Shown piece by piece: positions 1-64,000 of a stretch of 64,000 bases of DNA; positions within the stretch are counted from its first letter, which is position 1, and each line of letters starts with the position of its first letter. The translations under genes and the position numbers were made by a program. The DNA comes from Haloarcula limicola. Its GTDB lineage: Archaea; Halobacteriota; Halobacteria; Halobacteriales; Haloarculaceae. The stretch spans positions 186,001-250,000 of the forward strand of contig NZ_WRXM01000003.1 of NCBI RefSeq assembly GCF_010119205.1, written 5' to 3'. A model generated the notes under the pieces. That model saw nothing but the letters and a program-made list of their open reading frames with translations, did no database searches and was not told where the DNA came from.

Positions 1-57
1 ACGGTCCGGGAGGACGAACGCGTCCAGCAGGCGTATCTCGGGGGTGAGACGGCGTGA
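1..57 (+). CDS. C-terminal end of ABC transporter ATP-binding protein (probable LivG), 5'-truncated
   Basis: Only the last 18 codons are in the window; the gene enters from the left edge and ends at TGA 55-57. The visible tail contains RVQQAYLGG, an ending typical of branched-chain amino acid ABC ATPases (LivG/LivF), where an xAYLG motif closes the protein. The stop overlaps the GTG start of the next gene by 4 bases (GTGA), so the two are translationally coupled. Calling it LivG rests on this tail plus the following LivF-type gene. Confidence 0.6.
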   Translation, partial: TVREDERVQQAYLGGETA

Positions 58-782
58 CGGTGCTCGAAGTGGACGGTGTGAACACCTACTACGGGCCGAG
101 TCACGTGCTCCACGACGTTTCCCTGGACGTCGACGAGGGGGAGATCGTCGCCCTCATCGGGCGAAACGGGGCCGGCAAGACCACGACCCTCCGGTCGATA
201 ATGGGCGTCACGCCGCCCAAGGAGGGGACGGTCCGCCTCCACGGGGACGACCTACAGAATCTCAAGCCCAATCAGATTCGACGGCGAGGGATCTCTTGGA
301 CGCCCGAAGATCGTCGCGTCTTCCCCGATCTGACCGTCGCCGAGAACCTTCAGATTGCGAACCGAGTCAAGGCTGACGGCGACGGATCGAACCGGGGAAC
401 GACGTTCACTATCGAAGACGTGTACGACAGCTTCGCTCGCCTCGACGAGCGCCGAGGCCAGCGAGCGGGAACGATGAGCGGCGGCGAACAGCAGATGTTG
501 GCGATCGCGCGCTCCCTCGTCGGCCCCCCGGTCGAAGTGCTGGCGCTCGACGAACCGTCGGAGGGGCTCGCACCGCAGATCGTCGACGACGTGCGCGGCA
601 TGATAGAGCAGTTGAACGAGCGCGGCATGACGATCCTCCTCGTCGAACAGAACGCGCACCTGGCCCTGGAGTTGGCGGATCGAGCGTACGTGCTGGAGAC
701 GGGCCACATCGAACTGACGGCACCCGCCGACGAGCTGTTGGACGATCAGGACGTGCTCGAAACGTATCTCGGAGTCCGATGA
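54..782 (+). CDS. livF: Branched-chain amino acid-type ABC transporter ATP-binding protein LivF
   Basis: Cytoplasmic ATPase subunit of a Liv/HAAT-type importer for branched-chain amino acids, amides or related carboxylates. At 242 aa it has normal LivF length. Visible motifs are Walker A GRNGAGKTT (about residues 36-44), signature MSGGEQQM (141-148) and Walker B EVLALDEPSEGLAP (161-174), followed by the LivF-typical VEQN switch region. Start is GTG 54, overlapping the upstream stop by 4 bases. The next gene also overlaps by 4 bases (ATGA at 779), so this is the distal end of an operon whose permeases and binding protein lie left of the window. The substrate cannot be told from this subunit; the downstream acyl-CoA gene hints at a carboxylic or aromatic acid. 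Confidence 0.9.
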   Translation: MTVLEVDGVNTYYGPSHVLHDVSLDVDEGEIVALIGRNGAGKTTTLRSIMGVTPPKEGTVRLHGDDLQNLKPNQIRRRGISWTPEDRRVFPDLTVAENLQIANRVKADGDGSNRGTTFTIEDVYDSFARLDERRGQRAGTMSGGEQQMLAIARSLVGPPVEVLALDEPSEGLAPQIVDDVRGMIEQLNERGMTILLVEQNAHLALELADRAYVLETGHIELTAPADELLDDQDVLETYLGVR

Positions 783-1603
783 ACATGAGTCTGACCGACG
801 GAGAAACTCGACGATACCACGACACTGTTCGAGCGGACGTAGATACCGACACGGGCGTCGCGTGGCTGGTCATGGAGGCCGACGAGAACGACGTGAACGC
901 GTTCACCGCGACGAGCGTGGACGCGCTCACCGAGGCGGTGACCGATCTTCGAGAGGACGTGGAGTGCCTCGTCCTCTACGGGGAGCGCGATTTCTCCGTC
1001 GGTGCCGACCTGATCGACGTACAGGATACGCCCCAGGAACTCCGCCCGCCGAAGATAGACAACACCGCGGCGGCTTCGAACCGGTTCATCCAGACGCTCC
1101 GGTCGCTCGACGCGCCGGTCGTCGCCGCGGTCGTGGGGACCGCCGCCGGCGGCGGCCTCGGGTTCGCGCTGGCCTGTGACATGATCGCCATGCAGGAGTC
1201 GGCGACCCTAGACACGGCGTACGCGCGCATCGGCCTGACGCCCGACAACGCCACGCCGTTCTTCCTCACGCGCGCCGTCGGGCCGTATCAGGCGCGTGAC
1301 CTCCTCTTCGACCCGCGGCCGATATCCGCCGCCGAAGCCAAGAACCTCGGCATCACCGACCGAATCGTCGGCGGGTCGAACGCGGAGTTCCGCGACGAGG
1401 TGTCCGAACTGGCGAGTCGGCTCGCGATGGGCCCGACGGACGTCTACGGAAAAATCAAGACGCTGGTCGATAGCTCGTTCCACTCGCGACTCGACGAGCA
1501 TCTCGAACTGGAGCGGGACATGATAAGGGACGCGAGCGAGTCCGATACGTTCGACGAGGGACTGAAAGCGTTCGCCGAGAAGCGCGATCCGGACTGGGAG
1601 TGA
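779..1603 (+). CDS. Enoyl-CoA hydratase/isomerase family protein, PaaG-like
   Basis: A crotonase-fold acyl-CoA enzyme of 274 aa. The oxyanion-hole segment GTAAGGGLGFALACD is intact. The following segment, RIGLTPDNATPFFLTR, resembles PaaG (ring-1,2-epoxyphenylacetyl-CoA isomerase) and delta-enoyl-CoA isomerases, which use an Asp there in place of the second hydratase Glu. Isomerase is therefore slightly more likely than hydratase. It overlaps livF by 4 bases and is probably last in the Liv-type operon, suggesting the imported compound is degraded as a CoA thioester. The ATG at 779 is preferred because of coupling; an in-frame ATG at 785 is possible. Confidence 0.8.
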   Translation: MNMSLTDGETRRYHDTVRADVDTDTGVAWLVMEADENDVNAFTATSVDALTEAVTDLREDVECLVLYGERDFSVGADLIDVQDTPQELRPPKIDNTAAASNRFIQTLRSLDAPVVAAVVGTAAGGGLGFALACDMIAMQESATLDTAYARIGLTPDNATPFFLTRAVGPYQARDLLFDPRPISAAEAKNLGITDRIVGGSNAEFRDEVSELASRLAMGPTDVYGKIKTLVDSSFHSRLDEHLELERDMIRDASESDTFDEGLKAFAEKRDPDWE

Positions 1604-1728
1604 CGACTTCGGAGGCCATCAGGTCGCTCGCCAGCGAGTAACTCTCTGAAGCTCTGACGGACCTCGACGCCACAGGACGATGCGGATATGATGGGGTTCA
1701 CTGGGGTTCGTGAAATCATATTTAGATA

Positions 1729-1739
1729 ATATTTTTAAG
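1729..1739 (+). promoter_or_regulatory. TATA box for the 1764 gene
   Basis: The sequence atatttttaag is centred 30 bases before ATG 1764. The spacing implies transcription starting just before this codon, so 1764 is preferred over the longer in-frame starts at 1710 (GTG) and 1743. Confidence 0.6.
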
Positions 1740-1763
1740 CCCATGTTACGGACCCACAGAGGC

Positions 1764-4700
1764 ATGTCGGACGACAGCAGTCCCGGCGACGAGCGGTTCG
1801 TGCACAGCCGTCGCAACTATCTGCAGGGTCTCCTCGGGGGGAGCGCAGCGATGGCCGGTCTGACCGGCAGCGGTTCGGCGGCCGTCGACGCCGACGCGGG
1901 CGACGTCAGCGAAGTGACGGTGACCGCGACGGAGGGGACGAATATCGCGGCCACGATCTCGCCCGACGCCGAGACGATCGTCGTCGATCACGCGGGGGTC
2001 TTGTTCCGCCTCCCGGCCGAGGGGGGCGACGCGGAGCAATTGACAGACGTCGAACTGGAGCCGGCGCGTCCCGACTACGGGCCCGACGGGGACCGCATCA
2101 CGTTCCAGGCGTACGCGGCCGGCAACTTCGATATCTGGACGATGGCTCCGGACGGGAGCGACCTCCGCCAGTTGACGGACGACTTCTGGGACGACAGGGA
2201 ACCGAAGTGGTCCCCGGACGGGTCCGAGATAGCGTTCTCGTCCGACCGGGGCGAGGGCTACGACGTCTGGACGGTCGACGTGGCGACCGGGGAGCTGCGG
2301 CAGTGGACCGACACCGATACCGAGAACTACCAGCCCACGTGGTCCCCTGACGGGACGGAGATCGCCTACGTCGCGGACGGCGATGCGATCGAAGCCGTCG
2401 ACCGAGAGGGGGACCGGCGCACGCTACACTCGGCGGAGGCAGACGCGGAGTTCTACTCGCCGTCGTGGTCGCCGGTCGGAGCGGCGGAACGGGTCGGGTA
2501 CATCCGCGAACGGGACGCCGACGGGAGCGCGAGCCGGGTCGATCTGATGGTGTCCGGGGAACAGATCACCGACGGCCAAGACGTGTTCCCCTTTAGTCCG
2601 GACTGGCTATCCGCCGACGAACTCCTGTACAGCGGCGACGGGGACATTCGGGTCGCGAATCTGGAAACGGGTGAGACGTCCGATATCCCGTTCCGCACCG
2701 ACTTCGACCTGCCCGTGCTGGACTACGATTCGAAGTCCTACGAGTTCGACGAGCGGAGCCCACGGGAAGTCAAGGGCATCATGACGCCGGTCTTGAGCCC
2801 GGACGGCGAGCGAGTGGCGTTCGTCGCGCTGAACGACCTCTGGGTGACGCACGTCGACGGTGACTCGAAGCGGATAACGAACGACTCGGCGTATCAGACG
2901 GACCCCGCTTGGTCGCCCGACGGCTGGTACGTCGCGTACTCGTCAGACGAGGCCGGGACACAGGACCTGTACGTTCACGATACGCAGACGGGAGCCGACC
3001 ACCGGGTGACGTCGCGCGACGGAGAGGCCGCACTGTCGGCGGAGTGGTCGCCGGACGGGACCAAAATCGCGTTTCAGGACCAGAACGGGGCGACTTTCAC
3101 CGTAGAGGTGGATATCGGCGAGGACGGAGTCGAAACAGGCGAGATCCGACGAGTCGTCGGAGAGCTGTTCGCTCCCAGCAATCCCTCGTGGTCGGCGGAC
3201 GGGTCGACCCTCGCCGTGGCGGCGCTCAAGACGTACTCGGATCGGTTCCGCGAGGGAACGAGTCAGATCCTGACCGTCGACGTCGAGACCGGAGAGCGGG
3301 AGTACTACCCGCCCGGCGAGGAGTTCGAGTCGATTTCGACCAGGGCGGACGACGGGCCCGTCTGGTCGCCCGACGGGCGGTGGATGGCCTTCGTGGTCGA
3401 CAGCACCCTCCGCGTCATGCCCGTCACCGAAGACGGCGAACCGGACGGCCCGGCGAGACAGATCACGGACGAGATCACGGACTCCCCGAGTTGGAGCGGC
3501 GACTCGGGGTGGCTGCTCTACTTGAACAACGGCCGGCTGAAGAAGGTGAGACGCGACGGGAGCGAGACGACGGAGGTTCCTCTCGACCTCGAGTATCGGC
3601 CGGACCACCCGACCGGCCGGACGCGCATCTACGCGGGGCAGATGTGGGACGCGACCAGCCCGACCGTTCACGAAGACGTCGTCATCGAGGTGGTGAACAA
3701 CCGCATTCAGCGGATCACCCCCGACTGCGAACCGCCGGAGAGACCGCACGTCGACGCGTCCGACCTCACCGTCATCCCGGGCCTCTGGGACTGTCACGTG
3801 CACCAGACGTTCGAGACCGGTGCCTTCGGCGACCGACAGGGACGCCTCAATCTCGCGTACGGAGTCACGTCGACCGTCTCCAGGGGAGACCTCGTCTATC
3901 GGTCGCTCGAACAGCGCGAAGCGCTGGAATCGGGCGCTCGTCTCGGCGCGCGCTACTTCGCGTCGGGCGAACTGCTCGACGGCTCTCGCATCTACTACAA
4001 CAGCATGCGCTCGGTCACGAGTCCCGAGCAGGTCGAGATGGAACTGAAGCGGGCGATCGAACTCGACTACGACTTCGTCAAGACGTACGTCCGCATGAAC
4101 GCCGAACTCATGGGCCAGGTCGCCGATACCGTCCACGAGAAGCTCGGCGTTCCGACCGCGTCGCACTTCCTCGCGCCCGGTGCCTTCGTCGGTCAAGACG
4201 GAACGACCCACATCTCCGCGACCCAGCGTCTCGGTTTCGCCCGGACGGAGACGGTATCGGGTGAGACGTACGACGACGTCGTGCAGCTCTACGGCCAGGG
4301 GGAGAAGTGGCTCGTCACGACGGTCTTCACCTCGAGATTCGTCCTCGCCGACGAGGTGGCGGACGACCCGCGCACACAGCTCTTCGCGCCGTGGCGGCGC
4401 ACGAGCCTCGCGGACGCCGTCGGCGGCAACGACGAGTTTCCCACGGACCCGGACTGTGAGACGTCGCTCTGTAAGAAGATGGAGACGTTCAAGCGCATCG
4501 TCGAGAGCGGTGGAACGGTTCTCGCCGGTACCGACGCGCCGCTCGACTACCTCGGAGTGGGCGTACACGGGAACCTCCGCCCCCTGGTGAAATACGGCGG
4601 GTTCTCGCCGCACGAAGCGCTTCTGACCGCTACGCGGTTCCCGGCCGAACACCAAGACGTCGAAGACGACCTCGGGACGCTCGAAGAGGGGAAACTGGCC

Positions 4701-4844
4701 GATATGGCCTTCATCGAGGGCAACCCTCTGGACCGGATCGAAGACGCGATGAACGTGCGAATGACGATGAAGGACGGTCGATTACACACCGTCAGCGAGC
4801 TCGTCGAGCCGTTCGCTTCCGAAGGGGATACCGACGGCTGTTAA
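1764..4844 (+). CDS. Tat-exported TolB-like beta-propeller / amidohydrolase fusion protein
   Basis: Large secreted protein of 1026 aa with two parts. The N-terminus has a Tat signal (HSRRNYLQ followed by a short hydrophobic stretch and no lipobox Cys). Residues from about 40 to 620 contain many repeats of the TolB/PD40 type (WSPDG or SPDG followed by IAF or VAF), forming one or two beta-propellers. The C-terminal third is an amidohydrolase domain. It shows the metal-binding pair H678-V-H680 in WDCHVHQT, a Lys in DFVKTY (about 772), His residues in TASHF and TTHIS, and an Asp in AGTDAP (about 923). The propeller-amidohydrolase architecture is known from secreted imidazolonepropionase-like hydrolases. 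The substrate is unknown; a peptide or cyclic amide is possible. It stands alone with its own promoter. Confidence 0.85.
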   Translation: MSDDSSPGDERFVHSRRNYLQGLLGGSAAMAGLTGSGSAAVDADAGDVSEVTVTATEGTNIAATISPDAETIVVDHAGVLFRLPAEGGDAEQLTDVELEPARPDYGPDGDRITFQAYAAGNFDIWTMAPDGSDLRQLTDDFWDDREPKWSPDGSEIAFSSDRGEGYDVWTVDVATGELRQWTDTDTENYQPTWSPDGTEIAYVADGDAIEAVDREGDRRTLHSAEADAEFYSPSWSPVGAAERVGYIRERDADGSASRVDLMVSGEQITDGQDVFPFSPDWLSADELLYSGDGDIRVANLETGETSDIPFRTDFDLPVLDYDSKSYEFDERSPREVKGIMTPVLSPDGERVAFVALNDLWVTHVDGDSKRITNDSAYQTDPAWSPDGWYVAYSSDEAGTQDLYVHDTQTGADHRVTSRDGEAALSAEWSPDGTKIAFQDQNGATFTVEVDIGEDGVETGEIRRVVGELFAPSNPSWSADGSTLAVAALKTYSDRFREGTSQILTVDVETGEREYYPPGEEFESISTRADDGPVWSPDGRWMAFVVDSTLRVMPVTEDGEPDGPARQITDEITDSPSWSGDSGWLLYLNNGRLKKVRRDGSETTEVPLDLEYRPDHPTGRTRIYAGQMWDATSPTVHEDVVIEVVNNRIQRITPDCEPPERPHVDASDLTVIPGLWDCHVHQTFETGAFGDRQGRLNLAYGVTSTVSRGDLVYRSLEQREALESGARLGARYFASGELLDGSRIYYNSMRSVTSPEQVEMELKRAIELDYDFVKTYVRMNAELMGQVADTVHEKLGVPTASHFLAPGAFVGQDGTTHISATQRLGFARTETVSGETYDDVVQLYGQGEKWLVTTVFTSRFVLADEVADDPRTQLFAPWRRTSLADAVGGNDEFPTDPDCETSLCKKMETFKRIVESGGTVLAGTDAPLDYLGVGVHGNLRPLVKYGGFSPHEALLTATRFPAEHQDVEDDLGTLEEGKLADMAFIEGNPLDRIEDAMNVRMTMKDGRLHTVSELVEPFASEGDTDGC

Positions 4845-4847
4845 TCG

Positions 4848-5227
4848 GTCCGCGGAACGGCGGCCCACTCCCTACGCCCGGACCTGGCGGCCGTCCATAT
4901 GTCGACAGACGCTGGTTCGGGAGTCGACGGGAGAGTCGATGTCCGGCGAACTTTTCTCTCGGTTGCGGGAGGTCGATATATGGAATAACCCACGTACATT
5001 TAATTCCGGGAAAAATATAGCGGAATATACTCTATCGAGCTAGTTCCGCCGCTCACTGGAGATACTACCCTACGAGATGTGGGGAGATAGAATGAGTTCT
5101 GAACTCTCGGATAGAGTCGCTCCCCGTTTTGCGTTCGATATCATTTAATAAAAAAGCTTTCGGTGGGAGTCTGGGATCTATTACTAACAGAAGGTTGGTA
5201 ATTTACTCCAGGAGACATCACCGATAT
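4848..5227. other. Intergenic region, AT-rich
   Basis: Convergent-gene spacer between the amidohydrolase fusion and the amidase. The AT-rich part begins near 4970. An imperfect dyad (ATTCCG at 5003-5008 and CGGAAT at 5021-5026) is visible, and an oligo-T stretch on the minus strand near 5150 is a likely amidase terminator. No convincing gene is seen. Confidence 0.5.
5143..5160 (-). terminator. Oligo-T terminator of the amidase gene
   Basis: On the minus strand the run gcttttttatt lies about 75 bases after the amidase stop. Archaeal RNA polymerase terminates at such U-rich tracts without needing a hairpin. Confidence 0.45.
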
Positions 5228-6685
5228 TCATTGAGGCGGATATGCGTCAGACCATGGATTGACTCGTTCAAATCCCGCACTCGCCGCGAACACCCGTTCA
5301 TCATGGTAACGTGGCCCAATTATTTGGAGACCAACAGGCAAGCCGTTCTCTGTGAACCCAGCAGGGAGTGACGCGTTCGGCGTCGCTGTGAAGTTGAACG
5401 GCCACGTTAGGAACCAGCCGAGTGCGCTGGGGCGTTCTTTGCCGTTGATCTCTGGCGGACCGGATACGTATTCGGTGGACGGGGGTTCGATGGCCAGCGT
5501 CGGAGTGGCGAGCAAGTCGTACTCCTCAAACAATCGATGAATGGTTTCGTAGAAGTCTGTGATCTGGGCTTGGTGTGCACCAAGTTCAAGTGCACCCATC
5601 TCTTGCCCTTCTTCGACCTTCTCAACAATGGACTCCGGCAACTCCTCGCGATGATCGGCGTACATATCGATTCCATGTTCTATCTTTACACCTTCGTTGA
5701 TGCCGGCCATGGTGACGCTCCAATGATCCATGAAGGCGTCCCATAGTTGGTCGAACGTTTGCTCAATCCCAATCTCTACTTCTTCAACGTTCGCGTCTAA
5801 CGTCTCGAACGCTTCTAGCGAATCTTCTAAGACGGACTTGACCTTCGGGTCAATCGGGAAAAGACCATCCAGATCGGGGTTATACGCGATGTCGAGATCT
5901 TCGATAGATCGGTTCGTAGCCTCGACGTAATCTATGCCGTCATCCGGAAGTCCGAACGGATCTTGTGGGTGCGGGCCGGTCATTACATCGAGCATAACTG
6001 CAGCATCTGACACCGACCGGGAGAGCGCCCCCGCTTGGAAGAACGGAGGGGCGACAAACATGTTCGGACGATGTTTGTTCGGTACACGCGTGAACGAGGG
6101 ACAATATCCAAACACACCACAGGCGGCCGCCGGAATCCGACATGATCCGCCGGCGTCTGATCCAGTTGCGATCGGTACCATCCCGGACGCCACAGCTGCT
6201 GCACTCCCACCTGAGGAGCCTCCGGATGTCCGGTTGAGGTCGAATGGAGTCGGCGTTTCACCGATGAGGAGATTGTCTGTTTGACCCTTATGAGCAAATT
6301 CAGGGGTATTTGTCGTACCAACGACGATTGCTCCGGCGTCCTTGAGCCGTTGGACAAGGATTGCTGTTTCATTAGCGACAACGTTTTCGAGTGGTTTCGC
6401 GCCTAGGGTGTTTGGAACGCCTTCGATCTTCCCGAGAAGGTCCTTGACTGCGATCGGTACACCGTGAAGTGGACCTAGTTTAGCGTCCGTTCGAACAGCC
6501 CGTTCTGCCTCTTTTGCTTCCTCCCGTGCTTCCTCTTCGAGTAGAGTGATAAACGCATTGAGGTCGTCTTCTCGTTCTTCGATACGTTCTAAGTGGGCAT
6601 CGACCACCTCGACTGGTGAAAGGTCCCCTCGTTTGATCCGTGATGCTAGTTCGGTTGCTGGTAGATAACATAAGTCATGAACCAT
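5228..6685 (-). CDS. Amidase, amidase-signature family
   Basis: Cytoplasmic amide hydrolase of 485 aa with the Ser-cisSer-Lys triad of the amidase signature family. Visible are Lys81 in IAVKDLLG, the signature TSGGSSGGSAAAVASG (about 153-168) and the nucleophile Ser181 in SDAGGSCRIPA. The start chosen is ATG 6685, because a TATA-like element is centred 30 bases upstream; a GTG at 6703 and ATG 6697 are in frame. Base composition is visibly more AT-rich than the flanking genes and wobble positions are less GC-biased, which suggests recent acquisition. It could be a GatA homologue by fold, but no GatB/GatC partner is near, so a stand-alone catabolic amidase is more likely. The substrate is unknown. 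Confidence 0.88.
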   Translation of the reverse strand: MVHDLCYLPATELASRIKRGDLSPVEVVDAHLERIEEREDDLNAFITLLEEEAREEAKEAERAVRTDAKLGPLHGVPIAVKDLLGKIEGVPNTLGAKPLENVVANETAILVQRLKDAGAIVVGTTNTPEFAHKGQTDNLLIGETPTPFDLNRTSGGSSGGSAAAVASGMVPIATGSDAGGSCRIPAAACGVFGYCPSFTRVPNKHRPNMFVAPPFFQAGALSRSVSDAAVMLDVMTGPHPQDPFGLPDDGIDYVEATNRSIEDLDIAYNPDLDGLFPIDPKVKSVLEDSLEAFETLDANVEEVEIGIEQTFDQLWDAFMDHWSVTMAGINEGVKIEHGIDMYADHREELPESIVEKVEEGQEMGALELGAHQAQITDFYETIHRLFEEYDLLATPTLAIEPPSTEYVSGPPEINGKERPSALGWFLTWPFNFTATPNASLPAGFTENGLPVGLQIIGPRYHDERVFAASAGFERVNPWSDAYPPQ

Positions 6686-6709
6686 GCAAACTATCATGGT
6701 CACTAATGC

Positions 6710-6720
6710 ATGTTAAATCT
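6710..6720 (-). promoter_or_regulatory. TATA-like element for the amidase
   Basis: Minus-strand agatttaacat is centred about 30 bases before ATG 6685 and supports that start over 6697 and 6703. Confidence 0.45.
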
Positions 6721-6880
6721 TTTCCAGTTTCCAGGCTTCTTCCGAATAGGCGTGCATTCTCTGCCTTTTCAACGAGCTGTGTCCGTTTGCGGGGGACACG
6801 TTCGTCGAGACGCAGATGCCGGACTGAGAGTGACGACTGTGGGCTTTTGCCCGGGATTCTCAGCCGCTGGGATTCGAGAA

Positions 6881-6891
6881 AAGCTATACGC
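6881..6891 (+). promoter_or_regulatory. TATA-like element for the GNAT gene
   Basis: The sequence aagctatacg is centred about 30 bases before ATG 6916. It supports a near-leaderless start there although the frame is open much further upstream. Confidence 0.45.
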
Positions 6892-6915
6892 CGATCCGCG
6901 TCGAACACTCTACGT

Positions 6916-7524
6916 ATGAACGGAGACGTAGACGAACAGGGCGCGGCCTGTACCGGGTGGAACAACTCGTCGTGTGAGGGGACGGAGTACTGTCCACCCC
7001 GTTGTCCCCGTTTCGTCGATCGAGCCGGCGTCCCGCGGATCGCTCGCCGCTACGAACCGACGGACTTCGACGCCGTCGTCGACATGTACGACGACCTCGA
7101 TAGCTACAGTCGAACCCAGGGAATCCCGCCGGCGACGCGGTCGGGGATAGAGAGCTGGGTCTCGTCGCTCGTCGAGAACGGTCTGAACCTCGTGGTCGAA
7201 GGTAACGGGCGCATCCTCGGCCACGCTGCGGCCGTTCCGCTCTCTGCGTCCGCGCCCGAACTCGTCATCTTTCTCCACCAGTCCGTCCGGAACAACGGAA
7301 TCGGTTCGGAGTTGCTCAAACACCTCATCGCACACGCCGACGACGAGAATCACGACGGACTGACGCTCAACGTCTCGTGTGGAAACAGCCGCGCGATCAC
7401 CGTCTACGAGAACATCGGATTCGACGAGACCGAGCGGACGAAGACCGACATCGCGATGGAACTCTCGATGGACGAGCCCATCGTCGACCGCGTCCAGCTG
7501 TTTCCGGCACAGCGAGAGAGCTAG
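6916..7524 (+). CDS. GNAT family N-acetyltransferase with N-terminal Cys cluster
   Basis: Predicted acetyl-CoA-dependent acetyltransferase of 202 aa. The GNAT domain occupies roughly residues 45-185, with the acetyl-CoA pyrophosphate-binding segment VRNNGIGSELL and a C-terminal SRAITVYENIGF strand typical of the fold. Before it lies a cysteine cluster, Cys12-X7-Cys20-X5-Cys26-X3-Cys30, ending CPPRCPRFVDR. From memory this layout recurs in haloarchaeal GNAT proteins and may bind a metal. The open frame extends to 6640, but ATG 6916 is supported by the TATA position and by the change to acidic haloarchaeal composition. The substrate is unknown. Confidence 0.82.
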   Translation: MNGDVDEQGAACTGWNNSSCEGTEYCPPRCPRFVDRAGVPRIARRYEPTDFDAVVDMYDDLDSYSRTQGIPPATRSGIESWVSSLVENGLNLVVEGNGRILGHAAAVPLSASAPELVIFLHQSVRNNGIGSELLKHLIAHADDENHDGLTLNVSCGNSRAITVYENIGFDETERTKTDIAMELSMDEPIVDRVQLFPAQRES

Positions 7525-7599
7525 TGCCGCCGTCTCCGTCGTTTCGTCGTCCCCTCGGTGACCGAAAGGTCCAGCCTGTAGACGCCAGTCTTCCCCAGA

Positions 7600-7609
7600 G
7601 GATATAAGC
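7600..7609 (+). promoter_or_regulatory. TATA box for UspA gene 7633
   Basis: The sequence ggatataagc is centred 28 bases before ATG 7633, consistent with a leaderless transcript. Confidence 0.55.
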
Positions 7610-7632
7610 ATGATTGGGAAGAACAGGGAGGC

Positions 7633-8034
7633 ATGCTCCGTGAACTAGTCGCGCTTGATACCGCGCTCCCACAAGCCAATGCACAGGCCGCCGCGATCGA
7701 AGAGATGGTCCAGTCAGGACAGGAGATGGAGGCCTATCTCCTGCACGTCTTCGACGATAACCCCGAGGGCGCTTCGGTCAGCCAGGTCGAAGCGGTGCGT
7801 GAGACCAAGGACCGCCTCGAAGAACTCGGGGTCGAGGTGGAACTCCTAGAGGCGAGCGGATCCCCGCAGAACGAGATACTGCGGCACGCTGAGGAGTACG
7901 ACGTCGATCAGATCTGTGTCGGCGGCAGAAAACGAAGCCCCACCGGAAAGGCGCTGTTCGGAAGCGTCACACAGGCGGTCATTCTCGGAACGAACCTGCC
8001 GGTACTCGTCTGCGGCGGTTCGACTGATACCTGA
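7633..8034 (+). CDS. Universal stress protein, UspA family
   Basis: Single-domain UspA-type alpha/beta protein of 133 aa. The ATP-binding signature G-2X-G-9X-G(S/T) is present in VGGRKRSPTGKALFGSVT near the C-terminus, followed by the final VLVC strand. The N-terminal first strand is slightly divergent (LRELVALDTA). It has its own promoter. UspA proteins bind ATP or AMP and modulate stress survival or transport; no specific partner can be named. A second UspA protein lies on the opposite strand about 0.45 kb away. Confidence 0.85.
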   Translation: MLRELVALDTALPQANAQAAAIEEMVQSGQEMEAYLLHVFDDNPEGASVSQVEAVRETKDRLEELGVEVELLEASGSPQNEILRHAEEYDVDQICVGGRKRSPTGKALFGSVTQAVILGTNLPVLVCGGSTDT

Positions 8035-8476
8035 GCGCTGCTGGAAATCGGACTCTTACTGAACGTCGTCGGCGTCTGGCGAAGTCGAATATTAACTCGG
8101 ACTTCAAGGGGAGGAGACGCGCCCGTACGACCGATACGTAAACGTTATCGTGACACGAACACCTTATAACAAATTCAAGCGTAGCGAAACTATACTATCT
8201 ACCCGGTCACGCCGGTCATGCTGACAGAATATTTTCTGGAGCGAACTCGATAGAGCGCCCGTAAACGAATCTCTCACACAGGCTGTCCAGCCGTCGTTCA
8301 CCGCTATCGCGCCTCCCGAAGAACGCGACCAGGCGAAACGACGAACTTGCGAGCGAGCCTCTCCAGCGGCGAAACACGATTCTCGAACCGAAGCTTCGCC
8401 GCCAGAGCGAAAGCGGTTGAGCGCGAGACTATTGATAGTGACCGACCTCGGAGGACCAGCGCACGCGATAGTGCTC
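8035..8476. other. Intergenic region between convergent UspA genes
   Basis: About 440 bases downstream of both convergent UspA genes. I see no recognisable gene, RNA or repeat. An open minus-strand frame here is Arg/Ser-rich and partly antisense to the second UspA gene, so it is not called. An AT-rich patch lies at 8150-8240. Confidence 0.4.
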
Positions 8477-8971
8477 TCAGCTATCTCGGACGAACGTGAC
8501 GGGACACGGCGCCTGCAGTAGCAACGTCTGTGCCAGGCTACCGAAGACGACTTTATCAGCCGGAGTCCGGCGACGCCCGCCGACCACGATCTGGTCGGCG
8601 TCGATCTCCGATGCGAGGGCGAGTAGCGCCTCGTCGGGTTCGCCGACTGCCCCGCGAATGTCGTATTCGATCCTCCTATCCTCGAAACGGGAACGCACTG
8701 ACTGGACCGTCTCGTGTTTAGCGGCAATTTCATCTGCGGAATACTCGTCGAGCAGGTCGTTGTACTCCGGTTCTGAAAGGAGCTGGGGGTAGCTCCCTCC
8801 GGATATCGGTGGAATGGTCGGTGTAACGCCGTCCGTGTCTTTGGGAATAGCGTGAGCCACTACGACGGTGGCACCGGTCGGGGCGGCCATTTCCGCAGCG
8901 ATATCGGCGAGGCGGTGAACTCTCTCCCCGTCAGAGTCGCTAACGGGAAGCAGTATCGTCTCGATTGTCAC
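8477..8971 (-). CDS. Universal stress protein, UspA family
   Basis: UspA-type protein of 164 aa from GTG 8971. It begins with the typical first strand VTIETILLPVSDSDG and contains a central VVVAHAIP strand. It ends with the ATP-binding signature VGGRRRTPADKVVFGSLAQ and final strand CPVTFV. A TTG 30 bases upstream is in frame, but a TATA box is centred 26 bases before GTG 8971, so the shorter form is preferred. Monocistronic. It differs clearly from the UspA at 7633 and is not a recent duplicate. Confidence 0.85.
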   Translation of the reverse strand: MTIETILLPVSDSDGERVHRLADIAAEMAAPTGATVVVAHAIPKDTDGVTPTIPPISGGSYPQLLSEPEYNDLLDEYSADEIAAKHETVQSVRSRFEDRRIEYDIRGAVGEPDEALLALASEIDADQIVVGGRRRTPADKVVFGSLAQTLLLQAPCPVTFVRDS

Positions 8972-8991
8972 GTCTGTACCAGTGATCGCCA

Positions 8992-9002
8992 GATATATCA
9001 AT
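8992..9002 (-). promoter_or_regulatory. TATA box for UspA gene 8971
   Basis: Minus-strand attgatatatc is centred 26 bases before GTG 8971; this decides the start codon. Confidence 0.55.
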
Positions 9003-9127
9003 ATTCACATTTCGAACGGCGGTATTGGCTGTAAAGCACGTAGCTCGATACGTGAGGTCGCCTACTTGGACGAGGGCCGTACTCCCGTGGCTGATCGTCG
9101 CCGTTCCCGTCGGGCTATCGTTACCGG

Positions 9128-10372
9128 TCAGTCGTTGGAGGGCGTCTTACTCAGCGTCGAGTCGGCGGTGGATCGAGTCAGGAACCAGGCCGCGACGATG
9201 ACGCCTGCGACGGCGAGTTGCGCGTACCCGACGATCCGAAGCATCCCCACGCGCCCGAACGCGTCGACGAGCGGCATCGGGGCGAACGGCGAGAGCGCGA
9301 ACCCGCCGTAAGTCATCATCGTGATGCCGCTCAGGGCGCGGCCCCGGACCTCCTCCTGAACGATCGATGCGACCCAGTCGTTCACTGTGGGCATGACGAT
9401 GCCGAATCCCATCGCACCGGCGACGACGACGCCGGCGATCACGAGCGCGGGAGCGCTCGCGGTCGTGAACAGGATGAAGCCGGCCCCTCCAACGGCGAAG
9501 GCGCTCGCTATCACCGTAACGTGCCGTACGTGTTGTTTGATGCGACCGTACAGCGTAGCGACGACGACGCCGGCGACCATCACGCCCGAGATTATCAGTC
9601 CGATCTGTGAACCGCCCACGCCGAGGGAACCCTGGAGGTAGTACGGGACCTCTATCATCACGAGGTTGGTCGACATCATTCCCAGAAGCACCAATAGGTA
9701 GATGCCGGCCACCAGCTTTGCGGGTGCCTCCCGGACGATCTTGGCAGCCGCCTCGAGTCGACCTAGTTCGTCGTCTGCTGCGGACTCCTTCACATCGGGT
9801 TCCGGCAGGAACCGAAGAATCGGTGGGACGAACAAGAGCGCTCCGGCGAAGACGAGAAAGATGTACCGCCACCCGAAGCTGGCCGCGATATAGCCTCCGA
9901 GAGTGGCTGCGACGGCACCGCCACCGGCCTGCACCGCGCCGTAGTACCCCATGACCGACTCGCGGCGATTACCCGAGTAGTAGTCTGCGATGAGTGTCGG
10001 CACCGTGACCATCAGCGCACCGACGGCTATGCCGTCGAGAATACGCGTCGCGAGAATCAGGTAGATCGAGTCGAGGAAGAACGCGACGCTCGTCCCGACC
10101 CCGTAGATAATCACCGCGGCGATCAGAATGGGCTTACGCGCGTATTTATCGAGCAGATACCCGGTGAGCGGTGCGACGACGATGACGACCCACGCGGAGG
10201 TCGTGCTGACCAGTTGCGCCAGCGTCACCGAGTTCGGCAGATGCGAGAACGTCTCCTGGATCGCCGGAATGGTCGGGTTGATCAGCGCCCCGGAGAACGA
10301 CGGAATGACGCCGATCAGCACCAGCGTGACGAGCACCGACCAGTGGAACGACTTCGAGTGGTCTCCGGACAT
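9128..10372 (-). CDS. MFS transporter (12 TM)
   Basis: Integral membrane transporter of 414 aa with the alternating hydrophobic pattern of the major facilitator superfamily. The conserved loop 2-3 motif appears as GYLLDKYARKPILI, and a central charged loop (about residues 190-215) separates the two six-helix halves. The closest general type is the DHA1/drug-proton antiporter or sugar-acid permease group. It is divergent from uxuA with a 340-base shared upstream region, so it may carry uronates or related acids, but this is context inference. Start is ATG 10372; GTG 10378 is also in frame. Confidence 0.82.
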   Translation of the reverse strand: MSGDHSKSFHWSVLVTLVLIGVIPSFSGALINPTIPAIQETFSHLPNSVTLAQLVSTTSAWVVIVVAPLTGYLLDKYARKPILIAAVIIYGVGTSVAFFLDSIYLILATRILDGIAVGALMVTVPTLIADYYSGNRRESVMGYYGAVQAGGGAVAATLGGYIAASFGWRYIFLVFAGALLFVPPILRFLPEPDVKESAADDELGRLEAAAKIVREAPAKLVAGIYLLVLLGMMSTNLVMIEVPYYLQGSLGVGGSQIGLIISGVMVAGVVVATLYGRIKQHVRHVTVIASAFAVGGAGFILFTTASAPALVIAGVVVAGAMGFGIVMPTVNDWVASIVQEEVRGRALSGITMMTYGGFALSPFAPMPLVDAFGRVGMLRIVGYAQLAVAGVIVAAWFLTRSTADSTLSKTPSND

Positions 10373-10680
10373 GCTCACTCACCGGATTTCCTTCTGTTTC
10401 GCGGGCAGTGCATAGTCCTCAGTGTGGTCCCTGAGAGATGCCGTGGCATACAGTCATATATCACTACAACCATTATAAATATCTTTCCATGGCAGTCTCG
10501 GGCAGTCCGAGCTGCGGAGGAGCTCGACGTGGGTGCGTCCGACTCGGGATCGTGCCCGGTGGGCGCGAGGCGAGCGTGGACCGCTCCTGCCGAAGGCATA
10601 TCCACATCCACAGCGGCTGTCTCGAGCTGTTGCGAGCGGCAGCGCGGGCAGTCAGGCCCGTAACGGCCCCGAAACGATAA

Positions 10681-10689
10681 TGTATATAC
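10681..10689 (+). promoter_or_regulatory. TATA box of uxuA
   Basis: The sequence tgtatatac is centred 28 bases before ATG 10713, giving a leaderless mRNA and fixing the start, although the frame is open to 10533. Confidence 0.6.
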
Positions 10690-10701
10690 GCTTCCGGAAG
10701 C
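10690..10701. promoter_or_regulatory. Perfect 12-bp palindrome, candidate operator of uxuA
   Basis: GCTTCCGGAAGC is perfectly self-complementary. It sits directly between the TATA box and the expected transcription start, where a bound repressor would block initiation. The IclR protein encoded at 21619 is a possible ligand. The motif was not seen in the other uronate promoters. Confidence 0.35.
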
Positions 10702-10712
10702 ATCGACTTCGT

Positions 10713-11672
10713 ATGGTTCGACCAGCCTTAGTGCTCCCTCCGGAGCCCGACGAGCGGTGGCAACTGGCCAAGCAGATGGGCGTCACCGACGCCGTGATCC
10801 ATCCCCTGGAGATCGGCGACGACAAGAGCACGTGGACCTACGACGAACTCCGCGGACTCAGGAACTGGCTCGAAGACGCCGGGCTGAACTTCACCGTGCT
10901 AGAAGGCAGCGTCCCGCTGACCGATCGCGTCCGCCTCGGGCTCGACGGACGGGACGAGGACATCGAGGAGTTCAAACAGTTCCTCCGGGACTGCGGCGCT
11001 CTCGGCATCTCCGTCGTCTGTTACGACTGGATGGCCGGCGTCCGCTGGGCTCGGACCGCGGCCCACGTCGAGTCCCGCGGCGGGTCCTACGTGACCGGCT
11101 ACGACGACGAGAAGATGCGGGGTGGACCGACCGTCCCGGCCTCCGAGCGGAGCCGCGAGGAGATCTTCGAGGCGCTGGCGTACTTCCTCGAGGAGGTCGT
11201 TCCCGTGGCCGAGGAGGCGGGCGTCAAACTCGGACTCCACCCGGACGACCCGCCCCGCGAGTCCGTCCGCGACGTCCCCCGCGTCGCCAATAGCGTCGAG
11301 AACTACGAGCGAATCTTAGACGTCGTCGACAGCGAACACAACGGCGTCACCTTCTGTCAGGGCAACTTTGCTGCGATGGAAGCAGATGTCCCGGACGCGA
11401 TCCGGAACTTCGGCGAGCGGATCAACTTCGTCCACTTCCGAGACGTCGAGGGCGACGCTGACCAGTTCGTCGAGACCTGGCACGACGACGGTCCGACGGA
11501 TATGCACGCGGCGATGGCAGCCTACGAGGACGCCGTCGACAGTGATGTCCCCATGCGCCCCGACCACGTCCCGACGATGGCCGGCGAGGACAACTCCAAT
11601 CCCGGCTATCACACGAAGGGGCGACTGTTCGCTATCGGGTACATGCGCGGTCTGCTGGACTCGGTCGAATGA
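10713..11672 (+). CDS. uxuA: D-mannonate dehydratase (UxuA family)
   Basis: TIM-barrel dehydratase converting D-mannonate to 2-keto-3-deoxy-D-gluconate, the third step of the isomerase route of glucuronate degradation. At 319 aa it is shorter than the bacterial enzyme (about 350-395 aa). The family's metal and catalytic motifs are visible: H176 in GLHPDDPP, C215 in TFCQGN, H241 in VHFRDVEG, and D284-H285 in MRPDH. The start follows from the TATA box. UxaC and an SDR mannonate-oxidoreductase candidate are encoded 7-10 kb away on the other strand, completing the route. A divergent paralogue lies at 25029. The cofactor is probably Fe2+ or Mn2+, as known for the family. Confidence 0.85.
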   Translation: MVRPALVLPPEPDERWQLAKQMGVTDAVIHPLEIGDDKSTWTYDELRGLRNWLEDAGLNFTVLEGSVPLTDRVRLGLDGRDEDIEEFKQFLRDCGALGISVVCYDWMAGVRWARTAAHVESRGGSYVTGYDDEKMRGGPTVPASERSREEIFEALAYFLEEVVPVAEEAGVKLGLHPDDPPRESVRDVPRVANSVENYERILDVVDSEHNGVTFCQGNFAAMEADVPDAIRNFGERINFVHFRDVEGDADQFVETWHDDGPTDMHAAMAAYEDAVDSDVPMRPDHVPTMAGEDNSNPGYHTKGRLFAIGYMRGLLDSVE

Positions 11673-11774
11673 GAGAATAGCCGTCGCGCGGTCGACGACA
11701 GCCGCCCCGACCGAACGCTCTGCCGTCGATAACCGGTGTTTCTGGAATACGTCCTGTTGTCCCCTACAGCGTCC

Positions 11775-13562
11775 TCACTGCCGCGGATTCGAGGTGTAGA
11801 AGTCCCGAAGGACGTGGAACGACTTCTTCTTGCGCCCGTGCTGGTCGACGACGCCCTTCCGGTTGTATCCCCGCTGGTACTCGTTCTGACGCATCGGTGC
11901 CCGGAAGTCGAAGAGGATCCACGGGGACATACCGGCGACCTGCTCGTTTGCCGCGGCCGCTTCCGTCTGACCGCGATAGATCGCAGCCTGGTACTCCTCG
12001 GTCCAGCGGTCGTCTTCGGTCCCGTGGTTGCCCCACTTGGCCCCGCCGCCGGTCTCGGAGATGACGACCGGCGTCCCGTCGGGGTCGTCCTGGAAGTGCT
12101 GCATGTCGTCGGAATCGCCGTAGTACCAGCCGAAGTACTCGTTGATACCGACCACGTCGAGGTCGTCCTCCAGCGGGTCTCGGACGACGATCCCGTCGTC
12201 GGTCTCGTCGGCGAAACACGCCGCGGTCACGAGCCGCGTGTCGTCGAGACTCCGAACGTACTCGGCCATCTCGGGGAGCACCTCGTTTCGAGTCTCGTCG
12301 TTGTGGTCGGTCTCGTTCGCGATCGACCAGAGCGCGACCGACGCGCGGTTCCAGTCGCGCTGGATTAACTCGCGGAGCTGCTGCCGGTACAGCTCCTGTA
12401 CGTCCTCGTCGCCGAAGTTGACGTCCCAGTACGCGGGGACCTCCTCCCAGAGGAGGATGCCTTCCTCGTCCGCCGTCCGGGCCATCTCTTCGGTGTGGGG
12501 ATAATGCGCCAGCCGTGCGAAGTTACAGCTCAGTTCGTTGATCCACTGGAAGCGCGTCTGGACGTCTTCGGTGTCTAACGCGCGCCCCTTCCCGGCGACC
12601 TCCTCGTGCAGTGCGATGCCGCGGAGCCAGATCTCCTCGCCGTTGACGAGAATATCGCTTCCCCGTACCTCCACTTCCCGGAACCCGACGCGGTCGGTGA
12701 CCGCGTCGGTGCCGTACGCGAGTTCGATCTCGTACAGACGCGGGTCGTCGGGACTCCACAGCGTCAGGTCGTCGCGGTCGAACGAGAGCTCCGCGCTGAG
12801 CCGTCCGTCGCTGTCGGACGTGAGCGATTCGTCGACGCCGAGCTCCGGGAGCGTAACGGACGCCTCAGCGTCCGCGTCGGGGCCGTCGAGCCAAGCGTCG
12901 ACTCGGACGTCGACCGAGTCGTCGCCGACGGTGGTCTCGACCTTGAAGTTCCGCAGGTACGTCTCCGGGACCGAAACGAGGTCGACGGACCGATTGACGC
13001 CACCGAAGTTGTACCAGTCGGTGCTCTCGTTCGGAATACCGTCCTCGTAGCGCTCGTTGTCCATCCGGAGAACGATCACGTTCTCGCCGTCCCGGAGTTC
13101 GTCGGAGACCTCGAAGCTGAACGGCGTGTACCCGCCCTCGTGTTCCCCGAGACGCTCGCCGTTGAGCCAGACCTCGGCCTTGTAGTTGACCGCGCCGAAG
13201 CGGAGGAACGTGCGGTCCCGTTCGTCGATCGCTTCGCGGTCGAACGTCCGAGCGAACCACACCCAACCCTCGAAGTGACGGAACTCGGGTATCTCCTCGC
13301 CCCAACTCGACGGGACAGCCACCGAATAGCCATCGTAGATATTGAAGTCGGTGATGTCGTCGGTGCCCGACGCGCTGGGTTCGTAGATCGACTCGAAGCT
13401 CAGTGCCGGCTGTCCCTCGTCGTCCGGGAGGGCCGCACTGTCGCCGTCTTCGTCGTCGACGAAGTCGTCGAAGTAATCCCGGAACATCTCGTACTGATCG
13501 GGGATCGCCTGCCATTCGCCGTCGAGCGAGTAGCTGTCTCGCGGGTACGTTAACAGTTGCAT
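11775..13562 (-). CDS. Glycoside hydrolase family 2, beta-glucuronidase-like
   Basis: Cytoplasmic exo-glycosidase of 595 aa with GH2 architecture: sugar-binding jelly roll (about 1-190, containing GGVNRSVDL), immunoglobulin-like domain (about 190-290) and TIM barrel. The acid/base Glu is in SIANETDHND (about residue 416) and the nucleophile is in VVISETGGG (about 501). These positions and the NETDHN motif are close to those of UidA-type beta-glucuronidases, although beta-galactosidase activity cannot be excluded. No signal peptide is seen, so the substrate must be imported, presumably by the adjacent ABC transporter. It has its own promoter 145 bases after the ATPase gene. Confidence 0.82.
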   Translation of the reverse strand: MQLLTYPRDSYSLDGEWQAIPDQYEMFRDYFDDFVDDEDGDSAALPDDEGQPALSFESIYEPSASGTDDITDFNIYDGYSVAVPSSWGEEIPEFRHFEGWVWFARTFDREAIDERDRTFLRFGAVNYKAEVWLNGERLGEHEGGYTPFSFEVSDELRDGENVIVLRMDNERYEDGIPNESTDWYNFGGVNRSVDLVSVPETYLRNFKVETTVGDDSVDVRVDAWLDGPDADAEASVTLPELGVDESLTSDSDGRLSAELSFDRDDLTLWSPDDPRLYEIELAYGTDAVTDRVGFREVEVRGSDILVNGEEIWLRGIALHEEVAGKGRALDTEDVQTRFQWINELSCNFARLAHYPHTEEMARTADEEGILLWEEVPAYWDVNFGDEDVQELYRQQLRELIQRDWNRASVALWSIANETDHNDETRNEVLPEMAEYVRSLDDTRLVTAACFADETDDGIVVRDPLEDDLDVVGINEYFGWYYGDSDDMQHFQDDPDGTPVVISETGGGAKWGNHGTEDDRWTEEYQAAIYRGQTEAAAANEQVAGMSPWILFDFRAPMRQNEYQRGYNRKGVVDQHGRKKKSFHVLRDFYTSNPRQ

Positions 13563-13585
13563 CAACTAACGCCAACAACGTAGAC

Positions 13586-13600
13586 GCATAAAAAAGTTTT
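13586..13600 (-). promoter_or_regulatory. TATA box of the GH2 gene
   Basis: Minus-strand aaaacttttttatgc is centred about 30 bases before ATG 13562, so the GH2 gene can be transcribed apart from the transporter operon. Confidence 0.5.
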
Positions 13601-13706
13601 GTGACCGGCCACCAGTCCACGCCGAGACCAACTCGGCGTCCGATCGCTCTCTGCGGATCGAGTGACCAGCGCCGTCGGCAGTAGCTGCTGGACTGTCGGT
13701 CCGTCG

Positions 13707-14882
13707 TCAGTTCGAGGCCCGTTCGACTCGCGGTTCGAGACCGTGAGTGAGGGCGTCGCCCGTCGTAGCGTCGAAGAGGTGGATTTGCGCGCGGTCGAGC
13801 GCGACATCGACTGTCTCTCCGGCTTCGATGTCGATGGTCGGCTCGACAGTCATCAACAGTTGGTCAGTCTGCGTATCGGCAGGCTCTCCCTCGTCGAGAT
13901 CAGCCTCGAAAGCCACGTTCGTTCCTTCGGGACGTAGATAGACGACGAGTTCGTCACCCATCGGTTGGACGACGTCGACCTCCAGCGTAACCACGTCTGT
14001 CGCAGTGGCCGTCGTACGGTGAGCGTCGAGGTAGACATCTTCCGGTCGAATGCCGAGGATCACGTCGTCGCCATCGTCGATGCTGACGGACGGCGGGAGG
14101 TCGACGTCGATTCCGAGCCCGGGAGCGGCGAACGAACCACCGTCTATCCGACCGTCGACGAACCGCATACTGGGAGAGCCAACGAAACCTGCCACGAACA
14201 GGTTGGCCGGTTCGTTGTAGCACCGTAGGGGCGGTGCGAACTGCTGGAGCCGACCGTCGTTGATGATAGCGATGCGGTCCGAGAGAGTCATCGCCTCCTC
14301 CTGGTCGTGGGTGACGTATACCGTCGTGACGCCGAGTTCCTGCTGGAGTCGCTGGAGTTCCGTCCGCATGTGGACCTTCAGCTTCGCGTCCAGATTCGCC
14401 AGCGGTTCGTCCATGAGGAAGACCTCCGGGTCCAGTACGATCGCGCGGCCAATGGCGACCCGCTGTCGCTGTCCGCCCGAAAGCTCATCGGGCATCCGGT
14501 CAAGCATTCCGTTGATCTGGAGGATATCAGCGGCCCGCTCGACTCGTTCGTCGATCTCCGACTCCCGGTAGTTCTTCAGTCGGAGTCCGAAGGTCATGTT
14601 CTCCCGGACGGACATGTGGGGGAACAGCGCGATGTTCTGGAACACCATCGCGATGTTCCGGTCCTTCGGGGGCTTGTTCGTCACGTCCGTCCCGGCGATC
14701 TCGATGAGACCACTGGTCGGTTTGGTCAGTCCGGACACCGTCTCGAGCGTCGTGGACTTCCCACAGCCCGATGGCCCGATGAGCGAGACGAACTCGCCGT
14801 CTTCGATATCTAAGTTCACGTCGTCTACCGCGACGACGTCGCTGTACCGCTTCGTCACACCGTCGAGTTTGAGATGGGTCAT
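13707..14882 (-). CDS. Sugar ABC transporter ATP-binding protein (MalK/UgpC type)
   Basis: ATPase of a CUT1 carbohydrate importer, 391 aa. Walker A is GPSGCGKST (about 36-44), signature LSGGQRQR, Walker B VFLMDEPLANLDAK and the switch HDQEEAM. The last 140 residues form the MalK-type TOBE/regulatory domain. The gene is last of a four-gene transporter set reading binding protein, permease, permease, ATPase, with 34 bases after the preceding permease. MalK-type ATPases can energise several transporters, so this one might also serve the orphan binding protein at 50625. Confidence 0.93.
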   Translation of the reverse strand: MTHLKLDGVTKRYSDVVAVDDVNLDIEDGEFVSLIGPSGCGKSTTLETVSGLTKPTSGLIEIAGTDVTNKPPKDRNIAMVFQNIALFPHMSVRENMTFGLRLKNYRESEIDERVERAADILQINGMLDRMPDELSGGQRQRVAIGRAIVLDPEVFLMDEPLANLDAKLKVHMRTELQRLQQELGVTTVYVTHDQEEAMTLSDRIAIINDGRLQQFAPPLRCYNEPANLFVAGFVGSPSMRFVDGRIDGGSFAAPGLGIDVDLPPSVSIDDGDDVILGIRPEDVYLDAHRTTATATDVVTLEVDVVQPMGDELVVYLRPEGTNVAFEADLDEGEPADTQTDQLLMTVEPTIDIEAGETVDVALDRAQIHLFDATTGDALTHGLEPRVERASN

Positions 14883-14916
14883 GGTTGTTCTACGTCGTTG
14901 GTAATCGTGTAGCGAT

Positions 14917-15825
14917 CTATCCCTTGATAGAGCCCGACGTGAGCCCGCTCACTATCTTCCGCTGTGCGAGTAGGACGATGAGCGCGACGGGCACGACGCC
15001 GATGAGGCTCGCCGCCGCCATCAGGTCGTACCTGACGGAGACCTCGGTCTGGTAACGCAGCAATCCCCAGACGATGGGCGACCAGTTCTGGGGTGACCCG
15101 GTCGTCATCAGCTGGGAGAAGAAGAACTCGTTGTAGGCCGTGATGAACGTGAGGATGCCCGCAGTGACGAATCCCGGCGCGGAGAGCGGCGCGATGATAC
15201 GGTAGAGCGCTCCGATTCGAGTCGTACCGGTGACCCGCGCGGCGTCTTCGAGGCCGTCCGGAATCTGGCTATAGAACGTCGTCAAGAGGAGGATGGCGAA
15301 CGGGAGCGAGAGCGCCGTCAGCGGTAGTCCGACCGCCGCCGGCGAGTTGAACAGGTTCGGACTGCTGACGCCCAGCACGGTCACGTTCCCCGTCAAGAGC
15401 TTGAACAGCCCGACGATGAAGGTCGCACCGGGGAAATACGAGACGGAGATGAGCAAGAGGAACAGCGGCCGCTTCCCGCGAAACTCCATCCGCCCGAACG
15501 TGTAGCCGGCGAGGCTCGCGAACACCAACACGAACGCCGTCACGCCCGTCGCGATGAGGAGACTGTTACGCATGTAGAGGTGGAACGGCACCGCCTGAAA
15601 CGCGCCGATGAACGATGTCGGATCGAAGCCCGCCGGCAGCAGACCGGCCTGCGTCGTGTTGCCGGGCTTTGAGAGTGCGAGCATCACGAGGTAGTAGAAG
15701 GGGAACAGCGAGATGAGCAGGATGAGCAGCGTAGTCCCGTAAAACGTGTACCGGAAGAGCGGACTGGCGTCGTCGTCGAGACCGATCGCGAACAGCCGAT
15801 CCGAGAGCGACGAGTCGGTCGCCAT
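14917..15825 (-). CDS. Sugar ABC transporter permease (MalG type)
   Basis: Six-helix inner-membrane subunit of 302 aa for a CUT1 carbohydrate importer. The cytoplasmic EAA loop that docks with the ATPase is visible as GLEDAARVTGTTRIGALYR followed by PLSAPG. The start lies one base after the stop of the upstream permease, indicating translational coupling. It pairs with 15827-16819 to form the channel. Confidence 0.92.
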   Translation of the reverse strand: MATDSSLSDRLFAIGLDDDASPLFRYTFYGTTLLILLISLFPFYYLVMLALSKPGNTTQAGLLPAGFDPTSFIGAFQAVPFHLYMRNSLLIATGVTAFVLVFASLAGYTFGRMEFRGKRPLFLLLISVSYFPGATFIVGLFKLLTGNVTVLGVSSPNLFNSPAAVGLPLTALSLPFAILLLTTFYSQIPDGLEDAARVTGTTRIGALYRIIAPLSAPGFVTAGILTFITAYNEFFFSQLMTTGSPQNWSPIVWGLLRYQTEVSVRYDLMAAASLIGVVPVALIVLLAQRKIVSGLTSGSIKG

Positions 15826-15826
15826 C

Positions 15827-16819
15827 TCAGATTCCCCCCGCCCGCGACCTGCTGAGGACGACGAGGTAGATCATCGAGACCGAGCCGATCAACAGCGCCG
15901 TGAGGAACGCGAGCGCCGATGCGGTCCCGTAGAGACTCCCGTTGAACGTCCCGACGACGGCACACGTCATCGATGGCATGGTGCTACAGTTCGAGATGGC
16001 GTCGATCTGACCGTAGACGCGCATCGAGCCGATCGAGGTCAGTAGCATCGCGACCATCAGCGTCGGTACCGCTTGCGGAAAGGTGATCATGCGAAACTGC
16101 TGCCACCGAGAGGCCCCGGCGACCTTCGCGACGTCGTAGAGGTGTTCGTCGATGCTCTGGAGCCCCGCGAGGACGATCAGCGCGACGTAGGCCGACCGCT
16201 TCCAGATGGCCGCAAGCGTCACGATTCCGACCGTCGAGGCGCTGTTGCTGAGCGGGCGCGCTCCCACGAGACCGAGGTCGTGGAGAATCTGCGTGCCGAA
16301 CCCGCCGGGGATGAACATGAGATAGAAGATCATTCCCTGGATGACGATGGGGACGGCCCACGGAATCAGTACCGCGGTCCGGACGATAGAGCGCCCACGA
16401 AACGTCTTATTGAGGACCAGTGCCTGCACAAACCCGAGCGCGGTAATCAGTACGACGCTGAGCACGGTGTAGATTATCGTCGTCGGTAGAATGCTCTGGA
16501 ACGGGTTGCTCAGGTCGAAGAACGGACGGATGAGTATCGCCCCTCGCTGTCCGGTCACGATCTCGACGTAGTTCTGCAGGCCGACGAATGCGCCGTGGAA
16601 CTGACTGAAGCTGTCCGCGTACAGCGACGTCTGGAAGGTGTAGAGGATCGGCCACAGCGCGATCGCCGTGAATATCACGAGCGTCGGCGCGAGCACGAGG
16701 TACGCGAACTTGGTCTCAGAGAGGTTCTCGACCCAGTCGTTCACGCGGGCTCCGCTCCGTCGGAGGCTGTTCGGAACCATCGACTCCTGTCGGGTCGCGG
16801 TCCGATTACTGCTGGCCAT
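15827..16819 (-). CDS. Sugar ABC transporter permease (MalF/UgpA type)
   Basis: Membrane subunit of 330 aa with about six to seven hydrophobic segments. The EAA loop appears as LYDVAKVAGASRWQQFR followed by a PQAVPT turn. Its ATG overlaps the end of the binding-protein gene by 14 bases. It forms the heterodimeric channel with the MalG-type subunit. The substrate class is oligosaccharide or glycoside by family; glucuronides are suggested by neighbouring GH2, UxaC and UxuA. Confidence 0.92.
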   Translation of the reverse strand: MASSNRTATRQESMVPNSLRRSGARVNDWVENLSETKFAYLVLAPTLVIFTAIALWPILYTFQTSLYADSFSQFHGAFVGLQNYVEIVTGQRGAILIRPFFDLSNPFQSILPTTIIYTVLSVVLITALGFVQALVLNKTFRGRSIVRTAVLIPWAVPIVIQGMIFYLMFIPGGFGTQILHDLGLVGARPLSNSASTVGIVTLAAIWKRSAYVALIVLAGLQSIDEHLYDVAKVAGASRWQQFRMITFPQAVPTLMVAMLLTSIGSMRVYGQIDAISNCSTMPSMTCAVVGTFNGSLYGTASALAFLTALLIGSVSMIYLVVLSRSRAGGI

Positions 16820-18296
16820 AGCTTTCCTCTATCTGTGCCAACTGTTTTTTAGCGTCGGTCATCCCCGTTTCGGGAGCCTTGCTCTGGGAAACCACGTTGT
16901 GGACCTCCTGTGAGATGACCTTCGACTCCTGGAAGTAGATCGGCGTTACTGGCCGGGGGATCACGTTGTCGGCCATCACGGAGAACGTGTCCATGTACTG
17001 TCCGAATAGAGGATGGTCCGCGACTCCCTTCGTCTGCAGGAGCTTCGGTTTCGGTGGCAGAAAACCGCTCAGCTTGAACCACTTGACGAGGAAGTCGTCC
17101 GTCATGACCGTTCGAAGGACCTCGAGCGCCGCGTCCTGTTTGTTAGAGTTCGGGTTGACCGAGAGGTTGTAACCTGCCAGCGGCGACATCGTCCCGCCGA
17201 TATTCTGGTACTCCGAATCTGTCTCTCGGATTCCGTACGGTTTCGGCATCAGCCCGAGTTTCTCGCTCACCGCGTCGCCGAAATTGCTCTCCGAACTCGC
17301 GAGTTTGGCGAACGCGGGGTTGCCGACCGTGTACGCGAAGGAGTTGCCGTTGAGGAAGGCGTCGAGGTCCTTGGTATAACGCCACCCGAGTACGTCAGAG
17401 GGGACGATCCCGCCGACGAACGAGTCGTCGTCGAGCGAGTGCTGGTCGTCGTGTCCCCACATGAACGTCCTGAGCATCCGGAGCGAATCGAGGACTTGCT
17501 CCTCGTCGATGGTGATCGGTCGATCGCCGACGGGGCCGAACAGGTAATCTTGACCGCCGAAGTACGCGCCGCCCCACTGTGACATAATCGAGTTGAACGT
17601 ACAGCAGGTGACCGTCTGCGACAGTTCGAACGGCATCGTGAGCCCGTACCGGGTGCCCTGCTGTTTCTGGACGGCAGCGGCGATCTGAGAGAACTCTTTC
17701 CAAGACTTTGGTTCCGTGCCCCAGTTCTCGCCGTCAGGGTCGTACCCCGCCTCTTTCGCGAGGTCGCGGCGGTACCACATTCCGCGAACGTCCATGATGA
17801 GCGGGACGCCGAAGACGTCCCCGTTCCGGCCGCGACTCGAGTCGACGCTCTCGGCGTTGAATTCGTTCTCGAGAGTCTGGATGTGCTCATCGGAGAGCGC
17901 CTTACTGAGGTTTAGCAACTGCCCGCGTCGGATGAACGGGATCGACCAACCGACGTCCATCGTCAGGATGTCGGGACTCCCTCGGCCGGCGTTGAGCCAC
18001 TGACGGTACTGCTCTTCCAGCGTTCCAGGCGTCTTAGTGCTAAGTTCGATACTGATGTCCTCGGAGAGCCCAGCCTCGTGCAACGCTGGCTCGAACTGTT
18101 CCACGGCCTGCTTCGGTGTCCGGGAGAGCAAGTTCATCTTCAGCGTCGTCGAACCGTTCGAACCGCCACCGCTCCCGTCGCTCGCGTTCGACCCACTGCT
18201 GCCGTCACCCGAACACCCAGCGAGCGATGCTCCGACGCCTGTCGCACCAACTGCTCTGATGAATCGTCGCCTATGTACGCCGCTATTTTCGGACAT
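16806..18296 (-). CDS. Sugar ABC transporter substrate-binding lipoprotein
   Basis: Extracellular binding protein of 496 aa anchored as a Tat lipoprotein: HRRRFIRA at residues 8-15 and the lipobox SLAGC with Cys28, followed by a Ser/Gly-rich linker. The rest matches the extracellular solute-binding protein family 1 pattern. The start ATG 18296 fits a TATA box centred 29 bases upstream; an in-frame codon 15 bases further up is less likely. First gene of the transporter operon. A paralogue at 50625-52124 shares distinctive blocks such as GGAYFGG and FGPVGDRP, implying related ligands. Confidence 0.92.
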   Translation of the reverse strand: MSENSGVHRRRFIRAVGATGVGASLAGCSGDGSSGSNASDGSGGGSNGSTTLKMNLLSRTPKQAVEQFEPALHEAGLSEDISIELSTKTPGTLEEQYRQWLNAGRGSPDILTMDVGWSIPFIRRGQLLNLSKALSDEHIQTLENEFNAESVDSSRGRNGDVFGVPLIMDVRGMWYRRDLAKEAGYDPDGENWGTEPKSWKEFSQIAAAVQKQQGTRYGLTMPFELSQTVTCCTFNSIMSQWGGAYFGGQDYLFGPVGDRPITIDEEQVLDSLRMLRTFMWGHDDQHSLDDDSFVGGIVPSDVLGWRYTKDLDAFLNGNSFAYTVGNPAFAKLASSESNFGDAVSEKLGLMPKPYGIRETDSEYQNIGGTMSPLAGYNLSVNPNSNKQDAALEVLRTVMTDDFLVKWFKLSGFLPPKPKLLQTKGVADHPLFGQYMDTFSVMADNVIPRPVTPIYFQESKVISQEVHNVVSQSKAPETGMTDAKKQLAQIEESYGQQ

Positions 18297-18318
18297 GCTA
18301 CGGTGGCACATACATAGA

Positions 18319-18330
18319 CTATAATATTAA
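18319..18330 (-). promoter_or_regulatory. TATA box of the first sugar ABC operon
   Basis: Minus-strand ttaatattatag is centred about 29 bases before ATG 18296. Confidence 0.55.
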
Positions 18331-18504
18331 TAGTTTTTGGTCGACGTGACTCTCGGCTGTATTCGAAGGGCGCAATCGTACATCTAGACTGTCGTCTGAG
18401 AGTCGTTACCGACAGAGAAACGGAATCAGCTCCCAGGTTCAGATCTGACTTCGGTTTCCGACGACGGATACGCTCGTCACGCCATGCGTTAGAGCATAGC
18501 GCTG

Positions 18505-18514
18505 CGAAAAAACG
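18505..18514 (-). terminator. Oligo-T terminator of the SDR gene
   Basis: Minus-strand tcgttttttcgc lies about 9 bases after the SDR stop codon. Confidence 0.45.
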
Positions 18515-18520
18515 ATAGCC

Positions 18521-19345
18521 TCAGACGCCGCTGAACGCCGAGAACCCACCGTCGACGGGAATCACCGTTCCGGTGACGAACTCGGCCCCGGGCGCGAGCA
18601 GCCAGAGGACAGTCGTCGAGAGGTCTTCCGGATCGCCGAACCTGCCCTGCGGAGTCTGGTCGATGATCGACTGGCCGCGGTCCGTGTACTCGCCGGTCTC
18701 CTCGTCGATCAGCAGATACCGGTTCTGCTCGGTGAGGAAGAATCCGGGCGCGACCGCGTTCACGCGGATGTCCGGGGAGTACTCCTGTGCCATGTGGACG
18801 GCCAACCACTCCGTGAAGTTCGAGACGGCGGCCTTTGCACCCGAATACCCGGGGATCTTGGTCAGGGGCGTGAACGCGTTCATCGACGAGACGTTCAGAA
18901 TCGCTCCCTTCCCCTGATCGGTCATATACTCGCCGAAGGCCTGCGAGGCGAGGACCGTCCCCACGAAATTGACGTTCACGACGCTTTCGAGTCCCTCCTT
19001 CGGCAGATCGAAGAAAGACGTGTCCGGTCCCGTCGTCGCGTCCGGATGGTTCCCGCCAGCGGCGTTGACGAGCACGTCGATGCGCCCGTACTCGTCGACG
19101 ACCGTCTCGGCGGCCGCGTCGAGCTCGGCCCGATCGAGCACCGACGCCGGAATAGCGATAGCGTCGATCCCCCGTTCCGCGAGTTCGGCGCGCGTCTCCT
19201 CGAGTTCCTCTTCGCCGCGGGCGAGGAGCGCGACCTTGCCGCCGTTCTCGCCGATCGCTTTCGCCATTTCGGAACCCAGGACTCCCGATCCGCCGGTTAT
19301 CACGCAGACCTTGCCGTCGATGTCGAAGTCGTTTGGGACAGTCAT
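18521..19345 (-). CDS. SDR oxidoreductase, probable D-mannonate oxidoreductase (fructuronate reductase)
   Basis: Short-chain dehydrogenase of 274 aa with the Rossmann motif TGGSGVLG (about residues 17-24), the NAAGG strand, catalytic Ser in NVSSMNAF and the YSGAK Tyr-Lys pair. Sequence features such as the long FFLTEQNRYLL loop and the DGGFSAFSGV C-terminus match SDR-type D-mannonate oxidoreductases, which replace the long-chain UxuB in some organisms. Position next to uxaC, with uxuA nearby, makes D-fructuronate to D-mannonate reduction likely. A gluconate 5-dehydrogenase-like activity is the alternative. It has its own promoter and terminator. Confidence 0.75.
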   Translation of the reverse strand: MTVPNDFDIDGKVCVITGGSGVLGSEMAKAIGENGGKVALLARGEEELEETRAELAERGIDAIAIPASVLDRAELDAAAETVVDEYGRIDVLVNAAGGNHPDATTGPDTSFFDLPKEGLESVVNVNFVGTVLASQAFGEYMTDQGKGAILNVSSMNAFTPLTKIPGYSGAKAAVSNFTEWLAVHMAQEYSPDIRVNAVAPGFFLTEQNRYLLIDEETGEYTDRGQSIIDQTPQGRFGDPEDLSTTVLWLLAPGAEFVTGTVIPVDGGFSAFSGV

Positions 19346-19375
19346 CGTGGTCTACAGTCCGAATCGTAGCGGAGA

Positions 19376-19387
19376 TGTATGTATGTT
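19376..19387 (-). promoter_or_regulatory. TATA-like element of the SDR gene
   Basis: Minus-strand aacatacataca lies about 35 bases before ATG 19345, giving a leader of about 9 bases. Confidence 0.4.
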
Positions 19388-19489
19388 CTGTGTTTCCGAC
19401 GGACGCGGACAAACGGAGACAAACCCCGGCGTGCCCGGTGCTTCGGGGCGCGGATCGCGCCGATCGCCCGGTCAGAGCACCCGCCGCCA

Positions 19490-20857
19490 CTACTCGAAGC
19501 CGTACAGCGACTTCGGCCGTTCGTAGGCCAGGTGCGTCGCGAGTTGCTCGGCATGTGTCATCGGCATCTGTCCGCGCTCGACCATCTCTCCGAGCACGTT
19601 CGAGAGGACGCGACGGAACATCTCGAACCGAGAGCTGAACGATATCAGTTTCCGCGAGTCACTCACCATCCCGGCGTGATTCGCGAGCAAGTCGACGCTG
19701 CCGACCTGTCGGAGCTGCTCGTCCATTCCGTACGGGCTGTCGTTGAACCACCACGCGGGGCCCACGCTGACGTTCCGAAACGCCCGTGATAACGTCGTAA
19801 GGGACGGATAATGTGTCGGATCGACTGTGTAGAGGACGATCTCCATCTCGTCGTCGAACGTGTTCAGGAAGTGCCGGAGGTTCTCGGTCAGCTCGACGTC
19901 TTGCGTCGAGACGTCGCCGCCCGCGTCAGCACCGACAGTTTCGTAGAGAGAGTCGCGATAGTCACGAACGGGACCGATGTGGAGCTGTGTGACCCAGTCT
20001 CTCTCGGCGTTGAGCTTCCCCACCTCTTCGAGGATGAACGCCTGTAGGTCACGGACGCCGGTTTCCGTCAGATTCTGTCCGTCGATAGCCCGTCGGTAGA
20101 GCGTTCGCGCACGCTCTCTACTGACCGGACGAGAGACCGGTTCGGTCAGGCTGAGATCGCTCGCCCGACAGCCGTGTTCGGCGAAGTGGTCGTGCGTCTG
20201 TGCCAGCGCGTCCAAGAAACCCGATAGCGTCTCCGTCTGCACGCCGGTCGCGGACGCCAGTTCCTCGACGAACTCGTTCCACGACCCATCGTCGACGTGG
20301 AACGCGCGGTCGATGCGCCACGTCGGCCGCACGTCGAGCCCGTCGATATTCTCGGCAGCGCGCTCGTGGTCCGAGAGCGAGGAGGTCGGGTCGTCCGTCG
20401 TGCAGAGGACTTCGACGTCCATCGATTCGAGTAGCTGTCGGGGATGCATGGCGCGGGTGGACAGCTGCGCCTCCGTCTCGTGCCAGATCTCCTCGGCGGT
20501 CTCCGACGAGATCGGCTTCTCGATACCGAACTGTCGCCGCAGGTCGAGATGGATCCACTCGTAAGTCGGGCTCCCGGCGAGTTCGGGGAAAATATCCGCC
20601 AGCGCCATCCACTTTTCCCTGTTCGGAGCGTCACCGGTGATCTTCCGCTCCGGGACGCCGCGCTTTCGCATCACCGACCACACGTAGTGGTCTGTCGCCC
20701 CTTCCACTTCCCAGATGTCGTCCCAGCCGTCGTTGGTCACGATTTCGGTCAGATCAGCGTGACTATGAGGGTCGACTATCGGGAGGTCTCTGATGCCGTC
20801 GTACAGTTCGGCAGCTGTCCCCGACTCGAGGAGGTAACTGTCATCAACGAAGCCCAT
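19490..20857 (-). CDS. uxaC: Glucuronate isomerase (uronate isomerase)
   Basis: Cytoplasmic amidohydrolase-superfamily isomerase of 455 aa converting D-glucuronate to D-fructuronate (and galacturonate to tagaturonate). The N-terminal metal motif DPHSHADL (H31, H33) is present. So are the family-specific blocks WALxxIFP-like (MALADIFPEL), VEVLCTTDDP, RPTWRID, LHIGPVRDYR, VGPAWWFND and the C-terminal SDSRKLISFSSRFEMFRR. The length is about normal for UxaC (about 470 aa). A TATA box 27 bases upstream fixes ATG 20857. It heads the isomerase branch of this island. Uronate isomerases are common in bacteria and much less so in archaea. Confidence 0.95.
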   Translation of the reverse strand: MGFVDDSYLLESGTAAELYDGIRDLPIVDPHSHADLTEIVTNDGWDDIWEVEGATDHYVWSVMRKRGVPERKITGDAPNREKWMALADIFPELAGSPTYEWIHLDLRRQFGIEKPISSETAEEIWHETEAQLSTRAMHPRQLLESMDVEVLCTTDDPTSSLSDHERAAENIDGLDVRPTWRIDRAFHVDDGSWNEFVEELASATGVQTETLSGFLDALAQTHDHFAEHGCRASDLSLTEPVSRPVSRERARTLYRRAIDGQNLTETGVRDLQAFILEEVGKLNAERDWVTQLHIGPVRDYRDSLYETVGADAGGDVSTQDVELTENLRHFLNTFDDEMEIVLYTVDPTHYPSLTTLSRAFRNVSVGPAWWFNDSPYGMDEQLRQVGSVDLLANHAGMVSDSRKLISFSSRFEMFRRVLSNVLGEMVERGQMPMTHAEQLATHLAYERPKSLYGFE

Positions 20858-20879
20858 GTATTCGACTCGCCGATCCGCA

Positions 20880-20889
20880 CATAAAAATC
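20880..20889 (-). promoter_or_regulatory. TATA box of uxaC
   Basis: Minus-strand gatttttatg is centred 27 bases before ATG 20857. Confidence 0.6.
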
Positions 20890-21618
20890 TAACGACAGCC
20901 CGGACGACTGCATCCCCCTCGTCTACGACAGACAGATTCGCCAGCAGCGAATCAGGTGTCAGAGAAGCCCTATCGACCGCAGCCCGCGTGACACGGGCCG
21001 AGTAAACAGTTTCAACAGTACGATCTCTCGGTTACCGTTACCCGGTTCGTGGTCCAGGCTCGATAACCGAATACTGAAAATAGCCTCGTGTTCTCGAAGA
21101 GCGAATTACCGTCTCATTCGGCGGCGCCAGCGTCGAACCGAGGAGAGAATCGGACGAGGGGAGCTGTGCATGACAGGTGTACAGTAGTTATTCAGAGAAG
21201 CTATCTCTGCTCGATAGGGTGTCGAGAGGTCAGGGTCGATAGGCTACTTCGCAGAATTACAGCACTTTCAGCCCGCTGGACGGCTGTTTCTCGTTTATCG
21301 AACGAGTCGGTCGGAAGTGCGATCGGGAACGTAGCGGTGACCCATCCGACCGAACCCCGATACGAACGTCAGACCAGATGACGACGATCTCCGCCGTTAA
21401 ATAATGCAAGTACATCCGTTATTTCTTTTCGGTGCGATAGTTTACCTGGCTCGACCCGGGTTTGGCGGCCCGGACGATCGGCCGAGCGAGGCGCAAAAAT
21501 TCCGAGGAAAGTCGCTCCGTTATTTCTATCCCCAATTTTATAGCCTTTAGAAGCCATGAAACGTAAGATTCGACAGAGGAGAACAAGACCTAAGTGACTC
21601 TGTACTGTTGTGTATGCT
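20890..21618. other. Divergent intergenic region uxaC / iclR
   Basis: About 730 bases without a convincing gene. A plus-strand frame (21088-21381) has no recognisable motif. A TATA-like caattttatag lies at 21533-21543, and between it and the IclR start there is a 13-codon mini-frame beginning at ATG 21556, roughly at the predicted transcript start. The long gap may hold operators for the IclR regulator, but I see no clear palindrome. Confidence 0.4.
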
Positions 21619-22383
21619 ATGCCAACGAACACGCCGCGGAAGATAGAGGCGGTCCACAAGACCTGCCGGATCATCGATATCCTCCAGAGACGTGGCGAGG
21701 CAGGGATAACGGACATCTCCGAGGAAATGGACTTCTCGAAAAGTGCGGTGCACGGGCATCTCGCGACCCTCGAAGACGAGGGCCTCGTCGTGAAAGAGGG
21801 ACATTCGTACTATCTCAGCCTGCAGTTCGTCGACATCGCCGAGTCCGTCAAGGATCGGATCGCGAAGCGAGAGATCGTCAGAGAGCAAGTCCGCACGCTC
21901 GCAGAAGAGACCGGTGAAGTCGTTCACTTCGGCGCGGAGGAGAATGGGCGAGTGGTCTACCTCGCGAAGTCGAAAGGGGCTTCAGCGGTCGAGACCGCCT
22001 CGAAGATCGGCAAACAGATGCCGATGCATTCAACGTCGCTGGGCAAGGCGATACTGGCCGAACTGCCGCGTGATGACGCCGAACGGATCATCGAACAGCA
22101 CGAACTGACCGCGCGGACGGAGCACACACTCACCGACTCTAGTGCGCTACTGACGGAATTGAGCGATACCCACGAGCGCGGGTACTCCATCGACGACGAG
22201 GAGAATATCCCGGGCGTCCGCTGTATCGGAATGGCCGTCTCGGACCCGGAAGCGGGAGTCTTCGGTGCGCTCAGCATCTCTGGACCGTCCCAGCGGATGA
22301 CCGAGGACAGAATCGAGAACGAACTCTCCGAGGAGATCGCACAGGCCGCGAACGTCATCGAAGTCAATTCGATGTACTCGTAA
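21619..22383 (+). CDS. IclR family transcriptional regulator
   Basis: DNA-binding regulator of 254 aa. The N-terminal winged helix-turn-helix (about residues 9-75) includes GITDISEEMDFSKSAVHGHL. The C-terminal IclR effector domain (about 85-250) has the family pattern MHSTSLGKAIL and GVRCIGMAV. The start ATG 21619 is preferred over GTG 21610 because similar proteins begin shortly before the PRKIEAV helix. It lies between the isomerase branch (left, opposite strand) and oxidative branch (right, same strand) and is the natural candidate to control both, with a uronate or its catabolite as effector. The IclR protein at 48157 has the same length and similar layout. Confidence 0.9.
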   Translation: MPTNTPRKIEAVHKTCRIIDILQRRGEAGITDISEEMDFSKSAVHGHLATLEDEGLVVKEGHSYYLSLQFVDIAESVKDRIAKREIVREQVRTLAEETGEVVHFGAEENGRVVYLAKSKGASAVETASKIGKQMPMHSTSLGKAILAELPRDDAERIIEQHELTARTEHTLTDSSALLTELSDTHERGYSIDDEENIPGVRCIGMAVSDPEAGVFGALSISGPSQRMTEDRIENELSEEIAQAANVIEVNSMYS

Positions 22384-22431
22384 CCTCGCGTCTCAAATCG
22401 GGCTCGGCAGAGAGCGGCTCGGCTTATCAAA

Positions 22432-22442
22432 ACATTTGTAAG
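22432..22442 (+). promoter_or_regulatory. TATA-like element of the aldehyde dehydrogenase gene
   Basis: The sequence acatttgtaag is centred about 29 bases before ATG 22466 and supports that start over 22442 and 22448. Confidence 0.45.
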
Positions 22443-22465
22443 TGGGTATGGGGTATCTCTCGTTG

Positions 22466-23917
22466 ATGTCGGAGAGCTACAAGAATTACGTGCGCGGTGA
22501 GTGGGTCACCGCCGAGTCAGAAGCGACGTTCGACGTTATCGATCCTGCACAGTCCGACGAAGTCGTCGGGACGTATCAGCAGTCCAGCGAAGCGGACGCT
22601 GAAACGGCGATAGCGGCCGCAACTGCTGCGGAGGACGCGTGGGCGTCGACGCCCGGACCGGAACGGGGGACCGTGCTGAAGCAGACGAGCGACGCGCTCG
22701 CGGACCGGAAAGAGGAGGCCATCGAGACGCTGGTGCGAGAAGAGGGGAAAGCGCGGTCTGAAGCAGCGGGCGAAGTACAGCGAGCCATCGATATCTTCGC
22801 GTACTACGGGCAGAAAGCGCGGGATCTCGGTGGGCGGCACAAAGCCTCCAGTAGCCGCGACACGGACCTCTACACCAAGGTCGAGCCCCTGGGGACCGTC
22901 GGGCTCATCACGCCGTGGAACTACCCCATCGCGATTCCGGCCTGGAAACTCGCACCGGCACTCGCGGCGGGGAACGCCGCCGTCATCAAGCCGGCGACCG
23001 CCGCACCCGGGCCGACGCGGATACTCTTCGAGTGCCTCGATTCGGCCGGGCTGCCGGACGGCGTCGCAAACATGGTCACGGGCTCCGGAAGCCAAGTCGG
23101 GACGCCGCTCGTCGAACACGACGACGTCGACGGCGTCTCGTTCACCGGGAGTACCGCAGTCGGGACGGACATCGCGGAGACCGCCGCGACGGAGCGAAAG
23201 CGCGTCCAGTGTGAGATGGGCGGAAAGAACCCGACCGTCGTCATGCCGAGTGCGGACATCGACGAAGCCGCCGAGATCGTCGCTAACGGCGCGTTCGGGA
23301 CGACCGGCCAGTCCTGTACGGCCGCGTCACGAGCTATCGTCCACGAGGACGTCTACGAGTCGTTCGTCGAGAAAGTCGTCGAACACGCTGAAGCGGTGGA
23401 TGTAGGTGCCGGTCTAGACGACCCGGACATGGGTCCACACGTCTCGGAGAGCGAACTCGACTCTACGCTCGAATACGTCGACGTCGGGCGTGAGGAGGGT
23501 GCGACCCTCGAAACCGGCGGGACCAGATTGACCGATAGCGACTTCGAACACGGGTTCTACGTCTCTCCGACCGTGTTCTCCGACGTGAGCAACGACATGC
23601 GTATCGCACAGGAAGAGATTTTCGGCCCGGTGCTGTCTGTCATCGAGACCGAGGACTTTGACAACGCCGTGGAGTTAGCCAACAACACTGACTACGGACT
23701 CGCTGCGAGCATCGTGACCGATCGACTCTCCGAGGCCGACGCGTTCGTCGACCGCGTCGAGTCTGGCGTCGTCAAAGTAAACGAGAAGACGACCGGACTG
23801 GAGCTGCACGTTCCCTTCGGCGGCTACAAGGACTCCTCGACGAACACGTATCGGGAGCAGGGCGACGCCGGGCTCGACTTCTTCACCGCTACCAAGACCG
23901 TCTACCGGAACTACTGA
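22466..23917 (+). CDS. Aldehyde dehydrogenase, probable 2-oxoglutarate semialdehyde dehydrogenase
   Basis: NAD(P)-dependent aldehyde dehydrogenase of 483 aa with catalytic Cys284 in TGQSCTAASR, general base Glu250 in CEMGGKNP and cofactor-binding SFTGSTAVG. The order of neighbours (KdgD-like enzyme next, then uronate dehydrogenase and lactonase) and similarity to haloarchaeal XacF-type enzymes make 2-oxoglutarate semialdehyde the likely substrate. The product would be 2-oxoglutarate for the citric acid cycle. It follows the IclR gene by 82 bases but has its own TATA-like element. Lactaldehyde or succinate semialdehyde dehydrogenase are alternatives by fold. Confidence 0.85.
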   Translation: MSESYKNYVRGEWVTAESEATFDVIDPAQSDEVVGTYQQSSEADAETAIAAATAAEDAWASTPGPERGTVLKQTSDALADRKEEAIETLVREEGKARSEAAGEVQRAIDIFAYYGQKARDLGGRHKASSSRDTDLYTKVEPLGTVGLITPWNYPIAIPAWKLAPALAAGNAAVIKPATAAPGPTRILFECLDSAGLPDGVANMVTGSGSQVGTPLVEHDDVDGVSFTGSTAVGTDIAETAATERKRVQCEMGGKNPTVVMPSADIDEAAEIVANGAFGTTGQSCTAASRAIVHEDVYESFVEKVVEHAEAVDVGAGLDDPDMGPHVSESELDSTLEYVDVGREEGATLETGGTRLTDSDFEHGFYVSPTVFSDVSNDMRIAQEEIFGPVLSVIETEDFDNAVELANNTDYGLAASIVTDRLSEADAFVDRVESGVVKVNEKTTGLELHVPFGGYKDSSTNTYREQGDAGLDFFTATKTVYRNY

Positions 23918-24007
23918 AGTTCGCTGCGGTCGGTCGAGCGATTCGGCAGTCGCTCCGCCTCGCCGACTCTCGTCGTCGCTGAGAGATTGTGACGGAGCGT
24001 ATAGTCA

Positions 24008-24019
24008 GTTATTTATACC
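24008..24019 (+). promoter_or_regulatory. TATA box of the KdgD-like gene
   Basis: The sequence gttatttatacc is centred 27 bases before ATG 24041. It also ends a loose inverted repeat with gtata at about 23999-24003. Confidence 0.55.
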
Positions 24020-24040
24020 AGCAGTTGCTGAGGCTACATA

Positions 24041-24979
24041 ATGCCACTCGGTAGAGACGAGGTCAAAGACTGCTTGCGAGGTGTGGCGGTCGGCCTCCTG
24101 ACTCCCTTCGACGAGCAAGGTGAGATCGAACGCTGGAAGATCGAGGAGAACGCACAGGCGCACTACGAACAGGGAATCCGCACCTACCTCGCGGCCGCGA
24201 ACATCAGTGAGTATCACTCCCTCTCACAGGAAGAACGTGTCGACGTGACCGAAGCGAGTGTGAACGCGCTCCCGTCCGATGCGTGTGTACTCGCCGGCGT
24301 CGGTGGAAGCACGTCGGCGGCCCGTGATCTGATTCGGGCCTACGACCGTCTCGGCGTCGATGCGATGATGGTAATGCCCCCGGACCACACGTATCTACAC
24401 GAACGCGGGTTGCTGGACTACTATCGTAAACTGGCCGACGTGACGGAAACACCCTTGGTTCCGTACGTCCGGGGCTTCGACCCGTCTGTCGAGTATCTCG
24501 TGGAACTGTCTCGAATCGACGCTATCGCCGGCATCAAGTACGCTCTCGAAGACCCGATAAAGCTCGGCGCGGCGACGAGCAGGGGTGCTGACGACGTCGT
24601 GTGGGTTGACGGCCTAGCGGAACCCTACGCGGTCTCCTACTGGGCCGAGGGCGCAGAGGGCTTCTCCGCCGGAGTGAGCAACTTCCGACCGGAGGTCGGT
24701 CTGGAACTGTTCGAAGCCCTCTCGAACGGGAACTGGGAGCGGGCCCGAACGCTGCGAAACATCTGTTTACCCTATCAGAACTTCCGCGATCGAACCGGCC
24801 AAGACAACTCGATCGCGGGCGCTATCAGCGTCCCGGCCGTGAAGAAGGGGCTCGACCTCGCGGGGATGCACGGCGGGAGCGTGCGTGAACCGATTCGCCC
24901 GCTCTCCTCGTCGGAAGTGCAGGAAGCGACGGACATCTACAACGAACTGGACGACAATATCGCCCGGCTGATAGCCTGA
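24041..24979 (+). CDS. DHDPS/NAL family dehydratase-aldolase, KdgD-like
   Basis: Schiff-base TIM-barrel enzyme of 312 aa. The lysine that binds the keto acid is K166 in IAGIKYALED; a Tyr in VPYVRG (Y142) occupies the usual catalytic position. The C-terminal pattern around VKKGLDLAGMHGG and VREPIRPLS is reminiscent of 5-dehydro-4-deoxyglucarate dehydratase (KdgD) and of haloarchaeal 2-keto-3-deoxypentonate dehydratase (XacE). Both yield 2-oxoglutarate semialdehyde, the substrate proposed for the preceding dehydrogenase. A 2-keto-3-deoxygluconate aldolase role is a real alternative, which would instead serve the UxuA branch. Leaderless start by TATA position. Confidence 0.8.
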   Translation: MPLGRDEVKDCLRGVAVGLLTPFDEQGEIERWKIEENAQAHYEQGIRTYLAAANISEYHSLSQEERVDVTEASVNALPSDACVLAGVGGSTSAARDLIRAYDRLGVDAMMVMPPDHTYLHERGLLDYYRKLADVTETPLVPYVRGFDPSVEYLVELSRIDAIAGIKYALEDPIKLGAATSRGADDVVWVDGLAEPYAVSYWAEGAEGFSAGVSNFRPEVGLELFEALSNGNWERARTLRNICLPYQNFRDRTGQDNSIAGAISVPAVKKGLDLAGMHGGSVREPIRPLSSSEVQEATDIYNELDDNIARLIA

Positions 24980-25028
24980 GAGAGTTCGAGACGAAGAACT
25001 AAGACAGACGAAATACGTAAGTTAACAC

Positions 25029-26099
25029 ATGGCACGAAACGAAACGACTGACACGGACTCGCTCCCGCTGCGGAGTGGACTCAGAACGCGAACGCTCTCG
25101 GACGAACGACTCCGCTTCTGTCGACAGATCGGCGTCGAAGATATCTTCCTCGACCACCGTGACCCGCGTGGAGACGTCTTCGAAGACGAAGGTAGCGACG
25201 ACAGCGAGACGATCACCATCGACGAGGGCGTCGTCCCGTCCGTTTCCGAACTGGTACAGGCACGCCGGCGAGCAGAAGACGCAGGGCTACGGCTGATGGG
25301 GATCCAGTCGCTGAGTTACAACGTCTACGGCAAGATCATGCTCGGGAAAGACGGGCAAGAGACCCAGCTGGAGACGATAAAGGACCTCATCCGGAACGTG
25401 GGACAGGCGGATATCCCGATACTGGGGTACCAGTGGAACCCGCGGGGCGTCGTACCGATGCGTACCTCACAGACCGTCCGCCTGCGCGGCGACGCGCGAG
25501 GGAGGGGGTTCGACATCGAAGATATCGCAGACCCGTACGAGCGGGCCCCCGGCGTGGAGCGGGAGTACGAAGAGGCGGAACTCTGGGAGAACTACGAACG
25601 GTTCCTCGAAGCGGTTCTGCCCGTCGCCGAGGAGGCGGGTGTCCGGCTGGCGCTTCACCCGGCCGACCCACCGACAGTCGAACAGCTCGGCGGTATTCCC
25701 CGCCTGTTCCGTAACTTCGAGGCGTTCCAGCGAGCGATGGAGCTCGTTCCCAGTGACAATCACGGGCTCAAGCTCTGTCTCGGATGCTTCTCCGAGATGC
25801 CTGATACCGACGTCACCGAAGTGATAGAGCACTTCGGCGCCAACGACGACATCGTCTTCGTCCACTTCCGAGACGTCATCGGTACCTGGCCGAATTTCAC
25901 GGAGACGTTCGTCGACGACGACCAGAGCAACTTCGATGCGCTAGACGCTATCGAAGCGCTACAGGAAGTCGGGTTCGACGGCGTGATGGTCCCAGATCAC
26001 GTCCCGGAGATCGTCGACGACACCGAGTGGGGCCACCGCTCTCGTGCCCACGCCATCGCATATCTCAACGGTCTGCTCGCGTGCTCCCAACGGGAGTAA
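25029..26099 (+). CDS. UxuA-like TIM-barrel dehydratase, divergent paralogue
   Basis: Protein of 356 aa related to UxuA. It keeps H210 in LALHPADPP, C250 in KLCLGC and H279 in VHFRDVIG, and D323-H324 in MVPDH. In the uxuA at 10713 the last motif is MRPDH, so the Arg is replaced by Val here, and residues 35-75 carry an acidic insertion. These changes suggest a different sugar-acid substrate. It follows the KdgD-like gene by 49 bases and precedes uronate dehydrogenase, probably in an operon-like group. It may dehydrate an aldarate (glucarate or galactarate), the step otherwise missing from the oxidative route; a second mannonate dehydratase is the conservative reading. Confidence 0.7.
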   Translation: MARNETTDTDSLPLRSGLRTRTLSDERLRFCRQIGVEDIFLDHRDPRGDVFEDEGSDDSETITIDEGVVPSVSELVQARRRAEDAGLRLMGIQSLSYNVYGKIMLGKDGQETQLETIKDLIRNVGQADIPILGYQWNPRGVVPMRTSQTVRLRGDARGRGFDIEDIADPYERAPGVEREYEEAELWENYERFLEAVLPVAEEAGVRLALHPADPPTVEQLGGIPRLFRNFEAFQRAMELVPSDNHGLKLCLGCFSEMPDTDVTEVIEHFGANDDIVFVHFRDVIGTWPNFTETFVDDDQSNFDALDAIEALQEVGFDGVMVPDHVPEIVDDTEWGHRSRAHAIAYLNGLLACSQRE

Positions 26100-26168
26100 C
26101 GGCCGTTGGCGGGCCGCATCCGAAGGTGATCGGTCGACGGTGAAGAGATTCGTGGGAACATATCGCAA

Positions 26169-26180
26169 GTTTATTTGATA
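26169..26180 (+). promoter_or_regulatory. TATA box of udh
   Basis: The sequence gtttatttgata is centred 27 bases before ATG 26201 and decides this start over GTG 26192. Confidence 0.6.
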
Positions 26181-26200
26181 GCTCAGCCGAGGTGTGTTCT

Positions 26201-27064
26201 ATGAACGTGTTGGTCACCGGTGCGTACGGTCGGTGCGGAACCGCCATAATCGACCACCTGCACCAGAATCCGAACTACGATTTCACGTATCTGAACCGGT
26301 CTGACCGGCCAGACGATCACCGGTACGGTGCCTTCGAGACGTACGTAGCCGACGTATCCGACTACGACGCAATTCGGCCCGCTTTCGACGGGAAGGACGC
26401 TGTTATCCATTTGGCGGCCTATCCCTACACCGACGGAGACTGGTCGGACGTCTTCGAACCGAACGTGCTCGGAACGTACAACGTCTTAGAGGCTGCCCGA
26501 GACGCGGGGATCGAATCCTTCGTATTTGGGTCTACGAACCACGTACAGGGGCTCTACGAGGCCGAACTGGCACCCGAACTCTACGAGCAGGACCACCCGC
26601 TAGTACTCGACCATACTGACCCCGTCCGACCGGATTCGTTGTACGGTGCGACGAAATCCTTCGGGGAAGATATCGGCCGATATTACGCGGAAGCGATGGA
26701 GTGGCCACGTCGGTTCTACGCCCTACGGATCTGTACTGTCCAGTCGGCCGCGTTCGACTCTCCATACGGCCCTGCAGAGCGACGCGTCGAGAACGGGGAG
26801 ATCGCTCGGGGCGGAGCCGCGTATCAGCGATCGGTGAACCGAACGAAAGCCACGTGGCACTCCCGGCGGGATTTCGCTCATCTGATCGACTGTTGCCTGC
26901 AGGACTCCGACGTGACCTACGGGATATTCAACGGCGTCAGCGACAACGACCGCCGCTGGTTCTCCATCCAGAACGCACGCGAACGACTCGGCTATCAACC
27001 CCAGGATAACGGCGAAACGTGGGACGAACCCCCCGCGACCGAGCAGGGCGACATCGAGTCCTAA
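26201..27064 (+). CDS. udh: NAD-dependent uronate dehydrogenase (extended SDR)
   Basis: Oxidises D-glucuronate or D-galacturonate to the aldaro-lactone, the first step of oxidative uronate catabolism. The 287-aa protein has an N-terminal Rossmann motif TGAYGRCG (6-13), the uronate-contacting block GSTNHVQGLYE (S111, N113, H114) and catalytic Tyr148-Lys152 in LYGATKSFGED. The pattern CTVQ followed by TWHSRRDFAHLI matches the Udh family, where Arg residues bind the substrate carboxylate. It is slightly longer than bacterial Udh (about 265-275 aa). The next gene encodes a lactonase. Composition is a little more AT-rich than in the second island. Confidence 0.85.
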   Translation: MNVLVTGAYGRCGTAIIDHLHQNPNYDFTYLNRSDRPDDHRYGAFETYVADVSDYDAIRPAFDGKDAVIHLAAYPYTDGDWSDVFEPNVLGTYNVLEAARDAGIESFVFGSTNHVQGLYEAELAPELYEQDHPLVLDHTDPVRPDSLYGATKSFGEDIGRYYAEAMEWPRRFYALRICTVQSAAFDSPYGPAERRVENGEIARGGAAYQRSVNRTKATWHSRRDFAHLIDCCLQDSDVTYGIFNGVSDNDRRWFSIQNARERLGYQPQDNGETWDEPPATEQGDIES

Positions 27065-27110
27065 CGCCCGAACCAGAAAAGATGAATACGACGGTTCGAT
27101 ACTAGGACAC

Positions 27111-28157
27111 GTGACGGGTAGATCTCACGTGGCGGCTATCGGAACGTATAGCGCAGCAACCAGTACGGGAGTCCACACGGTCGCAGTTGATCCGGACACC
27201 GGCGCATTGACCCAACTCGACTCCGTCGTCGCCGGCCCGAACCCCACATTTGTCGCCTCGCATCCACACGATGAGTACGTCTACGCCGCAGTTCGGACTG
27301 AACCGGAGGGCCTGATCAAGGCTTTCCAAGTCGACAACGATACCGGCGAGTTATCTCTCGTGAGTAGTATCGAGAGTGGGGCGCTTAGCCCGTGCCATTG
27401 TAGCGTCGACGCGACCGGAGAGTATCTGTTCGTCGCTCATTACGAGGGTGGGTCCGTGTCGATGCTCCCGCTCGGATCCGATGGTACCGTGGCTGCACCA
27501 ACTGCGGTAGTAGAACACAGCGGCGACAGTATCGATCCCGACAGGCAAACGAGTCCACACCCGCACTCGGCTAATCCCGGGCCGGCTAACGACTACCTCT
27601 ACGTACCAGACCTCGGAACCGACCAAGTCATCGTTTACGAGATTCGTCCCGCAGAGGACGATATCACCGTACACCGAACGGTAGATGTTGCACCCGGGTC
27701 GGGTCCACGCCACCTCTCGTTCGGGCCCGATGGCGAGTACGGATATCTCATCAACGAACTCGATTCGACAGTTACTGTTTTCGAGCGAGCCCCTGATGGG
27801 GATCTGAGCGAGCAGTCGAAGATATCTACACTTCCCGCCGATTTCGAGGGCGAAAACAAGACCGCGGAGGTCGAGGTTCACCCCTCCGGTCGATACGTGT
27901 TCGCCTCGAATCGAGGCCGAGATACTATCGTGACGTTCGCCGTTGCTGGAGACGAGCTGCGTCACATCGGCGAGATACCGACCGGCGGTGCGTGGCCTCG
28001 GCACTTCAGCGTCAGTCCGACCGGCGAATTTCTCTTCGTCGAGAATAGGGACACTAACGGGATCGTCGTCTTCGATATCGACATCGAAACTGGCGAGCTG
28101 ACTCGAATCGACGAGCGATTGGCGGTCACAGAGCCGGTTTGCCTTCAGTGGGTTTAG
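27111..28157 (+). CDS. Beta-propeller lactonase (6-phosphogluconolactonase/YbhE family)
   Basis: Seven-bladed beta-propeller lactonase of 348 aa. The YbhE-family signature is present: IGTYSAATSTGVHTV at the N-terminus, the HPHSANPGP loop, YVPDLGTDQV, PRHLSFGPDG, the EVHPSGRYVFASNRG blade and WPRHFSVSPTG. Family members open sugar lactones. Directly downstream of udh it probably hydrolyses glucaro- or galactaro-lactone. GTG 27111 is used as start; GTG 27129 is an alternative. The spacing to udh (46 bases) allows cotranscription. Confidence 0.85.
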   Translation: MTGRSHVAAIGTYSAATSTGVHTVAVDPDTGALTQLDSVVAGPNPTFVASHPHDEYVYAAVRTEPEGLIKAFQVDNDTGELSLVSSIESGALSPCHCSVDATGEYLFVAHYEGGSVSMLPLGSDGTVAAPTAVVEHSGDSIDPDRQTSPHPHSANPGPANDYLYVPDLGTDQVIVYEIRPAEDDITVHRTVDVAPGSGPRHLSFGPDGEYGYLINELDSTVTVFERAPDGDLSEQSKISTLPADFEGENKTAEVEVHPSGRYVFASNRGRDTIVTFAVAGDELRHIGEIPTGGAWPRHFSVSPTGEFLFVENRDTNGIVVFDIDIETGELTRIDERLAVTEPVCLQWV

Positions 28158-28577
28158 CGTCCGCAACTGCTGTAGTTTGCCGAATGCAGAGTTTATCTAT
28201 CACTACGTATTAGTGCAGTCGTACACGGTAGATTATCGCGGTCCCGCCGTCGGTGGAATACGGACTCTGCAAACCGGCGACGCGATACCCGCCGACTCGC
28301 TCGCGTCGCTCATATCGTTCGGTCGATTCTCCGTGTCCGCATTTTCATCACCGCTAATATCTTTCAATACCAGAGATATCCACCCATATATTGTCCCTAT
28401 TTTGACTCTTATCGATACTTCTTCCCGTATAGTCCATCAATAAGGAGATATATTTGCCGAATAGCATCGAGTATACACATATTCTCTATTTTTCTCTCGA
28501 ATCTGAATATCAGGTTCTATCTTCTAGCTATATATTATATATTAGTCTATTTTGTTCTCAGATTGGGTATTTCTAGT

Positions 28578-28587
28578 CATACATAAA
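28578..28587 (+). promoter_or_regulatory. TATA-like element before a small frame
   Basis: The sequence catacataaa is centred about 33 bases before ATG 28616, so a transcript would start a few bases before this codon. Confidence 0.3.
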
Positions 28588-28615
28588 GCGCGTGACAGAC
28601 GGTTTCTCGACATCC

Positions 28616-28744
28616 ATGTCGGAAATCAGGCGCCTAGCAACAGCGCGGCCCGCAGAGTCGCGGACTGACGAGGCCAGCCGTTCGTTCGTCGATGCCACTA
28701 ACCAGCCGTTCGGCCCTTACGAATCGGGTCCGAGCGGGCCGTAG
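28616..28744 (+). CDS. Candidate small protein, 42 aa, unknown
   Basis: Short frame starting ATG 28616 and ending TAG 28742-28744, preceded at the right distance by a TATA-like element. The peptide begins MSEIRRLATARPAESR and ends PYESGPSGP. It has no recognisable domain and could be chance. It is listed because promoter placement matches that of the real genes in this window. Confidence 0.2.
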   Translation: MSEIRRLATARPAESRTDEASRSFVDATNQPFGPYESGPSGP

Positions 28745-28968
28745 CGCGCACGGGGCAAAGCGGAAACGGCGTTTCATTTCTCCTCGCACAGAGAGGGCTA
28801 TCGTACAGTTACCAAGGATCACGGAACGTCAGTTAAAATAACGAGCGTACTTTTGTCATTTCACGCGTGGTGCCGTTCGTCTCTTCCGAAAGAATAGCAC
28901 GAGAAGGGGTGGACAGCGAGGGTTCCGGACGAACCGTCGTGAGTTCGGGACCCCGGCGAAACGGCCGA

Positions 28969-28980
28969 AACTATTTGACC
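28969..28980 (+). promoter_or_regulatory. TATA box of gene 29002
   Basis: The sequence aactatttgacc is centred 28 bases before ATG 29002. Confidence 0.5.
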
Positions 28981-29001
28981 GTTGCCCGCGCGTGAACTGG
29001 T

Positions 29002-29826
29002 ATGGGTCTCGGGTATACGACCATGATGTACGACAGTTCGGAGATAGCAGCGGGCATCGGCGACGTCGCCGCGTGCCAGTACGACGGCGTCGAGATCGGC
29101 CTGGAAAAGGTTCGAGAGGCGGGTCCCGACAGGGTGGACGCGCTGGTCGACGAGTACGACCTCGACCTCTACTGCGTGATGAGCGAGTGGCTGGAGACGG
29201 AAGCCGCGGTAGACAGGGTTGCGTCCGACTTCGATATGCTCTCTGACCTCGACGTCGACAACGTCGGTCTGCTTCCGCCACAGCGCAACCGGCAGGACGA
29301 CGCGACCGTCGAGGAGTGGTTCACGCGCCTCGCCGACGCGGCGACGGACGCGGGCGTGACGCCGCTCGTCCACCACCACGGCGCGACGCACGTCGAACGG
29401 AACGACGAGGTGCGACAACTTCTCGACGCGGTGGACGGACTCGAACTCCTGTGGGACACCGCCCACTACTACCCCTACGGCGAGAACTTCCCCGAGGGTG
29501 ACGTCACCGACGGCATCGAGACGTTCGCCGATGACATCGGCTACGTCCATCTGAAGGACGTGGCCCCACCGACCGGGTTCGACGAGATGCGCGACAGTCT
29601 CTCGGCGGGCGACTTCCACCTCGACCACGTGATCAACTACTTCCGCTCCTTCACCGACCTCGGGCGCGGCAAAATCGACTTCGAGGCGGTCAGTGAGACG
29701 CTGGAGGACGTGGGCTACGACGGCGACATCACCATCGAGATCGAGAACCGGACGGAGAAACCGCTCGTCCACGCCAAGGAGAACTACGACTACTGGCGGG
29801 ACATCCGGCCCAAGGAAGACCGGTAA
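29002..29826 (+). CDS. Sugar isomerase/epimerase TIM-barrel enzyme, IolE-like (paralogue 1)
   Basis: Xylose isomerase-like/AP-endonuclease-2-fold enzyme of 274 aa. Likely metal and catalytic residues are in VHHHGATH (H124-H126), LWDTAHYYPYG (D152, H155), YVHLKD (H183) and TIEIEN (E246). The family includes 2-keto-myo-inositol dehydratase (IolE), hydroxypyruvate isomerase and D-tagatose 3-epimerase; the GxDxxxxQYDGVEIG-type start and the WDTAH block recall IolE. A clear paralogue lies at 32674-33474 on the opposite strand; both start MGLGYTT. An IolG-like dehydrogenase follows downstream. The exact reaction is open. Confidence 0.75.
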   Translation: MGLGYTTMMYDSSEIAAGIGDVAACQYDGVEIGLEKVREAGPDRVDALVDEYDLDLYCVMSEWLETEAAVDRVASDFDMLSDLDVDNVGLLPPQRNRQDDATVEEWFTRLADAATDAGVTPLVHHHGATHVERNDEVRQLLDAVDGLELLWDTAHYYPYGENFPEGDVTDGIETFADDIGYVHLKDVAPPTGFDEMRDSLSAGDFHLDHVINYFRSFTDLGRGKIDFEAVSETLEDVGYDGDITIEIENRTEKPLVHAKENYDYWRDIRPKEDR

Positions 29827-30017
29827 ACCACCATTCCGACGAGGCGTTCGCATCTCCCGAACGGATCTGAGCTCAATACCGTCTCGGCGGTCGCGTCGTT
29901 TCCGTCGCGGTGCAGGGTAGTTACGTGACTGTCGTTTCAACGGTGAGAGCGGTTATCCCGCTGAGCATCCGCGGCGGCCGAGACGCCTCGTCAACTGGTA
30001 GTCGGCGACCACCAGAA

Positions 30018-30027
30018 GCTATAACAG
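30018..30027 (+). promoter_or_regulatory. TATA box of gene 30050
   Basis: The sequence gctataacag is centred 28 bases before ATG 30050, so GTG 30047 is not needed as start. Confidence 0.5.
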
Positions 30028-30049
30028 GCATTGCAAGAAAGTTCGGGTG

Positions 30050-31132
30050 ATGCGATTCGGAATCATCGGCTGTGGCCTCGTCGCACAAGTCATGCATATC
30101 CCCTACCTCGCGGAGCTCCCCGAGGCGGAGCTACACGCCTTCGCCGACCCCGCGGAGGGGCGGGCAGAGACACTCGCGGATCGATACAACGTCCCGCACG
30201 TCTACGCGGGACACGAGGACCTCCTCGCCGAAGTGGGCGACGACCTCGACGCCGTGGTCGTCCTCACGCCGTCGCACACGCACGCCGACGTCGCCGTCGA
30301 CACGTTGGACGCCGGCGTCAACACGCTCGTCGAGAAACCGATCGCGACGAGCCTCGAAGACGCCGACCGAATGGTCGAAGCGGCCGAGGAAAGCGACGCG
30401 ACGGCGATGGTCGCGTACATGAAGCGGTACGACCCCTCCTACGAACGCGCACAGGAGGTCGTCGCCGACCTTGAGGAGATCGACCTCGTCACCGCCTACG
30501 ACGTGGACCCCGACCACTTCCGCATCGTCAAGGAGGTCTACGACCTCGTCGAGGGGATGCCGCCGGAGGACCTGATCGAGGAGAGCGTCGCCGAGCGGCG
30601 AAGCGACATGGAAGCCGCCATCGGGACGGACGACGAGATGCTCCTCGACGCCTACGACTTCCAGTTAGAGCACGTCTGCCACGACGTGAACGCTCTCCGA
30701 GGGCTGTTCGGGGCCGTAAAGAGTATCGACCACGTCAACATCTTCGCCGAAGGCCGGTACGCGACCGCCCACCTCACCTACGAGGACGGCGTGGAGTGCG
30801 TCCTCGAAACGGGTGACTCCGACCGCAAGTGGTTCGAGGAGTTCGTCCGCGTCGACTCGCCCGACGGGATGGTGAAAGTCGACTTCTCGAATCCCTTTAT
30901 CAAGAACACGCCGACCGAGCTGCGGGTCAAGCGGGGCCTCGAAGACCTGACCGACTCGGTGGAGACGCCGTCCTACGAGGAGCCGTTCAAGCGCGAACTC
31001 TCGTACTTCGTCGACTGCGTCGACGGGGAGCGCGACGTTCGGACGACGTTCGCCGAGGCGCGCGAGGACCTGCAGGTCATCGTCGACCTGTTCCGGACGT
31101 ACCGCGGCGAGAGCCCTCGCTCGGCGGACTGA
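30050..31132 (+). CDS. Gfo/Idh/MocA family oxidoreductase (inositol 2-dehydrogenase-like)
   Basis: NAD(P)-dependent sugar or cyclitol dehydrogenase of 360 aa. The Rossmann motif FGIIGCGLVAQ (3-13) is followed by the family EKP motif in LVEKPIAT (95-97) and a C-terminal mixed alpha/beta substrate domain. The usual catalytic HD pair appears as HVCHDVNALRG. It lies between two IolE-like genes, so a keto-cyclitol or keto-sugar product handed to them is plausible. The family is functionally broad (glucose-fructose oxidoreductase, inositol dehydrogenase, scyllo-inositol dehydrogenase), so the substrate is not settled. Convergent with the enolase-type gene. Confidence 0.82.
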   Translation: MRFGIIGCGLVAQVMHIPYLAELPEAELHAFADPAEGRAETLADRYNVPHVYAGHEDLLAEVGDDLDAVVVLTPSHTHADVAVDTLDAGVNTLVEKPIATSLEDADRMVEAAEESDATAMVAYMKRYDPSYERAQEVVADLEEIDLVTAYDVDPDHFRIVKEVYDLVEGMPPEDLIEESVAERRSDMEAAIGTDDEMLLDAYDFQLEHVCHDVNALRGLFGAVKSIDHVNIFAEGRYATAHLTYEDGVECVLETGDSDRKWFEEFVRVDSPDGMVKVDFSNPFIKNTPTELRVKRGLEDLTDSVETPSYEEPFKRELSYFVDCVDGERDVRTTFAEAREDLQVIVDLFRTYRGESPRSAD

Positions 31133-31156
31133 CTCGTCGCGTCTGCACTTCCCCTC

Positions 31157-31166
31157 GAAAAAACGG
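31157..31166 (-). terminator. Oligo-T terminator of the enolase-superfamily gene
   Basis: Minus-strand cccgttttttcg lies about 12 bases after the stop at 31175. Confidence 0.45.
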
Positions 31167-31174
31167 GCTCGACG

Positions 31175-32410
31175 CTATTCCTTGCGGTGCGCTTCGACGG
31201 CGTCCCAGTCGAGTTCGATACCCAGCCCGGGCGCGTCGGGAACCCGAATGCGGCCGTTCTGGATGAAGTCCTCCTCGCGGGCGAGCAGGTCTTCCCACCA
31301 TGGCACCTCGCGGGCGTGGTACTCCAGGGCGACGAAGTTCGGCACCGTCGCCCCGACGTGGGCCGTCGCGGCGGTCGCGACCGGGCTCCCGATGTTGTGT
31401 GGGACGAGCGCCTGATAGTACGCTTCGGCCATCTCGGCGACCTTCTTCGTCTCGGCGATGCCGCCCGTCTTGGGCACGTCCGGCGCGAGGAAGTCGACCG
31501 CCTGGTCCTCGATGAGGTCGCGGAAGCCGTGGCGGCCGTAGCGGTTCTCGCCGGTCAGAATGGTCGCGTCGACGCGGCGCTTCAGCTCCCGCATCGCGTC
31601 GGTGTTCTCCGGCGGCAGGGGGTCCTCGATCCACGCGAGGTCGTACGGTTCGAGCGCCCGGCAGAGGCGCTCTGCGGTCTCGGGACTGAAGTTCCAGTGG
31701 AGGTCCACGGCCACCTCAGCGTCGTGACCGATCTCCTCGGTGACGGCCTCGACGACGCGCTTCTTGTGGTCGATCTCGGGCGGGTCGAAGTGCCGCGAGA
31801 GCGTGTCGACCTCGCGGCCCGAGGGCACGTCGAGGTCGAACTTCACGATATCGAAGCCGTCCCCGACGGCCGCGCGTGCGGCTTTCGCGTAGGCTTCTGG
31901 TTCGTACGTCGAGTCCTCCTGTCCCTCCTCGGCCGATTCGACCATCGCCTCGCCGGCGTGACAGTCGGCGTAGACGGCGACCTCCTCGCGGGTCTTCCCG
32001 CCCAGCAGTTGATACACCGGCTGGTCCAGCAGTTTCCCGGCGGCGTCCCACAGGGCGATCTCGACGCCGCTGATGGCGATGGTGCCGACGCCCTCCTGCG
32101 AGCCCCGACCCGAGAGGCTCCCGCGCATGAGGTTGTACAGCCGTTCGACGTCGGTCGGGTTCTCGCCGACTAAGACTGGCCGGAGATAGTCGGTGATGAT
32201 CTCGTGGACGCCCGGCGAGGGGTAGGCCTCGCCGATGCCGGTGACGCCCTCGTCGGTCTCGACGGTGACGATCGTCCACGGGAAGTTCCCGTCGACGACG
32301 ATCGTATTCAGGTCGGTTATCTCTGCCGCGGGGCCGTCCGCCCGGCGAGGCATCTCGTCGAAGTCGGCCCACATCGTCGCTGCGAGTTTTGAAGCGAAGT
32401 CCTCGTACAT
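31175..32410 (-). CDS. Enolase superfamily acid-sugar dehydratase (mandelate racemase subgroup)
   Basis: Mg2+-dependent dehydratase or racemase of 411 aa. Metal ligands are visible as D236 (VDLHWNF), E262 (WIEDP) and E288 (LTGEN). The His/Asp dyad of the mandelate racemase subgroup is H338 (VPHNIGSP) with D311 (LAPDVPKTGG). K190 sits in the VKFD motif, where the second Lys of the KxK motif is Asp, as in several aldonate dehydratases. A gluconate, galactonate or other aldonate dehydratase is most likely; glucarate dehydratase, which needs KxK, is less so. ATG 32410 is chosen because the frame upstream is Arg-rich and unlike coding sequence. Neighbouring aldolase and sugar dehydrogenases fit a non-phosphorylative route. 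Confidence 0.82.
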   Translation of the reverse strand: MYEDFASKLAATMWADFDEMPRRADGPAAEITDLNTIVVDGNFPWTIVTVETDEGVTGIGEAYPSPGVHEIITDYLRPVLVGENPTDVERLYNLMRGSLSGRGSQEGVGTIAISGVEIALWDAAGKLLDQPVYQLLGGKTREEVAVYADCHAGEAMVESAEEGQEDSTYEPEAYAKAARAAVGDGFDIVKFDLDVPSGREVDTLSRHFDPPEIDHKKRVVEAVTEEIGHDAEVAVDLHWNFSPETAERLCRALEPYDLAWIEDPLPPENTDAMRELKRRVDATILTGENRYGRHGFRDLIEDQAVDFLAPDVPKTGGIAETKKVAEMAEAYYQALVPHNIGSPVATAATAHVGATVPNFVALEYHAREVPWWEDLLAREEDFIQNGRIRVPDAPGLGIELDWDAVEAHRKE

Positions 32411-32673
32411 GATTCGTATCCTGTGTTCAGTGGCACCGGCCCCGGTCCCGCGTCGGAGCGGGACGCGCCGGTGTACCGCGCTTTCTCGGCAACTCGGCAA
32501 GGGCGGGGTAGGGATGGCACGTATCGCCGCATCGACCCCAGTCCGTGCCGAATCGCATCGTCCGTCATATCCACGCTCGGTCAGTTATAAGTTCCGATGG
32601 ATCGGGCGTTCTACGCCCGCGTTAGCGTGGGAACCGACGGTCGCGACTCCGGTGATCTCCGTCCGGTCGGGCA

Positions 32674-33474
32674 TCATTCCGTCGCGTTTCGATGGGAGTC
32701 GATGTTTTGTTTCGCGTGGACGAGCGGGCGCTCTCGCCGGTTCTCGATCTCGATGGTCTGGTGGCCGTCGTAGCCGGCGTCCGCGAGCGCCTCGTCGATG
32801 GCTTCGAAGTCGAGTTCGCCCTCGCCCAAGTCCCTGAACGCCCAGATGAAATTGATGATGCTGTCGAAGTCGACCTTCCCCGCCGTGAGGTTCTCGACGT
32901 GCGTCTCGAAGCCTGCCGGGGATGCGATGTCCTTGAGGTGGACGTATGCGATATCGTCGGCGTACCGTTCGATGCCCTCGACGACGTCGCCGTAGGGATG
33001 GTAGTGAGCCGTATCGAACAGGAGTTCGACGTTATCGGGCGTTCGGTCCAGCCACTCGCGTATCTCGTCCGGCTGCTCGATGTGCGCGCCGCCGTGGTGG
33101 TGGAGAACGACGGTGATGCCCGCGTCTTCGGCGGCCGCGGCGATGTCGTGGAGCCACGTCTCGAAGTCGTCGTCGGAGACCTGTCCGCGAGGCGGCGGCA
33201 GGATGCCGAGGAAGTCCGCCCCGAGGTCGGCGGCGAGCGCCGCCCCGTCGATGGCGTCCTCCGCGTCGTCCTCCGTCAACAACCAGCCGGCCATCACGCA
33301 GTAGAGGTCGAGGTCGTACTCGTCGAGGAGACCAGCTATCCTGTTGGGTCCGGCCTCTCGGAGCTTCCCGAGGCCAATTTCGAGCCCGTCGTATCGGCAG
33401 GCGGCGACGTCGCCGATACCGGTCTCGATCACTTCACTGGGATCGTACATGATCGTCGTGTAACCGAGTCCCAT
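32674..33474 (-). CDS. Sugar isomerase/epimerase TIM-barrel enzyme, IolE-like (paralogue 2)
   Basis: Enzyme of 266 aa paralogous to 29002-29826: both begin MGLGYTT and share EIGL, DEYDLDLYCVM, HHHG, DTAHY, YVHLKD and TIEIENR. Likely ligand residues are H125-H127, D154, H157 and H179. It lacks the NFPEGD insertion of paralogue 1 after HYHPYG. The two copies flank the IolG-like and enolase-type genes, so they may act on successive or stereochemically different intermediates. Leaderless by TATA position. The substrate is unknown. Confidence 0.75.
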   Translation of the reverse strand: MGLGYTTIMYDPSEVIETGIGDVAACRYDGLEIGLGKLREAGPNRIAGLLDEYDLDLYCVMAGWLLTEDDAEDAIDGAALAADLGADFLGILPPPRGQVSDDDFETWLHDIAAAAEDAGITVVLHHHGGAHIEQPDEIREWLDRTPDNVELLFDTAHYHPYGDVVEGIERYADDIAYVHLKDIASPAGFETHVENLTAGKVDFDSIINFIWAFRDLGEGELDFEAIDEALADAGYDGHQTIEIENRRERPLVHAKQNIDSHRNATE

Positions 33475-33500
33475 GACCGTTGATAATGAAATGCGTCGAC

Positions 33501-33511
33501 ATTAATCTTTC
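33501..33511 (-). promoter_or_regulatory. TATA-like element of gene 33474
   Basis: Minus-strand aaagattaatg is centred about 32 bases before ATG 33474. Confidence 0.45.
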
Positions 33512-33562
33512 TGAACGACGGCAGTATTATTGAAGGAAGCGGAGCGGGAACGTGAGGTTGGG

Positions 33563-34714
33563 TTACTGCGACTGCGGTTCCGTCTCGGCGGAGGAGGTCG
33601 CGCGCTTCGTTCGCTCGATGGAGTCGGTCTCGGCGATTCGGTCCCCGGATTTCGGGTCGAATCCGTGGGCGAGTTGCTCGTCGATGCCGAGCCAGACGGT
33701 CTCCCCGCGCGAGGCTTCCACGGTGCTCGGCGCGACGATGGTCAGTTCGATGTCCTCGCCGACGTGGACGTCGATGATCTGCTCGTCGCCCTGCGGCTCG
33801 GTCACTTCGACCTCCGCTTCGATCGCGTTGTCGGTCGGTTCCGTGTGGACGTCGAAGTACTGCGGGCGGACGCCGAGCGTGAACTCGTCGTAGTCGCGGT
33901 ATCGCTCCGCGACCGACGGGCGGAGTTCGACGTCGAACGCGTCGGGCGCGCGCTTCGCGCGGATGCGGTCCCCGTCGGTCTCGACCTCGACGAAGTTCAT
34001 CGACGGACTGCCGATGAAGCCGGCCACGAAGATGTTTGCCGGTTCGTGGTACACCTCGTCGGGCGAGCCGATCTGCTGGATGTTCCCGTCGTCCATCACG
34101 ACGAGCTTGTCGCCCAGCGACATCGCCTCCTCCTGGTCGTGGGTGACGTACAGCGTCGTGATATCCATCTCCCGCTGGAGGACCTTGATCCGACTGCGCA
34201 TGCTGACTTTGAGCTTCGCGTCCAGATTGGCGAGCGGCTCGTCCATCAGGAAGACGGCCGGCCGTCGGATGATTGCCCGGCCCAGCGCGACGCGCTGCTG
34301 TTGACCGCCGCTGAGGTTCGCGATGTCGCGGTCCAGCAGCTCCGGAATTTCGAGCATCTCGGCGACCTCCTCGACGCGCCGTTCCTTGTCCTCCTTGTTC
34401 ACGTCCGCGACTTTCAGCGGGTAGCCGATGTTCTCGCGGACGGTCATGTGCGGGTACAGCGCGAAGTTCTGGAACACCATCGCGATGTTCCGGTTCTTCG
34501 GGTGGACGTCCGTGATGTCGTGGTCGTCGAGCGTGATCGTCCCGGAGGTGGGTTGGGTCAGCCCGGCCAGACACCGGAGCGTCGTGGTCTTGCCGCACCC
34601 GCTCGGTCCGAGCAGGATCGTGAACTCGCCGTCGTCGACGTGTAGGTTCACGTCCTCGATCGCGATCGTGTCGCCGTACTGCTTCTTGACTGAGTCGTAT
34701 TCGACTGTAACCAT
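33563..34714 (-). CDS. Sugar ABC transporter ATP-binding protein (MalK/UgpC type), second system
   Basis: CUT1 ATPase of 383 aa with Walker A GPSGCGKTTT, signature LSGGQQQRVALG, Walker B VFLMDEPLANLDAK, switch HDQEEAM and a C-terminal TOBE-type domain. Last gene of the second four-gene importer; it follows the MalG-type permease by 82 bases. It is distinct in sequence from the ATPase at 13707, so each importer has its own motor. Confidence 0.93.
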   Translation of the reverse strand: MVTVEYDSVKKQYGDTIAIEDVNLHVDDGEFTILLGPSGCGKTTTLRCLAGLTQPTSGTITLDDHDITDVHPKNRNIAMVFQNFALYPHMTVRENIGYPLKVADVNKEDKERRVEEVAEMLEIPELLDRDIANLSGGQQQRVALGRAIIRRPAVFLMDEPLANLDAKLKVSMRSRIKVLQREMDITTLYVTHDQEEAMSLGDKLVVMDDGNIQQIGSPDEVYHEPANIFVAGFIGSPSMNFVEVETDGDRIRAKRAPDAFDVELRPSVAERYRDYDEFTLGVRPQYFDVHTEPTDNAIEAEVEVTEPQGDEQIIDVHVGEDIELTIVAPSTVEASRGETVWLGIDEQLAHGFDPKSGDRIAETDSIERTKRATSSAETEPQSQ

Positions 34715-34796
34715 AGTTATCGTCCCTCCGTAGCCGCGTCTCTCGCCGCCGGTCGGCCGACCGGGGAAGCGGTGCGTCGCTGGAACGACCGTCGCG

Positions 34797-35714
34797 TCAT
34801 TTGCCGACTGCCCCCATGCTGAACCCGCGGACGAGCTGCTGGCGCGCGACGAACGCGAACAGCAACACCGGCACGAGGGCGATCGTCGCCCCGACGCTCA
34901 TGTTGATCCACTGCACCGAGAACTTCGTGACGAACGACGCCAGTCCGACCGGGACGGTCATCGCGTTGCTGTTCAGCGCGAGAATGACGGCGAACAGCAG
35001 CTCGTTCCACGTGATGATGATCGTGAAGATCGCCGAGGCGATCAGCCCCGGCTTCACCAGCGGGACGACGATCTTGAAGAACGCGCCCAGGTGGGTGTGC
35101 CCGTCGATCATCGCCGACTCGATGAGGCTGTCGGGCACTTCCTCGAAGAACCCCTTCATCATCCAGACCGCGAAGGGGATGTTGAACATGGTGTAGACGA
35201 GGATGAGTCCCGGGAGCGTGTTCACCAGCCCGATGCCGCGGAAGATGACGAACAGCGGGATGACGGTGACGATAGGCGGCATGAACCGCGTCGACAGGAT
35301 GTAGAACGGCAGGTGGAAGTCGAGGTCGTAGGGGTAGTCGAACGTGACGAACGCGTAGGCCGCCATCGCGCCGATGGTCGTCGCGATGACGGTCGTCGTG
35401 ATCGTGATGATCGCGCTGTTGATGATGAACTGGATGAAGTCCGGCCGCTGGGCGAACAACTGCACGTAGTTCTCGAAGTGGAAGTTCCACGGGATCCACA
35501 TCGGCGGGAACGACAGCAGCGTCTGCCGGGTCTTCAGCGTCGCCGTCACGAGCCAGTATATCGGGAACAGCGTCCAGACGAGGAACACCCCCAAGAGCCC
35601 GTAGGTGACCGCCTTCGAGACGCCGTATTCGTCCAGCGTCTCTCGGAACTTCTCGAATCCCGACGGCTGTTCGTAGGGCAGTGCGTCCGTCGTCGTGTCT
35701 TGTTTCGTCGTCAT
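34797..35714 (-). CDS. Sugar ABC transporter permease (MalG type), second system
   Basis: Six-helix permease of 305 aa with the EAA loop DSLIESAMIDGHTHLGAFFK followed by PLVKPG. Its ATG overlaps the stop of the MalF-type gene by 4 bases (ATGA), so the two are translationally coupled. Confidence 0.92.
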   Translation of the reverse strand: MTTKQDTTTDALPYEQPSGFEKFRETLDEYGVSKAVTYGLLGVFLVWTLFPIYWLVTATLKTRQTLLSFPPMWIPWNFHFENYVQLFAQRPDFIQFIINSAIITITTTVIATTIGAMAAYAFVTFDYPYDLDFHLPFYILSTRFMPPIVTVIPLFVIFRGIGLVNTLPGLILVYTMFNIPFAVWMMKGFFEEVPDSLIESAMIDGHTHLGAFFKIVVPLVKPGLIASAIFTIIITWNELLFAVILALNSNAMTVPVGLASFVTKFSVQWINMSVGATIALVPVLLFAFVARQQLVRGFSMGAVGK

Positions 35715-36661
35715 GAGCCGAACTCCACGTTTGCGATCTTGACGAAGCTCATAGCGAGGATCAGCACGACCACGAGCAGCGAGACGGCCATCGCCGAGGC
35801 TTCGCCGAAGTTACTGAACCGGAACGCGGTCCGGTACATCTGCATGCTGATCACGTTCGTCGCGCTCCCGGGACCGCCGCGGGTCAGGACGAACACCTTC
35901 GCGAACACCCGCAGCGCGTCCACGAGGCGGATGATCAGGACCAGCACGATGAGCGATTTGAGGTACGGCAGCGTGATGTGGAGGAAACGCTGCCAGCGCG
36001 AGGCCCCGTCCATGACGGCCGCCTCGCTGATGTTGTCCGGGACCGACTGCAGGCCGGCGAACAACACGAGGACGACCAGCGGCGTCCACTGCCAGATGTC
36101 GGTCAGGATGACCGAGTACAGCGCCACGCTCGTCTCGCTGACCCAACCGACGTTGGCACCGCCGGTCAGCGGGGCGACGATGTAGTCGAGCAGGCCGTTG
36201 GGCGCGTACAGCAGCCGCCAGATGAGTCCGATGACCGTCGGCGAGAGGATCATCGGGATGAGGATGAGCGTCTGCCAGAGCCCGCGGAGCTTGATCTTCT
36301 TGTTCAACAGCAGGGCGATGCCGAAGCCCAGCAGGAACTCGATGCCCACGGCGATGCCGACAAACTGGGCGGTGACGACCAGTGAGTTGATGAACGCCTC
36401 GTTGCTCAACAGGTCGACGTAGTTCTGTGCGCCGACGAACGTCGTCCCCGTCGGCAGGAACTGCATCGTCGACATCTGCAGCGCGCGCACCAGCGGGTAG
36501 AACGTCAGCGCGAACAGGATGAGGACCGCCGGCAGCGTCATCAACCACTTCAGGTGGTCGTCGACCCACAACAGGGTCTTCTCTCGCGTCGACTGCTCGG
36601 TTTCGAGGTGACTGACGTCGGTCGTCGTGAATTCGCGGTCCGCCTCCGTCTCAGTGGCCAT
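35711..36661 (-). CDS. Sugar ABC transporter permease (MalF type), second system
   Basis: Permease of 316 aa with about six membrane helices and the EAA loop ISEAAVMDGASRWQRFLH followed by PYLKSL. The N-terminal 35 residues are charged and cytoplasmic. It lies 94 bases after the binding-protein gene and overlaps the MalG-type gene. Confidence 0.92.
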   Translation of the reverse strand: MATETEADREFTTTDVSHLETEQSTREKTLLWVDDHLKWLMTLPAVLILFALTFYPLVRALQMSTMQFLPTGTTFVGAQNYVDLLSNEAFINSLVVTAQFVGIAVGIEFLLGFGIALLLNKKIKLRGLWQTLILIPMILSPTVIGLIWRLLYAPNGLLDYIVAPLTGGANVGWVSETSVALYSVILTDIWQWTPLVVLVLFAGLQSVPDNISEAAVMDGASRWQRFLHITLPYLKSLIVLVLIIRLVDALRVFAKVFVLTRGGPGSATNVISMQMYRTAFRFSNFGEASAMAVSLLVVVLILAMSFVKIANVEFGS

Positions 36662-36755
36662 CGACGTCGGGCCTCCGTTCTATAGCGTGAGCGCGGCTCG
36701 GTACCGGTGCCGCTGGTCGCCGTGATCGACGGGTGCGTCTTCGGGTCATATCGAG

Positions 36756-38180
36756 TTACTCGTAGTAGCCGGCGTTGCTGAGCGTCGATTCGATCTGGTT
36801 CTTCGCCTTACTGGTCATCTCACTGGGCGAGAGGTCGCCGGCCAGGCAGGAGTTGAGCAGTTGGCCGTGGCTGACGCCGAACTCGGAGTAGAGCGGCGTC
36901 CGGGGTCGCCACTGCGCGTTCTGTAGGCTCTCGTAGAGCGCCGGGAACCACGTCTGTGCGTCCATGTGGTTCTCGAAGGTGTCGTGACGGAACGGGACGC
37001 CACCCAACTCGACGTACTTCGACTGGGCCTCCGCGGAGATCGCCGACTGGATGACCTCGCCGGCGGCCTTCTTTTTCGAGTCGGAGACGAAACTGTTGAT
37101 CCCCATGATCCAGTTCCCCTGCGTCGGTGCCTGTCGCTTCGCACCGGTGTGCCCTTTCGGAATGGGGATGAACTCCAGGTTGTCGGCCTCCTTGGACTTC
37201 TCGGGGTCGAGCAGCAGCGACGCGGCCGAGGGCCACGCCGGGGCCTGCGCGGCCGACCCGCTTCCGAGCCCGTTGAGCACGGCGTCGCTGTTGAACGAGG
37301 TGACGCCGTCGGGACTGATCTCCCGCAGTTGTCTGGCCCAGAACTCGACGGCGGCCGTCCCGGACTCGCCGGCCCAGTTGTACCGCCAGTCCTTGTTGAA
37401 CATGTCCCCCCCGATGGCGTTCCCCAGCGAGAAGAAGTTCGCCATCGCGGGGTTACCGCGCTTCCCCCGGATGATGTACCCGTTCGCGCCGTCGACCTGC
37501 TCCGTGATCTTCTTGCCGGCGCTGAGGACGTCGTCCCACGTCTCCGGAGCGTCGGCACCGACCTGGTCGTAGTAGCCCTTGTTGTAGGCGTAGAGCTGCG
37601 TGTTGCCGACGATGACCTGCCCCTTGACGGTCGACTCCTTGCCCTGGGCCGACGGGACCTTCGGCGCGCCCGGCGTCGGCCATTGAGCGATTTTCTCGAC
37701 CTGGTCGATGAGCGCGTCCGACGGGAGTTCGCCGGGGAGCCAGTCCAGCAGCGGGTCCATGTTTGCCGCGAACTGCGGGAACCACGGGTCGTCCATGAAC
37801 ATGATGTCGTACGCGTCGCTCTGAGCCGAGAGGATACTGCTTGTCTTCTCGAAGAGGTTGGCGTACGGGAACAGCTGGACGCTGACGTCGATTCCGGTGT
37901 CGTCGCTCACGTACTCGTCCATGAGCCGCTTGAACAGCCGCCCGGACCCCTCGACCGCCGCCACCGAGAGCTCGCTCGCCGCTTGGTTCGTCCCGCTGCC
38001 GGTCGACCCGCCGCCCCCGTCGCCGCCGTCACCACCGTCGCCGCCACCGCCGCCGCAACCGGCGAGTGCGACCGCCGACGCCACGCCGGTACTGGCGATG
38101 AAGCGACGCCGACTCAGCGTCGACCGACTCTTTTCTCTGGCCGAATCACTATCTACACTTGGCTGGCTCTCAGACGCCAT
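36756..38180 (-). CDS. Sugar ABC transporter substrate-binding lipoprotein, second system
   Basis: Extracellular solute-binding protein family 1 member of 474 aa. It is a Tat lipoprotein: LSRRRFIAS (residues 22-30) and lipobox ALAGC with Cys42, followed by a glycine/aspartate linker built of GGD-type repeats. ATG 38180 is used; the frame is open to 38294 but the TATA box lies between. First gene of the second importer. It is not closely similar to the other two binding proteins in this window, so it probably carries a different sugar, perhaps the substrate of the second island. Confidence 0.92.
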   Translation of the reverse strand: MASESQPSVDSDSAREKSRSTLSRRRFIASTGVASAVALAGCGGGGGDGGDGGDGGGGSTGSGTNQAASELSVAAVEGSGRLFKRLMDEYVSDDTGIDVSVQLFPYANLFEKTSSILSAQSDAYDIMFMDDPWFPQFAANMDPLLDWLPGELPSDALIDQVEKIAQWPTPGAPKVPSAQGKESTVKGQVIVGNTQLYAYNKGYYDQVGADAPETWDDVLSAGKKITEQVDGANGYIIRGKRGNPAMANFFSLGNAIGGDMFNKDWRYNWAGESGTAAVEFWARQLREISPDGVTSFNSDAVLNGLGSGSAAQAPAWPSAASLLLDPEKSKEADNLEFIPIPKGHTGAKRQAPTQGNWIMGINSFVSDSKKKAAGEVIQSAISAEAQSKYVELGGVPFRHDTFENHMDAQTWFPALYESLQNAQWRPRTPLYSEFGVSHGQLLNSCLAGDLSPSEMTSKAKNQIESTLSNAGYYE

Positions 38181-38202
38181 ACGCCGACTGTTGTTTTCCT
38201 CT

Positions 38203-38214
38203 GTTATAAAATAT
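38203..38214 (-). promoter_or_regulatory. TATA box of the second sugar ABC operon
   Basis: Minus-strand atattttataac is centred 29 bases before ATG 38180 and decides the start. Confidence 0.6.
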
Positions 38215-38350
38215 GTGGTTAACTCGGAGACATGTCGTCGTTCGGCGGCTCTCTGGACACTGGTCGCACGCGACTGGCCTTCACTCGGAAGCACTCGGTT
38301 CGGACACGGGGCCGGCTCGAGAACGACACCGTACCGACAGCGATCCGGCC

Positions 38351-38364
38351 CGTATATTTTTATG
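38351..38364 (+). promoter_or_regulatory. TATA-like element upstream of the aldolase gene
   Basis: The sequence cgtatatttttatgg would place transcription start near 38385, leaving a leader of about 70 bases before ATG 38456, which is unusual here. Confidence 0.4.
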
Positions 38365-38392
38365 GCTTCGAATGAATCGTTCGTTGTAGAGA

Positions 38393-38405
38393 GGCAGTCA
38401 CTGCC
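38393..38405. promoter_or_regulatory. Inverted repeat GGCAGT-C-ACTGCC, candidate operator
   Basis: Perfect 6+1+6 dyad located about 8-20 bases after the predicted transcription start of the aldolase gene. It would suit a repressor site or a small RNA hairpin. The regulator is unknown; the IclR protein at 48157 is one candidate. Confidence 0.3.
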
Positions 38406-38455
38406 AGACCTGCTCTCACGCGGGTGACTGGCGGGACTGGCCCCACGCGATAACT

Positions 38456-39247
38456 ATGACACATATCAAGGACGCGATCGAGGGCCGCGATTACCCCTTC
38501 GGCACGTGGACCTCCATCGGACACCCGGCGGTCGCAGAAGGACTGGCACAGCTCGACCTCGACTTCCTCCTGGTCGACATGGAACACACGACGATGTCCC
38601 TCGAAACCGTCGAGAGCATGGCCCGCGCGGTCGACGCCGCGGAGAGCGAGACGAACGCGGTCGTGCGGGTCCCGTGGAACGATCCGGTTCGACTGAAGCG
38701 GGTCATCGACATCGGCATCGCCGGTGTCATGGTCCCAATGATCGACGACGCGGAGGAGGCCCGCGAACTCGTCCGGTCGCTGCGCTATCCACCGGACGGC
38801 ATCCGCGGTATCGCCGGGAGCCGCGCGACCGGGTACGGCCGGAACTTCCAGGAGTACGTCGACAACGCCAACGGCTCCATCCTGACCATCGCCCAGATAG
38901 AGACCGAGGCGGGTCTCGAAAACGCCGAGGAGATCGCTCGCGTCGACGGCATCGACGCGCTGTTCGTCGGCCCGGCGGACCTCTCGGCCGCCCTCGGACT
39001 GTTCGCCGAGTGGGACACCGACGAGTTCGCCGACGCCGTCGAGTCGGTGATAGAAGCCGGAAACGACGCCGGGACGCCGGTGGGAACGCTGACCGTCGAC
39101 ACGGACGTCATCGAATCGCGGATCGAACAGGGCTTCGACTTCCTCATCGCGGGCAAGGACATCTCGCTGCTGATGGACAGCGTCGAGAGCGCGCGGTCGG
39201 ACTACGAGGCCGCCCTCGAAGCGGCGATTCCCGCGTCCTCGGACTGA
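38456..39247 (+). CDS. HpcH/HpaI family aldolase (class II, acid-sugar type)
   Basis: Metal-dependent pyruvate aldolase of 263 aa. The family blocks are present: LVDMEHTTMS, VRVPWNDP, GVMVPMID, AQIETEAGLEN (Glu ligand) and FVGPADLSAALG (Asp ligand). Members cleave 2-keto-3-deoxy acids such as 2-keto-3-deoxyrhamnonate or 4-hydroxy-2-oxoheptanedioate to pyruvate plus an aldehyde. With the enolase-type dehydratase and sugar dehydrogenases nearby, cleavage of an unphosphorylated 2-keto-3-deoxy sugar acid is likely. The citrate lyase beta-like branch is excluded by length and motifs. Divergent from the ABC operon. Confidence 0.87.
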   Translation: MTHIKDAIEGRDYPFGTWTSIGHPAVAEGLAQLDLDFLLVDMEHTTMSLETVESMARAVDAAESETNAVVRVPWNDPVRLKRVIDIGIAGVMVPMIDDAEEARELVRSLRYPPDGIRGIAGSRATGYGRNFQEYVDNANGSILTIAQIETEAGLENAEEIARVDGIDALFVGPADLSAALGLFAEWDTDEFADAVESVIEAGNDAGTPVGTLTVDTDVIESRIEQGFDFLIAGKDISLLMDSVESARSDYEAALEAAIPASSD

Positions 39248-39310
39248 CTCTTCTGTCTCCGTTCGGTCGCCGTCCGCGACTCTGTGAGGCCGCGTTTCGG
39301 ACTGCAATCG

Positions 39311-40366
39311 CTACTCGAAGGTGACGACCGTCTTCATCGTCGACTCGTCGTCTGCAAAAGCCGCTTCAACTTCTCCCGGAACGAAAACGCCGGTTATCAG
39401 GCCGTCGAGCGCCTCCGTATCCGTCTCGGCAAGCCACTCGCTCGCGGCCTCGAAGTGACTCGCTCGGGAGTTCACGACGCCGAGGAGAGCCTTGTTCTCC
39501 ACGACGAGACCCGCGTGGAACTCGCCGAGGTCGATCTCCGCGTCCGCCGACCCGGGAATCCCCTGGAGCGTCGCGACGCCGTTCGAAGCCAGCGCCCGAA
39601 CCACTTCCACGGAGTGGTTCGGATAGCCGGTCGCTTCGAAGGCGAAATCCACCGGCTCGTACGTCTCGGGTATCGCCTCCGGCGATGTCGCTCTCGAATC
39701 GACGTACGTCCCGCCGACGGACTCGACGAAGTCGATCGTCGGGTCCGGCCGGTCCCGCCGGCCGAGGCAGTACGTCCGCTCGAACGCAGGTCGGTCGGCG
39801 AGGCGAGCGAGCGCCAACAACCCCAGATTGCCGTTCCCGAGCACGAGCGCGGTCGAGGGCGACCACTCGAACGCGGACCGCGCCGCAAACGCCTGTTCGA
39901 GGGACTTCTCGACGAGACTGGCCGGCTCGACGAAGAAGCCGTAGTCGGCGACCGACTCGGGGACGACGACGAGATGCTCCGGTCGACTCGTGAAGAACTC
40001 GGCCATGTAGCCGTGCGCGCCGAATATCCCGCGCTCGACGAACGTGTCGGGTTCTGCCATGTCGAGTTCGGCGGAGGAGCCGTCGGCGTCGTCGGTCGGT
40101 CGGCGCACCAGCGGGACGACGAAGTCGCCGCGTTCGAGGGCCGTCCCGTTCGGCTCTTCGACGACGCCGACCGCCTCGTGGCCGAGGACGAGGTGGTCTT
40201 CGCCCTCGGGGAACTCGCCGATCTCGCCGTCGACGATTCGCCTGTCGGAGCCGTCGATACCGACCGAGAGCGTCCGCACGAGAACTTCGCCGTCCATCGG
40301 TTCCGGTCGGGACTTCTCGACGAGTCGGAGCTCCCTCTCGCCTCGCGTGAGTGCTACGGCCTGCAT
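39311..40366 (-). CDS. gdh: Glucose 1-dehydrogenase, haloarchaeal zinc MDR type
   Basis: Zinc-dependent NAD(P)+ glucose dehydrogenase of 351 aa, very like the Haloferax-type enzyme. The catalytic zinc ligands are recognisable: D38 in VGIDGSD (replacing the usual Cys), H-E in LGHEAVG (about 63-64) and E in EPASLVEK (about 149). The nucleotide-binding GNGNLGLLAL and NADP-pocket CLGRRDRPDPTID are also typical. It oxidises glucose and related aldoses to lactones, feeding aldonate dehydratases. Its own TATA-like element lies upstream. Convergent with the aldolase gene. Confidence 0.9.
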   Translation of the reverse strand: MQAVALTRGERELRLVEKSRPEPMDGEVLVRTLSVGIDGSDRRIVDGEIGEFPEGEDHLVLGHEAVGVVEEPNGTALERGDFVVPLVRRPTDDADGSSAELDMAEPDTFVERGIFGAHGYMAEFFTSRPEHLVVVPESVADYGFFVEPASLVEKSLEQAFAARSAFEWSPSTALVLGNGNLGLLALARLADRPAFERTYCLGRRDRPDPTIDFVESVGGTYVDSRATSPEAIPETYEPVDFAFEATGYPNHSVEVVRALASNGVATLQGIPGSADAEIDLGEFHAGLVVENKALLGVVNSRASHFEAASEWLAETDTEALDGLITGVFVPGEVEAAFADDESTMKTVVTFE

Positions 40367-40390
40367 GGATACAGGCGTAGCGTCTCAACG

Positions 40391-40401
40391 GCGGCATATA
40401 G
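40391..40401 (-). promoter_or_regulatory. TATA-like element of gdh
   Basis: Minus-strand aactatatgcc is centred about 31 bases before ATG 40366. Confidence 0.45.
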
Positions 40402-40535
40402 TTCCTCGGTGGCCGTCGGCTCCGCCGTGGACGGCCTGCTACTCGGAACGTGTCGTCGTCACGCGAAGCCGCGAACGACGCGAAAAATCCGAACCGCACC
40501 GAAAGGGTAGCTGGGGCCGCAACCGCGGAAGGATT

Positions 40536-42038
40536 TCAGTTGCTGTACCAGCGCTGGATCTCGATCGTCTTGTCGGTGTAGAAGTTCACGGCGTCCTCGC
40601 CCTGCGCGTGAAGGTCGCCGAAGAACGACCCCTTCCGACCGCCGAAGTGGAAGAAGCCCATCGGCGCGCAGACGCCGACGTTGATGCCGATGTTGCCCGC
40701 GTCCACCTCGTACCGGTACTTGCGTGCCTCTGCGCCGTTCTCGGTGTACAGCGAGGAGGCGTTGCCGTACTCCGTGCTGTTGACCATCTCGATGGCCTCG
40801 TCCAAGTCGTCGGCCTTCGTCAGGGCCATCACCGGGCCGAAGATCTCGGTCTGGGTGATGTCCATGTCCGTCGTGACGTTTTCCAGCAGCGTCGGTCCGA
40901 GGAAGTTTCCGTCGGGGTAGTCCGGGTGTTCGAAGTCCCGGCCGTCGACGACGAGGTCCGCACCTTCGTCGACCGCGTCCTCGATCATCTCGACGACGCG
41001 GTCGGCCGATTCGCCCGTGATGAGCGGGCCGACGTCGGTGTCCTCGTCGAGACCGTTACCCACCGTCAAGTCGTCGACGTCGTCGAGAACCTCCTCGCGC
41101 AGTTCGTCGTAGGCGTCGCCGATGCCGACGACGACGTCGTTGGCGAGACAGCGCTGGCCGGCGTTGCCGTAGACGGAGCCGACGATATTCGGAACCGACT
41201 GTTCGATTTCGGCGTCCTCGGAGACGACGGCGTAGTTCTTCGCGCCGCCCTGCGCCTGGACGCGCTTGCCGTGTTCGGCGGCCGTCTCGTAGATGTGCTG
41301 GGCGACCGGCGTCGAGCCGACGAAGGAGACGCCGGCGATGTCGTCGTGTTCCAGCAGGGCGTTGACCGTGTCGGCGCTCCCGTTGACGAGGTTGACGACG
41401 CCGTCGGGGAAGTCCACGGCGTCGACGGCCTCGAAGATGAGTTGGGAACTCAGCGGTACCTTCTCGCTGGGTTTGAGGATGAACGTGTTACCCGTGGCGA
41501 CGGCGTAGGGGAGGAACCAGAGCGGGATCATCGCCGGGAAGTTGAACGGCGTGATGGCCGTGAACACGCCCAGCGGCTGACGGACGGCGTGTTCGTCCAT
41601 GTTCGTGCCGATGCCCTCGACGTTGCCGCTGCCCTCGCGGAGCATGTTCGGAATGCCCGCGGCGACCTCGACGTTCTCGATGCCGCGGCGGATCTCGCCG
41701 CGGCCCTCGGCGAGCGTCTTGCCGTGTTCGCGCGTGAGCGCCTGTGCGATGTCCTCCTGACGGTCTTCGAGCTCCCCCTTGAGGTCGAAGAGGTACTGGA
41801 CGCGGTCGACCGGCGAGGTCGCCCGCCAGTCTTCGAAGGCGTCGTCGGCCGTCTGGACCGCCTCGTCGACCGTCTCCGCGGTGGAGTACGGCACCTCGGC
41901 CAGTGTCTCGCCCGTCGCCGGGTTGACGAGCGGCTGACCGTCGTCGCTCTCGACGGATCGCCACTCGCCGCCGACGTAGTTCTGCACGGTGTCGGGTACG
42001 GCAGCCGCCGCTGGCGACTGCTCTTGCTTGCTCGTCAT
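40536..42038 (-). CDS. mmsA: CoA-acylating methylmalonate-semialdehyde dehydrogenase (MmsA/IolA)
   Basis: Aldehyde dehydrogenase of 500 aa of the CoA-dependent MMSDH group. Catalytic Cys297 lies in GNAGQRCLAN, and the site of the general base is GGAKN (about 264-268) rather than ELGGK, as known for MMSDH, which transfers the acyl group to CoA. ITPFNFPAMIP and the C-terminal FFHFGGRKGSFFGD are also diagnostic. Products are propionyl-CoA from methylmalonate semialdehyde or acetyl-CoA from malonate semialdehyde; the latter is the last step of inositol catabolism (IolA). ATG 42038 is chosen; 42080 is in frame but lies before the weak TATA-like region. It sits alone among sugar genes, not with valine catabolism genes. 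Confidence 0.92.
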   Translation of the reverse strand: MTSKQEQSPAAAAVPDTVQNYVGGEWRSVESDDGQPLVNPATGETLAEVPYSTAETVDEAVQTADDAFEDWRATSPVDRVQYLFDLKGELEDRQEDIAQALTREHGKTLAEGRGEIRRGIENVEVAAGIPNMLREGSGNVEGIGTNMDEHAVRQPLGVFTAITPFNFPAMIPLWFLPYAVATGNTFILKPSEKVPLSSQLIFEAVDAVDFPDGVVNLVNGSADTVNALLEHDDIAGVSFVGSTPVAQHIYETAAEHGKRVQAQGGAKNYAVVSEDAEIEQSVPNIVGSVYGNAGQRCLANDVVVGIGDAYDELREEVLDDVDDLTVGNGLDEDTDVGPLITGESADRVVEMIEDAVDEGADLVVDGRDFEHPDYPDGNFLGPTLLENVTTDMDITQTEIFGPVMALTKADDLDEAIEMVNSTEYGNASSLYTENGAEARKYRYEVDAGNIGINVGVCAPMGFFHFGGRKGSFFGDLHAQGEDAVNFYTDKTIEIQRWYSN

Positions 42039-42126
42039 ACATGCAGACCGACTGTGTGAAGGTACATAGGTGTTACGCACAGACGACTCCGCGCCGGTAC
42101 GACCGCCTTCACCGTAGCGTCACCCA

Positions 42127-42137
42127 ACGCTTATCAG
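42127..42137 (+). promoter_or_regulatory. TATA-like element of gene 42160
   Basis: The sequence acgcttatcag is centred 28 bases before ATG 42160. Confidence 0.45.
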
Positions 42138-42159
42138 AGTCGGGTCGGAGATAGACGGT

Positions 42160-42945
42160 ATGGGACGAGTCGACTTCGACTTCGCAGGAGAGACTGTCAT
42201 CGTCACCGGCGGCAGTTCCGGCATCGGTCGGGCCATCGCGCTCGCCTTCGGCGAGGCGGGAGCGACCGTACTAAACGCGGATATCGACCCCGATCCGAAG
42301 GACGTCGACGCCGAGCGGCCGACGCACGAGGTCATCGAGGCCGACGGCGGCACGGCCGAGTACGCCGAAACCGACGTCTCGAATCCGGACGACCTCGCGG
42401 CCGTCGTCGAGGCCGCCCGCGAGTACGGCGGCGTGGACGTGATGGTGAACAACGCCGGCTGGTTCACCCGCGGCGACCTCTTCTCGGTCGATCAGGAGAC
42501 GTTCGATCGAATCCACGGCGTCAACACGAACGGCGTCTTCTTCGGCACGCAAGCGGCCGCCGCGGACATGCGAGACAGAGGCGACGGCGGCGTCATCGTC
42601 AACACGGCCTCTATCAGTTCGACGCACGCCCAACCCGACCAGATTCCCTACGACTCCACGAAGGGCGCGATACGGATGATAACGCGTGGAGCGGCGCTGG
42701 AACTGGCCGACGAGGACGTCCGGGTCAACGCCGTCGCGCCGGGTCACATCGCCACCGAGTTCGGCTCCGGTGCCGAGAAGAAAGAGGAGTCCGTCGCCGC
42801 CGACGACCTGCTGAAGCCCATCCCGCTGGACCGACCGGGCTACCCCGAAGACATCGCACCGACGGTGCTCTTTCTCGCCAGCGAACAGGCCGACTACGTC
42901 ACGGGTGAGATGGTGTACGTCGACGGCGGCTGGCAGACCTTCTGA
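42160..42945 (+). CDS. SDR family oxidoreductase (glucose/sugar 1-dehydrogenase-like)
   Basis: Classical short-chain dehydrogenase of 261 aa with TGGSSGIGRAIA cofactor motif, the NNAG strand, catalytic Ser in NTASISS, and Tyr-Lys in IPYDSTKGAI. The NADP/NAD selectivity loop contains Asp-rich NADIDPDPKD, favouring NAD. It ends YVDGGWQTF. SDR sugar dehydrogenases in haloarchaea (for rhamnose, fucose, glucose) look like this, and nearby acid-sugar enzymes support such a role. The exact sugar cannot be read from the sequence. It is followed by an aldo/keto reductase with its own promoter. Confidence 0.85.
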   Translation: MGRVDFDFAGETVIVTGGSSGIGRAIALAFGEAGATVLNADIDPDPKDVDAERPTHEVIEADGGTAEYAETDVSNPDDLAAVVEAAREYGGVDVMVNNAGWFTRGDLFSVDQETFDRIHGVNTNGVFFGTQAAAADMRDRGDGGVIVNTASISSTHAQPDQIPYDSTKGAIRMITRGAALELADEDVRVNAVAPGHIATEFGSGAEKKEESVAADDLLKPIPLDRPGYPEDIAPTVLFLASEQADYVTGEMVYVDGGWQTF

Positions 42946-42961
42946 GCGACCGACGACAACC

Positions 42962-42972
42962 ACTTTATATTC
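42962..42972 (+). promoter_or_regulatory. TATA box of gene 42993
   Basis: The sequence actttatattc is centred 26 bases before GTG 42993, supporting a leaderless GTG start. Confidence 0.55.
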
Positions 42973-42992
42973 GGGCCGAGTACGCCGCTAGC

Positions 42993-43796
42993 GTGTTCGA
43001 CACCGCCACGCGACTCGGCTTCGGGACGTACAGTCTGACGGGCGACGAGGGGAGCGCCGTCGTCGAGACGGCCATCGACACGGGCTACCGGCACGTCGAT
43101 ACGGCGCGCCTCTACGAGAACGAACGCGAGGTGGGCGACGCCATCGCCGCCGCCGGTATCGACCGCGACGACCTCTTCGTCGCCACCAAGGTCGCCCATT
43201 TCGAGGAACCGGAGAAGACCCCGGAGTACGTCCGCGAGGCCGTCACCGATAGCTTCGACCGCCTCGGACTGGACCGCATCGACCTCCTCTATCACCACTG
43301 GCCGAAGAACCAGGACGAGATCGAGACGGTCCTGCCCCTACTCGCGGAGTACGTCGAGGACGGCCGCGTGGACAACCTCGGGGTCAGCAACTACACCACC
43401 GACGACCTCGATCTCGCCCGCGACCTCGTAGATGTGCCCATCGCCGCCAATCAGGTCGAGATGCACCCGCTGCTCCAGCAGACCGAGATGCGCGAGTACT
43501 TAGACGAGATGGACGCCCAACTCGTCGCGTACTCGCCGCTGGCACAGGGCGAGGTGTTCTCCGAGGGCGCGATCAATTCCGTCGCGGAGAAACACGGCGT
43601 CTCAGAGGCGGTCGTCAGCCTCGCGTGGTTGCTCTCGAAGGAGAACGTCGCGGCGATTCCCCGCTCGAGTTCCATCGAGCACCTGAAGGACAACTTCGGG
43701 GCGATAGATCTCGAACTCGACGACGAGGACGTCGAGCGCATCGACGGTATCGAGCGGACCCACCGCTGTGAAGACCCGTCGTGGATGACGTGGTAA
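42993..43796 (+). CDS. Aldo/keto reductase
   Basis: NADPH-type aldo/keto reductase of 267 aa starting at GTG. The catalytic tetrad can be seen in HVDTARLYENE (Asp, Tyr), VATKVAH (Lys) and LLYHHWP (His); signature two is NLGVSNYTTDDL. It probably reduces or oxidises an aldehyde or keto-sugar produced by the aldolase of this island, such as lactaldehyde or glyceraldehyde, but this is contextual. Gene length is normal for bacterial-type members (about 270 aa). Confidence 0.9.
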   Translation: MFDTATRLGFGTYSLTGDEGSAVVETAIDTGYRHVDTARLYENEREVGDAIAAAGIDRDDLFVATKVAHFEEPEKTPEYVREAVTDSFDRLGLDRIDLLYHHWPKNQDEIETVLPLLAEYVEDGRVDNLGVSNYTTDDLDLARDLVDVPIAANQVEMHPLLQQTEMREYLDEMDAQLVAYSPLAQGEVFSEGAINSVAEKHGVSEAVVSLAWLLSKENVAAIPRSSSIEHLKDNFGAIDLELDDEDVERIDGIERTHRCEDPSWMTW

Positions 43797-43836
43797 TCGG
43801 TCGGTCAGCGTCGGCGTAGCTCCCTGACCACCCAGA

Positions 43837-43847
43837 CTTAATATACT
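43837..43847 (+). promoter_or_regulatory. TATA box of gene 43867
   Basis: The sequence acttaatatac is centred 25 bases before ATG 43867. Confidence 0.55.
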
Positions 43848-43866
43848 GTGGCTGTTCCGTTCGGCT

Positions 43867-45024
43867 ATGCGAGCCCTAGTACTCGATGCGGAGTGGAATC
43901 CGCGGCCGCAGTACGACCTCTCGGACGACGAGCGAGACCGACAGCGCGCGATGAACTCCGGGCAGATCTGGCGGGACCCCGAACTCTCCGTCGAAGAACG
44001 CGACCGGCCCGAACCCGCAGACGACGAGGTGCTCGTCCGCGTGAAGTACGCGGGGATCTGCGGCAGCGACGTCTCGATGTACGAGACCGGCGACGACGGC
44101 TACATGCACTACTCGGCGTACACACAGCTACCGAGTGTCACCGGCCACGAGTTCTCCGGCGTCGTCGTCGAGAACGGCGACGACGCGAACCTCTTCGAGG
44201 AGGGCGAACCCGTCACCGCCGAAGTCACCGACTACTGCGGCCGCTGCCAGATGTGCCGACAGGGCTTTCACGGCCACTGCGAGAACTTCGAACAGCTCGG
44301 TTTCACGATGGACGGAGCGTTCGCCGAGTACGTCGCCGTCCCCGAGAAGATCCTCTGGAGCGTCGCCTCGCTGGAGCGGGCCTACGACGACGAGGACGAC
44401 CTGTTCCGGGCGGCCGCCACCGTCGAACCGAGCACTATCTGCTACTACGGGCTGTTCGGGCGGGCCGAGGGCATCTGGCCCGGCGACTACCACGTCTATC
44501 ACGGCACCGGCCCCATCGGCCTCACCGGGATGAACGTCTCGCGAGCGTCTGGGGCGGGGAAGGTCATCGCGTTCGAGCCGTCGGACCCCCGCCGCGAGAT
44601 TGCCCACGAGATGGGGTTCGAACACGTCTACGACCCGCTCGACGTCGACCCGGTCGAGACCATCGCCGAGGTGACCGACGGGGAAGGGGCGGACGTCCAC
44701 GTCGAGACCAGTGGTGCGGTGGACGCGACCTACCCCGTCATCGAAGACTCGCTGGCTGAACGCGCCAACGTCGTCCACATCAGCAACGCCGGCTCCGATC
44801 CCGAGATCGCGCTCCGGAAGTACCAGGGTAGCAGCGCTCAACTGTACGGCTCCGAAGGCCACACCGGTCAGCAGGTGTTCCCGCGGACAATTCGACTGAT
44901 GGCCAGCGGCCAGCTCGACAACCTGCCGATGATCACCTCGACGTACGACCTCGAAGACGCCGACGAGGCCGTCGAACAGGCCGCGAAGCGGGTCGACGGG
45001 AAAGTACTCGTCCAGATGAGCTGA
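43867..45024 (+). CDS. Zinc-dependent alcohol dehydrogenase, polyol/threonine dehydrogenase-like
   Basis: Medium-chain dehydrogenase of 385 aa with a catalytic zinc site (CGSD, GHEFSG) and a structural zinc cluster CGRCQMCRQGFHGHC. The nucleotide-binding region is unusual: YHGTGPIGLTGMN followed by AFEPSDPRREIA. Similar proteins are labelled L-threonine 3-dehydrogenase, sorbitol or inositol dehydrogenase. In this island a polyol or cyclitol is more plausible than threonine. The N-terminal 55 residues before the zinc site are longer than usual. Convergent with the ThDP enzyme gene. Confidence 0.85.
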   Translation: MRALVLDAEWNPRPQYDLSDDERDRQRAMNSGQIWRDPELSVEERDRPEPADDEVLVRVKYAGICGSDVSMYETGDDGYMHYSAYTQLPSVTGHEFSGVVVENGDDANLFEEGEPVTAEVTDYCGRCQMCRQGFHGHCENFEQLGFTMDGAFAEYVAVPEKILWSVASLERAYDDEDDLFRAAATVEPSTICYYGLFGRAEGIWPGDYHVYHGTGPIGLTGMNVSRASGAGKVIAFEPSDPRREIAHEMGFEHVYDPLDVDPVETIAEVTDGEGADVHVETSGAVDATYPVIEDSLAERANVVHISNAGSDPEIALRKYQGSSAQLYGSEGHTGQQVFPRTIRLMASGQLDNLPMITSTYDLEDADEAVEQAAKRVDGKVLVQMS

Positions 45025-45075
45025 GCCCGCCGCGGTCGTTCGCGTTCGGAAGGAAAACGAGACGCTGCGGGCGGC

Positions 45076-46815
45076 TTACTTTTCGAGGTCCGCGAGGTCC
45101 CACTCGCCGGTGACGATGGCCCCGGAATCGGGGTTGTCCGGTTCGACCATCGCTTCGACGATGGCCGGGCCGTCGTGGGCGAGCGCCTCTTCGAGGACGC
45201 CGTCCAAGTTCTCCGGCTTAACCACGCGTTCGGCGAACTCGACGCCCAACCCGTCGGCCATCGACATGAAGTCGATGTCGGTCTCCTCGTCGAACTCCGT
45301 ATCGAGCACGCGGTCCCAGCCGTACTTCGCGACCTGCAGGTTTCGGATGGACTTCCAGCCGTGATTGTTGACGATGAGGTAGTTCACGTCGATGTCGTGC
45401 TGGACGGCGCAGGCCACCTCCTGGTTGCACATCATGAAGCTCCCGTCGCCCTCGACGTCGACGACCGGGCTGTCGGGCTTGGCGAGTTTCGCGCCGATAG
45501 CCGCGGAGACGCCGAAGCCCATCGTCGAGAACCCGCCACAGGAGATGTTCGTGCGCGGTTCGTACACCGGGAACTCGGGGTTGACCGTCTCCTGTGGCTG
45601 GCCCGCGCTGGAGACGACGACGCCGTCGCGAGGCAGGGCGTTCCGGAGGCTGGCGATAGCCCTGGAAATGCTCATCGGCACCGCGTCGTCTTCCCATCGC
45701 TCGGCGACCATCGACTCCCACTCCTCCCAGAGACCCTGAATCTCGTCGTAGTACTCGTTGTCCTCTGTCGAGACCGGGTCCATCCGCTCCTGGAGTTCCT
45801 CAGTTATCTGGCGCGTGACGACCTTCGCGTCGCCCTGGATGCCGACCTCGACCGGGTAGTTCTTCCCGATCTCCTCGGGGTCGATGTCGACGTGGATGAG
45901 CTTACTCGGCGGAATCTCGAAACTGACCCCCTCCTCGAACGACGACGTGTGCATGTCCGTGAACCGGCACCCCACCGCCAGTATCACGTCGGCGTTCGAC
46001 GCGAGTTCGTTGCCCGCCGTCGAGCCGATCCAGCCCGCGTAGCCGACGAAGAGGTCGTGGTCCTCGGGGATGATCCCCTTCGACTGGAAGGTCGGGATGA
46101 CCGGCGCTTGCAGATGTTCGGCCAGTTCCTGTACCTCGTCCCAGGCCTCGGCGAGCATCGTTCCGCCGCCGGGGACGATGACCGGCCGCTCGGCCTCTTC
46201 GAGCAGTTCCGCGGCGTCTGAGACCGTTCGCGGGTCACCGCCGGGACGGCTGTGCGGTCGGCTCTGAGTCGGTTCGGGTAGCTCGACGTCGGCGGCCGCG
46301 CCCTGGACGTCCATCGGGACGTCGACGTGGACCGGCCCGGGCCGCCCGGAGAGCGCGACCTGGAACGCGCGGCGGAGGATGCGCGGGAGTTGCTCGACGT
46401 CGTCGGCGACGAAGCTCTGCTTGGTCACCGGCTCCATCACGCTGGGGAAGTCACCGGGCTTCTGGCGCTCGATCTCTTGGAGAATTCCCTCCCCGTATTC
46501 GTGGGTCTGGGGCGCGCCCGTGAAGATGACCATCGGGATGGAGTCGACGTAGGCCGTCGCCGCGCCGGTGACCGTATTCGTCGCACCGGGCCCGATGGAC
46601 GTGAAGACGGCAAGCGGATCGCCGCTCGCGCGGGCGTAGCCGTCCGCGAGGTGTGTCGCTCCCTCTTCGTGTCGCGGTTGAATGACCTCTACTTCGGAGT
46701 CGTTGAAGGCGTCGAGCAGGTTCGTGCTCCCGTGGCCGGGAATGCCGACGAGGTACTCGACGCCCTCTTTCTCCAGGTACTTGGCGATGATCTCGCCACC
46801 GTTCAGTCTGGGCAT
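45076..46815 (-). CDS. Thiamine diphosphate-dependent enzyme, IolD/acetolactate synthase-like
   Basis: ThDP enzyme of 579 aa with pyrimidine-binding domain (catalytic Glu50 in PRHEEGATHLADGYAR), central domain and pyrophosphate domain with GDGSFMM...N motif. The late segment NNHGWKSIRNLQ and the SSAG block before STMGFGVSAAIG resemble 3D-trihydroxycyclohexane-1,2-dione hydrolase (IolD) at least as much as acetolactate synthase. No small regulatory subunit (IlvN) is adjacent, which argues against a biosynthetic acetolactate synthase. It is shorter than typical IolD (about 640 aa). ATG 46815 is used; TTG 46824 is also possible. The F420-type oxidoreductase gene lies upstream on the same strand. 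Confidence 0.78.
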   Translation of the reverse strand: MPRLNGGEIIAKYLEKEGVEYLVGIPGHGSTNLLDAFNDSEVEVIQPRHEEGATHLADGYARASGDPLAVFTSIGPGATNTVTGAATAYVDSIPMVIFTGAPQTHEYGEGILQEIERQKPGDFPSVMEPVTKQSFVADDVEQLPRILRRAFQVALSGRPGPVHVDVPMDVQGAAADVELPEPTQSRPHSRPGGDPRTVSDAAELLEEAERPVIVPGGGTMLAEAWDEVQELAEHLQAPVIPTFQSKGIIPEDHDLFVGYAGWIGSTAGNELASNADVILAVGCRFTDMHTSSFEEGVSFEIPPSKLIHVDIDPEEIGKNYPVEVGIQGDAKVVTRQITEELQERMDPVSTEDNEYYDEIQGLWEEWESMVAERWEDDAVPMSISRAIASLRNALPRDGVVVSSAGQPQETVNPEFPVYEPRTNISCGGFSTMGFGVSAAIGAKLAKPDSPVVDVEGDGSFMMCNQEVACAVQHDIDVNYLIVNNHGWKSIRNLQVAKYGWDRVLDTEFDEETDIDFMSMADGLGVEFAERVVKPENLDGVLEEALAHDGPAIVEAMVEPDNPDSGAIVTGEWDLADLEK

Positions 46816-46843
46816 CTCGTTCAAAGAAATATACGGGACATTT

Positions 46844-46855
46844 CTTAAATATTCC
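46844..46855 (-). promoter_or_regulatory. TATA box of the ThDP enzyme gene
   Basis: Minus-strand ggaatatttaag is centred 34 bases before ATG 46815 and 25 before TTG 46824, so the start remains slightly uncertain. Confidence 0.5.
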
Positions 46856-46893
46856 CCCCGAGCGCCGCTGGAGTGAGCCCGACAGACCGCCGG

Positions 46894-47871
46894 TTACAGC
46901 GAGGGGATGACCTCGTCGCCCATGACCTCGAAGAACTTCTCGGGCTCGGGGCTCGTGTTCCCGAGCGCGATGCGGTCGAAGCCCATCTCGGCGTACGCCG
47001 AGAGCTGTCCGGCAATGTCCGACGGGTCGTCGGCGATGAGGAACTTCCCCTCGATCTCTTCCTCGGTGGCTTTCTCGCCCTCGGCTTCGATCTCCTTGGG
47101 ATTGGCCATCGCGCGGTCGAAGACGTTCTGGGTGGTCGCCCACCACGGTCGGGTCGCGGCCCGCGCCTTCTCGTAGTCCTCGTCGTAGGAGGCGATGACC
47201 AGCAGCGTCGTCTCGATGGCGTCGGGATCGCGGCCCTCCTCCTCGGCGTAGCGACGAATGGCGGGATACATCCGCTCGGTGTACTCCTCGCCGGTCTTGA
47301 CGGTGATGAAGCCGTCGCCGTACTCGCCGGTCAGCGAGGCCGTAGACGGGCCGTTGGCGGCGATCTGAACCTCGGGGCGTTCCTCGGGCATCGTGTAGAG
47401 CTTCGCGTCGTCGACGGTGAAGTGCTCTCCCTCGTAGCTGTAGAAATCGTCGTTCTCCCAGAGCCCGTGGACGATGTCCAGGGTCTCTTCGAGCCGGTCC
47501 CGCCGGACGGGATAGTCGGGCCACTCGTGTCCCATCGGCTTCTCGTTCATGGCCTCGCCCGTCGAGAGGCCGAGGACGACGCGTTCGTCGTGCATCTCCT
47601 GAAGCGTGGCGAACGCCTGCGCCATCAGCGCGGGGTGATAGTGTTCGCCCGCGGGCGTGACGCAGGTGCCGATGGGGACGTCGATTCGCTCGGCGGCCGC
47701 GCCCAGCCACGACCACGCGAAGCCGGCCTCGGCGTCCGTGTGGAACCACGGGTGGAAATGATCGGAGGTCCAGACGAACTCGAAGCCGTTGTCGGCGGCC
47801 AATTCTGAGAATCGCAACAACTGCGAGGGGCTGTACTGCTCCTGATGAGCCATGTAGTCGATGCTGACCAT
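46894..47871 (-). CDS. LLM-class F420-dependent oxidoreductase (glucose-6-phosphate dehydrogenase-like)
   Basis: Bacterial luciferase-like TIM-barrel oxidoreductase of 325 aa. The WTSDHFHPW motif near residue 36, the TCVTPAG strand and the VVLGLSTGEAMNE block match the F420-dependent G6PDH-like subgroup. Haloarchaea are known to make F420. The likely role is a hydride transfer to or from F420 on a sugar or alcohol; the substrate is unknown. The start ATG 47871 is chosen from a TATA element 30 bases upstream. Its stop is 79 bases before the ThDP gene start, and each has its own promoter. Confidence 0.85.
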   Translation of the reverse strand: MVSIDYMAHQEQYSPSQLLRFSELAADNGFEFVWTSDHFHPWFHTDAEAGFAWSWLGAAAERIDVPIGTCVTPAGEHYHPALMAQAFATLQEMHDERVVLGLSTGEAMNEKPMGHEWPDYPVRRDRLEETLDIVHGLWENDDFYSYEGEHFTVDDAKLYTMPEERPEVQIAANGPSTASLTGEYGDGFITVKTGEEYTERMYPAIRRYAEEEGRDPDAIETTLLVIASYDEDYEKARAATRPWWATTQNVFDRAMANPKEIEAEGEKATEEEIEGKFLIADDPSDIAGQLSAYAEMGFDRIALGNTSPEPEKFFEVMGDEVIPSL

Positions 47872-47894
47872 CGTACTTGCCCATGGCGCGGCGT

Positions 47895-47909
47895 GCGTAA
47901 TATTGGTTT
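47895..47909 (-). promoter_or_regulatory. TATA-like element of the F420-type gene
   Basis: Minus-strand aaaccaatattacgc is centred about 30 bases before ATG 47871 and decides the start. Confidence 0.45.
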
Positions 47910-48124
47910 CCCCGTCGTCGACGGGCGGCTCGCTCTCTGGTCCGCGTCCTCTCCGGGTTCGCAAGAAACGAACGTCCCTCTCGACGAGTTGTCGACGACT
48001 GTAGCCGAGAGATGATATCTATTATCATATAGGGAAATGAAGGGTTAGCGAAGGGCTGCCCGCACGCGCACCAAGCGAGGCGTTCGTCTCTTGCGAACGC
48101 CCGTCCTGCGTTCGCACCTGCCGA

Positions 48125-48134
48125 ACATTTATGG
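48125..48134 (+). promoter_or_regulatory. TATA box of the second IclR gene
   Basis: The sequence acatttatgg is centred 27 bases before ATG 48157, so the longer frame from 48091 is not used. Confidence 0.5.
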
Positions 48135-48156
48135 TACAGTATGTCTCACGATAGGT

Positions 48157-48921
48157 ATGGCCACGAAATCTTCACCTCGAACTGTGGACGCTGTGGAGAC
48201 GGCCCTGCAGATCGTCGAGCTCCTCCAGGAGCGAGACGGGGCCGGCATAACCGAGATCGCCGACGAACTCGGTCGTTCGAAGGGAACGGTCCACAGCCAC
48301 TTGGCGACGCTCGTCGAGAACGAGTACGTCGTGAACGACGACGGGCTCTACCGGTTGAGCCTCCGCTACCTCGAACTCGCCGAGACGGTCACCGACAGGC
48401 TCCAGATATACGACGTCGTCCGAAACGAACTCGACGACCTGGCGGCCGAGTGCGGCGAGCTGGCGCAGTTCGCCACCGAGGAGCACGGCCGCGCGGTCTA
48501 CCTCTACAAGACCGGTGGCGAGAACGCCGTCCAGACGGCGTCTTCGACCGGCGACCGAGAATATCTCCACTGCATCTCGCTGGGCAAAGCGATGATGGCC
48601 CACATGTCCAGCGAGCGCGTCGAGGAGATAATCGACCGACACGGGCTACCGGGCTTCACCGACTCGACGATCACGTCGAAGTCCGAGTTGTTCGACGAAC
48701 TGGCGACGATACGCGAACAGGGGTACGCCTTCGACCGGGAGGAGAAGATCGCGGGCCTGCGCTGTGTCGCCGCGCCCGTGGTGACCGGCGGGGAAGTCGT
48801 CGGTGCATTGAGCGTCTCCGGTCCCGCGAGCCGGTTCGAAGGCGAACTCTACGAGGAGGAACTCCCGAAGATGGTGACCCGCTCCGCCAACGTCATCGAG
48901 ATCAACTCCCAGTTCTCGTAA
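48157..48921 (+). CDS. IclR family transcriptional regulator (second)
   Basis: Regulator of 254 aa with N-terminal winged helix (GITEIADELGRSKGTVHSHL) and C-terminal IclR effector domain (HCISLGKAMM, GLRCVAAPV). It is a clear paralogue of the 21619 protein: same length, matching LxxRGxAGIT-type start and ANVIEINSQFS ending (ANVIEVNSMYS in the other). It sits at the end of the second sugar island, divergent from the F420-type gene, and probably controls that island. Confidence 0.9.
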   Translation: MATKSSPRTVDAVETALQIVELLQERDGAGITEIADELGRSKGTVHSHLATLVENEYVVNDDGLYRLSLRYLELAETVTDRLQIYDVVRNELDDLAAECGELAQFATEEHGRAVYLYKTGGENAVQTASSTGDREYLHCISLGKAMMAHMSSERVEEIIDRHGLPGFTDSTITSKSELFDELATIREQGYAFDREEKIAGLRCVAAPVVTGGEVVGALSVSGPASRFEGELYEEELPKMVTRSANVIEINSQFS

Positions 48922-49462
48922 CCCCGATTCGCGTCTCCCGAACGAAGGCCTGTGCGTTCCGGTTTGTCTCGGCGTACACACGCGAACCGCACGGCGGTGC
49001 ACCTGTTATCTCACTTCGTTATCGGTCTGGCCTTAACCGAGCGAATCGATCCGCCATAACACGCGTACTATCGTTATCACAGTTCTCGCGACCTATTTAG
49101 TGGGGGAACTGGACAGCCCCGCCGCGACCGTCTGAGTCGGAAGAATCTCGGCCATCCGAATAAAATATCTATCTCGGCCAGTTTGGGACCATATTCTACG
49201 CACTTAGAGTTGGCTATCGGCTCTTGATTGGCAAAAATCCTATTTATATTCTCATCCTCGCTTATATTTTCTCTCATCGTATATATTCGCCAATAATACC
49301 AGTATTAGAGCCATTATTTAGGTATTCACTAAAATTCTCGGCCATTCTAGGAAGAAAGAGGGGGAGTTTCGTCTTACTATATGAGGTACATATGGATAAG
49401 AGATGGATTTACAGCCATCTATCGGTACCGACCCCTACTTATACCGCTTCGAGAGTGATATC
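48922..49462. other. Intergenic region, AT-rich
   Basis: About 540 bases between the IclR gene and a convergently oriented membrane-protein gene. The segment 49150-49450 is AT-rich. The octamer ctcggcca recurs at about 49150, 49174 and 49339. A 66-codon minus-strand frame (49077-49277) has a TATA-like context but no recognisable motif, and I do not call it a gene. Confidence 0.4.
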
Positions 49463-50515
49463 TCACTCCCGGTAGTTGCCGCTCCCGACTTCGGTCTCGC
49501 CCTCGGCGAGATACCAGCCCTCCTGTCGGCCCCGCAGTTCGACGCGTATCCACTCTCGGTACTCGTTGCCGGTCCAACCGCCGGAGAACCACTCGTTGCG
49601 GCCGGAGAGCTCCGAAGAGAGATAGACGGCGGTGTCGTTTGCCGTGTCGTAGTCCGCATACACGCGGCCGTCGTATTCGTAGCAGCGGTGTCGACTACCG
49701 GTGGCGAACGTACACTCGACCTCCGACCGGTCGTACGACCGCGAGAGCATCGGTTCGCCGGCGAACGGATCGGCCGTGTCGATGCGACCCGCCGAGGCCG
49801 TCGTCACCGTGAACGTGAAGCTCCCGTCGTTTTGGACGCCCATCGACGGGTCGTCCGGGTCGTACGCGTCGGGGCTGATCCGTTCGTTCCACCCCGTCGT
49901 CTCGTTCTCGACGGTGCGGTAGTACACCGTCGAGACCTCGATCCGATCGGCCGAGATGGAGAGCATCGGGCCGTGCTCGGTCTCGACCACGTCGTACGTG
50001 AAGTTCACCGGCGCGGGCTCGCCGTCGTATCCCCGCACAGACGGCGTGTGCCGCTCGTATCGGGCGCTCTCGACGAACTGTTCGCCCAACCGAGACTGTC
50101 CGTCTTCGAGCGGAACGGGGACGTACACCGTCGCGTTTTCGAGCGTCTGGTCCGCCGAGAGCGTCACTCGATACTCGTAGGTGCTCTCGTAGCTCTCGTC
50201 CAGCCGCTGTTGCCCGAGCGCGTACAGGCCGCCGACGAGGAGGCCGAACACCAGGAAGAAGGCGACGATGCCGATCGTCCGCCGGTCGATGCCGCTCTCG
50301 GGTCCCCGGCTGGCGTAGTAGTAGCCGACAGCGGCCACGGCGCTCCCGACGGCGAAGCCGAGCGGGAGACTGACGAGGAGCGACGGCCAGATCAGCGGGT
50401 CGAGGACGGCGGTCAGAACGATGGTGACGGCGACGAACGTCAGGAGGCCGGCGACGAGACAGCCGGCGGCGACGGCCCACCGGCGAGAACGCGATCGGTT
50501 CGTCTCTGAGTCCAT
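49463..50515 (-). CDS. Membrane protein of unknown function, three TM helices
   Basis: Protein of 350 aa not recognised. The N-terminus has three predicted membrane helices at about residues 13-36, 44-67 and 80-100. The remaining 250 residues are hydrophilic, acidic and rich in Tyr and Thr, with two Cys residues (VECTF and HRCYEY) 9 residues apart, and are probably extracellular. Sequons such as NFT and NET would allow N-glycosylation of an outside domain. Neighbours give no functional clue. Confidence 0.7.
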   Translation of the reverse strand: MDSETNRSRSRRWAVAAGCLVAGLLTFVAVTIVLTAVLDPLIWPSLLVSLPLGFAVGSAVAAVGYYYASRGPESGIDRRTIGIVAFFLVFGLLVGGLYALGQQRLDESYESTYEYRVTLSADQTLENATVYVPVPLEDGQSRLGEQFVESARYERHTPSVRGYDGEPAPVNFTYDVVETEHGPMLSISADRIEVSTVYYRTVENETTGWNERISPDAYDPDDPSMGVQNDGSFTFTVTTASAGRIDTADPFAGEPMLSRSYDRSEVECTFATGSRHRCYEYDGRVYADYDTANDTAVYLSSELSGRNEWFSGGWTGNEYREWIRVELRGRQEGWYLAEGETEVGSGNYRE

Positions 50516-50624
50516 ATCTGCGGCGATGCGCCGACGAGACTTAGATGTCGGTCCTTGCTCGCTCGGCGCGACGTATCCGACTCGGATAGATACGAGCTCG
50601 AATTTGAACGTCGAAGTTGCAGCG

Positions 50625-52124
50625 TCAGTTACTGCTTTCCGTCTGCTCTAAGCCAGACTGGAGCGTGGCCATCGCCTTCGCGGAGGAGACGTCCTGGTTG
50701 ACCGCGCGATTGGCCTGCTGAGCGATCTTGCTGGACTGGTCGCTCCAGACGGCCGTGACCGGACGGGCCATCGTGTTCTCGCCGGCCACGCGGAGCGTGT
50801 CCATGTAATCGCCCATCGGATCGATGTTCGACGCCTCACTGGAGTTGAACAGGCTGCCCCGCGGCGGGAGCCATCCCTCCATCTCCAGGAGGAACAGCTG
50901 GAACTCGGGTTTCATGGTGGCTCCGATGACCTCGCGGACCGCGTCGTGCTTCCCGCTGTAGGGGTTGACGGTGACGTGCCAGCCGCCCAGCGCCGACGTG
51001 GTTCCGCCGGTGCCGGGGAACTTCGCGTCGCTCTCCGAGACGGCGTAGGGGATCGGCATCGTCCCGAGGTCGTCGCCGAACTCCGAGGCCGCCTGGTTGA
51101 TGGCGTAGGGCCAGTTGCGGTGGAAGACGGCGTTCCCGTCGAGGAACGGCGCGAGCGAGCCGTCCTCTATCCAGCCGAGGATGTTCGTGGGCGTAAAGCC
51201 CCCGCCGTAGTCGCTGAACTGGCCGCCGAAATCCTCGTCGTGGACGAACTTCCGCATCATGTTCAGCGAGTTGACCACGGGTTCGGAATCGACGGTGACC
51301 GGCCGGTCGCCGACCGGACCGAAGAGGTTCTCGCGGCCGCCGAAGTACGCGCCGCCCCACGAGGACAGGACCTCGTTGAACGTACAGCAGGCGGTCCCCT
51401 CGTAGATGTCCCACTGGGTCGAGAACCCGTATTTGACGTCGGTCGCGTCGAGCGTGTCGGCCGCGACGTTCGACCACCGCTTCCACGTCATCGGCTCGGT
51501 GGCCCAGTTCTCGGACTCCGGGCTGTACCCCGCCTTCTCGACGAGGTCCTTCCGGTACAGCATCGTCGGGTAGTCGGGGTAGAGCGGCACGCCGTAGAGG
51601 TCGCCGCTGGCCGGGTCGATAGCCGTCTCGGTGAAGCCGCTGAAGTACTCCTCGTCGACGGTCGAGAGCATGTCGTCCGTGAGGACCTCCGAGAGGTTGG
51701 CCAGTTGCCCCCGCTGGACGAAGACGTTCACCCAGCCGTTGTCCATCAGGAACATGTCCGGTTCGGTCTCCTGCGAGCTCAGGAGCCGGTTGTAGTTGGC
51801 TCGCCGCTTCCCGCTGTCGGGTTGGCCCTGCGCGAACTCGATTTGGATATTCTCTGAAAGCCCGCCTTCCTCGTGAAGCGCGTCGCGGACCTCGTCGGCG
51901 TGGTCCTGCACCACCGTCGCGTCGAATCCCCACGTCACCGTCGTCGCTTCGCCGCCGGCCTCGCCGGTCTGGGTCCCGCCGGCGTTGCCGTCGCCCTCGC
52001 CGCCGTCGAGCACGCTCGCACAGCCCGCGAGCCCCGCTGCGATCCCCGATGCGCCCGCGCCCGCGACGAACCGTCGCCGCGAGATGCCGCTCCGTTCTCT
52101 CTCCGCCTCTGAGTTCTCTGTCAT
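50625..52124 (-). CDS. Orphan sugar-binding lipoprotein (ABC solute-binding family 1)
   Basis: Extracellular binding protein of 499 aa with Tat lipoprotein signal (GISRRRFVAG, lipobox GLAGC with Cys35) and a Gly/Asp linker. It is paralogous to the 16806-18296 binding protein, sharing TACCTFNE-like and CTFN segments, WGGAYFGG, FGPVGDRP and PVTAVW/PVTPIY near the end. No permease or ATPase genes lie next to it, so it may deliver ligand to the permeases at 14917-16819 or to others elsewhere. The divergent GH15 gene suggests a maltose-type or other glucoside ligand. Confidence 0.9.
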   Translation of the reverse strand: MTENSEAERERSGISRRRFVAGAGASGIAAGLAGCASVLDGGEGDGNAGGTQTGEAGGEATTVTWGFDATVVQDHADEVRDALHEEGGLSENIQIEFAQGQPDSGKRRANYNRLLSSQETEPDMFLMDNGWVNVFVQRGQLANLSEVLTDDMLSTVDEEYFSGFTETAIDPASGDLYGVPLYPDYPTMLYRKDLVEKAGYSPESENWATEPMTWKRWSNVAADTLDATDVKYGFSTQWDIYEGTACCTFNEVLSSWGGAYFGGRENLFGPVGDRPVTVDSEPVVNSLNMMRKFVHDEDFGGQFSDYGGGFTPTNILGWIEDGSLAPFLDGNAVFHRNWPYAINQAASEFGDDLGTMPIPYAVSESDAKFPGTGGTTSALGGWHVTVNPYSGKHDAVREVIGATMKPEFQLFLLEMEGWLPPRGSLFNSSEASNIDPMGDYMDTLRVAGENTMARPVTAVWSDQSSKIAQQANRAVNQDVSSAKAMATLQSGLEQTESSN

Positions 52125-52190
52125 CGTTCGCTTCGTCAATCAAAATACGTCCACTTATACTTTAGGGATTTGAATTGAGATATCACAAGA

Positions 52191-52200
52191 ACTTTATCTG
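52191..52200 (+). promoter_or_regulatory. TATA box of the GH15 gene
   Basis: The sequence actttatctg is centred 26 bases before ATG 52221. Confidence 0.5.
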
Positions 52201-52220
52201 CAGTCTGCTGTGCCTTCGCT

Positions 52221-54212
52221 ATGGGACTCCGACGGGCGCTGGACGATTACAAGCGGAACCGAGAGAGAGCGGACGTGTTTCCGGGCGAGCGCCGCACGCA
52301 GACGGGGCGGTTTACGGGGTCGAAGCGACGGCTGGTCCACGTCGACCCGACCGGGTCGATTCGAGACTACTCGTATCCGCTCTCTGGATTTCACGGGGTC
52401 ACGTCCTCCCGATTCGGGGTTCGAGTCGACGGAGCGGTCACGTGGTTCGATAATCTCGACGGGTCGTCACAGACCTCGCGCGAAGCGAACGCGGTCGTCG
52501 AGACAGTCCACGAACTCGGGACCTTCGACGTCGTCCAGCGCGATTTCACCGACGACCTCACGCACGCGACCGCGTTCGAGGTCGACGGGGAGACACCGGA
52601 ATCCCTCGAAATCGTCGGGTTCGCCGAGTTCTCTCCCGAGGGTGAGAGCCGAATCGGACAGCTGGTCCACGACGACGAGGTCGTGGAGCTGTACCACGAC
52701 CGCGAGCACGACTATCTGGCCGCGTCGACAGAGCTGACGGTCACCCCGGAAGTGATGGAGCGGTTCGACGAGATCCTGGCCGACGAGCCGCAGTCGTTTC
52801 CGCGAGGGGGCGAGTCCGAGAGCTACGAGGGGAGTCGCCTCACCGGCGGCGTCTCGTTCCGGACCGCCCTCGAAGGCGGGCGAACGACCGTCGTCACTAC
52901 GCTTTCGGACATCGAGGAGCGCTCGCGCTCCGAGAGCCTCGCTCGGATCGCCGACCGGACCCGGCGGTACCGGTATCCGTCGCAGTTTCTCAACGCCGCG
53001 CGACAGTCGACGCCGTCGACCGACGGGGCGGACCGACTCGTCGAGACGGATCTCCACGTCCTCGACCTGCTGTCTGCACCGACCGGAGCCCGGATGGCGG
53101 GACCGGATTTCGACCCGCACTATCAGTACTCGGGCGGCTACGGCTACACGTGGTTCCGGGACGACGGCGAGATCTCGACGTTCCTGTTGGAAGCCGACGA
53201 GCGACTCGGTCTCGACGCCGAGGAGCGACACCGCAAGAGCGCCCGGTTCTACCTCCGGACGCAGCTGGCCGACGGCCGGTGGCCCCACCGCGTCTGGCCG
53301 CGGAACGGTCGGCTGGCACCTGGCTGGGCGAACGGGCACGTCGAGGGCTCCGAGACGCAGTATCAGGCCGATCAGACCGCGAGCGTCCTCGTCTTCCTCG
53401 CGGAGTACCTCGCGACGCACCGCGACTCGCTCCCGGCGGAGCTGGCGCTCAACGTCGAGAGCGCGCTGGAGTCGGGCCTCAAGGGGATGGACGTCTCGCT
53501 GGAAGCGGACGAGTTGCCGACCGTCTGCGAGAACGCCTGGGAGAACGCGAACGGTCGCTTCACGCACACCGCCGCGAAGTTCCTGCACGCCTACAGCGCG
53601 ATCGCGGCCGCGCCGCTCGCCGCCGCCGTTCGGGACTGCGCGGCGACGCGGGCGGACCGACTCTACGACGCGCTGGAGACGATGTGGAGTCCCGGCGAGG
53701 GCGTCTACGGGCTTCGGCTGGACGACGGCGAGCTGGACGCGCGCGTCGACAGCACCACCTTCTCGCTCGTCGACGCGCATCTGGCCTACGCAGCGGTGGG
53801 CGACGTGGACGCCGAGCGTCGGCGGCGACTCGAAACGCACCTCGAAACGGCGTTCGAGCGGCTCTGGACGGAGACCGACGCTATTCGAGGCCTGAGGCGG
53901 TTCGAGGGCGACACGTGGCGGCAGCGCGGGCAGTCGAGCGAAAAAGTCTGGACCGTCTCGACCGGCTGGGGCGCGTACGCGGCCGAGAAGGCGATTCGAC
54001 TCTTCTCTCCGACGGACCGGGAGTTCGACCCGACGACGTGGGCCGACCGGCTGTTCGCGGAGATCGACCTCACCGGATCGCTCTGTCTCGACTCTGGATA
54101 CCTACCGGAACAGTTCTTCGACTCCGGCACACCGGACAGCGCGACGCCGCTTGGCTGGTCACACGCCATCCGACTCGCGACGTACGCGGCTCGGCAGTCG
54201 CGGGGCGCGTGA
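52221..54212 (+). CDS. Glycoside hydrolase family 15 (glucoamylase-like)
   Basis: Cytoplasmic exo-acting alpha-glucoside hydrolase of 663 aa without signal peptide. The N-terminal beta-sandwich (about 1-250) precedes an (alpha/alpha)6 barrel. Barrel hallmarks are YTWFRDDGEIS (310-319), the general acid candidate Glu441 in ENAWENANGRF, and the general base Glu630 in GYLPEQF followed by PLGWSHA, the usual GH15 C-terminal motif. Glucoamylase, glucodextranase and trehalase all occur in this family; glucoamylase is the default. Intracellular location implies imported maltodextrin or stored glycan as substrate. A TrmB-type sugar regulator gene follows on the same strand. Confidence 0.9.
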   Translation: MGLRRALDDYKRNRERADVFPGERRTQTGRFTGSKRRLVHVDPTGSIRDYSYPLSGFHGVTSSRFGVRVDGAVTWFDNLDGSSQTSREANAVVETVHELGTFDVVQRDFTDDLTHATAFEVDGETPESLEIVGFAEFSPEGESRIGQLVHDDEVVELYHDREHDYLAASTELTVTPEVMERFDEILADEPQSFPRGGESESYEGSRLTGGVSFRTALEGGRTTVVTTLSDIEERSRSESLARIADRTRRYRYPSQFLNAARQSTPSTDGADRLVETDLHVLDLLSAPTGARMAGPDFDPHYQYSGGYGYTWFRDDGEISTFLLEADERLGLDAEERHRKSARFYLRTQLADGRWPHRVWPRNGRLAPGWANGHVEGSETQYQADQTASVLVFLAEYLATHRDSLPAELALNVESALESGLKGMDVSLEADELPTVCENAWENANGRFTHTAAKFLHAYSAIAAAPLAAAVRDCAATRADRLYDALETMWSPGEGVYGLRLDDGELDARVDSTTFSLVDAHLAYAAVGDVDAERRRRLETHLETAFERLWTETDAIRGLRRFEGDTWRQRGQSSEKVWTVSTGWGAYAAEKAIRLFSPTDREFDPTTWADRLFAEIDLTGSLCLDSGYLPEQFFDSGTPDSATPLGWSHAIRLATYAARQSRGA

Positions 54213-54287
54213 GGCACGCGAGGCGTTCCGAGGCGTCCCGTCGCGGACGCCGGTGGACCGTCGCGAGCGGCCGCGCCTCGATACTAA

Positions 54288-54297
54288 GCTTTATCTC
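54288..54297 (+). promoter_or_regulatory. TATA box of the TrmB-type gene
   Basis: The sequence gctttatctc is centred 28 bases before ATG 54321 (22 before ATG 54315). Confidence 0.5.
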
Positions 54298-54320
54298 GGG
54301 CATCGGCCCAACGGATGGGT

Positions 54321-55376
54321 ATGGCCGCGGACGACGTCGTCGATAGTCTCACCCGGTTCGGCCTCTCGGAGAAGGAGGCGCTCGCGTACGTGACCGTCCT
54401 CCGGAACGGCTCCACGACGATCCGCGTGGTCTCCGAGGAGACGGACATCTCGAAGAGCTACGCCTACGATATCGTCGATAAGTTGGCCGAGCGCGACCTC
54501 ATCGAGATCGACGACCACGTCCAGCCGACGCGACTGCGGGCGATCCCGCCCTCGGAGGGCATCGAGAATCTGGTCTCGCAGCTACACTCCGTCGAGACGC
54601 AACTCGACGACCTGTTCGACTCGGAGAGCTACGAGCAGGAGAAGTTCAGCATCATCAAGTCGCGTCGAACGATATTCCGGCAACTCGGCGAGCTGATCGA
54701 CGCCGCGGAGTCCGAAATCGTCCTCGCGCTGCCGGCGTCGGCACTGGATCGGGTCGAAGCGTCGCTCCGAGCGGCGCGGGAACGCGGGGTGTTCTGTATG
54801 CTGTTGGTGACGGAGTACGACGGCGAGACCCCGATCGGCGAGTCGGTCGCGAACGTCGTCCAGACGTGGAGCGCCCCCGCGCCGGTGACGCTCACCGTCG
54901 ACCGCTCTGACGGCATCGTCTCGTCGGCCGACGCCCTGCTGAACTCGAACTCGGACGAGTACGCGATCTACCACGCCGAAGAACACATCGTCTCCTCGCT
55001 GTTCGACTCGTTCATCGCGAACTACTGGCCGATGGGCGAGCAGGTACGCGTCTCCCGACCCGAGCCGTTGCCCAGAGCCTTCGATAGCTTTCGCCACGCG
55101 GTGTTCGAGGCGGCGCTGCACCTGCGAGACGGGAAGCGCGTTTCCGTCGAGATGGACGTCCGCCCCACGCAGAGCGAGGAGCCCTTCGAGACCGTCGAGG
55201 GGACGATCGTCGACGTGAAGCAGAGTCTCGTCCGCCCCTTCTCGAACGAGTTTCCGACACAGGAGTCGTTCGTCGTCGAGACGGCCGACGGGAGTGTCAC
55301 CGTCGGCGGCTCCAAGGCCTTCTTAGAGGATTTCGAGGCGGAGCGCGTGACGCTGAAGAGTACCGCCGACGCCTGA
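54321..55376 (+). CDS. TrmB family sugar-sensing transcriptional regulator
   Basis: Archaeal regulator of 351 aa. The N-terminal TrmB winged helix (about 1-75) contains GLSEKEALAYVTVL and ISKSYAYDIVDKL. A short coiled linker precedes the C-terminal sugar-binding domain with the phospholipase-D-like half (about 105-230) and a small beta barrel. TrmB proteins bind glucose or maltose and control sugar transport and glycolysis genes. Position after the GH15 gene suggests control of GH15 and the orphan binding protein. ATG 54315, two codons upstream, is an alternative start. Confidence 0.88.
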   Translation: MAADDVVDSLTRFGLSEKEALAYVTVLRNGSTTIRVVSEETDISKSYAYDIVDKLAERDLIEIDDHVQPTRLRAIPPSEGIENLVSQLHSVETQLDDLFDSESYEQEKFSIIKSRRTIFRQLGELIDAAESEIVLALPASALDRVEASLRAARERGVFCMLLVTEYDGETPIGESVANVVQTWSAPAPVTLTVDRSDGIVSSADALLNSNSDEYAIYHAEEHIVSSLFDSFIANYWPMGEQVRVSRPEPLPRAFDSFRHAVFEAALHLRDGKRVSVEMDVRPTQSEEPFETVEGTIVDVKQSLVRPFSNEFPTQESFVVETADGSVTVGGSKAFLEDFEAERVTLKSTADA

Positions 55377-55865
55377 GCGAGACGGAGTCGCCACGCGACC
55401 GTCGGCCAGTCGGACGATCGGGTGACCGACGGGCGGGAAACCCCCTCGCGGAAGACAGTTCGAGCTGTGAACTAACGAGTGGTCGAGTTCGTTCGAAGGG
55501 AGGCCCATGAGCGTCGCGGCGCGGCCGCGACGCCCAGTGAGGGCGTCGTCGCCCGGTTCTCGTCCCGGGCGACGGGTGGTCGACGTCGAGTGCAGGAATT
55601 CTGCCTCGGCCGTCTCTGCGTCTTGGCGTCCGCTGCCATCCGGTAAGTGCTTTCTGGTGGGGCGTCGCCGAGTTCGGGATTCGTTCTCTCACAGCGACAG
55701 TCTGAACGACGGCGCGGTCCACCGAAGCTTCCCAGCGAGGGACAGCTACGAGGCGAGATGACCCGGTCGCGGTGGACCCGGCTGCGAGAACGGAGTCGGA
55801 CAGCACGAGCGGACGGCGTTCGTCGAGAGAAAAGTCGGTCGTGGTGGTTTGGCCGTCCGTATCAG
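55377..55865. other. Intergenic region without recognisable gene
   Basis: About 490 GC-rich bases between the TrmB gene and a convergent small membrane-protein gene. Open frames exist on both strands but are Arg/Ser-rich with no motif. No RNA gene or repeat was recognised. Confidence 0.4.
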
Positions 55866-56183
55866 CTACTCCCGCGAGTGCAACGAATAGGCGATCAGCA
55901 GGACGCCGAGGAACTGAAACAGCCGCGTGACGAGCGTGAGCAGCGGCTGGTACCGCAGCCCGAGATAGCCCTCGCGGAGGAGCAGCGAACCGACGAAGGC
56001 GATGCCGAACGCGACGGCCGTCAGGAAGAACAGGCCCAGGGAGAGCGCTCGCATCGTTCGGCTGTCGTGACGGCGATACCCGCGGTAGGCCTGATACCCG
56101 ACGTAGCCACCGACGAGCGTCGACCCGAGGGCGAGCGCCACGACGAGCCAGTCGATGATCGAAGCGACGGGCAGGGGAGCCAT
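55866..56183 (-). CDS. Small haloarchaeal membrane protein, three TM helices
   Basis: Protein of 105 aa with three hydrophobic segments at about residues 8-30, 44-68 and 80-100 joined by short Arg-containing loops (YRGYRRHDSRTMR). The function is unknown. Its gene starts one base after the stop of the helix-turn-helix regulator, so the two are cotranscribed. Regulator plus small membrane protein pairs of this kind are, to my memory, common in haloarchaea. Confidence 0.75.
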   Translation of the reverse strand: MAPLPVASIIDWLVVALALGSTLVGGYVGYQAYRGYRRHDSRTMRALSLGLFFLTAVAFGIAFVGSLLLREGYLGLRYQPLLTLVTRLFQFLGVLLIAYSLHSRE

Positions 56184-56184
56184 C

Positions 56185-56556
56185 TCAGAGGTCCTCCCAC
56201 ATCTTCACGAAGCGGTCGGCGGTGTCGCTCTCCCCTTCACCGGGGAACGATTCGTCGTCGGTGTGTCTCACGGCCGCTTCGAAGGACCCGGTGTCCAGCT
56301 CCAGGGAGAACTCCGAGAGCGTCGCCGCATAGACGCTGTAGTGGTTGTCGTCGGTCCGAACCTTGGTCTGCTCGTCGAGGAGTCCGTGCGTCTGTAATTG
56401 CTCCACCCGGCGGTAGACCGTCGGTTCGGACATCTCACACTCGTCGGCGAGCTGTTGTGCGGACATTGGTTTGATACTCGTCGCTGCGAGGATGTCCCGG
56501 GCGTACTCGTCGCTGAGGATATCGAGAATATCACCCAGCGCCGGATCCTCACTCAC
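56185..56556 (-). CDS. Winged-helix (ArsR-like) transcriptional regulator
   Basis: DNA-binding protein of 123 aa. A winged helix spans about residues 10-80: ILDILSDEYARDILAAT, then the recognition helix MSEPTVYRRVEQL and a wing. No metal-binding Cys cluster typical of ArsR sensors is visible. It is coupled to the small membrane protein downstream and probably autoregulates the pair or senses a membrane signal through it. Confidence 0.82.
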   Translation of the reverse strand: MSEDPALGDILDILSDEYARDILAATSIKPMSAQQLADECEMSEPTVYRRVEQLQTHGLLDEQTKVRTDDNHYSVYAATLSEFSLELDTGSFEAAVRHTDDESFPGEGESDTADRFVKMWEDL

Positions 56557-56583
56557 GGTTCGGTCGAACGACTGCCTGTCGGA

Positions 56584-56784
56584 TTAATGTGCCCACGGGT
56601 TCGAACGCGGAGTCGCGGCGACCGGTTCGAGCCGGGAGGCCGGCGAGGCCGTCGGCACGATACGGCGATACTGTGGAGGGGGCTCTGTGTCAGCGGAGAC
56701 CGCAATGGGGAGCGTCGTGCTGTCCGCGGGCACAGGGCGGTACGGCCGGGGAGGGCAGCACGCGATCAGGTCAGCGGGGCCCAT
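56584..56784 (-). CDS. Candidate small protein, 66 aa, unknown
   Basis: Minus-strand frame with ATG 56784 lying about 32 bases after a strong TATA-like sequence (56813-56820). The peptide is Pro-rich (ACCPPRPYRPVPAD near the start) and has no recognisable domain. The AT element may instead be the terminator of the upstream gene, so coding status is doubtful. The whole 56557-56856 stretch holds nothing else I recognise. Confidence 0.2.
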   Translation of the reverse strand: MGPADLIACCPPRPYRPVPADSTTLPIAVSADTEPPPQYRRIVPTASPASRLEPVAATPRSNPWAH

Positions 56785-56812
56785 TGCATTCTGAGCGACG
56801 GGCCGTTGGATG

Positions 56813-56826
56813 ATATAAAAGGGGGG
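56813..56826 (-). terminator. AT/T-rich element, terminator or TATA box
   Basis: Minus-strand cccccttttatatc lies about 30-45 bases after the stop of the 56857 gene. Its U-run suits termination; its TTTATAT core also suits a promoter for the small frame below it. Confidence 0.35.
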
Positions 56827-56856
56827 CGAGTTTCTGACCCAGAAGTTCGCGCGTTC

Positions 56857-58041
56857 TCAGCCCTGACAGCCCACGGATCGGGCGACTTCGGTCAAACGGT
56901 CCGGCTCGACGCCCTTCCCCCGGACGGTGTGGCCGTAGCCGTTGCAGTCCCACGAGATCGAAGCGGTCGGCCCGCGGTCGAAGCTCGCCGGTTGGCCGTC
57001 GATCGTCGCATCGCGTTCGTCGGGGCTGACGTTGATAGTGTAGTTGAACTTCGCGACCGTGAGTTCGCGACCGTCGGCGGCGTAGCGGAGACCGACTCCG
57101 TCGATGCGGCCGGTCGTCCGCGTGGCGTAGACGAGTTCGAACGCCGGCGGGACGGTCGGGTCCGGCACCGAGAGCGAACTCCGGACCTCCAGCGCGGTGC
57201 GACTCCGATACCACTCCGTGGTCGGGGAATCTTCGCGCCGTACCGTCGCGTTGTCGTCGAACTCGGGCCGGAACTCGTCTTTCGATAGGTTCGGGTTAAC
57301 AGTCACGTTCGTGTACGCCGTCGTCACCGAGCGCCGGACGCCGTCGGCGGTCCACGTCGTCTGCTTGCGTAACGGGTAGAACCGCTCCGTGTCGACCCAC
57401 AGCCGCTGTCGGTAGTGCGCCTCACTCCGGTTGCTCGCGGGAGCGATCTCGATCAGGTACGTGCTCCGCCCGCTGACGGTATCGGTCCCGGCGAACTCCA
57501 CCGCGTAATTTCCGCCCGCACTAGTTCGCGGAGCGATACCGGTATGTCGGGGCAAGACCGGCAGCGGCGATACGCCGACCGACTGTGGCCGGCCCGAGCC
57601 GTCGGTCAGCCCCGCGGCCGCGACGAGCCCCTGCAGTCGAGCGGCCGTCTGCGAATCGGTCGGCGGTCCCGTCAGCTCGACGACGGTCACCGCGTTCGCG
57701 TCCGTGTCGTGGAGCCAGAGCGTCGATCCGTTCGAGACCTGTCGTTCGTACCGCCTGTCCGACGCGTTCCGGAAGCGGATCCGTCTCCGGTCGGTTCCCG
57801 GGACGAGCGTGACGTCGGCGACGGTCCGGGACGTGACGGTGCCGTCGGTCCGCATCGTCGTCGTCTGCGTACCGGTGAGCGCATCGACGGAGCGGTAGCG
57901 CTCGGTCACGTTCGCGTCGACAGACGGTCTCTCGTCACCGATCGCGTCCCCGGACGCCCAGAGGACGGTCGGGAGCGCGACGCCGAGAAGCAAAAGCGCG
58001 AGGAGTGTGCGTCGGTCGAGGTGGGGTGGTAAGATCCTCAT
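56857..58041 (-). CDS. Exported protein of unknown function, LolA-like beta fold possible
   Basis: Protein of 394 aa with an N-terminal hydrophobic signal or anchor (RTLLALLLLGVALPTVLWA, residues 11-29) after a short charged start. The rest is hydrophilic and beta-rich with repeated YRSVDALTG and YRxxxxxDTERFYPLRK-like strands. The second resembles LolA-like or sigma-E-regulatory (MucB/RseB) lipid-binding folds found in haloarchaeal secreted proteins. Two Cys residues occur near the C-terminus (WDCNGYG and RSVGCQG). The function is unknown; the fold call is tentative. Confidence 0.65.
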   Translation of the reverse strand: MRILPPHLDRRTLLALLLLGVALPTVLWASGDAIGDERPSVDANVTERYRSVDALTGTQTTTMRTDGTVTSRTVADVTLVPGTDRRRIRFRNASDRRYERQVSNGSTLWLHDTDANAVTVVELTGPPTDSQTAARLQGLVAAAGLTDGSGRPQSVGVSPLPVLPRHTGIAPRTSAGGNYAVEFAGTDTVSGRSTYLIEIAPASNRSEAHYRQRLWVDTERFYPLRKQTTWTADGVRRSVTTAYTNVTVNPNLSKDEFRPEFDDNATVRREDSPTTEWYRSRTALEVRSSLSVPDPTVPPAFELVYATRTTGRIDGVGLRYAADGRELTVAKFNYTINVSPDERDATIDGQPASFDRGPTASISWDCNGYGHTVRGKGVEPDRLTEVARSVGCQG

Positions 58042-58227
58042 ACTGATGCCGAGGTCGGGTTCGGTTACGTATCGGATTGCCGACGGCTAAATACTTCTGG
58101 ACGCTCGTCGACGTAATTTGGACTGGGAGATACCGAGGTCACAGGAGCGGCGTCACAGACGAAACGGGCCACGACGCCGAATTCGCCCAGCGACGAAACA
58201 GTTCGCTTGCGGGCGGCGACGCGTGTC

Positions 58228-58518
58228 TCACTCGGCTTCGGCCATATTCTGCGAGTCGATGGTATCCCAGACCGCTTCACCGGTGTCTGTCATCCCGTAG
58301 ACTCGGCCTTTCCGGCGATCCTCGGAAACTAAGAGCGTGATGAGGCCGTCCTCGCGTAACTCCCGGAGCGCTCTGGAGACGTGCGCGATGCTCTGTCCCG
58401 TCTCGTCAGTGATGAGCGACGGCGTCGCTGGCCCCTCCGAGAGTCGCCGTAGCGTCTCGACGCGGTAGCGCGAACTGATCACGAAGCTGACGTCATCCCA
58501 GTTATCGTCGTCTGTCAT
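58228..58518 (-). CDS. Small winged-helix transcriptional regulator (MarR/ArsR-like)
   Basis: Protein of 96 aa consisting almost wholly of a winged helix: FVISSRYRVETLRRLSEG, then SLITDETGQSIAHVSRAL (turn and recognition helix), wing VSEDRRKGRVYGMTDTG. The frame continues open far upstream antisense-like to the nuclease gene, but that part is Arg-rich and non-coding; ATG 58518 is the natural start. The target is unknown. Confidence 0.82.
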   Translation of the reverse strand: MTDDDNWDDVSFVISSRYRVETLRRLSEGPATPSLITDETGQSIAHVSRALRELREDGLITLLVSEDRRKGRVYGMTDTGEAVWDTIDSQNMAEAE

Positions 58519-58688
58519 CGACCGACCTCCGCTCGTCGAATGCGAGTGTATTCCACCGTCATTACGTGTCGAGTCGATATCTACCGGTCGGTCGCTGATT
58601 AACGGGCCTGATAGTTTCGTCCGGTAGGGATCCCGAAACGGGGATCTACTGCCGGTAATCGGTCGTTTCTCGGCGATACGTTCGCCCC

Positions 58689-59723
58689 TCAGAAGTCGTC
58701 GAGCGCGGTCTGGTTCCGTTTGAGCGAGCGCGCGTCGATCCCCAGTTCCGTCTCGACGTGCGCCGCGAACTCGTCTGCGAACCCGTGTTGCGTGTACACC
58801 TGCGACGGTCCCAGCGTCTCGACGGTGGCGACGAGTTCCGAGAAGTCGCTGTGGTCCGAGAGCACGAACGTCTCGTCGTAGCCGCCGCGGTACTTGAACG
58901 AGTCGTCGACGGCCCACCCGGAGAAACCGGCCGTCGTGGCACCCGTGTTCTCGACGATGTGGTCGACGAACGAGAGCTTCGACGTCTGTGCCGGGAGCAC
59001 CAGCGCGTCGCCCGGCCCGAGCGTCACGTCCTCGCCGTACCGGGCGGCGCGGAAGTCGATGTCGTGTGCGTCCTCGATGATCTCGTTCAGCCGCTCGATG
59101 GCGGCCGTCACGAACAGTCGCTCGCGGTCGGAGCGCGAGACGAGGTGCTGGAGTTCCTGTGCGCGACCGAGCGTGTACCCGAAGAGGACGACCGGCGCGT
59201 CGTGCGCGTCGTCCAGCCAGTCGACGATTCGACCTTCGAGGGCGTCCTGTGACTCGAAGACGTACTCCGGTTTCCCGTAGGTCGTCTCGGTGACGAGCAC
59301 GTCGACGTCGTACTCGGCGGCGACCGCGTCGGCGTCGAACCCGGAGAGCGCGAAGCGGTCCCGCGTCGAGAAGTCGCCGGTGTAGAGGTAGGTCGTCCCG
59401 TCGCTGTCCTCGACGACGGTCGCCCGCGACCCCGGGACGTGGCCCGCCGGGACCTGTTCGACCCCGGGACGGGTCGTCCGCGAGAGCGGCCCCTCGTCCG
59501 CGCGCCGCGCGGTCGCGAGACGGGCGGTGAGCGGCGAGCAGATCACGTCGGTCGGTGCCCGCGAGTAGAGGTGATCGCCGTGGGCGTGGCTCAGCGCGAC
59601 GATGTCGCCGTTCGGCTCTGACGCGTCCGCGACGACGCGTTCGCCGGACGCGAGGTCGATTCGCACGCCGTCTCGGAGACTGACCGCACCCGCTCGCGTC
59701 ACGGGTTCGCCCCGCTGTACCAA
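58689..59723 (-). CDS. DNA ligase-associated exonuclease, metallo-beta-lactamase fold (beta-CASP-like)
   Basis: Nuclease of 344 aa. The zinc motif HxHxDH is visible as SHAHGDH (H46, H48, D50, H51), followed by the AGHVPGSRATV, YTGDF and TETTYG blocks of the MBL/mRNA 3'-end processing factor family. In bacteria a related exonuclease (ligase-associated) is encoded next to an ATP-dependent DNA ligase; the same pairing occurs here, 22 bases downstream of the ligase gene. A DNA repair role is therefore more likely than RNA processing. Start is TTG 59723; GTG 59702 is an alternative. Confidence 0.82.
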   Translation of the reverse strand: MVQRGEPVTRAGAVSLRDGVRIDLASGERVVADASEPNGDIVALSHAHGDHLYSRAPTDVICSPLTARLATARRADEGPLSRTTRPGVEQVPAGHVPGSRATVVEDSDGTTYLYTGDFSTRDRFALSGFDADAVAAEYDVDVLVTETTYGKPEYVFESQDALEGRIVDWLDDAHDAPVVLFGYTLGRAQELQHLVSRSDRERLFVTAAIERLNEIIEDAHDIDFRAARYGEDVTLGPGDALVLPAQTSKLSFVDHIVENTGATTAGFSGWAVDDSFKYRGGYDETFVLSDHSDFSELVATVETLGPSQVYTQHGFADEFAAHVETELGIDARSLKRNQTALDDF

Positions 59724-59745
59724 GCACTCGTCGTTCTCGTGGTTC

Positions 59746-61416
59746 TCATTGTTCCTCGTAGAGGCGTTCGACGCGTTCGAGCCGGTCGGCGTCCTCGGGT
59801 GCGAGGTCCTCTCGGAACCCGCCGAAGCGCGGGAACCGGAGCGCGTATCCCGAGTCGTACGTCGTCGACGACTGGATCTCCTCGTACTCGACTTCGATGA
59901 CGACCTCCGGGCGGAGCTTCGCGGTGCGGCCCTCGACCGACCGGACGAGCGGTTCGAGCTTCGCGGTGAGCTCCCGGAGCTCGTCGTCGGTCAGTCCCGA
60001 GAAGATCCGTCCGATCTCGCGGAGTTCCTCGCGCTCTGCGTCCCAGCAGGCGAGCCGCAGCCGACCGAGCCACTCGCTCTTGCGCCCCTCGCTCCACTTC
60101 GCCTGCACGACGGCGAGGTCGAGCGGCTCCATCGTCGGCTTGACTTTCAGCATGTATCCCACGCGAGAGCCCGGCTGATAGGCCGCGTCGAGGTTCTTGA
60201 CGATGATCCCCTCTTGGCCTGCTTCCAGCGCGTCGCCGTAGAACGCTTCGGCGTCTTCGAGCGACTCCGGCTGGAGATGCGTCGCCCGTTCGAGTGTCTC
60301 GCCGTCTGCGTCGAGAAGGTCGTCGAGACGGGCGAGGCGCTCGACCAGCGGCGAGTCGAGAAGCGACCCGTCGCCGCGGTAGAGGAGATCGAAGACCCGT
60401 ACCGTCACCGGGTACTCGGCGGCCAGTTCCTCGATGTCGCTCGTTCGCTTGATGCGCTTCGAGAGCTCCTGAAAGGGGATCGGACCGCCGGTCTCGGGGT
60501 CGTATCCCACAACCTCGGCCTCGACGATCGCGTTCTCGGCGTCGAGTTCCGCCTCAACGGCGGCGACGATGTCGGGAAACTGCGCCGTGACGTCTTCGAG
60601 TCGCCGAGTGAACACGCGCACCTCGCCGTCCCGGACGTGGATCTTCGCTCGCATCCCGTCGTACTTGTATTCCAGCAGCGGCCGTTCGGTCGAATCGAGC
60701 GCGTCCGCGACGCTCTCTGCCTTCCGTGCGAGCATCGCCTTCACCGGGCGGAACAGCTCGACGCCGAGGGACGCCAGTCCGTCCAATCCCCGCGTGCGGG
60801 CCGTTTCGCTGACCGTTCTGAAGTCGTTCGTGACTTCGTAGGCTCGCTCGACCGCGCTGACGGCCTCCTCCGAGTCGTCGAGGAACGCCGCGGCGACGGC
60901 GTCGCGGATCGTCCCCTCGCCGACGCCCAAGCGCATCGCGCCGACGACGGTCCGAACGACGTAGCGCGCCTCGTCCGGGTCCGCGTCCGCGAGCAACCCG
61001 GCGATGTCGTCGATGCGGCGGTCCTGGCTCCCTGCCCCCTCGTAGTCGGCGAGTCCGCGGAGCGTCTCGTAGACGGTAGCGACGTCGAGCGTCCCGGAGA
61101 ACAGCGTCGCCTGCGAGCGGTTCTCGACGGCGAGCGCGGCGGCGTCGCCGAGGTCGCCCGTCTCCCGGTACCACGCTTCGACCCGGTCGTGTGCCACCCC
61201 GGTCGCGTTCGCGATCGCCCGCGCCGTGAGCGAAGAGGAGACGCCGAGGTCGTCGGGCTCCCACGGGGCGAACAGCCGACCCCGAGCCAGTTGCGTGAGT
61301 TCCGGCAACAGCTCGCCGGCGTCCTCGAAGGCCGTCGCCAGGATCTCGGTCTTCTCGATGGTGGACGCCGTCGCGTCGAGGCGATCGTACGTCGCTACGA
61401 GCTGGCGATATTCCAT
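59746..61416 (-). CDS. lig: ATP-dependent DNA ligase
   Basis: Seals nicks in DNA using ATP. The 556-aa protein has the archaeal/eukaryotic ligase I layout: N-terminal DNA-binding domain (about 1-215), adenylation domain with the nucleotide-acceptor Lys251 in LLEYKYDGMRAKIH, motif III VFDLLYRG, motif IV EGIIVKNLDA, motif V MLKVKPT, then the OB domain ending at RFPRFGGFREDLAP. Start ATG 61416 fits known archaeal ligases (MEYRQLV); the frame extends nine codons upstream. Probably the main replicative ligase and cotranscribed with the MBL nuclease. Confidence 0.95.
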   Translation of the reverse strand: MEYRQLVATYDRLDATASTIEKTEILATAFEDAGELLPELTQLARGRLFAPWEPDDLGVSSSLTARAIANATGVAHDRVEAWYRETGDLGDAAALAVENRSQATLFSGTLDVATVYETLRGLADYEGAGSQDRRIDDIAGLLADADPDEARYVVRTVVGAMRLGVGEGTIRDAVAAAFLDDSEEAVSAVERAYEVTNDFRTVSETARTRGLDGLASLGVELFRPVKAMLARKAESVADALDSTERPLLEYKYDGMRAKIHVRDGEVRVFTRRLEDVTAQFPDIVAAVEAELDAENAIVEAEVVGYDPETGGPIPFQELSKRIKRTSDIEELAAEYPVTVRVFDLLYRGDGSLLDSPLVERLARLDDLLDADGETLERATHLQPESLEDAEAFYGDALEAGQEGIIVKNLDAAYQPGSRVGYMLKVKPTMEPLDLAVVQAKWSEGRKSEWLGRLRLACWDAEREELREIGRIFSGLTDDELRELTAKLEPLVRSVEGRTAKLRPEVVIEVEYEEIQSSTTYDSGYALRFPRFGGFREDLAPEDADRLERVERLYEEQ

Positions 61417-61534
61417 CACGGGATTCAGGGGCGGAAGCCGCAAAAGGGCGCGGGTTGCAGCCGCCTCGCCGTGGTTCCGGGGACAGCGTTCCGCGGCGGC
61501 GCGTATATTTCTGTCAGCCGTGCAGGCGAGACAA

Positions 61535-62749
61535 TCAGTCGGCGACGGCGGCGAGAATCCGGGAAACAGCGTAGTCGGCCTCCTCGTCGGTCAGACACAT
61601 CGGGTTGACGACGATCTCGCCGGCGTCGATGCCGTCGGCTCCGACGTAGACGCGGGGGTTCTCGTCCCTGAGCGCGGCGACGAGGTCACGGGCACTGGTC
61701 TCGACGCCCGAGAGCGAGACGACGGCTTCCGGTGCGACGCTCGCCCCTTCCGGCTCCGTCGTCGTCACGTCCAGACCGCCCTCGCGAAGGCGGTCGGCGA
61801 TTCGGTCGACCCGAACGCTCCATTCGTCTCGTACCGCCTGCTGGTCCTCCTCGACGAACGAGTCCAGCGCGCTCACGAGCCCGACGAGTTCCTCCTTGCC
61901 GACCTTCATCGGCCGTCCGATCCCCTGTCGCGGGACGCCGTCGAAGTCAGCGCGGTCGATGAGTCCCTCCGGCGGATTCCACACGTCCGCGGCGACGTGC
62001 ATGTCGAGGTGCTGGGCGGCGATGGACTCGATATATTCGCGTTTGCCGGCGACGATACCCGTGGTCTGTGGCCCGCGGATACCCTTTCCGCCGCTGAAGA
62101 CGACCAGGTCCGCGCCCGCCTCGACGAACGCCGAGAGGTTCTCGACGGGCGGCACCTCCGCCGCGGCGTCGACGATGACCGGCACGTCGTTTTCGTGGGC
62201 GATTTCGGCGACTACCGAGAGGTCCGGTTGCGTGTACGATTTCTGGACGTAGCCGACGGCGACGGTCCGGTCGGTTATCGCTCGCTCGATCTCCCACGGT
62301 TCGACGTTCGTCGCGCCCGTCCCGAGGTGGTGGTCGTTGGTTCCCACGTCCACGATGGTCGCACCGGCCGCCCGGAGCGCGTGGTCGTAGCCGGTGCGAT
62401 GCGTTCGGGGCATCACGATCTCGTCGGGGACGCCCCCGGTGTCGGGCAGGCGGTCCATCAGCGCGACGTCCGTCCCGGCGATGGCCGCCGCCGCGGAGAG
62501 GAGGAGGCCCGCGGCCGCGCCGCTGGTGACGTATCCCGCCTCCGCGCCGGTCACCTCGGCTATCAGCTCCGACGCGCGGGCCTGTAAGTCACCCAGCTCC
62601 ACGAACTCGCCGGCGGCCCGGCGCATGTCCTCGAGCGCCTCGGAGCGGATGCGACTGCCGCCGATCCGCGTCTTCGTCCCGGCGGCGTTGACCACCGGCG
62701 GGACGCCCAGTTCCTCGTAGACGGAGTCCTCGCGTGTGCGTTCTGACAT
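61535..62749 (-). CDS. PLP-dependent SelA/DgaE-like enzyme
   Basis: Fold-type I pyridoxal phosphate enzyme of 404 aa resembling selenocysteine synthase SelA and D-glucosaminate-6-phosphate ammonia-lyase-like proteins. The PLP lysine lies in LVVFSGGKGIRGPQ, with the upstream Asp in PVIVDAAAEVPP and the GVPPVVNAAGTKTRIGG N-terminus typical of this family. True SelA is unlikely because no Sec machinery is seen here and the family is mostly catabolic. An aminosugar-acid or amino-acid ammonia-lyase or aldolase role is possible. ATG 62749 is used; the frame extends 62 codons upstream without coding character. Confidence 0.8.
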   Translation of the reverse strand: MSERTREDSVYEELGVPPVVNAAGTKTRIGGSRIRSEALEDMRRAAGEFVELGDLQARASELIAEVTGAEAGYVTSGAAAGLLLSAAAAIAGTDVALMDRLPDTGGVPDEIVMPRTHRTGYDHALRAAGATIVDVGTNDHHLGTGATNVEPWEIERAITDRTVAVGYVQKSYTQPDLSVVAEIAHENDVPVIVDAAAEVPPVENLSAFVEAGADLVVFSGGKGIRGPQTTGIVAGKREYIESIAAQHLDMHVAADVWNPPEGLIDRADFDGVPRQGIGRPMKVGKEELVGLVSALDSFVEEDQQAVRDEWSVRVDRIADRLREGGLDVTTTEPEGASVAPEAVVSLSGVETSARDLVAALRDENPRVYVGADGIDAGEIVVNPMCLTDEEADYAVSRILAAVAD

Positions 62750-62967
62750 AGTGAGCGACCGGCCGACAGCGGACTGTCGCCGGGCGTCGATACCGGACAA
62801 CGAGGGGCCAGTAGTTAAACCCGGAGAATACGACTGACGGCGCGCGGCGTCGAACTGTCCCAGATGACCACGTGTACCGTCCACAAACAACTGTGTCGAA
62901 GTGTATACGGCCGATAAATTGATACAGCCGGGCAATGCAATTCATACACAACCGATTCTCATCACCT

Positions 62968-63417
62968 ATGTCCGAGGAGTCTACAGTGCTGGTCGTCGAA
63001 GACAACGCCGCCGACCGCCGCCTGTTCGAAGAAGCGGCCGCCGAGGTCGCGTTCCCGAACCTCGAATTCGCGACCACTACGTGGGAAGCCGTCGAGTTCT
63101 TTCCGACGTTGTCGGACGGTAGCGAGGGCAGCGACGCGGCCGCGATGCCGGACCTCCTCCTGCTCGACCTCGACATCCCCGGCGAAGGCGGGATGGCCCT
63201 GCTCGAAGAACTCAAAGCCAGTTCGGCACCGTGCCGTCGGGTCCCGATACTCGTCCTCTCGAGCGAGGACGACCAGGAGACGATCGACAGGGCGTACGAC
63301 CTCGGCGCGAACGCGTATCTCACGAAACCGGCCGACTACGAGGCCTACGTCTCGCTCGTAGCCGAGATACGGGACTTCTGGCTCGATCGGATCGAACGAC
63401 CGTCGTATCGCCACTAA
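62968..63417 (+). CDS. Response regulator receiver protein, single domain
   Basis: CheY-like receiver of 149 aa without an output domain. The acidic pocket is E11-D12 (VVEDNAADRRLF), the phosphoacceptor Asp67 is in LLLLDLDIPG, and the conserved Thr/Ser and Lys are in VLSSEDD and YLTKPAD. The layout with an 'IPG-GG' loop is that of Rcp1-type receivers, which often partner phytochrome-like or PAS sensor kinases in haloarchaea. No kinase gene is adjacent. ATG 62968 is preferred; ATG 62935 is in frame but less haloarchaeal in composition. Confidence 0.88.
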   Translation: MSEESTVLVVEDNAADRRLFEEAAAEVAFPNLEFATTTWEAVEFFPTLSDGSEGSDAAAMPDLLLLDLDIPGEGGMALLEELKASSAPCRRVPILVLSSEDDQETIDRAYDLGANAYLTKPADYEAYVSLVAEIRDFWLDRIERPSYRH

Positions 63418-63511
63418 TCGGCCTTCGCGGTTCGGAGCGTCCGAGACCGAGGCGACCGTCCGTCCGCTCGTGGTCGCTCGCTCTCCGACCGAACTCGAGC
63501 CGAACGGGGAC

Positions 63512-64000
63512 TCACCCGTCGTGGTCGTCGAACGCTTCGCCGGTCTTCTCGGCTCGTTCGGCGGCGAGGATATCGGAGTAATGCCGCTCGACGACTTCGA
63601 CGGAGTTGCCGAGTTGGTCGGCGGCGGCGTCGGCCCCCTGTTGCATCGCGAGAACTCGGCCGACGCCGCGGCGAGCGCCGTGGAGTTGGAGGTATCCCTC
63701 CTCGACGTCGACGTCGGCCTCGTCGGTCAGTCGCTTCAGCAGTCGACGCGCCCCGTCGGTCGTGATGGTGGTCAGTTGACCCGCCGCTTCACGGAGCGCG
63801 TCGAAGATCTCGGCGTGGCCCGAAACGTCTCTCTCGACGCCGGCCGCATCGAGCGCGTCGTGCAGCGACGGATAGTGAAGCGTCGGGAAGAGCGGCCACT
63901 CCGGCGCGGGATCGAGGACGGTCCGCCACCGTTCGAGGGCCGTCCGTGCCTGTGGCGGGATAGAGCGGTCTTCCCACCGCTGGTTCTTCCCCAAGACTTC
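63512..64000 (-). CDS. Tyrosine recombinase/integrase, C-terminal part (cut by window edge)
   Basis: The frame enters from the right edge; 163 C-terminal codons are visible. The catalytic region shows the box II pattern in LQLHGARRGVG (His and Arg) and the nucleophile Tyr in VVERHYSDI, spaced as in phage-type integrases. The N-terminal DNA-binding domain and the box I Arg lie mainly outside the window. It may be the integrase of an integrated element extending to the right, or a stand-alone haloarchaeal XerC-like recombinase. No tRNA or direct repeat marking an attachment site is visible here. Confidence 0.82.
   Translation of the reverse strand, partial: EVLGKNQRWEDRSIPPQARTALERWRTVLDPAPEWPLFPTLHYPSLHDALDAAGVERDVSGHAEIFDALREAAGQLTTITTDGARRLLKRLTDEADVDVEEGYLQLHGARRGVGRVLAMQQGADAAADQLGNSVEVVERHYSDILAAERAEKTGEAFDDHDG

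Follow-up and report, generated by a model that had tools for sequence, protein, structure and literature searches.

Which enzyme dehydrates the aldarate in a haloarchaeal operon that seems otherwise equipped to oxidize glucuronate? The question is raised by a glucuronate island in the window (the whole stretch of 64,000 nucleotides of Haloarcula limicola DNA that was analyzed, 186001-250000 of contig C3 of genome G000). On its forward strand, with gaps of 47 to 124 bp, lie a series of presumably co-transcribed genes in the order IclR-KGSADH-KdgD-UXL-Udh-lactonase: an IclR-family regulator at the operon head, recognized by a family profile match (21610-22383); a 2,5-dioxovalerate (alpha-ketoglutarate semialdehyde, KGSA) dehydrogenase (22442-23917; NF052305, 823.5 bits, cut-off 750); a KdgD-like 5-keto-4-deoxyglucarate dehydratase of the DHDPS/KdgD family (24041-24979); the gene under study, here called UXL (25029-26099); a uronate dehydrogenase-like SDR (Udh; 26192-27064); and a beta-propeller lactonase (PF10282), a candidate glucarolactonase (27111-28157). 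The isomerase branch is represented by the glucuronate isomerase gene uxaC (19490-20857, reverse strand; NF002794, 494 bits, cut-off 387). The island also contains, on the reverse strand, an SDR oxidoreductase whose position suggests a possible fructuronate reductase (18521-19345), a CUT1-like ABC importer with an ATPase, two permeases and a solute-binding protein (13707-18311) and a GH2 enzyme most similar to beta-glucuronidase (11775-13565; 251 bits, cut-off 544), and, on the forward strand, an ordinary uxuA that served as the comparison gene (10533-11672). Judged by its gene content, the island appears to combine the isomerase route with an oxidative route that is complete save for the aldarate dehydratase, and the hallmark of an oxidative hexuronate pathway, Udh beside KdgD and KGSA dehydrogenase, is found in the window operon as well as in the orthologous loci. 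No convincing operator common to the island promoters was found. Two long ORFs on the reverse strand that match no family, 18489-19490 and 28861-29940, overlap the SDR gene at 18521-19345 and an IolE-like gene at 29002-29826, respectively, and are most likely spurious in this GC-rich genome.

The identities of the genes flanking UXL define the step to be filled. The best PDB matches of the SDR were 6mfh, 3ay3 and 3rft (E values of 7.5e-25 to 5e-20), which represent uronate dehydrogenases and a close homologue. Its assignment as a haloarchaeal glucose-6-phosphate dehydrogenase was rejected, with NF041293 at 202 against 400 bits and no NLTxxH motif, a feature of the SDR-type enzyme of haloarchaea (PMC8506132). 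For the DHDPS-family protein, the best NCBIfam matches were the KdgD models, although the scores were below the curated KdgD cut-offs. KdgD is distinguished by a Tyr in an FYNR stretch, with a later Ser and VFNF, and KdaD by a catalytic Glu two residues past the Lys, plus further Glu residues (PMC13398020); read against these residues, the operon protein, with VPYVRG, IKYALED and FSAGVSNF, is KdgD-like and lacks the KdaD Glu.

Known aldarate dehydratases were then sought. The preliminary description had reported that the oxidative gene set lacks an enolase-superfamily dehydratase; the window does contain an enolase-superfamily gene, which is not GudD-like and occupies 31175-32500 in a separate cluster on the reverse strand. 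This gene was rejected as the missing dehydratase on account of its strand and cluster, and the other UXL-A loci examined (defined below) have only distant homologues of it. The region 29002-38294 of the window forms a second sugar-acid cluster, with two IolE-like proteins, a Gfo/Idh/MocA oxidoreductase, an enolase-superfamily protein and an ABC importer. A GudD or GarD gene elsewhere in the genome, named in advance as a finding that would count against UXL if the gene were inducible and essential for growth on uronates, did not appear above its cut-off: for GudD (TIGR03247, cut-off 828.7) the best score was 46.7 in the genome search and 58 for the gene at 31175-32500, and for GarD (TIGR03248, cut-off 731) it was 129. 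The talarate/galactarate dehydratase model NF047820 reached 234 of the 500 bits needed, the control genomes likewise all remaining below the cut-off, and an orthologue of the galactarolactone cycloisomerase Gci was absent from the window genome. The genome does carry about 15 MR_MLE-type and three UxaA/GarD-type genes, two of the former being galactonate dehydratases above the cut-off, and one of these unlinked enzymes could serve the pathway in trans.

UXL itself begins with ATG and encodes 356 amino acids; the reading frame is real and lies, as originally described, between the KdgD-like and Udh-like genes. The protein passed the Pfam UxuA model PF03786 (167.2 bits, cut-off 23.7) and failed the NCBIfam mannonate dehydratase models TIGR00695 (98.1 vs 199.6) and PRK03906 (139.1 vs 191); UxuA/AP_endonuc_2 were the only family models matched, and it contains no enolase-superfamily or UxaA/GarD sequence. 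The best PDB folds for its AF2 model (pLDDT 87.8, pTM 0.88) were the solved UxuA mannonate dehydratases 3ban, 1tz9 and 4eac, with TM scores of 0.75-0.84 (normalized to query or target length in the case of the S. suis and E. faecalis chains, and to query length in that of the E. coli chain), and the next-best fold, at about 0.6 by query length, was far below the UxuA structures. Relatives at 82-93% identity in many genera keep all of the catalytic motifs, and UXL is therefore a conserved gene. UXL is thus a member of the UxuA fold family and, on the features tested, lies outside the isofunctional mannonate dehydratase group.

Orthologues of UXL, sought in 194 genomes of the class, a plasmid collection and 84,980 species genomes, were 82-93% identical, and 12 distinct loci of clade A (UXL-A) with a UXL of at least 82% identity, the window included, formed the linkage sample. 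UXL adjoins Udh in all 12 loci and has KdgD immediately upstream in 11; in 10 loci Udh is directly followed by the lactonase, once as fragments. The named genera with UXL-A are Haloarcula, Halomicroarcula, Halomicrobium, Haloterrigena, Natrinema and Halorubrum, with the nearest named relatives by this gene in Haloarcula and Halomicroarcula. In a tree of 51 proteins, the UXL-type sequences were separated from ordinary UxuA with full support, a split that carries a long-branch warning, and they fell into clades A, B and D, a Natrialba-type offshoot A' (about 70% identity) and a less compact clade C.

The more distant cousins are mostly accompanied by KGSADH and are without Udh. At four loci (L057, L064, L069 and L072), clade B proteins (about 57%) share their neighborhood with a TRAP transporter, KGSA dehydrogenase and KdgD (71-75%); at L065 the neighbors are KdgD and the dehydrogenase, and at L068 KdgD. 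The Natrialba A' members have a TRAP DctP protein and a paralogue of KdgD nearby (L158, L159 and L062). A cluster with an acid importer, a dehydratase, KdgD and KGSADH would answer the needs of an aldarate-using cell without Udh. Across clades A, A', B and D, KdgD is nearby in 15 of 27 loci, compared with 0 of 17 for clade C, its outliers and ordinary UxuA (p 8e-5, calculated over loci that are related to each other). A second gene of the UXL subfamily in the window genome (L080:8945-10006, forward strand; G000:C3, about 13945-15006) belongs to clade C, is about 50% identical and has an SDR and another uxuA in its vicinity. Members of this clade tend to be located with uxaC, an SDR or KGSADH, KdgD being present in none of the loci seen, and their function is probably different.

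The active site retains the metal center of the family and departs from it elsewhere. The residues aligned with the metal ligands of UxuA are kept as H210 (in HPADPP), C250 (LCLGC), H279 (VHFRD) and D323 and H324 (PDH), in agreement with the earlier statement that the HPxDPP, Cys and VHFRD motifs remain. The equivalent residues bind the metal in the S. suis structure, so that these are the predicted metal ligands of UXL, and the roles of the other UxuA residues are likewise presumed from alignment. By alignment, the RPDH of UxuA, which is kept in the uxuA of the same island, is replaced in UXL by VPDH (codons 321-324; 25989-26000, forward strand), which includes the metal-site residues D323 and H324. 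The change from Arg had been described for this gene; V321 was confirmed by alignment, but Val or Ile takes the place of Arg in clades A-D, so that the change is subfamily-wide, with clade C included. A further change, overlooked earlier, is W334 in place of the Tyr of the NPGY loop; this Tyr would correspond to Tyr325 in S. suis ManD, provided that a 20-residue tag is present in the deposited chain. In addition, the His of ETxH has become V295 and the Asn/Ser of C-x-G-N/S has become C253. According to the alignment, all four changes are shared by clades A, B and D and, with few exceptions, by clade C. The Arg of RPDH and the Tyr of NPGY were both retained in each of the 14 UxuA sequences compared, and both are lost in UXL. 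As clade C shares the Val/Ile and Trp changes without a KdgD nearby, they are no proof of an aldarate substrate, and the Arg-to-Val change was rejected as such.

The acidic insertion noted previously near residues 40-70 is indeed present after beta-1 (codons 43-70 by alignment; 25155-25238, forward strand), although it is common to clades A, B and D rather than specific to this gene. It was discarded as functional evidence, because it occurs in several clades, is disordered in the model (residues 46-58 at pLDDT below 50) and is of an acidity that is ordinary in haloarchaeal proteins. Clade A differs from clade B in the alignment by Arg at positions 44, 47, 157 and 159 and Lys at 102; of these, the clade-A-specific R44 and R47 lie in the insertion, and their location after beta-1, on the catalytic face of the TIM barrel, makes them a plausible putative site for a second carboxylate.

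Other haloarchaeal genomes possess the same Udh (64-67%) and KdgD (69-74%) without a clade-A UXL beside them. In 11 such loci (L114-L121 and L124-L126), an enolase-superfamily gene of about 377 codons accompanies Udh, mostly with a KdgD homologue as well. The best PDB match of its product is 4ggb/4hpn (6e-76), deposited as an uncharacterized protein, which we take to be Gci of Agrobacterium. In bacteria, Gci turns the lactone into the KdgD substrate in a direct reaction (PMC6353982). Among the 20 genomes whose Udh reaches at least 63% identity, 17 have the Gci-like gene. The three exceptions are the window genome and Halorubrum saccharovorum (G097), both with UXL, and G152, which has neither gene. 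The genome of H. saccharovorum yielded five enolase-superfamily matches, none Gci-like: two look like a sugar-acid dehydratase type that is also found in the window genome, two look MenC/epimerase-like and one is weak. UXL and the Gci-like gene are not strict substitutes, since one genome (G073) has both in a single cluster, and two others (G062 and G181) have a separate operon of each type. The lactonase lies right after Udh in 10 of 12 UXL-A loci but in none of the 11 Gci-type loci (Fisher p 7e-5), and uxaC or GH2 is nearby in 9 of 12 and 0 of 11, respectively (Fisher p 3e-4); both tests overstate independence, as the loci are related. A division of labour in which UXL acts on free glucarate after the lactonase and Gci acts on the lactone suits this pattern.

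Several other arrangements were observed around these genes. At L064:5427-5990 (G144), the Gci-like gene is reduced to two fragments near a clade B UXL, a TRAP protein and KdgD, and it is possible that one dehydratase was lost there after the gain of another. In a Haloferax-like genome (L113:11304-12365, forward strand), Udh adjoins KdgD, followed by a GDSL-type hydrolase, which could be an unrecognized aldarolactonase, a permease-like ORF and KGSADH; the Gci-like gene is elsewhere on this contig, near a second KdgD. A second, divergent enolase-superfamily protein of about 420 amino acids is found repeatedly next to the Gci-type operon (L114:6802-8082 and L117:3726-4970, both forward); it carries ALSSPI close to the N-terminus and matched no NCBIfam family above its cut-off. 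Finally, at L133 and L134 (about 5600-11700), a split protein of the UxaA/GarD type (40% identical to that of the window genome) adjoins KdgD (74-75%), and by sequence this type appears to be a third dehydratase partner for haloarchaeal KdgD.

Stereochemistry offers a possible reason, on chemical grounds, why a UxuA-type enzyme could serve this step. D-mannonate, the substrate of UxuA, has the Fischer pattern L-L-R-R from C2. Read from C6, D-glucarate is L-L-R-L and matches C2-C4 of D-mannonate, which comprise the two carbons at which H and OH are lost and the carbon that follows, whereas galactarate (L-R-R-L) is mismatched at the reacting centers. Elimination at the C6 end of D-glucarate gives 5-keto-4-deoxy-D-glucarate, which is the substrate of KdgD. 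In the pathway that we propose, Udh would convert glucuronate to glucarolactone, and the beta-propeller lactonase would open it to D-glucarate. Glucarate would be bound by UXL from the C6 end, with C5-C4-C3 in the configuration of C2-C3-C4 of D-mannonate and the far carboxylate perhaps held by the clade-A-only residues R44, R47, K102, R157 and R159; the enzyme would abstract the proton at C5 and eliminate the hydroxyl at C4, forming 5-keto-4-deoxy-D-glucarate. KdgD would then yield alpha-ketoglutarate semialdehyde, and the dehydrogenase alpha-ketoglutarate.

Taken together, the linkage to Udh, the enolase-superfamily gene in the same slot of the sister operons, the lack of a GudD or GarD above its cut-off in the genome, the cousins with TRAP, KdgD and KGSADH and the stereochemistry favor the original proposal that UXL is the missing aldarate dehydratase. 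UXL probably combines the UxuA fold with a metal-dependent D-glucarate dehydratase activity, which would be new to PF03786. The proposal had left the aldarate open between glucarate and galactarate; D-glucarate is the one expected. With somewhat less confidence, we also favor the view that the UxuA family includes a whole branch of aldarate dehydratases, made up of clades A, A', B and D and independent of GudD and UxaA/GarD, in which glucarate binds in reverse, its C6 end occupying the position that C1 has in mannonate.

It is unlikely that UXL is an aldarate dehydratase acting mainly on galactarate, another hexarate or the lactone itself. Udh enzymes accept galacturonate as well as glucuronate (PMC6353982), KdgD uses the product of either aldarate, and the clade B clusters are without glucuronate genes. 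Nevertheless, the configuration of galactarate at the reacting centers is wrong for a UxuA-type elimination, uxaC, uxuA and the GH2 glucuronidase-like gene occur in the UXL-A loci, and a free aldarate is expected where a lactonase is present; galactarate was rejected as the main substrate on the stereochemistry and the neighboring genes.

An improbable alternative assigns UXL to the isomerase branch as a second, divergent mannonate dehydratase, explains its place in the oxidative operon by the use of glucuronate in both branches and has another dehydratase serve Udh in trans. The fold, the metal ligands, the proximity of uxaC and uxuA and the annotation of its relatives as mannonate dehydratases fit this explanation, as do the unlinked MR_MLE-type and UxaA/GarD-type genes in the genome. 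Against it, an ordinary uxuA already exists in the island and in most UXL-A genomes, UXL is under the mannonate dehydratase cut-offs and lacks the Arg and Tyr common to the UxuA sequences compared, and its cousins sit with TRAP and KdgD; moreover, every UXL-A locus is linked to Udh/KdgD, including the three without a nearby uxuA (L023, L059 and L060). A pentose oxidation operon, with the SDR as arabinose dehydrogenase, the DHDPS-family protein as 2-keto-3-deoxypentonate dehydratase and UXL as pentonate dehydratase, is very improbable and was rejected, for although the same KGSA dehydrogenase ends both pathways and an SDR, a lactonase and a DHDPS-family dehydratase are usable in both (PMC13398020), the SDR matches uronate dehydrogenases, the DHDPS-family protein has the Tyr/Ser/NF motifs of KdgD and not the KdaD Glu, the neighbors are uronate genes and the operons with KdgD orthologues also hold a galactarolactone cycloisomerase-like gene, which indicates action on aldarates rather than pentonates.

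As a D-glucarate dehydratase, UXL would differ from the known systems in distinct ways. It shares with the UxuA mannonate dehydratases the TIM barrel, the His-Cys-His-Asp/His ligands, HPxDPP and HFRD, and departs from them in RPDH (Arg to Val), NPGY (Tyr to Trp), ETxH (His to Val), the N-terminal insertion and its linkage to Udh and KdgD, UxuA being linked only to the isomerase route. The known bacterial aldarate dehydratases are of the GudD and GarD types. GudD, an enzyme of the enolase superfamily, catalyzes the reaction proposed here for UXL, from D-glucarate to 5-keto-4-deoxy-D-glucarate, with an unrelated fold. Gci, from the same superfamily (4ggb) and likewise unrelated in fold, occurs with the same types of Udh and KdgD in the sister operons and would feed KdgD the same intermediate, but it acts directly on the lactone. 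With the oxidative Udh-UxuL route by which Proteobacteria use hexuronates (Bouvier et al. 2018, according to PMC6353982 and PMC13264449), the UXL operon would share Udh, a lactonase giving free aldarate, a dehydration and KdgD/KGSA dehydrogenase. At the aldarate step, the haloarchaeal operon has a UxuA-fold protein in place of the GudD/GarD types. A comparison of haloarchaeal genomes reads the family as the mannonate dehydratase of the isomerase pathway (PMC3102087). No paper assigning an aldarate dehydratase function to the UxuA family was found in a search with thin coverage of subscription journals, which is weak evidence.

If our reading is true, UXL would fill the sole missing step of an archaeal oxidative glucuronate pathway, and PF03786 would gain a second function, making a set of haloarchaeal 'mannonate dehydratase' annotations wrong. 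Two unrelated folds, that of UxuA and that of the enolase superfamily, would then occupy the same slot in related operons, and there would be a simple stereochemical reason for the recruitment of a mannonate enzyme.
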